Assembly (NCBI GenBank): GCA_030620115.1
Contig: JAUXFG010000036.1
Span: 1-30,257 of the forward strand
DNA from: Candidatus Fermentibacterota bacterium
Lineage (GTDB): Bacteria; JAFGKV01
Direction of reading: 5' to 3'
DNA length: 30,257 bases
Below, in pieces: positions 1-30,257 of this stretch. The notes below the pieces were generated by a model that made no database searches, was not told where the DNA came from, and worked only from the letters and a program-made list of their open reading frames with translations. Each line of letters opens with the position of its first letter. The stretch's first letter is position 1. The translations under genes were made by a program, and so were the position numbers.

Positions 1-4
1 AGAA

Positions 5-113
5 GGAGAGATTCTTCGCTCCTTGCAGTCGCTCAGAATGACAGGGGTTACGCCCAATGGATGTGTGAATACGTGTCATTCTGAGGAAGCGAAGCGACCG
101 AAGAATCTGGGGG
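5..113. repeat. Family A intergenic repeat, inverted pair (copy A1)
   Basis: A left unit (AGATTCTTCGCTCC ... CGCTCAGAATGACAG, 5-45) is followed by its near reverse complement (GTCATTCTGAGGAAGCG ... CGAAGAATCTGGG, 73-113). The two units can pair over about 38 bp around a spacer of about 28 bp. The same unit recurs at 805, 9236, 10253, 15379 and 21914-22216, so this is a dispersed family and not a local hairpin. No gene is visible in bases 1-170. Confidence 0.9.
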
Positions 114-170
114 AGAGGCGATTGATAATTCGGGCACAGCATGCCGGCCCTACGGAAAGCGAGGTAGATC

Positions 171-662
171 ATGACCTATGAGATCTTCGATAAGGATGGG
201 AAGCTGCGCATCCCAGATGCGGAGAGTTGGGCGAAGGTAAAGGAGGAGGTCAAGAAGGCCGTTACAGTCACGGAAGTCTATTGCCCACGGGGCCATAACC
301 TGATCGAAGAGGATCATACAATTGGCGGGGGCCCAGGGATACGGCTTGGTTTCAGGCGGCCGAATGGAGAACCAGGAGAGCTCATCCTCAGTGCCACACT
401 GGGATGCCAGGACAAGACGGTGATCTCGGGGAAGCTATTTGAGGGTGAGAAGCTGGAGCTCTTCTGTCCTGTTTGTATGAGCAATCTTCCGATTCTGTCG
501 GAATGCCATTGTGAGGGAGGCGGAGAGGTACGAATGCTCTACTTGAGCAGAGAGAACAATCCATACCATGCAATAGCCTTCTGCGATGTGGTTGGATGCC
601 GAAATAGCTCTATCATTCGCGCGGGAGACGTAGTACGCGCAGCGAGATTGGGAGAATGGTAA
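171..662 (+). CDS. Small Cys-rich, probably zinc-binding protein of unknown function
   Basis: This 163-residue soluble protein belongs to no family I recognise. It has no signal peptide or membrane segment. Cysteines cluster in pairs typical of zinc ribbons: CPRGH (residues about 38-42), CPVC (about 99-102), CHC (about 112-114) and a late C-x(4)-C (CDVVGC). The two central pairs could form one treble-clef or zinc-ribbon site. A GAGGT Shine-Dalgarno lies about 7 bases before the ATG. It stands alone between two blocks of family A repeats, so neighbours give no clue to its role. The coding call rests on the RBS, the conserved-looking Cys pattern and the absence of a better frame; the zinc role is inferred. 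Confidence 0.75.
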   Translation: MTYEIFDKDGKLRIPDAESWAKVKEEVKKAVTVTEVYCPRGHNLIEEDHTIGGGPGIRLGFRRPNGEPGELILSATLGCQDKTVISGKLFEGEKLELFCPVCMSNLPILSECHCEGGGEVRMLYLSRENNPYHAIAFCDVVGCRNSSIIRAGDVVRAARLGEW

Positions 663-1079
663 TACGGGTGAGATCGAACTTCGTCGGACCTCGAATCCGC
701 CGGCTGGCGGAAACATCGAATGTGAGGAGGGATTGGGGCATTGGGAATATGCAACCGCCAACCAACGACTCACAACCGACATAAGGGAGATGGGTACAGG
801 TGCTGTGTCATTCTGAGGAAGTGAAGCGACCGAAGAATCTGGGTGGGGCGGTGAAGGGGAAATGCGATAATTGGGGATTGGGCGGATTGAATGTTTCCGC
901 CAGCTGGCGGATTCGATGTTCACGTCGCTGTGGCGCATATGCCGTTTGGTACAAATGCAGGCGGAGGGAATCGCCGTGGTGTCATGGATGCCCAATAGTC
1001 TTCCAAGGAGAGAGAAGGGGGGAGCATCCATAGCGACGAACTGACGGGTAGTCTTCAAGGGGTGAGAAAGGGGGTCGCG
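663..1079. repeat. Gene-free gap with palindromes and a single family A unit
   Basis: This 417-bp gap holds a 16-bp palindrome TCCGCCGGCTGGCGGA at 696-711, a second (TCCGCCAGCTGGCGGA) at 896-911, and one right-hand family A unit at 805-848. The sequences around the two palindromes (691-716 and 888-914) are reverse complements of each other, so they form a large inverted pair around the family A unit. I see no convincing promoter or conserved small gene. Confidence 0.7.
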
Positions 1080-3143
1080 ATGACTCCGAGAGACAACAGG
1101 TTTTGGGGCGTAGCGGTTTCACTAGTCATGCTTTCAGTTTTCTTCCACATGCCCTCATGTGCGGAGGGGGAGGATGCGCAGGAAATCGCCGATCGGCGGT
1201 TTGCAGTTCACTACAGGGGATTGCAGCGGTTAGGGATGGATAACCGAGGCGAGTTTGCAAACCCAGATTGTGTGCCGCTCTGGGCGCCAAATCTCGAGTA
1301 CCCCGGAGGCAGTGGAACATTTTTCCTGTTCTCAGGGGGGCTTTGGGTTGGGGCGATGAAGGATGGAGTCCCCATCGTTTCTGTCTGTACCGACGGCGAT
1401 AATGGCACGAATGAGTATGGTTCCCTGGAGTTCGCAACCCAAGAGGATCTTGCGAATGAAGAGATCGGAAGCGTGGGCTGGTTGGAGAAAGGCACGTCCG
1501 CGGAAACACTCGGAGAGTATGCGGAGGAAATCGCTTGCCCCCCGAATCTCGGCTATCTTGGGATTGGGGTTCACGATGTAGATGATGATGGTGATGGCTT
1601 GATAGATGAGGATCCGGCCGGCGACATCTCACAGGATTACTTGGACAATGACGGTGATGGGCTGATCGATCTCGATGATCCGGACTACGATGGCGATGTT
1701 GTTCCCGGGAGCCGGGATGATGATGGTGACGGGCTGATCGACGAGGACGATCTGGCTTGGGCCGGCCAGGAGCTGATTACTGCATACGTGGATACCTGTG
1801 AGTCGTGCATGGATCATGCAGACAGCGATGGATTCACGCCGCTTGGCATACGAGTCGTGCAGCACTCGTACCAGTGGAGCGAACCCTACGCCGATGATTT
1901 CATCCTGGTGGAGTATGCGGTGACCAACATCGGAAATGGCATGTTGGCCGATGTTGCCCTTGGGATGTTTTTCGACTTCCATGTCGGACACTACAACGAA
2001 GGCTGTGGTAGCGAGGATGACATCACCTTCTACGTCGACAGTCTTCAGCTTGCTGTCGGCGCCGATAATGACTTCAACAATGGCCTCCTGTCGGCCCGCC
2101 TGTTCGGTGTTTGCCCGGTTGCCACCCCGATAGATGGGTATAGAATGACGTACGCGAATTTCAACAGCCTCCATGGCGGTGACCCTCATGATGGCCCCGC
2201 GAAATACCAGCTCCTGGTCTCAGGGAATCGGGATCCCGACTGTTTTGATGTGAATGACTGGCGATTCGTGTTGGCCGTGGGCCCTCTTGGTGATCTGGAG
2301 CCCGGCGAGACCATGCGTGTGACTTTTGCCATTGTGAATGGGGTGGAAGAAGAGGATCTCATCAGCCATGCCATTCAGGCGAAGAACGTGTGGGATACGG
2401 GCGTTGGAGTCCCGACCGGTCCCGATGCGCCTATATTCATGGCGATGGCATTTGAACACTGGTCGGTGGTTCGGTGGCAGGACAATGCGGAGCGCAGCAT
2501 TGATCCCATTACGGGGAAGCTGGATTTCCAAGGGTACAATGTCTGGCGTGCCGCTGAAGGTGATGCATGGGTTCTATTGGCCACGCACGATCTGCCGGAC
2601 ACCATCGGTCTGAACGCGGGGTGGCCGCCGCCCGAGTCAGTTGTTTCAGAGTATGCGTATGAATGCATCGATCAAGGGCTGACGGCCGGGGTTACGTATC
2701 GGTACGTAGTCACCGCATTCGACGACGGAGAGAATGGCGACGGTATCCATGATGAGGCATGGGACGAACGGCACGGAGGGATTGGCGTCCTGGAGTCAAG
2801 CCGGGAGGGAGCGCACGAGGTCGTGCCTGCTGCCGCGGTGTCTGACAGTGGTGAGGTGAATCAAGTGTACGTGGTACCGAATCCCTACTGGGGATCATCG
2901 GTGCTGGAGCGGGGTGGCGAAGCCGCAAAGATCGACTTTCGCGGTTTGCCGCCGGTCTGTGAGATAAAGATCTACACACTGGCAGGGGATTTCGTACGAG
3001 AGCTTTTTCACACCAACGGCCTCTCGTGGGAACGTTGGGACTTGAGGAATGAGGATGGTCGGGAAGTTGCCGGCGGGATATACCTGTATCGAATAGGGAG
3101 CGGGGGGAAGGAGCGGATCGGGAAGTTTGTGGTGGTGAGGTAG
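1080..3143 (+). CDS. Secreted protein with Asp-rich calcium-type loops and a FlgD/T9SS-type C-terminal module (paralogue 1)
   Basis: About 687 residues. The N-terminus (MTPRDNR, then a hydrophobic stretch ending near PSCA) is a signal peptide. A GTG 18 bases upstream is in frame, but AAGGGGGT is correctly spaced from the ATG at 1080, so I use that start. Residues about 165-225 carry three DxDxDG-type loops (DDDGDGLIDED, DNDGDGLIDLDD, DDDGDGLIDEDD), the pattern of calcium-binding thrombospondin-3 or EF-hand-like loops. A fibronectin-like middle part follows (SVVRWQDNAE, YNVWR). The last 85 residues (VVPNPYWGSS ... KIYTLAGDFVREL ... GIYLYRIG ... GKFVVVR) match the FlgD-Ig or type IX sorting style C-terminus seen in FCB-group surface proteins. 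Substrate and role are unknown. A close paralogue starts at 3575. Confidence 0.88.
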   Translation: MTPRDNRFWGVAVSLVMLSVFFHMPSCAEGEDAQEIADRRFAVHYRGLQRLGMDNRGEFANPDCVPLWAPNLEYPGGSGTFFLFSGGLWVGAMKDGVPIVSVCTDGDNGTNEYGSLEFATQEDLANEEIGSVGWLEKGTSAETLGEYAEEIACPPNLGYLGIGVHDVDDDGDGLIDEDPAGDISQDYLDNDGDGLIDLDDPDYDGDVVPGSRDDDGDGLIDEDDLAWAGQELITAYVDTCESCMDHADSDGFTPLGIRVVQHSYQWSEPYADDFILVEYAVTNIGNGMLADVALGMFFDFHVGHYNEGCGSEDDITFYVDSLQLAVGADNDFNNGLLSARLFGVCPVATPIDGYRMTYANFNSLHGGDPHDGPAKYQLLVSGNRDPDCFDVNDWRFVLAVGPLGDLEPGETMRVTFAIVNGVEEEDLISHAIQAKNVWDTGVGVPTGPDAPIFMAMAFEHWSVVRWQDNAERSIDPITGKLDFQGYNVWRAAEGDAWVLLATHDLPDTIGLNAGWPPPESVVSEYAYECIDQGLTAGVTYRYVVTAFDDGENGDGIHDEAWDERHGGIGVLESSREGAHEVVPAAAVSDSGEVNQVYVVPNPYWGSSVLERGGEAAKIDFRGLPPVCEIKIYTLAGDFVRELFHTNGLSWERWDLRNEDGREVAGGIYLYRIGSGGKERIGKFVVVR

Positions 3144-3148
3144 AATGC

Positions 3149-3345
3149 ACGGATCTATTGAGAAGTTGCCGGAGAATATCGTGAAGGTTGTCTTGATATC
3201 GCATCACAACCGTGAATTCATCCGCTGGAGGGCCACGCTCCGTCGTGGCCGCCTGTGCCGCATACCGCGGACGCGATGAAACGCGTCCCTCCATCATACA
3301 AAGCGAAAGGGGGAGAAGGTTGGATACACGGATCTATTGAGAAGT
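3149..3345. repeat. Family B cloverleaf-like repeat (copy B1)
   Basis: The element starts near 3181 (GAAGGTTGTCTTGATATC) and ends near 3345 (CGGATCTATTGAGAAGTT). Its core, 3226-3293, has an outer stem TGGAGGG/CCCTCCA enclosing two hairpins, GGCCACG-6nt-CGTGGCC and GGACGCG-6nt-CGCGTCC. The 20-bp tail CACGGATCTATTGAGAAGTT also occurs at 3148-3167, just after the preceding stop codon, suggesting the remnant of a tandem copy. Related copies lie at 16069, 17630 and 17815, with a fragment near 10383. Confidence 0.85.
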
Positions 3346-3362
3346 TCGGGTTAGGGTAGAAT

Positions 3363-3552
3363 GGGTTAGCCCGCACTTCTCACCGGCTCTCGTCGCGAAG
3401 CGGTGAAGTTGGCTGTGGCCGCAAGGCTTGCGACCGAGGACCCCGCAGGCGTATCCCCTGCGATACGGTGAGGAGTCCGAAGGAGCGTAACGCAGCAGGC
3501 AGGGCCAAATGCAACGCTGCAGCAGATGGCCGGTGAGAAATGCGGGTTAGGT
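3363..3552. repeat. Family C element with terminal inverted repeats (copy C1), MITE-like
   Basis: About 185 bp bounded by inverted ends: GTTAGCCCGCACTTCTCACC at the left (3365-3384) and CCGGTGAGAAATGCGGGTTAG at the right (3530-3550), which are near reverse complements. The interior is not coding. A second copy at 26776-26979 shares both ends and the internal GGCTTGCGAC and GGCGTATCCCCTG blocks; a left-end fragment sits at 9974-10003. The size, inverted ends and lack of an ORF fit a non-autonomous element. Its right end abuts the RBS of the next gene. Confidence 0.8.
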
Positions 3553-3574
3553 AGCGTAGAACAGGGGGTTGATC

Positions 3575-5653
3575 ATGCGCATGAAGGGTAGGCCTACAAT
3601 GGCATTCATGGTTGTGCTGATAATGAGCAATTCTGTTCTAGCGACGGCCGCATACGCAGAGGCGACGTCGATCCAAGAGATCGCGGAGCGGCGATACGCA
3701 GTCCACCACAAGGGATTGCAGTGGCTGGGGATGAGCAATGAGGGCGTTTTCGTGCCTACCCCGGGCGAGAGTCTGTGGGTGCCGGAACTCGAATATCCAG
3801 GGGGGAGCGGAACAGTATTCCTGTACTCGGGGGGACTCTGGGTCGGCGCGCTCAAGGACGGCCGCGCGATTGTATCCGGCGCTTCGGATTTCGACAATGG
3901 CACCAATGAATTCGGCCAGTTGGAGTATGGCACGGTTGATGATATGGCTAACGAGGAGATACGGAGCATAGGCTGGCTCGAGAAGAGTTCCGATCGAGTG
4001 ACTGCCGAGGATCAGGAGAATGCCAAGAAAGAAGGGCGCTATCTTGGAATGGGCGTCTTGGGCGTCGACGATGATAACGACGGGCGCGTCGACGAAGATC
4101 CCGCGGGTGATATATCAAACGACTTCATAGACAACGATGGCGACGGACTTGTGGACAGCGCTGATCCGGACCTTGACGGAGACCAGGTTCCTGGGAGTCT
4201 GGATGATGACGGCGATGGACTGGAAGATGAAGACGACTCCGCGCGGGCAGCTCAAGAGCTGATCACCGCATATGTGGACACCTGTGCCGACTGTCTCGAA
4301 GCAGAGGACGGCGATGGCTTCAAACCCCTCGGTATTCGGGTTGTCCAGCACTCGTATCAATGGATCGAGCCCTACGCCGACGATTTCCTAGTGATGAGGT
4401 ACGATATTTCAAACATCGGCGCCGACCTCTTGGAGGAGGTTTGTTTCGGCATGTTCTTTGACTTTGATGTAGGCCACATGAGTCAGACGGGCAGCGAGCG
4501 CTGTGAGGACGACTATGCATACTATTATGACGACCTCAAGATTGCTGTAGGGGCCGACAATGATGGAGATGAGGGCCTGCTTTCATCTCTCGCTTTTGGG
4601 GTACGCTTCATCGAGACGCCGGTATCTGATCCCCAAACGAGCTATCTGAATTTCAATCGACTTTCTGGTGGCGAACCGATCGATGACTTGGCGAAATACA
4701 TGATGATGTCTTGCGGCCGGCGGTATGGGGATAAGAAAGAAGAGGCCGACTGGAGAATGATTCTCGCCATTGGCCCCCTCGGCGATCTTGCCCCTGGTGA
4801 GACCATGGGGGCAACAATAGCCATTGTGAACGGCTTTGATGACGAACATCTCAGGTATGCCTCGATCATGGCGGAGAAGATGCTGGACCCTGAATTCAAA
4901 GGGCCTACTGCCCCGGAAGCGCCGATCTTCTTGAGTCAAGCCGGAAACAAACAGGTCACGATCAAGTGGAAGAACAATGCCGAAACGGCCCTGGACCCAG
5001 CCCTAGGATCAGTGGATTTCCAGGGGTATAACATTTGGCGCACAGGCGATGGTGAGACTTGGACATTGGTGTCGACCTATGATCTGCCGGACACTCTGGG
5101 ACTCAATGCCGGATGGCCTCCTCCCGAGAGTCTGGATGAGGACTACAATTATGAGGTCGTTGATGAAGGGCTCATGAATGGGGCGAGACTGAGCTACGTG
5201 GTGACGGCGTTTGACAACGGCCACAACGGAGACGGGATTCATCCAGAGCCTTGGGATCAGCAGCATAGCTGTGTCGGTGTTCTTGAGTCGAGTCGCGAAG
5301 AAGAGTTCTGGCTGACGGTAATACCAGCGGCATCGACACAAGCGGAAGGCGTTCTGGACAGTGTCTATGTTGTTCCCAACCCATACATGGGCTCTTCGAG
5401 GCTCGAGGGGTATGGCCGGGATGGAGAGAGAAGTCGTCAGATCGACTTTCGCGGGTTGCCGCCGGTTTGTGAGATAGCGATCTACACATTGGCGGGGGAT
5501 TTCGTACAGGAGCTTTTTCACACCAACGGCCTTTCGTGGGAGAGTTGGGATTTGAGGAATGAAGAGGGTCGGGAAGTTGCCGGTGGGATCTACCTGTATC
5601 GAATAGGGAGCGAGGGAAACGAGCGGATCGGCAAGTTTGTGGTGGTGAAATGA
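3575..5653 (+). CDS. Secreted protein with Asp-rich calcium-type loops and a FlgD/T9SS-type C-terminal module (paralogue 2)
   Basis: About 692 residues, paralogous to the gene at 1080 over the whole length. Possible starts are TTG 3569, ATG 3575 and ATG 3581; AGGGGG at 3563-3568 is spaced best for 3575. The signal peptide is MRMKGRPTMAFMVVLIMSN ... ATAAYAEA. The mature part begins with the same IQEIAERRYAVHHKGLQ block as its partner. Three acidic loops (DDDNDGRVDED, DNDGDGLVDSAD, DDDGDGLEDEDD) sit at the same place, followed by ITAYVDTC. The C-terminal module (VVPNPYMGSS ... IYTLAGDFVQELF ... GIYLYRIG ... GKFVVVK) is almost identical to that of paralogue 1, far closer than the rest of the protein. 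It is probably exported and anchored or sorted by that module; the function is unknown. Confidence 0.88.
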   Translation: MRMKGRPTMAFMVVLIMSNSVLATAAYAEATSIQEIAERRYAVHHKGLQWLGMSNEGVFVPTPGESLWVPELEYPGGSGTVFLYSGGLWVGALKDGRAIVSGASDFDNGTNEFGQLEYGTVDDMANEEIRSIGWLEKSSDRVTAEDQENAKKEGRYLGMGVLGVDDDNDGRVDEDPAGDISNDFIDNDGDGLVDSADPDLDGDQVPGSLDDDGDGLEDEDDSARAAQELITAYVDTCADCLEAEDGDGFKPLGIRVVQHSYQWIEPYADDFLVMRYDISNIGADLLEEVCFGMFFDFDVGHMSQTGSERCEDDYAYYYDDLKIAVGADNDGDEGLLSSLAFGVRFIETPVSDPQTSYLNFNRLSGGEPIDDLAKYMMMSCGRRYGDKKEEADWRMILAIGPLGDLAPGETMGATIAIVNGFDDEHLRYASIMAEKMLDPEFKGPTAPEAPIFLSQAGNKQVTIKWKNNAETALDPALGSVDFQGYNIWRTGDGETWTLVSTYDLPDTLGLNAGWPPPESLDEDYNYEVVDEGLMNGARLSYVVTAFDNGHNGDGIHPEPWDQQHSCVGVLESSREEEFWLTVIPAASTQAEGVLDSVYVVPNPYMGSSRLEGYGRDGERSRQIDFRGLPPVCEIAIYTLAGDFVQELFHTNGLSWESWDLRNEEGREVAGGIYLYRIGSEGNERIGKFVVVK

Positions 5654-5661
5654 TTTAGGCG

Positions 5662-5708
5662 CTTTGTGGCGCGACATCACAATCTTATATCGATGTCGCG
5701 CCACAAAG
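5662..5708. terminator. Perfect 17-bp stem-loop after paralogue 2
   Basis: CTTTGTGGCGCGACATC (5662-5678) and its exact reverse complement (5692-5708) flank a 13-nt loop, beginning 9 bases after the stop codon. There is no U-tract afterwards (GGGGCTAAT follows), so it is not a canonical intrinsic terminator. It may act as a bidirectional or processing hairpin, or be one more dispersed palindrome. Confidence 0.6.
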
Positions 5709-5815
5709 GGGCTAATACTGTGCCTGAATGTTTAGGGCTCAGTGCTGCCTTCTCTTCTTAGCTCTTACTAACCTTGAACCCTGAACCCCTCAATCCCCCC
5801 GAAGGGAGTATCCGG

Positions 5816-7018
5816 ATGCGCGAGATCGGCGTAACGTTTCAGGAGCTTGACGCGAATGATCGCGAGACGTTGAGGGATCTTCTCAGCTACTCGTTTATTC
5901 TGACAAGAGAGCAGATCAACGATTGGATCTCGGATGATTACCCGCTGGATTGGATCCTGGCAGGATATGCGGGCAAACGCCTCGTGACCAGCACCGCCAT
6001 CCTTCCCCTTGAGATGCAGGGCCAGGGACGGCGAGAATGGCTGGGGGGGATCAGCGGGGTGGCTACCGATCCCTGCTATCGCGGCAAGGGGCTGGCGCGG
6101 GATCTCATGAGAGAGTCTCTGGACAGGATGCGAGCAAGGGGTTGGAAATGGGCAGTCCTCTACCCCTTTGACTATGAATTCTACCACAGACTGGGGTGGG
6201 GGCAGGGCGCCACGGCTGCGCGGCTCACACTGGAGCCTCGGCATCTACCGTCGGCCTGTGGTCAGGGAGAAGAAGGCGAATACCGCCTTGTGTCCACGGA
6301 AGAATGGTCCCTCCTGGATCGTATTCACAGAGTATGGGTGCAGAGAGGGCCTGGAGCTCTGGTGCGAGAGGAACGAACCTGGCGGCAACTGTTCTCGCGC
6401 CCAGATCGCAGGCGCGAAGCACTGGTATGGGAGAGCCCCGGCGACCAAGGAGCGGGATATGTGATTTATGACCTGCAGCGAAGAGAGGTGGATGCGAGAC
6501 TTGAGGCTTCCCTGTTGGTAATCGACTGGGCATGGGAGTCGCCGGAAGCACGAGCCGCGTTGCTAACCTACCTTGTGCGTCACCACGGCCAGGTGGGGTC
6601 CATGCACATGAAGGTTTCCCATGACGATCCCCTTACCAATGTTGAGGGAAATGGAGTGACCAAGCGCTCGATTCGGGGTCCCATGGTACGGATTGTAGAT
6701 CTAGGTGGCTTCCTGGAGCGACCTCCTTCCTATGACGGAGAACGGATTACGCTTCTTGTGGAGGATGCGCTTTGTCCGTGGAACAATGGTCTGTTTTGGC
6801 TTGCTCCCGGAGAGGCACAACTGATGGGTGGCCCATGTGAATCCGGCGAGCCGGATCTCCATATTGGTATCGGCGCGTTGTCTTCGATCCTTTGGGGGAG
6901 CCTGTCCGTGGAGACTGCGCTCTCATGTGGTCTGGTCAGCGGCCCGAGGCAGGACCGGCTTGGTCTGCTGAGCCCCCTCCTGCCCATGAGTGCGCCGTTC
7001 TTCCTGGATTGGTTCTGA
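5816..7018 (+). CDS. GNAT family N-acetyltransferase, Eis-like
   Basis: About 400 residues, the usual length for Eis-type enzymes, which transfer an acetyl group from acetyl-CoA to amines. The GNAT acetyl-CoA loop is clear at residues about 80-98: GVATDPCYRGKGLARDLM, followed by AVLYPFDYEFYHRLGWG, the signature of the Eis subgroup. The C-terminal part (PFDY onward, then a domain ending GLLSPLLPMSAPFFLDWF) fits the second GNAT-like and SCP2-like domains of Eis. The open frame continues upstream to a TTG at 5774, but GAAGGGAG is well placed before the ATG at 5816. No signal peptide, so cytosolic. It stands alone between two hairpin-containing gaps. The natural substrate cannot be read from sequence; aminoglycoside modification is known for some family members but not implied here. 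Confidence 0.88.
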   Translation: MREIGVTFQELDANDRETLRDLLSYSFILTREQINDWISDDYPLDWILAGYAGKRLVTSTAILPLEMQGQGRREWLGGISGVATDPCYRGKGLARDLMRESLDRMRARGWKWAVLYPFDYEFYHRLGWGQGATAARLTLEPRHLPSACGQGEEGEYRLVSTEEWSLLDRIHRVWVQRGPGALVREERTWRQLFSRPDRRREALVWESPGDQGAGYVIYDLQRREVDARLEASLLVIDWAWESPEARAALLTYLVRHHGQVGSMHMKVSHDDPLTNVEGNGVTKRSIRGPMVRIVDLGGFLERPPSYDGERITLLVEDALCPWNNGLFWLAPGEAQLMGGPCESGEPDLHIGIGALSSILWGSLSVETALSCGLVSGPRQDRLGLLSPLLPMSAPFFLDWF

Positions 7019-7029
7019 CCTTCTTGAGC

Positions 7030-7149
7030 GATCAGCCGTCAGCCGGAGAGAGGAGAAGGCCTGGGCATGGTTTGCCGGCCGGCTGATCCCCCGGGATGGC
7101 AGGCAGGCCTCCGGCTCGTAGAGCCTACGCCTCGGAGAGGACGCCTGCC
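7030..7149. repeat. Two inverted repeats in the gap after the acetyltransferase
   Basis: GATCAGCCG (7030-7038) pairs with CGGCTGATC (7080-7088). GGCAGGC (7098-7104) pairs with GCCTGCC (7143-7149), enclosing a smaller GGCTC-GTA-GAGCC hairpin. No U-tract follows either. They may serve as weak termination or mRNA-end structures. Confidence 0.45.
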
Positions 7150-7175
7150 CCACTATCCCTGGTGAGATGTCCGGG

Positions 7176-9176
7176 ATGAATCCAAGAACTCTCTCGGGCA
7201 AGATGAGGACTTGGATAGGCTTCGCGCTTCTTGTCGTGGCGCTGCATGCCGGCGTGCCTATGACCGCATTCGCGGCGAGGGAAGACGTAGATCACATGGA
7301 AAAGGTGAGGGAGATCCTCGTTTTTCTCGAGCGCGGAAGACCCCGGGACTTGTACCTTGCACGCAAGCGTGGTCAGGCGCTTGTTCGGAAATACCACGAA
7401 TGCGACGAGTGCCTTCGGGTTCTCGCCAGGGCGCTCAAGAGGAGCGGGATGTTCAGTGAGTCAGCGCGGTATTGGCGCAGGCTTCTCGAACGAAAACCTG
7501 AAGATTTTGAGGCGTTGCTGGCGTTGGCTGACTGGCGAACGGCAGACGGTATGCGCTATCTGAAGATGGAGAGCGGCCCTATCTCACTGTCACGGTTTGG
7601 AAAGCAGGATATCGAGTCAGCGCTGGAGTATCTGGAGCGCCTCCGTGCGACGCCGGATGGCAGGGAGGTGGCGCTTCTCCGGTTGGGGGAGCTGGCGCTC
7701 ATCCTGGAGAACTGGCCTGATGTTGTTCGCTACGCCGCCCCGATAGCGGATCCCTCATTTATTGCCAGGGCGCGAGCCCTTGAGGGAACTGCCTTGACGC
7801 GCCAAGGCGATCTGGAGGCGGCCAAAGATGAGTTCTCCCTTTTCCTTGAGGTTGCCTCTGATTCGATGCGACAACTCTACAATGACCCGATCGCCTTTTT
7901 CTCCTCGCGACATCTCCTGTTGGACGGGGATGTCGACAGCCTCGTAGCCGATCCGGCGGCCTGGGGGGACAAGGATCCTCGGCTTCTCACCGAGCTCAAC
8001 GAACGATTGCTGGAGCACTATGCGAGAGTCACCATGGCTTCGGTTCGGTGTGCCACGAAGCCGGGGGCTTGGGATGGGTGGCGTACCCAACCAGGGGTTC
8101 TGATGATCAGATACGGAGAGCCGTTGGCCGAAAGGAGGGTCCGTCCCGAAATGGGGGCGGATGGACGGGTGGTCTATGAGAAGCTCCAGTACCAGTACGC
8201 TCAGACTATGGTGAGCTTCGAGGATCCGACCCTGATGGGCCGCTTCCAGCTTGGCGGGGCGTTTTCCGATGATCCCTTTGCCTACGCCGAGGTAGCTCGG
8301 CAGATCGACCGTACCCGTGAGATCTATGATCCCCATATGGGCAGAGCGCCGCTGGAGATCTCCGTTGGCCTCTGGACTATCCCCCGGGGTGACCAGTCAC
8401 TTTTGGTGGCTGCTGCCGATATCCCCCGTGGTGAGCTGAGATTCACTGCGCAGTCGCATGGGGAACCCCAGGCGCTTGTTCGATTGGCCACACGTGTTGC
8501 CGAGCGGGGCAAGGAAGCCGGTGAGCTCATCTCGTCGGAGCATCTCCTTCAACCAGGCGATGCGCGGGGATGCATCACATCGCCGAGCTTGAGTCTTTCG
8601 TTTCTCGATACCCTTTCGCCCGGCATATGGCACCTCTCCATGGAACTGGAGGATGGAGTGTCAGAAAGATGGGCGCGGATAGACACCACGCTTCATCTTT
8701 TCGCGAAAGAAGGCAAGCCCCCGTTTCTCTTTGGGCCCATACCATGCTGGAAGGGCATATCTCCCACACCGCCAAAATCACTGCTGGAACATAGTGGCCT
8801 TCGTCCGACGTCGCTCCCGGTTGCCGCGGGGCGCGGTACTGTGGTGATGTATTTCGAGGTTCAGGGGCTCGCAAGAGATCGCTGGAATCACCATTATTGT
8901 GATCTCAGCTACTCCGTACAGCGCGTGGTCAGTCGCTCATGGCTTGGCCGGCTATTCCACCGGAGCGATGCCCCTGCCGTTACCGCCAACATCGAAACCC
9001 AAGGCTTCGGCTCGTCCCTCATTTCTCATTTTGAGCTGGAGCTGGAGAAGGCCAGTGCGGGCACGTATGAGCTCTTCCTGCAGTGCTTCGATGCCCTGAC
9101 GGGCAGGAGCGCCCATGGACGTCTTGAACTGGAGGTCTGTGGAGAGGAGGAAGGAGGGGGAGAGGGGGGGAATTGA
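7176..9176 (+). CDS. Secreted GWxTD-domain protein with a helical repeat N-terminal half
   Basis: About 666 residues. An ATG at 7167 and one at 7176 are both in frame; GGTGAG is too close to the first and well spaced for the second. The signal peptide runs to about AFAAREDV (hydrophobic GFALLVVALHAGVPMTAF). Residues about 40-250 are TPR-like helical pairs (RVLARALKRSGMFSESARYWRRLLERKPEDFEALLALADW). Around residues 290-370 lies a region like the GWxTD domain: DGWRTQPGVLMIRYGEP, then YQYAQTMVSFEDPTLMGRFQLGG. The GWxTD family is widespread in Gemmatimonadota, Eisenbacteria and relatives; its function is not established. The C-terminal part looks beta-rich. The gene ends in a purine-rich stretch next to repeat families D and A. 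Confidence 0.75.
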   Translation: MNPRTLSGKMRTWIGFALLVVALHAGVPMTAFAAREDVDHMEKVREILVFLERGRPRDLYLARKRGQALVRKYHECDECLRVLARALKRSGMFSESARYWRRLLERKPEDFEALLALADWRTADGMRYLKMESGPISLSRFGKQDIESALEYLERLRATPDGREVALLRLGELALILENWPDVVRYAAPIADPSFIARARALEGTALTRQGDLEAAKDEFSLFLEVASDSMRQLYNDPIAFFSSRHLLLDGDVDSLVADPAAWGDKDPRLLTELNERLLEHYARVTMASVRCATKPGAWDGWRTQPGVLMIRYGEPLAERRVRPEMGADGRVVYEKLQYQYAQTMVSFEDPTLMGRFQLGGAFSDDPFAYAEVARQIDRTREIYDPHMGRAPLEISVGLWTIPRGDQSLLVAAADIPRGELRFTAQSHGEPQALVRLATRVAERGKEAGELISSEHLLQPGDARGCITSPSLSLSFLDTLSPGIWHLSMELEDGVSERWARIDTTLHLFAKEGKPPFLFGPIPCWKGISPTPPKSLLEHSGLRPTSLPVAAGRGTVVMYFEVQGLARDRWNHHYCDLSYSVQRVVSRSWLGRLFHRSDAPAVTANIETQGFGSSLISHFELELEKASAGTYELFLQCFDALTGRSAHGRLELEVCGEEEGGGEGGN

Positions 9177-9216
9177 ACATCGAACATCGAACATTCAACA
9201 CTCAACATCGAAGTGA
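9174..9216. repeat. Family D short-period repeat (GAACATCGAACATTCAAC)
   Basis: A degenerate tandem of about 9-10 bp units (AACATCGAAC/AACATTCAAC) begins at the stop codon of the preceding gene. Similar stretches occur at 15221-15254 and 17771-17813, each followed by GTCGAA or ATCGAA and often GAGGATGA. Confidence 0.8.
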
Positions 9217-9235
9217 GGATGACGGAGGGAGGATG

Positions 9236-9350
9236 TAGGAGAGATTCTTCGCTCCTATCGGTCGCTCAGAATGACAGTGGTAGCGTGCAGAAGTAGGTGG
9301 CAGTACGTGTCATTCTGAGGGAGCGAAGCGACCGAAGAATCTGGGGGGGG
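9236..9350. repeat. Family A inverted pair (copy A3)
   Basis: Left unit 9236-9275 and right unit 9307-9350 are near reverse complements. The right unit ends one base before the 3' end of the minus-strand gene at 9352, so it may form part of that transcript's end. Confidence 0.88.
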
Positions 9351-9351
9351 T

Positions 9352-9726
9352 CTATTGGTTGGGTGTGGTGCTCTCGAGCATACGCCGGATTTCTTTGATC
9401 TGCTGGTGGAGTTGCTGCAATGAAACAAGCCGGTCACGGTGGATCTGCAATGATTCGCGGATGGGTTCGGGATCGTCGGGAATGGGGAGGATGTGTGAGC
9501 CGAGAAGCGTGTACGCCTTTGATACCAAAGAATGGGTACCCGGCTCATCAGGCCAGCAGAGCGAATAGGCAAGTTCTATCTCCAGCTCACGAATAAAGCA
9601 GGTTTCCTCCTTCAATGCGTCGCTGATCTTGTCCTCCAATCTCTGCAGTGCCCTATTCCGCAATTCATGCGGCAGGTCGGCCGAGCGCCATCGATGGAGC
9701 TCTCGATGCATATCTATCGACTCCAT
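9352..9726 (-). CDS. Small helical protein of unknown function
   Basis: 124 residues. An ATG at 9726 (reverse strand) is preceded by GGAGG with 7 bases spacing, one of the best ribosome sites in the window, so I use it over the longer open frame that continues to 9987. That upstream extension would translate a GATCGG/CATCGG simple repeat into an Arg-Ser/Cys run and is not credible coding. The protein is predicted mostly helical with charged heptad-like runs (LRNRALQRLEDKISDALKEE and LHQQIKEIRRMLES at the C-terminus). It has no signal peptide. Size and helicity recall small four-helix-bundle proteins, but I see no diagnostic motif. It is the only minus-strand gene in the first 27 kb. Confidence 0.65.
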   Translation of the reverse strand: MESIDMHRELHRWRSADLPHELRNRALQRLEDKISDALKEETCFIRELEIELAYSLCWPDEPGTHSLVSKAYTLLGSHILPIPDDPEPIRESLQIHRDRLVSLQQLHQQIKEIRRMLESTTPNQ

Positions 9727-10434
9727 GTTCTTTCCTCCGTCTCGTGTGTCGGTTATTCTTTCTCCTCCACAATATCCTCGGGATCGGCATCGGGATCGGC
9801 ATCGGGATCGGAATCGCGATCGGCATCGGAATAAGCCGGCCCGTGGTTCGCCTTCATCAGACATCCAGGCTCTTGTGACCGAAAACCATGTGATCACATC
9901 TCGATTCGATTTCGATTCCGATAGCGATCCCGATCCCGATGAAGGAGGAGGATATTCTTGCCAAGGATGCCGTCCCGCACTTCTCACCGGGTTTCGTCGC
10001 GAGAGGGTCGAGATGTATCCTTGCTGTCAGGTCTTGTTTGGGCGTCGCTCCGGTGGTTGACGTTAGTCGTCAATTCGATCTTGCACACCATGCATCGTAT
10101 GGTTAAGCTGCTCCACTCCAATAATGCAAGTATGGAGGAATCGGGAAGAAAAGCGAACCACAGATTACACAGATTGGGAGAGGAGATTGGGAGAAGGATT
10201 TGGGGGATGGGAGAAGAGAGCGTTCAGCGTTCAGATGATGGAACTTGGATGTAGGAGAGATTCTTCGCTCCTTGGAGTCGATCAGAATGACAGTGGTAGT
10301 GCGTAAATGGATGTGAGCATGTGTGTCATTCTGAGGAAGCGGAGCGACTGAAGAATCTGGGTGGGGGATGGGAAGCGTTCAGATGAGGATGATGGAGGGC
10401 CATCGCGCCTTATTTGATACAGAGAGGTTTTGGA
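9727..10434. repeat. Gene-free gap packed with repeat fragments
   Basis: From left to right this 708-bp gap contains: a GATCGG/CATCGG simple repeat (9779-9834) whose reverse-complement type (GCGATCCCGATCCCGAT) recurs at 9925-9941; a left-end fragment of family C (9974-10003); a family E stretch (AACCACAGATTACACAG, 10156-10192); a GCGTTCAGCGTTCAGATGATGG block (10222-10243); a family A inverted pair (10253-10368); and a fragment of the family B start (GATGATGGAGGGCCAT, about 10387-10402). The thrS RBS follows directly. No gene or clear sigma70 promoter was found. Confidence 0.75.
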
Positions 10435-12246
10435 ATGATGAAGAGAAGAGAGATGCCTGAGTCGCTTAAGCGGATTCGGCACTCACTTGCGCATATACTG
10501 GCTGAGGCAGTGTTAGAGATACGTCCCAAAGCACAGCTGGGATTCGGGCCGGCCACTGATACCGGGTTCTTTTATGATTTTCTCCTGGAGGAGCCGATAG
10601 GGGCAGATGAGCTCCCGGCCATAGAAGAGCGAATGAGGGAGATCATCAAGAAGGGCATCTCTTTCGAACGCCAGGAGTTTTCACCTGAGGAGGCCGTGGC
10701 GCTGCTGGAGGAACGCAGTGAGCAGCTCAAGATAGAGTACTGCAAGGATCTTGTGGAGGTTCAGGGCCAGACCTCGCTGAGCTTCTATCAATCGGGGAGC
10801 TTTTTGGATATGTGTGAGGGGCCGCATGTTGAGAAGAGCTCGCAGATCCGTACGAATGCCTTCTCGTTGGACAGCGTGGCCGGGGCATACTGGCGGGGAG
10901 ACGAATCACGGCCTATGCTCACCAGGATCTATGGCCTGGCCTTCGAAAACAGTAAGGAGCTCCGGGAGTTCAAGAGGCTCCGGGAGCTTGCGAAACAGCG
11001 AGATCATCGGAAGCTTGGTCGAGAGCTGGAGCTCTTCTTTATCTCCGACCAGGTCGGTCCCGGCCTGCCGCTCTGGCTGCCAAATGGCGCCGTGCTCATC
11101 GAGGAGATCGAGAAGCTCGCCAAGGAGATGGAGTTCCGCTATGGCTATGTGCGTGTCGTCACACCGGAGATCACCAAAGGCGCACTCTACAAGACCAGCG
11201 GCCATCTCCCCTACTACAAGGACAGCATGTTCCCCCCCATGAAACTGGAGGGTGAGGATGACTACTATCTGAGGCCCATGAACTGCCCGCACCATCATAT
11301 GATCTACGCGTCACGTCCTCGCAGCTATCGAGAACTCCCCCTGCGGTTGGCGGAATATGGGCACGTCTACCGGTATGAGAAATCCGGCGAGCTGGCTGGG
11401 TTGCTGAGAGTACGCAGCATGAATATGAATGATTCGCACATGTACTGCATGCCCGATCAGGTGAAGGGTGAATTCTTGCGCGTGCTCGAGCTTCACAAGT
11501 TCTACTATGATCTATTTCGCATCGAAGACTACTGGGTACGGCTCTCGTTGCACGATTCGGATTCGTGGAAGTTCGCCGGGAATGCCGAAACGTGGGCACG
11601 AACAGAGGCCATGGCGCGGGAGGCCTTGGAGGAATCGGGGTTCCCCTTTGACGAGGTTGCAGGCGAAGCCGCGTTCTATGGACCAAAGGTTGATCATCAG
11701 ATGAGCAATGTTGTTGGTCGTGAAGAGACCGTGTCAACGACTCAGCTTGATCTCGTCATGCCTGAACGCTTCAATCTTACCTATATCGGCCCTGATGGGA
11801 AGGAACATCGCCCCGTCATCATCCATCGTGCGCCGCTTAGCACGCACGAGCGATTCATCGCCTTTCTCATAGAGCATCTTGGCGGCGCTTTCCCCACATG
11901 GCTTGCACCAGTGCAGATACGTGTGTTCCCTGTAGGTGCGGATCAAGAGGAGTACGCAGCCAACGTGGTGGAGACATTTCGTGACAAACTGCTAAGGGCA
12001 GAGCTCGACACCACATCCGAGAGCCTGAACAAGCGCATACGGAACGCTGAGCTTGCCAAGATCCCGAATATGCTCATCCTGGGGGCGCGTGAGCAGGAGA
12101 ATGGCACGATCACATGGAGACGTAAGGCCGTGAAGGCGCAAGCAACGCTTCCCGTGGAAGAATTCGAGAGAATCGTGTTGGATCTACGAGATCGACGGAC
12201 CATGGACAATTTTGCGGATGTGAAGGTTCCTGGTTTTGCTGAGTAG
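10435..12246 (+). CDS. thrS: Threonyl-tRNA synthetase lacking the N-terminal TGS domain
   Basis: About 603 residues; charges tRNA-Thr in the cytosol. AGAGG precedes the ATG at 10435; a TTG at 10414 is also in frame but lacks this spacing. The protein starts almost directly in the editing domain: HSLAH (H16, H20) and CEGPH (C127, H131) give the HxxxH/CxxxH zinc-type site that clears Ser-tRNA. The usual 60-residue TGS domain is absent. In the catalytic core the zinc ligands are present: C284 in PMNCPHH, H335 and H464 in IHRAP. Motif 2 reads RSMNMNDSH where E. coli has RGFTQDDAH, so the loop is divergent. The anticodon-binding domain (WLAPVQIRVFPVG ... IPNMLILGAREQENG) is complete. It heads a run of four closely packed genes. 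Confidence 0.95.
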   Translation: MMKRREMPESLKRIRHSLAHILAEAVLEIRPKAQLGFGPATDTGFFYDFLLEEPIGADELPAIEERMREIIKKGISFERQEFSPEEAVALLEERSEQLKIEYCKDLVEVQGQTSLSFYQSGSFLDMCEGPHVEKSSQIRTNAFSLDSVAGAYWRGDESRPMLTRIYGLAFENSKELREFKRLRELAKQRDHRKLGRELELFFISDQVGPGLPLWLPNGAVLIEEIEKLAKEMEFRYGYVRVVTPEITKGALYKTSGHLPYYKDSMFPPMKLEGEDDYYLRPMNCPHHHMIYASRPRSYRELPLRLAEYGHVYRYEKSGELAGLLRVRSMNMNDSHMYCMPDQVKGEFLRVLELHKFYYDLFRIEDYWVRLSLHDSDSWKFAGNAETWARTEAMAREALEESGFPFDEVAGEAAFYGPKVDHQMSNVVGREETVSTTQLDLVMPERFNLTYIGPDGKEHRPVIIHRAPLSTHERFIAFLIEHLGGAFPTWLAPVQIRVFPVGADQEEYAANVVETFRDKLLRAELDTTSESLNKRIRNAELAKIPNMLILGAREQENGTITWRRKAVKAQATLPVEEFERIVLDLRDRRTMDNFADVKVPGFAE

Positions 12247-12250
12247 ACAG

Positions 12251-13153
12251 ATGTTCACTCCGATGCGAGGGCTTGCTTTTCTGGGAGTCGTTTTCCTTCT
12301 CCTCGGCTCCGAAGAAGCCACTGATTTCTCGACCTCGCCTGCGGACACCTCATTGGAGGCAGATTCCACTGCAGCGACCGATACGGTCACGGTTGAGTCT
12401 ATGGAGAGCGTGGCTGATTCCTCTGTGACCAAGGGCCTGTCGTGTCCGGGGAGACCTGATTCGCTGGTCAATCGAGCCTTCGGGCTGGGTGAGAGGCTCG
12501 TATTCAAGATCAAATACGCGGGAATCACCGCGGGCATTAGTACCATTGAGGTTGCAGATACCGTACGATTGGACGGCCACCTCTGCTATCGAATCGATAA
12601 TAGGACACAGTCCTCTAAAACCTTCAGCGTATTCTATAAAGTTGATGACCGGACGAGCGCGTGGATGGATGTAGAGGAGTTCGTGAGCCGGGGGTTCGAG
12701 AAGCATCTCAGGGAGGGAGATTACAAGAAGGACACAGAGGTGTGGTTCGATCAGGAGCATCAGATAGCTCGCTACCCCCTGAAGGATGAGCAGGTCGAGG
12801 TTCCCCCCTGCGTGATGGATGTATTCTCCGCGCTGTTCTATGTACGACTGTTGCCGTTGGATGTGGGTATGGAGGTCGAGTTCGACAACCATGACAATAA
12901 GAAGACATATCCGCTGGTGGTGAAAGTTCTTAAGCGAGAGTTGATCAAGGTCGAGGCCGGCGCTTTCCGGTGCCTCAAAGTTCAGCCGCTTTTGAGAACC
13001 CCAGGTCTATTCAAGCACGAAGGCAAGCTCTGGGTATGGTTGACTGATGACGCTTCGCACATGCCCGTTCTCATGAAGAGCAAGGTAGCCGTTGGTTCAG
13101 TCAATGCCGAACTGGCTGAGTTCTCACGAGGGAAGCTCCTGCACGATGGCTGA
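12251..13153 (+). CDS. DUF3108-type exported protein
   Basis: About 300 residues. The ATG at 12251 lies 4 bases after the thrS stop; a second ATG at 12263 (MRGLAFLG) is also possible and neither has a strong RBS, so translation may be coupled to thrS. A signal peptide (RGLAFLGVVFLLLG) is followed by a low-complexity Ser/Thr/Asp linker (residues about 20-60). The rest matches the DUF3108 pattern: LGERLVFKIKYAGITAGISTIEV near the start of the domain, YKVDDRTSAWMD, and KHEGKLWVWLTDDASHMPVLMK near the end. The family is periplasmic, beta-rich and of unknown function, often beside envelope genes. It overlaps the next gene by 8 bases. Confidence 0.85.
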   Translation: MFTPMRGLAFLGVVFLLLGSEEATDFSTSPADTSLEADSTAATDTVTVESMESVADSSVTKGLSCPGRPDSLVNRAFGLGERLVFKIKYAGITAGISTIEVADTVRLDGHLCYRIDNRTQSSKTFSVFYKVDDRTSAWMDVEEFVSRGFEKHLREGDYKKDTEVWFDQEHQIARYPLKDEQVEVPPCVMDVFSALFYVRLLPLDVGMEVEFDNHDNKKTYPLVVKVLKRELIKVEAGAFRCLKVQPLLRTPGLFKHEGKLWVWLTDDASHMPVLMKSKVAVGSVNAELAEFSRGKLLHDG

Positions 13154-14096
13154 TCTCGACTTCAGTAAGATAAGGACCCACTCGCTCCACGGCGCCCACC
13201 GAACGGTCCATCGTCATCAGTATGCCAAGGCCATGGAGCCAGGGGCCACGGTTGCGCAGTATATCGAGTCGCTTCCCAAGGTTTTGGCGGTAAAGGACCT
13301 CACTGCCTTGGCTATTGCCATTGTCGAGGCCAGGCGACGAAACCGGCCGGTGCTCCTTCAATTCGGAGGGCATGTGATAAAATGCGGTCTTGGTCCACTG
13401 ATCATCGATCTTCTCTCAAGAGGATGGGTGACGGCACTTGCAGTGAATGGTTCAGTTGCCATCCATGACCTGGAATTCGCCATGGTGGGGGCCACCTCAG
13501 AGGATGTCGCCGGCAATCTGGAGCGTGGCGATTTCGGCATGGCGCAGGAAACGGCGTCCTTCATGAATCGAGCGGCGGTGGCGGGAAGATCAAAGGGGTT
13601 TGGTTTGGCGCTGGGTGAGCTCATGGAGAAAGAGAAGCTAACCTATGCCCATGAGAGCGTGATCGCTGCTGCAGTACGGATGGAGCGCCGAATAACGGTA
13701 CATGTTGCCATTGGGACAGATGTGGTGCACCAGCATGACGGAGTGGACGGCGCCGCGCTTGGCGCGGCGACATTGGCTGATTTTCAGGCCTATTGTGGGG
13801 TGGTGGCCGATCTCGACGGTGGCGGAGTTGTGGTGAATGTCGGCTCTGCGGTGATACTGCCGGAGGTATTTCTCAAAGCGGTATCAGTATCCCGAAACCT
13901 CGGCTACAAGGTGCAAGATTTCACCGCAGCCAATCTCGATATGATCAGGCACTATAGGCCCTCCACGAATGTGATCGGGAGACCGGTCCAAACCAGAGGA
14001 AGAGGCATCAACATTACCGGGCATCATGAGCTGGTATTCCCACTGCTCCACCTCATGATTCTTCACTATTCCACGCACGTGCAGAGCGGAGGCTGA
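13146..14096 (+). CDS. Conserved protein distantly resembling deoxyhypusine synthase
   Basis: 316 residues from ATG 13146, which overlaps the previous stop codon (ATGGCTGA) and has GAGGGAAG upstream. The fold-level resemblance to deoxyhypusine synthase is in the order of blocks: GGHVIKCGLGPLIIDLLSRG, then ALAVNGSVAIHDLE, then ITVHVAIGTDVVH, then GGGVVVNVGSAVILPEVFLKA. The NAD-binding type Rossmann layout fits, but the catalytic WGK lysine motif of true deoxyhypusine synthase is not present at the expected C-terminal place, and bacteria lack eIF5A. I therefore give no enzyme activity. The placement between an exported protein and a GDP-mannose enzyme, with one-base spacing to the latter, suggests an envelope or nucleotide-sugar link (inference). 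Family assignment is moderate. Confidence 0.6.
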   Translation: MADLDFSKIRTHSLHGAHRTVHRHQYAKAMEPGATVAQYIESLPKVLAVKDLTALAIAIVEARRRNRPVLLQFGGHVIKCGLGPLIIDLLSRGWVTALAVNGSVAIHDLEFAMVGATSEDVAGNLERGDFGMAQETASFMNRAAVAGRSKGFGLALGELMEKEKLTYAHESVIAAAVRMERRITVHVAIGTDVVHQHDGVDGAALGAATLADFQAYCGVVADLDGGGVVVNVGSAVILPEVFLKAVSVSRNLGYKVQDFTAANLDMIRHYRPSTNVIGRPVQTRGRGINITGHHELVFPLLHLMILHYSTHVQSGG

Positions 14097-14097
14097 G

Positions 14098-15174
14098 ATG
14101 TTCTATGGCGTGATTCTTTCGGGAGGCAGGGGAGAGCGGCTTTGGCCTGTCAATCGGTGGGACTACCCGAAGCATCTTCTGGCGCCGATTGATGGGGAGT
14201 CCATGCTTGAGAAGAGCATCAGGCGCATCGAGTCTTTAGTGGCGCCCAAGCATGTGATTATTGTCACGCATCAGAATTTCGCCGGCGCCATCAAGGAGCA
14301 TCTCCATGGAAGACTGGAAGTGGGGGATCTCATTGTTGAGCCTGAAGGGAAGAACACCGCGGTGGCGATCGGGTTGGCCGCGCTGAAGCTCCTCAAGCAA
14401 AATCCCAATGCCATCATGTTTGTGCTTCCGGCTGATCACCATGTGGGCGAAGAGGATAGATGGCTTCAGGCCTTGCGAACCGCCGCACGGCTTACGTTGG
14501 AAGGGGACAATTTTGTCACCATTGGCGTGAACCCGACTCGCCCGGAGCCAAGCTATGGCTATATCGAGATGGGGAAGCCGCTGGTCGATCAGTATGAAGT
14601 TCCCGTGTTCAGGATGGCAGGATTCAAGGAGAAGCCGACCAAGGAGGAAGCGGTCGCTTTTTTGGCCCGTGGCAAGTACCTCTGGAACAGCGGGATGTAC
14701 GTATGGAGAGCCGACAGCTTGATGGACGCTCTCAAACAGCACATGCCGGAACTTCACGGAGGGCTGATGGCCATTGCCGATGACCTTGGGACCGAGAGAG
14801 AGTTGGATGCGCTTCGAGGACTCTATACACGCATCGGCAATGTGTCGATAGACTACGGAATCATGGAGAAGGTCAAGGGAGTTCTTGTGATCCGTGGGAG
14901 CTTTCTGTGGGAGGATTTCGCCGATTGGGAGACCGTGGCCCGGGTCCAGGCCGGAGATGCACAGGGGAACGTGACGAGGGGTACTACCGTGACGCTGGAT
15001 TCACACAGCAATCTTGTCTGGTGCGAGGATGGTGTTGTGGCGACCCTGGGAGTTCAGGATCTCATTGTGGTGAAAAAACAAAACGCTGTCCTGGTCTGCC
15101 GCCGAAACAGGGCAGAGGATGTGAAAAATGTGGTGGCGGAGTTGAGAGAGAAGGGACTGAGCGAGTTGGCGTGA
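14098..15174 (+). CDS. manC: Mannose-1-phosphate guanylyltransferase
   Basis: 358 residues, the length of the single-domain form without a fused phosphomannose isomerase. It makes GDP-mannose from GTP and mannose-1-phosphate in the cytosol, for surface glycans. The nucleotide-binding signature GGRGERLWP is at residues 9-17, followed by YPKHLL. Further family landmarks are LPADHHV (metal Asp), PSYGYIE, FKEKPT, YLWNSGMYVW, DYGIMEK and WEDFADWE. The ATG is one base after the previous stop codon, with GCGGAGG at the right distance. It ends the thrS-led run. The symbol is by family; cpsB and manA-type names are also used. Confidence 0.93.
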   Translation: MFYGVILSGGRGERLWPVNRWDYPKHLLAPIDGESMLEKSIRRIESLVAPKHVIIVTHQNFAGAIKEHLHGRLEVGDLIVEPEGKNTAVAIGLAALKLLKQNPNAIMFVLPADHHVGEEDRWLQALRTAARLTLEGDNFVTIGVNPTRPEPSYGYIEMGKPLVDQYEVPVFRMAGFKEKPTKEEAVAFLARGKYLWNSGMYVWRADSLMDALKQHMPELHGGLMAIADDLGTERELDALRGLYTRIGNVSIDYGIMEKVKGVLVIRGSFLWEDFADWETVARVQAGDAQGNVTRGTTVTLDSHSNLVWCEDGVVATLGVQDLIVVKKQNAVLVCRRNRAEDVKNVVAELREKGLSELA

Positions 15175-15700
15175 GGGGAAACGCTGGAATGGGGGGATGG
15201 GGACTGGGAGATTTGGGGAAATGAACATCGAACATTCAACATACAACGTCGAAGTATCGAATGAGGGATTGAGGGGGAAGAATCTGGAATCTGACAATCT
15301 ATAATCTGCCAATCTTGGTTGGGGATGGGAGAAGGAAGCGTTCAGGGTTCAGCGTTGAGATGAAAGAACGAGGAGAAAGGAGAGATTCTTCGCTCCTGTG
15401 GATCGCTCAGAATGACAGGGGTGGTTTGGGTTGGGCGTCTCTGCACACGTGTCATTCTGAGGGAGCGGAGCGACTGAAGAATCTGGGTGGGGGGGAATGG
15501 GGAGAAGAGAGCGTTCAGCGTTGAGATGATGGAACGAGGAACAGAGAGAAATCTCCACTAAATCTATGGATTTACTAGAGATTTCCGAAACCACAGATTA
15601 CACAGATTGGGAGAGGAGATTGGGGGATTGATTGGGAGATTGAACATCGGATGGAAGAGTGGGGAATGGGAAGCTGACAGATGACCCTAGGGAGGAGACC
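15175..15700. repeat. Gene-free gap with repeat mosaic
   Basis: In order: a family D stretch (15221-15254); AATCT-type short tandem (AATCTGGAATCTGACAATC, about 15279-15315); GCGTTCAGGGTTCAGCG block (15331-15357); a family A inverted pair (15379-15494); another GCGTTCAGCG block (15512-15530); a 38-base imperfect hairpin (15548-15585); and a family E stretch (15588-15625). The order family A, TTCAGCG block, family E partly repeats the arrangement seen at 10156-10368. No coding sequence is credible here. Confidence 0.75.
15548..15585. repeat. Imperfect hairpin of 8+6 bp
   Basis: GAAATCTC-CAC-TAAATC, loop TATG, then GATTTA-CTA-GAGATTTC. The arms pair except for a symmetrical 3x3 internal mismatch. 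It sits immediately upstream of the family E repeat. Confidence 0.6.
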
Positions 15701-16072
15701 ATGAAAGGAGAGCGGATGGGCGGGATAGTGGTACGGATTATCCTGAATGGCGTGGCGCTCTATGTTGCCGCCAACATCGTTCCAGGGATACGGTTCACGG
15801 GGAATCTCGGGGATTTGCTCATCGCCGGGCTTCTCTTCGGCGCCATGAATGCGGTGATCAAACCCCTCTTGCTCATTCTCTCGTTTCCTTTGCTCATCGT
15901 CTCCTTGGGGCTGTTCTACTTCGTGGTCAATGCCATCATTCTGCTTCTCTTGGCAGGCCTTATGCCCACACTCTCCATCAGCGGTCTCTGGGCCGGCCTC
16001 GTGGGGAGCCTGGTCATCAGCGTGACGAACATCCTGCTCCACTGGGCCCTAAGGAATAACTCCCCATCTTGA
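15701..16072 (+). CDS. Small integral membrane protein, phage holin family 4 type
   Basis: 123 residues from the ATG at 15701, preceded by GGGAGGAG. Four hydrophobic segments are visible: IVVRIILNGVALYVAANIVPG, DLLIAGLLFGAMNAVIKP, LLLILSFPLLIVSLGLFYFVVNAIILLLLAGLMP and LWAGLVGSLVISVTNILLHWAL. The pattern of a GIRF motif after helix 1 and NAVIKPLL before the long central hydrophobic stretch is that of the PF04020 family, named after holins but common in bacterial chromosomes with no lysis role shown. No phage genes are nearby. Its stop codon TGA lies in the CTTGATATC that begins a family B repeat, so the last codons may have been remodelled by the insertion. Confidence 0.85.
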   Translation: MKGERMGGIVVRIILNGVALYVAANIVPGIRFTGNLGDLLIAGLLFGAMNAVIKPLLLILSFPLLIVSLGLFYFVVNAIILLLLAGLMPTLSISGLWAGLVGSLVISVTNILLHWALRNNSPS

Positions 16073-16222
16073 TATCCCATCATAATGAATTCATGCGCTG
16101 GAGGGCCACGCTTCGTCGTGGCCGCCTATGGTGCTGATGCTGCGGACGCGACGGAGCGTGTCCCTCCATAGTACAAAGCAAAAGGGAGAGAGGGCTGGAT
16201 GCACTGGCCTATTGACAAGTTA
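16069..16222. repeat. Family B repeat (copy B2)
   Basis: Shares with B1 the start CTTGATATC, the GGAGGGCCACGC / CGTCGTGGCC hairpin, the GGACGCGACGGAGCG arm, CCCTCCAT, ACAAAGC and the tail CTATTGACAAGTT. The TTGACA in the tail has no matching -10 box. Confidence 0.85.
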
Positions 16223-16234
16223 CCTCCTGGCCAA

Positions 16235-16348
16235 GTGGCGCAGGTCAGTGGCGCAGGTCAGTGGCGCAGGTCAGTGGCGCAGGCGTCCCTGCCTGCGATC
16301 TTCCCCTGCCTGCGATCTTCCCCTGCCTGTGATTCTCCCCTGCCTGCC
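16235..16348 (+). repeat. Two adjacent tandem repeat arrays
   Basis: Array 1 is a 13-bp unit GTGGCGCAGGTCA repeated 3.8 times at 16235-16283. Array 2 is a 17-bp unit CCCTGCCTGCGATCTTC repeated 3.6 times at 16287-16348, with the last units diverged. The units of the first array are identical, which suggests recent slippage. The arrays end about 20 bases before the RBS of rnhC. Confidence 0.9.
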
Positions 16349-16378
16349 AAATGGCGAAATAGCAAGAGGTGATAAGAA

Positions 16379-17632
16379 ATGAGCGCCAAGAAGAGCGCAC
16401 TATCACCTGAACTGGGCACACTCGTCGAGGACCTGAAGCTGGAGGCGGCCGAGAAGGGTCTCCTCCTCAATGCCGATAAACTGGAATATGGGTATCGACT
16501 CTACTTCCCTGGGGGCGGGAATAGAGGCTCGTTCAGCATCTACTACAGCCCCCGCCGCCGTCGCTATAGTCTTGTGGCGCCGGAGCTGATCGATCCCGAT
16601 CTGATCCCATTGGTGGAGTTGTCGGCCGCCAGAACCGGGGCAGCTTCGCCCTTCCAGCAGCAGAAGCTCAAGGAGGAGTTCACCAGTTGGGAATCGGTTC
16701 TCAGCGACAACCCTATGCTCAGTCGACACATTGCCGACAAGCTGTCTGATCTGCAGGCTGCCGGCTACTTCATGTCGGATTTCAAGAAGCTCCAAGGAGG
16801 CGTTCAGTTGGAGCTTCTCAAAGATGAGACGCCGCTCAAGATCAATCTGTACGCAGGCAAGGATGGGCGGATCAAGGTTGTTCCCTCAGGGAAGCGAACC
16901 AAGGAGCGTGTGGAGGTCGCCGCTCTTTTGGCCTCAGATGTATCCGCCAAGGAGACCCTTCCGAAGGGCGAACAGAAGCTCGACACGTGGATAGGGACCG
17001 ATGAAGCAGGAAAAGGTGACTACTTCGGGTCCCTGGTGGCTGCGGGATTCCTTACGGATTGGGCTATTGCGGAAGAACTGGAGGGCATGGGCCTGACGGA
17101 CAGCAAGCGGATGAGTGACAAACGTCTCCTGAAGCTTGTGAAGTTTCTCTGGGGCAAGTACCCGGATCGCTGTGTCGTGGTTGAGATTACCCCCACGCGG
17201 TACAATGAGCTTTATGATGGCTTTCGTGGCAGCGGTGGGAAGCTCAATCAACTTCTCGGGTGGGCCCATGCCCGGGTGATCCGGGAATTCCATGGCAAGG
17301 CGAGCTTCGCGGCGGTGGTGATCGACCAATTTGGCGCATCATGGAATATCACCCGGCACCTGCAGGAGGCCAAGGACGTGAAGCTTCTTTTACGTCCGCG
17401 GGCGGAAAGCAATCCCGCGGTGGCTGCGGCCTCGATCCTCGCCCGCGCCCGCTTCCTCCGGCGCCTGGAGAAGCTCTCCGAGGAAATGGGAATCGACCTC
17501 CCCCCCGGTGCGGGCCAGAAGGTAATCGATGCAGGCAAGGCCCTGGTGGAGAAGCATGGATCGGACGCCCTGTCTCGGGCCGCAAAGCTCCATTTCAAGA
17601 CCACCGAGAAGATAATGGAAGGGTTTGACTGA
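16379..17632 (+). CDS. rnhC: Ribonuclease HIII with an enlarged N-terminal region
   Basis: 417 residues, about 100 longer than the usual enzyme, which cleaves RNA in RNA-DNA hybrids. The catalytic domain begins with GTDEAGKGDYFG (residues 206-217), the RNase HIII form of the DEAGRG motif, giving D208 and E209. VVIDQFG and ESNPAVAAASILARARF supply the further acidic residues, and KLHFKTT closes the domain. The N-terminal part normally holds one TBP-like substrate-binding domain. Here two similar stretches occur, about residues 38-68 (YRLYF ... SIYYSPRRRRYSLVAP) and 141-171 (VQLELL ... INLYAGKDGRIKVVPSG). AGAGGTGA precedes the ATG. The stop codon TGA is also the first bases of a family B repeat. 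Confidence 0.93.
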   Translation: MSAKKSALSPELGTLVEDLKLEAAEKGLLLNADKLEYGYRLYFPGGGNRGSFSIYYSPRRRRYSLVAPELIDPDLIPLVELSAARTGAASPFQQQKLKEEFTSWESVLSDNPMLSRHIADKLSDLQAAGYFMSDFKKLQGGVQLELLKDETPLKINLYAGKDGRIKVVPSGKRTKERVEVAALLASDVSAKETLPKGEQKLDTWIGTDEAGKGDYFGSLVAAGFLTDWAIAEELEGMGLTDSKRMSDKRLLKLVKFLWGKYPDRCVVVEITPTRYNELYDGFRGSGGKLNQLLGWAHARVIREFHGKASFAAVVIDQFGASWNITRHLQEAKDVKLLLRPRAESNPAVAAASILARARFLRRLEKLSEEMGIDLPPGAGQKVIDAGKALVEKHGSDALSRAAKLHFKTTEKIMEGFD

Positions 17633-17735
17633 AGGTTGTTCTGATATCGTATCACAACCGTGAATTCATCTGCTGGAGGGCCATGCTCCGTCGTGGCCGC
17701 AGATGCCCGATACAACTGACGCGATGGAGTGCGTC
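17630..17735. repeat. Family B repeat (copy B3, 3' truncated)
   Basis: Begins TGAAGGTTGTTCTGATATC and continues through GGAGGGCCATGCTCCGTCGTGGCC and GACGCGATGGAGTGCGTC, then diverges after CTCTCC. It begins exactly at the rnhC stop codon. Confidence 0.8.
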
Positions 17736-17770
17736 TCTCCAGAGATGCCGATGAACCGGCAATTGGGAGA

Positions 17771-17935
17771 AATGAACATCGAACATCCAACATTCAACAT
17801 TCAACGTCGAAATGAGGATGATGGAGGGCCATGCTCCGTCATGGCCGTTGATGCTCGATGCGGCGGACGCGACGGAGCACGTCCCTCCATCATACAAAGC
17901 AGACGCGGGATGGATGCGCGGACTCATTGAGGATT
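17771..17935. repeat. Family D stretch followed by family B copy B4
   Basis: GAACATCGAACATCCAACATTC (two short units, 17771-17813) joins at GAGGATGATGGAGGG a family B core at 17820-17900 with both hairpin arms (GGCCATGCTCCGTCATGGCC and GCGGACGCGACGGAGC). The tail is diverged (CGGACTCATTGAGGATT). An open frame runs through this block into the next gene but is not counted as coding. Confidence 0.75.
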
Positions 17936-17958
17936 CGCTAGATGTGGAGGATAACGAG

Positions 17959-19668
17959 ATGACAGTATCCTTGGAAATGCCCCGGGAACACGAGCGGAGG
18001 AGAAATATTACCAATCTTGTCGGACTGCTGCAGCGAAGGAGCCGCGTAGGCATATGCATTCCCCTCATGGCCATGCTGCTCTTGGCGTGCGCCGGCGACA
18101 AGAATGTTGTTGCCACTTACCGCGGGGGCAAGGTGACCAAGGATGATTTGGAGCGTCGCGTGATGAGCCTGACAGAGAAACAACGGGCGCCGGGGAGAGG
18201 CGAGAGCCGGCGTGATTGGGAGGAAAAGCTTGCTGGTGAAATCGTCCTGGAAAGGGTTCTTGTGTCGCCGGAAAGGATGACTTTGCAGCGCGGAACCATG
18301 CTCCGGCCTGGTCCGTGGGCGAGGTTCTTGGTGCAGCAGTTCAAGACATTGGAAGGCCAAGAGATGGTGGATGTTCCGGATGATAGTGTGGCTGCATTCT
18401 ATGAGAGGAACTGGTCCAGGTTCTTCATCCCGGAAGGTGTCAAGTTCCAGCATGTGTTCCTGCCGTTTGAGCCGGGTGACGGGACACAGGAGAAAGCAGC
18501 AGCTCGTGCCTTGGCAGACTCGGTCCGAGCGTACGCGTTCTCGGGCACGGACTTCGATGAGCTTGTGGAGAGGTACTCGGGATCCGAAAGTAGAGGGTGG
18601 CAGGGTCGTGTTAGCATGATGTTCAGAGGGCAGCTGCCGGCATGCATCGAGGCGGTGGTCTTTTCTCTCGAAGCGGGGGAGATCAGTGCCCCGGTGGCCA
18701 CCGAACACGGCTATCACGTGATCAAGGTATTGGAGCGCCAAGCCGAGGAATTGCGATCCCTCGAGGATGTGGGGCCGATTATCAGAAGACAATTGGCCAC
18801 GGAAGAGCTTGTCTCAAGGAGAAGCATCTACATGGAGCGGCTCAATGAGGAGATCCCGATCCATCTGAATGCCGAGGCCTTCTTCGCTACAGAGCCTGGC
18901 AGTACCGTGGTGCTCAATGTCGCGGACGAGAGGATCACCAAGGCCGAGATCGCCAAATGGCTTGAAGAACAACACCTCGAACCGAAAGACCGGGAGGAGA
19001 TGGAAGAGCTTCTTTTGGCCATGGGCGCCGAAGCACAGCTCTATGAGCAGGCTTCGAGGCGGTTCAGTGATGATCAGGCAATCTTGGAGCGGTACAGTGC
19101 CCGGGTAGGTCAGGTTTATGTGGACAGCGTTCTTGCGCAGAAGCTACGGATGGTGGAATTGGATGAGCAGCTTTTGGAAGATCACTACGAAGCACATGCC
19201 CTGCGATTCTCCTCGCCCAGAACCTGGAGCACCCGGGAAATCCTGATTGCCGGTCCCGAAGGGGAGCGCTATGACGCGTGGAAGCGGGCAAACGAAGTAG
19301 TGGAACTCGCTCGCCGAGGAGAGGGATTCGCGGATTTGGCCAAGAAGTACTCCTCTTCGCCCTCGGCTGCGGACGGCGGTTGGCTTGGCAAGCTTACGCT
19401 CCAGGATACTGCGAACAGAGGGCCGGATTTGCAGAAAACCTTACGAGCCTTGAAGCAAGGAGAAGTGAGCGATCCACTGCGAGTAGACGGGGGATATCTG
19501 ATCCTGAAGCTCGAGACCATAGACGAGCCCGTGGAGAGGGCATTCGATGAAGTCAAGGAGCAGGTGCGGGAGGCGTATATCAGCAAGAACAAGGGGCAAC
19601 TCATCAAGGAGCTTCGGGACATGTTACTGAAACAGACCGGGTTCCGGTACAAGGGGGCCGAAGAGTGA
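17959..19668 (+). CDS. Lipoprotein peptidyl-prolyl isomerase with two parvulin-type domains
   Basis: About 569 residues from ATG 17959, preceded by GGAGG at 8 bases; the open frame upstream crosses a repeat. A long positively charged n-region leads to MAMLLLAC, a lipobox with C44 as lipidated residue, so the protein is probably membrane-anchored in the periplasm, like PrsA or SurA/PpiD-type foldases. Two parvulin-like regions are visible: about residues 160-258 (GVKFQHVFLP ... EISAPVATEHGYHVIKVLE) and 422-522 (TWSTREILIAG ... FADLAKKYSSSPSAADGGWLG ... GEVSDPLRVDGGYLILKLE). The second has the better-kept core. The stretch between (KDREEMEELLLAMGAEAQLYEQASRR) is helical and chaperone-like. The last codons overlap the next gene by 4 bases (GTGA). 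Confidence 0.88.
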   Translation: MTVSLEMPREHERRRNITNLVGLLQRRSRVGICIPLMAMLLLACAGDKNVVATYRGGKVTKDDLERRVMSLTEKQRAPGRGESRRDWEEKLAGEIVLERVLVSPERMTLQRGTMLRPGPWARFLVQQFKTLEGQEMVDVPDDSVAAFYERNWSRFFIPEGVKFQHVFLPFEPGDGTQEKAAARALADSVRAYAFSGTDFDELVERYSGSESRGWQGRVSMMFRGQLPACIEAVVFSLEAGEISAPVATEHGYHVIKVLERQAEELRSLEDVGPIIRRQLATEELVSRRSIYMERLNEEIPIHLNAEAFFATEPGSTVVLNVADERITKAEIAKWLEEQHLEPKDREEMEELLLAMGAEAQLYEQASRRFSDDQAILERYSARVGQVYVDSVLAQKLRMVELDEQLLEDHYEAHALRFSSPRTWSTREILIAGPEGERYDAWKRANEVVELARRGEGFADLAKKYSSSPSAADGGWLGKLTLQDTANRGPDLQKTLRALKQGEVSDPLRVDGGYLILKLETIDEPVERAFDEVKEQVREAYISKNKGQLIKELRDMLLKQTGFRYKGAEE

Positions 19669-21770
19669 AGCCATGGCAGGCCGGGTTTCTGTTGATTGTT
19701 CTCCTTGCAGGTTGTGCCAGAGAGCAGAGGCTCAACATTCTCCTTCTCACCATTGATACCTGTCGGGCGGACCGGCTTAGTTGCTACGGATACGAAAAAC
19801 TCCACACGCCTCACGTTGATCGTTTTGCTTCCGAAGGAGTCCTGTTCGAAGAGGCTCGGACTTGTGTGCCCATCACCCTACCGTCACATGTCACCATGAT
19901 GACGGCGTTGTATCCCGCCTTTCATGGCGTTCGGGATAACGGTGTATATAGAGCCGCTGATTCCTTGCTCACTTTGGCTGAGATCCTGAAGGAAAAGGGA
20001 TATGCAACGGCCGCATTCATGGGCGCGTTTCCCCTTGAGTCACGCTTCAATCTCGACCAGGGATTCGATCACTATGGTGACTTCTTCGGCACGCGCGAGG
20101 GCCTGAGCAAGGAGGGACCCGGCGGTATTTCGATTTTTTTCCCTGAGCGTCCCGCCAACGAGGTGAATGAGGAGTTCTTCCACTGGCTCGATGATGCGGG
20201 CAGCGAGCCATTCTTCGCGTGGCTCCATTACTTCGATCCACACCAACCCCATGAGCCAAAGCCGCCGTACGATGCGGTGTGCGCGGGGAGACCCTATGAC
20301 GCGGAGATCGCATTTGTGGATGAGTGCGTGGGCAGGCTCAGGGAACGATTGGAGGATGATCGACTGCTGGAGCGAACCATTGTAGTGATAACCTCTGATC
20401 ACGGCGAAGCTTTGGGAGAGCATGGAGAGCTCACCCATGCCTTGCTCCTCTATGATAGTACGCTACGCGTGCCTCTGATCATCCGCTGCCCGGAAGCCAT
20501 GGGGCTCCGCTCCCGGGTAGGAACGCAGGTGAGAACCATCGATTTGGCGCCCACGATCATGGAGCTGTTAGGGATGACATTCCCGGCATGGTGGCAGGGC
20601 AAGAGCATAGTAGGGCCTATGCGGGGAGTGGAGAGGCCTACGGAGGATCACTGCTTCGAGACCTTCTATGGGAAGCTGCATTTTGGATGGAGCGTGCTCT
20701 TGGGCTTCCAGTCAGGCCCATGGAAGTACCTCTTTGGCCCTCGGCCGGAGCTCTATGACACTGTCAACGATCCGGAGGAAATCCATGACCTCATAGAAAT
20801 CCGCCCCGAGGTGGCCGAGGAGCTCAAGGGCAAGCTTTTTTCTCTTGTGTCCACGGCCGGCGGGAAAGCTCAGTCGGTTTTCACTGATCCGGACAGGCAA
20901 ACCACGGAAATGCTGCAGGCACTTGGTTATGTTGGGTCATGGGAAGAGATGGGGCCGGAGCAGAGCTGGTTTGATGGTCCTAACCCGGTGGACATGATGA
21001 GGCCTCACGAATTGTACAATCTTGGCCGAAGCTATGTGCATCAGGGAATGTGGCTCCAGGCAATCGACATATTTCAGCGGGCGTTGGATGCCGATCCCGG
21101 CAACAAGGATGCACGCATAGGCTTGATTGATGCCTTGATGCGGAGTAATGAGCTCTCCGCTGCTCTCAAGGAGGCTCAAAAAGCGGTCTCGATTGCTCCA
21201 CACGACGGTACGACCTGGCTCGTTCTGGCAAAATTGATGATGGCCCAGCGGAGGCCCGCCGAGGCTCTGGAGGCTGGTGAGCGCGCACTCGACGAAGGAG
21301 CCGATCCTGTAGCAAGCTGGATGCTTGTGGCGGAGTGTTCAGAAAGAAGCGGTAATCGCGATGAAGCCTTGTTTGCCTATCATCGCGTGTTGGCCGTGGA
21401 TCCAAGTCACTATGGCGCCCGTCTGGGGGCAGCAAGGATCCTGGCGGTGACAGGAAAGATAGAAAAGGCGGAATCGGAGTTCATAGAGGCGCTCAATGCG
21501 AATCCGTACTGGGCGCCCGCGCATCATAACTACGGGGTTCTTCTCCTCGATATGGAGAAGAAGCAGGAGGCGCTCGTTCATTTCGAGAAGGCGGTACGCC
21601 TCAGTCCCACGTATGTGGCTGCGCATCATGCCATGGGAATCTTGCTCCACGAAGAGGGCAAAGACAGAGCGGCATTGCCTCACCTCGAGGCGGTAGTGCG
21701 TTATGCCCAAAACACCGCACGGCGCGAAGCGGCACAATCGCTCATTGCGCAGATAGGCGGCAATAGGTAG
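19665..21770 (+). CDS. Sulfatase/alkaline-phosphatase superfamily lipoprotein with C-terminal TPRs
   Basis: About 701 residues, starting at a GTG that overlaps the upstream stop; AAGGGGG gives the RBS. The lipobox LLAGC puts C17 at the membrane. Residues about 24-420 are the hydrolase fold: LLLTIDTCRADRLSCYGY (D31, metal), PITLPSHVTMMTALYP, FFAWLHYFDPHQPH, ITSDHGEALGEHG (D245, H246), and a late sulfatase-type tail. The position of the sulfatase nucleophile (CxPSR) is held by T71 in TLPSH, so formylglycine chemistry is not expected; the Thr is like that of phosphotransferases in the superfamily. Residues about 447-690 are at least six TPRs (YNLGRSYVHQGMWLQAIDIFQRALDADP and so on). Probably acts on envelope glycans or lipids; the substrate is unknown. 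Confidence 0.88.
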   Translation: MKPWQAGFLLIVLLAGCAREQRLNILLLTIDTCRADRLSCYGYEKLHTPHVDRFASEGVLFEEARTCVPITLPSHVTMMTALYPAFHGVRDNGVYRAADSLLTLAEILKEKGYATAAFMGAFPLESRFNLDQGFDHYGDFFGTREGLSKEGPGGISIFFPERPANEVNEEFFHWLDDAGSEPFFAWLHYFDPHQPHEPKPPYDAVCAGRPYDAEIAFVDECVGRLRERLEDDRLLERTIVVITSDHGEALGEHGELTHALLLYDSTLRVPLIIRCPEAMGLRSRVGTQVRTIDLAPTIMELLGMTFPAWWQGKSIVGPMRGVERPTEDHCFETFYGKLHFGWSVLLGFQSGPWKYLFGPRPELYDTVNDPEEIHDLIEIRPEVAEELKGKLFSLVSTAGGKAQSVFTDPDRQTTEMLQALGYVGSWEEMGPEQSWFDGPNPVDMMRPHELYNLGRSYVHQGMWLQAIDIFQRALDADPGNKDARIGLIDALMRSNELSAALKEAQKAVSIAPHDGTTWLVLAKLMMAQRRPAEALEAGERALDEGADPVASWMLVAECSERSGNRDEALFAYHRVLAVDPSHYGARLGAARILAVTGKIEKAESEFIEALNANPYWAPAHHNYGVLLLDMEKKQEALVHFEKAVRLSPTYVAAHHAMGILLHEEGKDRAALPHLEAVVRYAQNTARREAAQSLIAQIGGNR

Positions 21771-22478
21771 GTGACGAGGATGAAGAGTGGCCGCTCAGGG
21801 GTTTCAGATTCTCCCGCTGAAAGCGGGATTCAGGTCGGAGAATGGCTCAAACTCCGATGCTTGCCATGCCCCCTTGGAATGACACGCATTCCCACGATTC
21901 AACACCCCATGCACTGTCATTCTGAGGGAGCGCAGCGACCGAAGAATCTCGGTGGGGGGGATGGGAGAAGAGAGCGTTCAGCGTTCAGATGACAGAACGA
22001 AGAGGAAGGATAGATTCTTCGCTTCCTGTCGTCGCTCAGAATAACAGGGGTGGATAGTATTTGGCGTCTCTGCACACGTGTCATTCTGAGGGAGCGGAGC
22101 GACCGAAGAATCTGGGGGGAGGGGAGAAGGAAGCGTTCAGCGTGCAGCGTACAGATGATGGAGGAAGGATGCAGGAGAGATCCTTCACTCCTTGTGGTCG
22201 CTCAGAACGACAGGGGTGGCATCCTGCCCTCTAGCCGTCTTCAACAGGTTGGAAACTTCACAAACGAGTCGAGTTTTGCAACGACGTTTGTGGGTTAGCT
22301 GCGAGGTGATGCTGGATGATTGATGCTGGAAGGAGAACGGGACGACTCCGGGTTCCATCCAGCAACCAGTATCGCTGCGCCTCGATCAATGAGCTACGGC
22401 ATCATCACTCGTCGGTTTGAGGCGCAGCTTCGCTAGTGTTAGAAGTTCGAGGACATACTCGCAAGAAAGGCGGTTCCT
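21771..22478. repeat. Gene-free gap with four family A units and other repeats
   Basis: This 708-bp gap has family A units at 21914-21960 (right type), 22010-22052 (left type), 22078-22120 (right type) and 22173-22216 (left type), so two overlapping inverted pairs. GCGTTCAGCG blocks lie at 21975-21990 and 22133-22150. Further on, CACAAACG (22259-22266) pairs with CGTTTGTG (22285-22292); a GATGCTGGATGATTGATGCTGG short tandem lies at 22307-22330; and GCTGCGCCTC (22374-22383) pairs with GAGGCGCAGC (22419-22428). No ORF here has a convincing RBS or composition. Confidence 0.75.
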
Positions 22479-24428
22479 ATGCAGCTTACATTCTTGATTT
22501 TGTTGATGACAGTCGGCTCTGCTGAGCCCCCGTGTTTCGAGGAAGCTCTCGTGGGGCGGGCTGATAGCCTGGCTGCCGCCACCGATGCAGGGGCGGTTGT
22601 TCTGTTTGACAGTACGGTGGTCAGAGTGGAAGAGAACGGGAGAAGCCACTATGATCGCCATGTTCTGGTGAAGCTCTATGACGAGGGCGCAGCCAAGGCC
22701 ATGCGGGTTCTTCGCCTTGACTACGATCCCAGGGCGAATGACAACCAGATGACGAGCCTTCGAATTCACCGGGCCGACAGTGTGGTTTCCGTTCCAGTTG
22801 CCCAATATGTCGATGTGGAAGCACCCGCACACTCGATATACTGGGGCGGCAGAATGAGGCTGTATCTCGTAGGAGATGTCCGAGTCGGCGACATGGTGGA
22901 GTTCACCTCCTATCGGGTGGGCTTCCAGATCGCCTACTTGGACGGGCCGGGTTTGGGTGAGAGGTTTGTTCCTCCTCAGAAGGGATCGTTCTACGATGTG
23001 GTGTTGTTCGGTGAAGAGCGGCCAGTGGTGCGAAAAGTATATACTGCATACCTGCCCCGGCATAAGCCGATCCAGTTCAGGGAATACAATGGCGAGATAG
23101 AGAGCGCGCTCAGATTCAAGGGTGATATGATCGAGTATATCTGGCGTATGGAGGACATTGCGCCTGTTGCACATGAACCCTACTCCGCAGATGATTCTGA
23201 CTTCCTTCCCAAAGTGGTGCTTTCCACGCTTGAGGACTGGCCTGCGCGAGCCCGGTGGTTCAATGAGACCAATGAACCAGTGTTTGCCCTCACCGAAGAA
23301 ATCCGAGAAAAGACCAACGAAATCACCAAGGGTCTTGACAACGACAAGGAGAAATTCTTGGCCCTGCAGCAGTGGGTGGCCACGCATATTCGATACTCAG
23401 GTCTTTCGATGGGGGAGGGGGAAGGGTACACCATCCACCCTGCGGACATGATTTTCACCGAGCGATCCGGTGTGTGCAAGGATTTCGCCGGAATGCTCAT
23501 CGCTATGCTTCGGGCTGCGGGCTACGAGGTCTACCCCGCTCTGACCATGGCTGGAGCCAGAGTCGAAGATGTGCCGGCTGATCAGTTCAATCATTGTGTG
23601 GTGGCGGTCCGACAGGATGACGGTTCCTTTTTTACGCTGGACCCTACGTGGTGCGCGTACTCACGGTATCCTTGGTCTCGATCGGAAGGCCACCAGCACT
23701 ATGTCATAGGGTCCCCGGAGGGTGGTGTGCTGATGCAGCAGCCGCTGTTCGTCGACGATAACCGCATGCAGATAGAGCTCAAGACGCGCTTGTCCAAGGA
23801 TGGCGAGCTCTCCGGCACATTCCGCATGGAGCCATTTGGTGCGTATGAGACAAGGCTCCGGCGTCGTCTCATCTATCGAACCGGCCCGGAGAGGAAGGCG
23901 CTCTTTGCCTACTATCTGAAAGGACTAGGCTCTTCGGTCGTTGTGGAAAAGGCGGAATATCCCGATCCGGAAGACATGTCGAAGAAGCTCTCCCTGGCGG
24001 TGACCTTCAGGGTGCCGGGATACGCGCTGATGTCAGAGGAGAAGATGGCCTTTGTTTCTCCGATGCTCTCCATCCTTGCCTATGGGGCACGATTTGCTTC
24101 GATTGCGATCTTCGGTTCCCGAGCCGAGCGAGAGAATCCGGCGCTCATTTGGAGAACGCGATGGGAAGAGTGCAGCGGTGAAGTGAGACTGCCGAAGGGC
24201 TTCCGGTTCCTCCATGCCGACACCTCCGTGGTGGACATTGATGAGGGGAAGGTATTGCTGTCGGCACGGATGGAAGCCAGAGAATCGAAACTCCATACTC
24301 AGGTCGAGGCAAGATTGAAGGATCGCTCTCTCGAACCTGAAGCGTTCAAGATCATGCACGATGCATCGACCAAGCTGGAGGATCTGGCCGAAGAGGTCTT
24401 GATCTGCCAGACGGGAAGGGGGCGATGA
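22479..24428 (+). CDS. Exported DUF3857 plus transglutaminase-like protein (intact triad)
   Basis: 649 residues. A short signal peptide (MQLTFLILLMTVGSAEP) directs export. Residues about 25-215 have the DUF3857 pattern (YDRHVLVKLYDEGAAKAMRVLRLDY, VDVEAPAHSIYWGGR, GDMVEFTSYRVG). The transglutaminase-like core follows: WVATHIRYSG, then RSGVCKDFAGMLIAMLRAAGY with C333, FNHCVVAV with H372, and FTLDPTW with D388, so the full Cys-His-Asp triad is present. The last 200 residues are beta-rich. Such proteins are common in Bacteroidota and related phyla and act in the periplasm; substrates are unknown. The start lacks a perfect SD (AAAGGCGG nearby). It lies 1 base from the next gene. Confidence 0.9.
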   Translation: MQLTFLILLMTVGSAEPPCFEEALVGRADSLAAATDAGAVVLFDSTVVRVEENGRSHYDRHVLVKLYDEGAAKAMRVLRLDYDPRANDNQMTSLRIHRADSVVSVPVAQYVDVEAPAHSIYWGGRMRLYLVGDVRVGDMVEFTSYRVGFQIAYLDGPGLGERFVPPQKGSFYDVVLFGEERPVVRKVYTAYLPRHKPIQFREYNGEIESALRFKGDMIEYIWRMEDIAPVAHEPYSADDSDFLPKVVLSTLEDWPARARWFNETNEPVFALTEEIREKTNEITKGLDNDKEKFLALQQWVATHIRYSGLSMGEGEGYTIHPADMIFTERSGVCKDFAGMLIAMLRAAGYEVYPALTMAGARVEDVPADQFNHCVVAVRQDDGSFFTLDPTWCAYSRYPWSRSEGHQHYVIGSPEGGVLMQQPLFVDDNRMQIELKTRLSKDGELSGTFRMEPFGAYETRLRRRLIYRTGPERKALFAYYLKGLGSSVVVEKAEYPDPEDMSKKLSLAVTFRVPGYALMSEEKMAFVSPMLSILAYGARFASIAIFGSRAERENPALIWRTRWEECSGEVRLPKGFRFLHADTSVVDIDEGKVLLSARMEARESKLHTQVEARLKDRSLEPEAFKIMHDASTKLEDLAEEVLICQTGRGR

Positions 24429-24429
24429 C

Positions 24430-26217
24430 ATGCCCGCACAGCTGACGATTCTTGCGCTCATCCTATTGACGAGCGGTGATTTTGTCGAGCGATTTCCCTA
24501 CGACGACGTGGTGGTGCTCGAACATGAGACCAGGATCACGATTTTGCCCGATGCCAAGGCCATGGTCTGGGAGCGGGTCGTATCCATGCCGTTGACGCTT
24601 GAAGGACGGGAAGATTTCTCCGATGTACGTATCCCATTCTTTGCTCCATTGCAGAGGATCCATATTCTCTCATGCAAGACCACGAGTTCTGATGGCGCCG
24701 TGATCGAGGCGGAGCCGCATGCCTTCAATCCTGTGACTCCTGATGGCTATGGGAAGGCGCCTGACTTCGTGGGATTTCGGGAGTTGGTGGTCAGCCCTCC
24801 CGGAGTGGAGGAGGAGACGGAGATCGAACTGGTGTATGTGGTTGAAGACTCCGCTGCGTCGTTTCCCTGGTGGGAGATGGAAGTTGCGGTGGGGCAGATT
24901 CACCCGGTGCTGCAACGAACCGTTCGAGTGGAAAACAGATCAGGTGCTTCGTTGTCATGGCAGCTCCTCAACCTCGAGGGAGGCAAACCGGGGCAGGACA
25001 GTACCGCCATCTGGTGGGTGTTCAAGGATCTTCCCGCCTATCCAACGCGGGGAGCGGGGCCACGCGCGTCTACCGTGGTTCCGCGGCTGCTTCTGACGAC
25101 GTGCCCATCGTGGGAGGCGCTTTCTGCGTGGAGCCACTCGACGCTTTGTCAGGACAGTCTCTTGCCTGATGAGTTCATGGATAGCCTTTCCACATCCATA
25201 GCCGATGCCGTATCAAGGCTTGACAGTCTGGAAGCGGTCCTCGACGTGGTTGATGATTTCGTGGACGAGGTTCCGGCGCCGGATCGGCGATTCTGGATAT
25301 GCCGGCCTTATGCCAGGTTGATGGAAACCGGGCATGCGGAGCCCTGGGAGCATTCGGCCCTTGTGGCATTGTTGGCGAGAAGAGCGGGCTTCGCTGCAAC
25401 GGTTTGTCTTCTGGGACCACCGGTCTCCAAGGAAACCCTCCCTCTGATCGAGCTGCTCCCCGATCCTGTGGTGCTGATCACCGGGCAGGAACCCCTCTGG
25501 CTGACCGAAAATGGAGTGAGGAAATGGCCCGAGAGGCATGGGCCCTTCTCCTTCTTGCCTCTGATCCCCAGGGAGGCGGAGCCGGTTCTTGATCCAGGCA
25601 TCGGCCCGTGCACTGGCCATGTGGTGGTCCGCGCAAGAGCTGAGGGAGAGGACAGCCTTGTTTTCCGAGGAGAGATCAGGCTCTCGGCCGCATTGATACC
25701 GGCTGGGGCTCGCGGGGGCGCGCCGGAGAAATGGCTCAAGAAACGAATCGCTTCGGCGCTAGAGGACCCCGATGATCTCGAATTTCAGGTCCAGGGGCTG
25801 TGGCGAGGAGGAGCGGTCTACGCCTTCAACGGAGGTCTTCGTCTCAAGGATACATTCGAGATCCATGGAGAGCTCGAGAAGCTATTCGGGAGCGCTTGGG
25901 TACCCCCTCGGGCCACGGTATTCAGGGCACCGGCGCGAGTCCCCGTCTTGGTTCCTCTTCCTGTGGACCTGACCTGTGATCTCCGGCTGAAAAAAGCCGA
26001 CTCCTGGTCAGTTCTTTGCCCTGAGGAGGGCTCTGTGCGGGAGACCGAGATTGGCAGCTTTGAGGTGCGGATCGAGGCTGGAGAAGGAGAACGGCGTATC
26101 GTTCGCCATTTGAGGCTGCTTAGCGGGTGGTTCGATGAAGACGGGATGCATCAAGTCAGAGAATTGCTGTCTTTGGAGGGGCAACGAGCCACGAAATCAG
26201 TGATGATAGTGCGGTAA
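24430..26217 (+). CDS. Exported DUF3857-type protein with a degenerate transglutaminase core
   Basis: 595 residues, starting one base after the upstream stop with GGAAGGGGG before it. Signal peptide MPAQLTILALILLTSG. Its N-terminal half follows the DUF3857 layout of its neighbour (TRITILPDAKAMVWERVVSMPL, then SFPWWEMEV and VLQRTVRV). The region corresponding to the catalytic core is GHAEPWEHSALVALLARRAGF: counting back from the shared Gly, the Cys position is Pro. The His position (LPDPVVLI) and the Asp position (LWLTENG) are also replaced, so it should lack protease or transferase activity. It probably works as a partner of the upstream active protein. No terminator is seen; the hup promoter begins 14 bases later. 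Confidence 0.8.
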   Translation: MPAQLTILALILLTSGDFVERFPYDDVVVLEHETRITILPDAKAMVWERVVSMPLTLEGREDFSDVRIPFFAPLQRIHILSCKTTSSDGAVIEAEPHAFNPVTPDGYGKAPDFVGFRELVVSPPGVEEETEIELVYVVEDSAASFPWWEMEVAVGQIHPVLQRTVRVENRSGASLSWQLLNLEGGKPGQDSTAIWWVFKDLPAYPTRGAGPRASTVVPRLLLTTCPSWEALSAWSHSTLCQDSLLPDEFMDSLSTSIADAVSRLDSLEAVLDVVDDFVDEVPAPDRRFWICRPYARLMETGHAEPWEHSALVALLARRAGFAATVCLLGPPVSKETLPLIELLPDPVVLITGQEPLWLTENGVRKWPERHGPFSFLPLIPREAEPVLDPGIGPCTGHVVVRARAEGEDSLVFRGEIRLSAALIPAGARGGAPEKWLKKRIASALEDPDDLEFQVQGLWRGGAVYAFNGGLRLKDTFEIHGELEKLFGSAWVPPRATVFRAPARVPVLVPLPVDLTCDLRLKKADSWSVLCPEEGSVRETEIGSFEVRIEAGEGERRIVRHLRLLSGWFDEDGMHQVRELLSLEGQRATKSVMIVR

Positions 26218-26230
26218 GTGCCGGAGGGAC

Positions 26231-26259
26231 TTGACATTTGGTGCATTGGGTCCGTTAAT
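26231..26259 (+). promoter_or_regulatory. Sigma70-type promoter for hup
   Basis: TTGACA (26231-26236) matches the -35 consensus perfectly. After exactly 17 bases comes GTTAAT (26254-26259), four of six at the -10. It sits 77 bases before the hup start, in the only sizeable gap before this gene. Confidence 0.75.
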
Positions 26260-26335
26260 CTGGCCCCATATCGTATCAGTATTGGTCCCATCGGCGCCGT
26301 GACGTTGTGACACACATACGGAGAGGAGAGTCACT

Positions 26336-26611
26336 ATGACCAAGACCGAAATGGTTGATGCCCTGAGCAAGGCCACCGGCCTTACCAGGAAGGAGACCAC
26401 GACTGTTGCCGATTCGCTGTTCGAAATCGTATCCGAGGCCCTTGCGGGCGGTGAGACGGTTGAAGTTCGCGGCTTCGGGAGTTTCCTAACGAGGCAACGT
26501 AATGAGCGGATTGCGCGCAACCCCAAGACCGGCGAACCAGTCAGGGTTCCCGCGCGCGTCGTGCCCGCCTTTAGGCCCTCCAAAGCGCTCAAGGATAGGG
26601 TCGCCGGATAG
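26336..26611 (+). CDS. hup: HU family DNA-binding protein
   Basis: 91 residues, the standard length. HU dimers bend and compact DNA. The family core is exact in layout: helical MTKTEMVDALSKATGLTRKET, then GETVEVRGFGSFLTRQRNER, the DNA-contacting arm region ARNPKTGEPVRVPAR and the tail PAFRPSKALKD. GGAGAGGAGAG precedes the ATG. It has its own promoter and is followed without a gap by the 31-codon gene below. Subfamily (HU or IHF-like) cannot be settled from this single copy. Confidence 0.96.
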   Translation: MTKTEMVDALSKATGLTRKETTTVADSLFEIVSEALAGGETVEVRGFGSFLTRQRNERIARNPKTGEPVRVPARVVPAFRPSKALKDRVAG

Positions 26612-26707
26612 ATGCCCAGTGGGAAGAAGCGCAAACGCCACAAGATTGCTACCCACAAGAGGAAGAAAAGGCGCAGGGCGAATAGGCATAAGAAGAAGCT
26701 AAGATAG
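26612..26707 (+). CDS. AURKAIP1/COX24-domain small basic protein, probably ribosome-associated
   Basis: 31 residues: MPSGKKRKRHKIATHKRKK, then RRRANRHKKKLR. It matches the well-known short bacterial proteins of the COX24/AURKAIP1 class (MPSGKKRKRHKMATHKRKKR...) that are annotated as small-subunit ribosomal components in Bacteroidota and relatives. More than half of the residues are Lys, Arg or His. The ATG directly abuts the TAG of hup, so translation is probably coupled; there is only a weak RBS (AAGGATAGGG). A hairpin terminator follows 12 bases later. Many gene callers miss genes this short. Confidence 0.85.
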   Translation: MPSGKKRKRHKIATHKRKKRRRANRHKKKLR

Positions 26708-26718
26708 CAGCTGGTTTG

Positions 26719-26748
26719 GGGCGAGGGTCATTTGAGAGATCCTCGCCC
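26719..26748 (+). terminator. Hairpin terminator after hup and the COX24-like gene
   Basis: GGGCGAGG (26719-26726) pairs with CCTCGCCC (26741-26748) around a 14-base loop, followed by TTTCC. The U-tract is weak, but the position immediately after the small gene supports a terminator. Confidence 0.65.
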
Positions 26749-26775
26749 TTTCCTGCATTTGAGTTCCATTGCTAC

Positions 26776-26979
26776 GTTAGCCCGGACTTCTCACGGGCTC
26801 TCGAAGCGAAACCGCCGAAATGGTTCTGAATGCGAGGCTTGCGACTGAAGACCTCGAAGGCGTATCCCCTGTCCGCCAGCTGGCGGATCGAGAAGGCCGA
26901 CGGAGTCCGCCAGCTGGCGGAAAGCAGGCGCTGCCATATGGGCGGTTGTGACCGACAGTTGGTGAGAAATTCGGGTTAG
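26776..26979. repeat. Family C element (copy C2) carrying two palindromes
   Basis: Left end GTTAGCCCGGACTTCTCAC and right end GGTGAGAAATTCGGGTTAG are inverted repeats. The interior shares GAGGCTTGCGAC and GGCGTATCCCCTG with C1 (3363-3552). Two copies of the 16-bp palindrome TCCGCCAGCTGGCGGA, at 26872-26887 and 26906-26921, lie within it and are absent from C1, as though inserted later. Confidence 0.8.
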
Positions 26980-26997
26980 GAAAAAGAGCGACGGAGA

Positions 26998-27074
26998 GCG
27001 CCCGTAGCTCAGCTGGATAGAGCGTCTGCCTCCGGAGCAGAAGGTCGCGCGTTCGAATCGCGCCGGGCGTACCA
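26998..27074 (+). tRNA. tRNA-Arg (anticodon CCG)
   Basis: Acceptor GCGCCCG pairs with CGGGCGT (a G-U closing pair), followed by discriminator A and an encoded CCA. The D arm (AGCTCAGCTGGATAGAGC), anticodon stem TCTGC/GCAGA with loop CTCCGGA, variable AGGTC and T arm GCGCG-TTCGAAT-CGCGC are all standard. CCG reads the Arg codon CGG. Confidence 0.96.
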
Positions 27075-27080
27075 GCCAAG

Positions 27081-27110
27081 GGGGAGTCCGTTCTCGGACT
27101 CCCCTCTTTT
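27081..27110 (+). terminator. Strong intrinsic terminator after tRNA-Arg
   Basis: A perfect 10-bp stem GGGGAGTCCG/CGGACTCCCC with a TTCT loop is followed by TCTTTT, 6 bases after the tRNA. Confidence 0.93.
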
Positions 27111-27175
27111 GGTTGTTGTTTTGTGGAGTTGGACAACACAAAGACGTCATGGTCACTGTGAGGGATGCGGGCTCA

Positions 27176-27799
27176 CTAATCCAGAGAAAAGCTGAAGACC
27201 ATGGATACCCAGACGCCAACTTTCTTGTGGCGGAACGAGGCCGGTCTGAATAGCATGCGCGAGGCCGCTTCTCTTACCGAATCAAAAAAAACGTCGTGGC
27301 CCGAGATGATCCTTACCTCTTTCACTCTGCCGTCGGTATCCACGAAGAGATGCGCGCGTACGCGACCTTGGATCTCGGCTGCCACTGCAAGACGGGGATA
27401 TTCCGGATTCCTATACTTGATAATCTCTGGTTTGGTGTCGTGAGGTGTATAAACTCCAGGAGCAGGGAATAGCTTGACAGGCGCCTCCAGAACTTCCCTA
27501 TCCGGGTCGAGCAACGTGGATGCGATAGTGTTGTCCGGCGGGACTTGCTCGTCGTCTTCCGCCTCCACTGGTATCATAGGCCGCGGAATGGGTTCTGGCT
27601 TCTTCGGAGGGAGTTCAGGGTCAAAGAGCTCTGGCATTGGTATCGGTTCCGGTGCTGGTCTGGACGTGATCCTGACGGTGTAGGTTGGCACCGCAGCCAG
27701 GATGAACAGATGCGTAAGAAGAGCCAAGAGAAGTGCTTTCTTCCGGCAGAGCGCCGAAAAACATCGCTCTCTTTTCGAGGGCATGGTCTGATCAGACAT
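27176..27799 (-). CDS. tonB: Energy transducer TonB
   Basis: 207 residues. TonB passes the energy of the proton gradient to outer-membrane transporters. The N-terminus has a basic stretch and one membrane anchor (KALLLALLTHLFILAAVPTY, residues about 20-40). Next comes a Pro/Glu-rich spacer (PAPEPIPMPELFDPELPP and KPEPIPRPMIPVE). The C-terminal domain begins at YRNPEYPRLAVAAEIQGRV and continues VRAHLFVDTDGRVKEVRIISG ... AASRMLFRPA, the classical TonB_C fold. Start ATG 27799 has AGGGAG at 8 bases; an inner ATG (MPSKRE) is possible. No exbB or exbD is adjacent, so it must use partners elsewhere. It is convergent with the tRNA unit. Confidence 0.93.
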   Translation of the reverse strand: MSDQTMPSKRERCFSALCRKKALLLALLTHLFILAAVPTYTVRITSRPAPEPIPMPELFDPELPPKKPEPIPRPMIPVEAEDDEQVPPDNTIASTLLDPDREVLEAPVKLFPAPGVYTPHDTKPEIIKYRNPEYPRLAVAAEIQGRVRAHLFVDTDGRVKEVRIISGHDVFFDSVREAASRMLFRPASFRHKKVGVWVSMVFSFSLD

Positions 27800-28086
27800 G
27801 ATCTTTCTCCCTATGGCTTGTGCAAGAACAGCTTATCATTTTGACTCCCCATCTTCGGACCGATCATCGCTCCCGAATCCCGCGTACTGCGCGGGGCTCG
27901 ACGTAGCTCTGACTACGCCTCCGGTCTCGCTCCTTCTGGTCGGCCGAATATGGTGCAAATCTGGCCTCCAGGACTCTTAACTCATTCTTCCGTAAGCCCT
28001 TATGCTTCTTCCGAGACTTTGCTCGGAAGAAGAGCCGCCGCTTCGCGTCGGAGAGGTCAGAAGACAGAGGTCAGAGGTCAGCCATA

Positions 28087-28168
28087 TGGAGTGCGGCGAC
28101 ATGTCGCCGCTTTGTTTTTCCGCGACACGTCGCGGAATCTGAAAGCGGCCTCGTGCGGCCGCACTCCA
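28087..28168. repeat. 82-bp cloverleaf/cruciform element
   Basis: The outer stem is TGGAGTGCGG (28087-28096) with CCGCACTCCA (28159-28168). Inside are an 18-bp palindrome GCGGCGACATGTCGCCGC (28093-28110, sharing bases with the outer stem), a stem TTCCGCGAC/GTCGCGGAA (28118-28137) and GCGGCC/GGCCGC (28145-28162). The architecture is the same as in family B, with an unrelated sequence. Confidence 0.85.
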
Positions 28169-28181
28169 AGATTCTGTCCTC

Positions 28182-28209
28182 CGACTTTACCAACATGTTG
28201 GTAAAGTCG
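28182..28209. repeat. 28-bp perfect palindrome
   Basis: CGACTTTACCAACA followed by its exact reverse complement (TGTTGGTAAAGTCG), with no loop. It lies 13 bases after the cruciform at 28087-28168. Confidence 0.9.
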
Positions 28210-28435
28210 CGCCCACTAAGCGGTTGGTTGAGGCCGCCCATCGCGACGCATTTCGTTTTACGTCACTTGGCAATCCCAGCTATCTCACTGGTTAAGCGTT
28301 GCCGGGGTTCCAAAGGTTCAGTGAGAAAGCATACGGCGTCGAAGATGTGCTGACCGATGGTGCAACGCCCGGATGGGGCAGGACGAGATGAGAGCGAGAG
28401 CAGGAACATTCCAATGATGAACCTCCAATTACACA

Positions 28436-28461
28436 GTTCAGGGCCAAAATAGGCCCTGAAC
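28436..28461. repeat. 10-bp stem-loop ahead of the transposase
   Basis: GTTCAGGGCC (28436-28445), loop AAAATA, then GGCCCTGAAC (28452-28461). It lies about 90 bases before the transposase -35 box. In many IS elements such hairpins limit read-through into the transposase; that role is inferred here. Confidence 0.6.
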
Positions 28462-28553
28462 TCGGCGTAAGCCCTTGAAAAATCAAGACTCTTGTCTCAA
28501 ATATCTCCGAAAGCCGTGGTGGAAACTATTTCGCCTCCTCGCGATCCTTTCGC

Positions 28554-28582
28554 TTGACATGTCTTGCTCTCTCTGTTATCGT
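28554..28582 (+). promoter_or_regulatory. Sigma70-type promoter for the transposase
   Basis: TTGACA (28554-28559), a 17-base spacer, then TATCGT (28577-28582), four of six at the -10. It is 45 bases before the transposase ATG and correctly oriented. Confidence 0.75.
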
Positions 28583-28626
28583 TTGTGGTGACGAGCTGAT
28601 TTGTCTCAGGGAAAGGATCTTCCACC

Positions 28627-30257
28627 ATGTTCCCTCGCGTCAAGAAAACCAATCGCAAGGATCGCAGCTACGAGTACTTGGTGATCAGTGAATCATTTCG
28701 TGACAGCAAGGGCCGCTCCACGACCAAGGACCTCGCTTCGCTCGGCAACGTTGATCATTTCTCTAAAACCAGCATCAAGAACCTCATAGATGGACTGATC
28801 CGACTGTTCGAGATCGAGGAGTATGGCCTGAGCGATCAAGTGGAAATCCTCTGTTCGCTTGAGCACGGGAGCATCCTTCTATGGCGCAGTTTGTGGCAGC
28901 GTTTGAAGTTGGATCAGATAGTGGATCAGAATGTGAAGCGGGGAACGAGCCGAGTCAGTATGGACGTGGCCAAATACGTGGAAATGATGGTGGTCAACCG
29001 ATGTGTGAATCCGCTGAGCAAGTTGGCCACGAGCCGGTGGATGGATACCACCTGCTACGCAGCCCTTGAGGGTTATGCCGAGTTGTCACGGGAGGTGGAA
29101 TACTTCTACCGCAGCATGGACTACCTGCTCAAAGCAAAGGAACGGATCGAGAAGGCGATATACGAGCATCTGCGTAATCTGTTCAGCGTGAACGTGCGGT
29201 TGACGTTCTACGACATCACCTCGACCTTCTTCTATGGAGGAAGCTGTCCTCTGGCGGACAACGGGTTCAGCCGAGACATGCGACCGGACAAAAAGCAAGT
29301 GGTGATCGGAGTGGTCACCTCGTATGAGGGCTATCCTCTGAAGCACTATGTGTTCCAAGGAAACCGGCAAGACCAGAGCACGGTGAGCGAGGTGGTACGG
29401 GACCTGCGCCGGGAGTACGGGATAGAGCAAACGATCTTTGTGGGAGATCGGGGTATGATCAGCCGACTGAACCTGGATCAGCTTCAGACCAACGGCTATG
29501 ATTACATAATGGGGGTGAAGGCTCGTCAGGATGAAATGATGTCCATGGTGCTGGAGGATGCCGATTTGTTCGGTGCGGAAGCCATGGAGTGGCGAGGGCT
29601 GCAGATTGCTGAACGGCGGATCGAGGTGAAGGACTTTCTGATCTGGAAGATCGCACTGATCCTGGAGATAGATCAAGATCAACGCCGAAGCGGATGGTGG
29701 AGCGGTCTGTGCGAGATCATCAAGGCAGCAGACAAAGGGAGCGAATTGAGCGTTTCGGATCTGCGAGAGGAGTTGGGACAGCTTGGGGTGCGTGACAGGA
29801 AGAAGCGTCAGAAGATAGGAAGGCTGATGAGTAAGTATCGGGGGCGTTATGAAGAGACGATCCGCTTGGTGTGTGCACGGAACCCGAAACGCGCGGAGCT
29901 GAGCGAACGGCAACGCACAGAGAAGCTTCAGAAACTGACGAAGCAGATCGAGGATCTGTTCAATGGCAAGCGGGAGAACCTGTTGGTACGGTTAGAGAAA
30001 CTCTTTGAGGAGCACAAGCGACGCTACCGACGCTTCTTCAGGTGGACTGGGGGGAAAATGGAGAAGGAGCCAACCGGATACGAGATGGACGGGAAGGCTC
30101 TGGCTGAAGCGAAACTCTACGATGGCGTCTTTGTGTTGACCACTAGCCGGCAGGATCTGCCCCCAGAGAAAGTGGTGGCCTCCTACAAGAATCTCCAGGA
30201 AGTGGAGACGCTTTTCCATGATCTGAAGCACTTTGTTGACATCCATCCTGTCCGCCA
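28627..30257 (+). CDS. IS1634-family DDE transposase (3' end outside window)
   Basis: An open frame from ATG 28627 runs 543 codons without stop to the window edge, so the gene is incomplete only because the window ends. A GGAAAGGATC sequence lies before the start. Landmarks of the IS1634 type are: YDITSTFFYGG (first Asp), FSRDMRPDKKQVVIGVVTS, KHYVFQGNRQDQST, IFVGDRGMISRLNLDQ (second Asp), and near the edge ASYKNLQEVETLFHDLKHFVDIHPVR, which carries the YREK-like Glu region. The long helical insertion between (about residues 360-470) is normal for this family. The frame is intact, so the element could be active. It has a promoter and an upstream hairpin; its left end is not identified. Confidence 0.9.
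   Translation, partial: MFPRVKKTNRKDRSYEYLVISESFRDSKGRSTTKDLASLGNVDHFSKTSIKNLIDGLIRLFEIEEYGLSDQVEILCSLEHGSILLWRSLWQRLKLDQIVDQNVKRGTSRVSMDVAKYVEMMVVNRCVNPLSKLATSRWMDTTCYAALEGYAELSREVEYFYRSMDYLLKAKERIEKAIYEHLRNLFSVNVRLTFYDITSTFFYGGSCPLADNGFSRDMRPDKKQVVIGVVTSYEGYPLKHYVFQGNRQDQSTVSEVVRDLRREYGIEQTIFVGDRGMISRLNLDQLQTNGYDYIMGVKARQDEMMSMVLEDADLFGAEAMEWRGLQIAERRIEVKDFLIWKIALILEIDQDQRRSGWWSGLCEIIKAADKGSELSVSDLREELGQLGVRDRKKRQKIGRLMSKYRGRYEETIRLVCARNPKRAELSERQRTEKLQKLTKQIEDLFNGKRENLLVRLEKLFEEHKRRYRRFFRWTGGKMEKEPTGYEMDGKALAEAKLYDGVFVLTTSRQDLPPEKVVASYKNLQEVETLFHDLKHFVDIHPVR

Follow-up and report, generated by a model that had tools for sequence, protein, structure and literature searches.

GGAG-tagged REPINs, a linked RAYT gene and an IS66-type MITE in a genome of Candidatus Fermentibacterota

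The BIMEs of E. coli pair two different REP types (Y and Z) in inverted orientation. In the described REPIN/RAYT systems, inverted REP doublets occur as hairpins, mostly between genes and also in ordered tandem clusters, and the RAYT gene is flanked by its own REPs (PMC3116915, PMC2817692). The tags have been described as GT(A/G)G (PMC2817692, PMC6006769) and as CGTC (PMC3733652). In structure 4er8, E. coli TnpAREP is in complex with a REP hairpin (PMC8266576), and the motif W94 Q95 ... E100 H101 ... R104 has been discussed as the guide-recognition residues (PMC6006769; partly PMC8266576). Elements of the IS66 family have GTAA ends and 8-bp target duplications (PMC11946415, PMC3281130).

Here, we analyzed a dispersed repeat in a stretch of 30,257 nucleotides (the window), which comprises all of contig C211 in the genome of Candidatus Fermentibacterota bacterium (4.10 Mb in 296 contigs, 98% complete). 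The repeat is a known kind of element: a short palindrome with a 4-nt tag on its 5′ side, present as an inverted doublet in many copies, with REPs of the family on both sides of a RAYT gene. The inverted hairpin doublets, their tandem clusters and the flanked RAYT gene resemble the REPIN/RAYT systems (PMC3116915, PMC2817692), but GGAG takes the place of GT(A/G)G as the tag, the arms differ between the two halves, and the host lineage is sparsely sampled. With the GTAG and CGTC REP super-families (Di Nocera 2013, PMC3733652), the family shares short palindromes, a 4-nt end tag and the PVC group, whereas GGAG is not among the tags described there. The GGAG tag was not encountered in the literature examined, and the dual association, with an IS66-type MITE as well, is unusual. 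The original prediction had named a REP or a MITE, and both apply: the core is a REPIN, and one sub-lineage lies inside an IS66-type MITE.

Structure and distribution of the REPIN core

The copies in the window have the following features.

3146..3346, plus strand: copy 1, MITE-embedded REPIN (truncated composite), beginning 3 nt past the stop codon of ORF 1062-3143
3146..3169, plus strand: piece of a TIR of the right-end type, TGCACGGATCTATTGAGAAGTTGC, at the left of copy 1
3226..3250, plus strand: copy 1 REP half A, TGGAG-GGCCACG.CTCCGT.CGTGGCC
3269..3293, minus strand: copy 1 REP half B, TGGAG-GGACGCG.TTTCAT.CGCGTCC
3322..3346, plus strand: copy 1 MITE right end GGATACACGGATCTATTGAGAAGTT
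10382..10403, plus strand: fragment GATGAGGATGATGGAGGGCCAT, the tag and part of one arm only
16069..16223, plus strand: copy 2, MITE-embedded REPIN, whose own TGA (16070-16072) terminates ORF 15659-16072
16099..16123, plus strand: copy 2 REP half A, TGGAG-GGCCACG.CTTCGT.CGTGGCC
16144..16168, minus strand: copy 2 REP half B, TGGAG-GGACACG.CTCCGT.CGCGTCC
16197..16223, plus strand: copy 2 MITE right end GGATGCACTGGCCTATTGACAAGTTAC
17630..17741, plus strand: copy 3, REPIN with a MITE-lineage left flank (TGAAGG...TGAATTCATCTGC) and without the right MITE part
17674..17698, plus strand: copy 3 REP half A, with the intermediate arm CCATG/CGTGG (T.G pair)
17717..17741, minus strand: copy 3 REP half B, decayed (TGGAGAGACGCACTCCATCGCGTCA)
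17812..17938, plus strand: copy 4, REPIN whose A arm is canonical and whose MITE right end has diverged
17822..17846, plus strand: copy 4 REP half A, TGGAG-GGCCATG.CTCCGT.CATGGCC
17865..17889, minus strand: copy 4 REP half B, TGGAG-GGACGTG.CTCCGT.CGCGTCC
17912..17938, plus strand: copy 4 diverged MITE right end GGATGCGCGGACTCATTGAGGATTCGC

All four predicted copies were located (cores 3226-3293, 16099-16168, 17674-17741 and 17822-17889), and the fragment predicted near 10387 is present as a 22-nt match but has no hairpin. The element itself supplies the stop codon for two upstream genes (copies 2 and 3), the TGA of copy 3 (17630-17632) terminating ORF 16379-17632. The listed ORF 17812-19668 begins inside copy 4; for this gene, which is lipoprotein-like and peptidyl-prolyl isomerase-like, the true start probably lies near 17960. 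Other repeats were also observed in the window: TGTCATTCTGAGGAAGCGAAGCGACCGAAGAATCT, often as inverted pairs (74-108, 806-840, 9242-9342, 10253-10358, 15378-15484 and 21915-22113); GAACATCGAACATCCAACATTC..., recurrently beside REPIN copies (9166-9229, 15214-15277 and 17765-17828; also in L023 and L027); and GTTAGCCCGCACTTCTCACCGGCTCTCGTCGCGAAG... (3365-3460, 9974-10015 and 26776-26871), which adjoins the right end of copy 1.

The canonical REP half A (TGGAG-GGCCATG.CTCCGT.CATGGCC) and half B (TGGAG-GGACGCG.CTCCGT.CGCGTCC, on the opposite strand) are 25 nt each and alike consist of the GGAG tag, a 7-bp stem and a 6-nt loop. The tag, the first stem bases and the loop are common to both, and the three stem pairs that differ are compensated in both. 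With GGAG in each half, the family falls outside the GTAG-tagged REP super-family, which has a GTAG or GTGG tag. A and B form facing pairs of 61-71 nt in all 37 aligned copies. Within the genome, BLASTN with the 3226 core yielded 51 matches (E ≤ 0.01), of which the best apart from the core itself had an E-value of 3e-27. A covariance model of the kind proposed in the original prediction, built from the 37 copies, gave 146 rows at E ≤ 0.01, or about 140 places after subtraction of both-strand duplicates. Both counts far exceed chance expectation. REPIN arrays with a period near 97 bp are found on contigs C160, C56, C195 and C210. Among 60 genomes (including that of the window), the core matched only in G001 and G002, which belong to the same family, and weakly in one distant genome; the other genomes share no rank with it below the domain, and the lineage is thus sparsely sampled.

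The predicted outer stem around two hairpins is borne out, as the outer TGGAG/CTCCA and the two 7-bp arms are paired in 97.3% of cells over the 37 copies, compared with 33-52% when slid. Because the outer stem is formed by the two inverted tags (TGGAG with CTCCA), it is present in any inverted REP pair. The A loop is complementary to the B loop, and many copies are therefore able to fold as one long imperfect hairpin. The pairings of the predicted cloverleaf are conserved, but in single-strand DNA folding it is the minimum-energy fold only for the 3226 copy among the four in the window. One long hairpin is favored for the 16099 and 17822 copies, and the 17674 copy folds no better than shuffles.

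Changes on both sides of a pair over the 37 copies are confined to a T-A to C-G pair of the A arm and one B-arm cell. The A-arm pair is C-G in 15 copies and a T.G intermediate in 4, the latter state being seen in the flank-bearing 17674 and C95 copies and in one copy of the C160 array. Free REPINs have the CCATG/CATGG arm and canonical loops (all 18 aligned copies that lack both the MITE-lineage flanks and the MITE right end are of the canonical type), and copies with MITE-lineage flanks mostly have the CCACG/CGTGG arm (C-G) and mostly a drifted B loop, TTTCAT. Since the A-arm change coincides with the MITE-flank lineage, compensation within the genome comes close to one two-step event that was then copied. 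The compensatory arm changes of the original prediction are therefore real but thin, the A-arm change being essentially a single event in one copied lineage. In G001 and G002, 150 TGGAGGG-N16-CC sites were picked without regard to pairing; 32 of these listed sites are fully paired, compared with about 2-3 after shuffling (maximum of 8 in 2000), and they comprise seven different arm pairs. The hairpin is better supported by covariation between genomes than by changes within one.

A RAYT gene in a REPIN array and the association of its clade with the GGAG tag

A RAYT-like enzyme elsewhere had been suggested as a possible mobilizer, and such a gene was found on contig C160 inside an array of the same repeat. 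The profile NF047646 matches at C160:20724-21095 with 93 bits (cut-off, 80), and the corresponding ORF (C160:20652-21131; L128:1429-1908) encodes 159 aa. The array consists of about seven REPINs, two to three upstream and four to five downstream; its growth could be due to tandem duplication instead of RAYT action. The HUH motif (DHVH) and Tyr129 are intact, and H69, H71 and Y129 are invariant in 29 relatives. The AlphaFold model (mean pLDDT 87) is structurally closest to 4er8 (Z 13.9, rmsd 2.3 over 129 residues). A profile score over the cut-off, the HUH motif, the catalytic Tyr and the 4er8-like fold together assign the protein to the RAYT family. It is an HUH/Tyr enzyme with the same fold as E. 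coli TnpAREP (4er8; PMC8266576), but the E. coli system combines GTAG with His101 and a bulged stem, whereas GGAG, Thr115 and perfect stems are found here.

Other genes were considered as the partner and rejected. A genome search with PF01797 gave four Y1 genes, none flanked by the GGAG repeat, and missed the C160 RAYT. The C200 RAYT is flanked instead by its own GTAG-GTCGGGTTA REPs, the Y1 genes on C187 and C118 encode DnaA_C-type proteins without a flanking GGAG repeat, and that on C241 looks broken and has no such repeat beside it. The C200 locus (C200:12724-13170; L033, L124), with GTAG-GTCGGGTTA...TAACCCGAC REPs on both sides, represents a second REP-RAYT system in the genome, and RAYT fragments beside the GTAG-GTCGGGTTA REP also occur on C146 and C94. 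At C118:13885-15000 (L032), the DnaA_C-type RAYT gene is followed by an IS66-type right end (C118:14930-14940), and GGGGTCAGATCTTTAATGT inverted repeats flank it. A close GGAG-clade RAYT was not found in G001 or G002 (best identity, 30-34%) despite the TGGAGGG REPs there.

Most of the best 80 RAYT relatives in species-representative genomes come from Verrucomicrobiota, Kiritimatiellota, Lentisphaerota and Planctomycetota, and the clade of the C160 RAYT, with the GGAG tag in its REPs, also occurs mainly in these four phyla. In a count of hairpins with a perfect stem (7 or more) up to 700 bp from each RAYT gene, the tag before the stem was GGAG at 20 loci, GTAG at 40 and both at none; the RAYTs of the GTAG loci are the more distant ones, and the GGAG call at L164 is probably a GTAG locus, judged by its other hairpins. 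A maximum-likelihood tree built from 83 RAYTs requires 3 changes of the tag, compared with 16.7 for shuffled labels (none of 500 shuffles was as low), and one of the three hinges on L164. Since this tree is weak in its deep branches and includes four very long rows, it does not establish a single origin.

Alignment to 4er8 places W94 Q95 ... E100 H101 ... R104 at W108 Q109 ... D114 T115 ... R118 of the C160 RAYT. At the position equivalent to H101, all 35 GTAG relatives have His, whereas none of the 16 rows of the main GGAG clade that cover it does; these have Thr, Arg or Tyr. Two Verrucomicrobiota RAYTs (L165 and L169) have apparent GGAG-tagged hairpins yet keep His, and residue 101 is thus a correlate of the tag and not a strict determinant or a proven switch. 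Next to the guide-contact residue there is a W/F difference, but W is also found in E. coli with its GTAG tag, and this position was not retained as a determinant of the tag. A guide-like contact in which the CTCC loop pairs with the GGAG tag was rejected since GTAG REPs have no equivalent (loops such as GGT, GCT and TGT). Heterotypic pairs are only a tendency of the GGAG clade, identical arms being found in 0 of 28 GGAG and 10 of 43 GTAG cases. In the open literature, the main texts on REP and RAYT that were searched, PMC3733652 included, do not mention a GGAG tag (an earlier description elsewhere is possible), and a search for RAYT with GGAG returned only unrelated texts.

The IS66-type MITE and its autonomous element

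Alignment of the longest copies revealed additional conserved flanks and a terminal motif, ATTGAGAAGTT, which has 54 exact hits in the genome compared with 1 for the reversed control and often occurs as inverted pairs about 95-130 bp apart. The 8 flanking bases are identical at 7-8 positions in 11 of 21 elements but in only 1 of 420 cross pairings (three mismatches allowed in the motif search). The duplication is perfect (8/8) in six solo MITEs, which are about 100-130 bp long, and in an IS on contig C57. One composite of MITE and REPIN, on C189 (279 bp), has a 7/8 duplication and is the only composite that keeps a near-complete one.

The C57 IS (C57:12173-14819; L082:474-3120) is 2647 bp long; its 13-bp ends are perfect, as is its 8-bp duplication. 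It encodes a 293-aa DruA/DUF4338-like protein (Pfam, 116 bits) followed by a 496-aa IS66 transposase, whose gene is the only DDE_Tnp_IS66 match in the genome. The C57 IS and the MITEs alike are bounded on either side by the TIR GTAACTTCTCAAT. The composite lineage thus has the TIR in common with an autonomous element and the 8-bp target duplication of an IS66-type MITE. The TIR starting with GTAA, the duplication and the DDE_Tnp_IS66 domain agree with the IS66 family and its derived MITEs, whereas the DruA/DUF4338-like gene beside the transposase and a MITE with a REPIN passenger set this element apart. In the window, the MITE right end is kept in copies 1, 2 and 4 and the MITE-lineage left flank in copy 3; copies 1 and 2 belong to the composite lineage, copy 3 keeps the left flank, and copy 4 has a diverged right end.

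A literature search for DUF4338 or DruA together with IS66 found none. Two more DruA-like genes were seen in G001 (L227 and L230), each followed by a frame with IS66-like motifs by eye, and the DruA-IS66 transposon arrangement may be recurrent.

Proposed spread of the repeat and alternative explanations

The GGAG-tagged REPIN is very probably copied in trans by the C160 RAYT, with one lineage embedded in an IS66-type MITE that is moved by the C57 transposase. The core is a REPIN in which the diverged REP hairpins A and B are inverted, each with the (T)GGAG guide tag on its 5′ side. The C160 RAYT would cut single-stranded DNA beside the hairpins, probably where it is exposed at replication, and so copy REPINs in trans. 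Under the published guide model (PMC8266576), the retained A3G4 of GGAG would select CT. Separately, one REPIN would have come to sit in a non-autonomous IS66-type MITE, and the composite would subsequently have been spread by the C57-encoded transposase with the REPIN as a passenger, its REPs drifting. The repeats with their structure and copy number, the linkage to the RAYT, the association between tag and RAYT, the TIRs and the target duplications are observed, and we infer the activity of the RAYT on GGAG REPs, this order of events and the movement of the composite by the IS66-type enzyme.

The whole family could instead be a MITE of an IS66-type element, the hairpin pair being merely internal and the C160 RAYT coincidental. 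The MITE right end in many copies, three of the four in the window included, and the clear TIRs and target duplications agree with this, but we consider it improbable: the copies without MITE flanks or right end are all canonical, the C160 RAYT sits among MITE-free copies, solo MITEs have no hairpin pair, and the tag and the RAYT clade associate across phyla.

A structured RNA or transcript-end element (terminator, mRNA stabilizer or processing site) under selection at gene ends is just as improbable. The prediction that the repeat abuts gene ends holds for three window copies, which start at most 3 nt from a stop codon or include it (stops ending at 3143, 16072 and 17632), and the hairpins are possible on both strands. 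However, no orientation bias relative to ORFs or toward 3′ ends was seen in a rough ORF-based look at 26 copies, of which 14 lay between ORFs and 12 within frames, most of them short or doubtful. Rfam at the gathering score found only tRNA in the window and no family matching the repeat, and tandem arrays surrounding a RAYT together with near-identical dispersed copies form the pattern of a mobile element. A role in mRNA has been proposed for E. coli REPs, and a similar secondary role is compatible with the family described here. Least probable of all is spread mainly through recombination and tandem duplication without transposition, since, regular as the four arrays are, most copies are single and at unrelated loci, and target duplications accompany one composite and the solo MITEs.

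Trans copying by the RAYT, with an IS66-type MITE carrying one lineage, remains the preferred reading. Beyond this genome, there is probably, with moderate confidence, a PVC-centered REP-RAYT branch with a GGAG guide tag and matching changes in the guide-contact loop, tag and enzyme having switched together, whose REPINs can be captured by the MITE of an unrelated DDE transposon, so that two spreading mechanisms act in one genome. It is poorly understood what directs a RAYT to its REPs and cleavage sites; altering tag bases shifted the cleavage site in one system where it was tried (PMC8266576), and a natural GGAG clade with a changed guide-contact residue provides ready pairs for testing the code. 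As the MITE-borne lineage shows, RAYT activity can be overestimated when only repeats are counted, and a set of "compensatory" differences between copies can stem from a single event multiplied.
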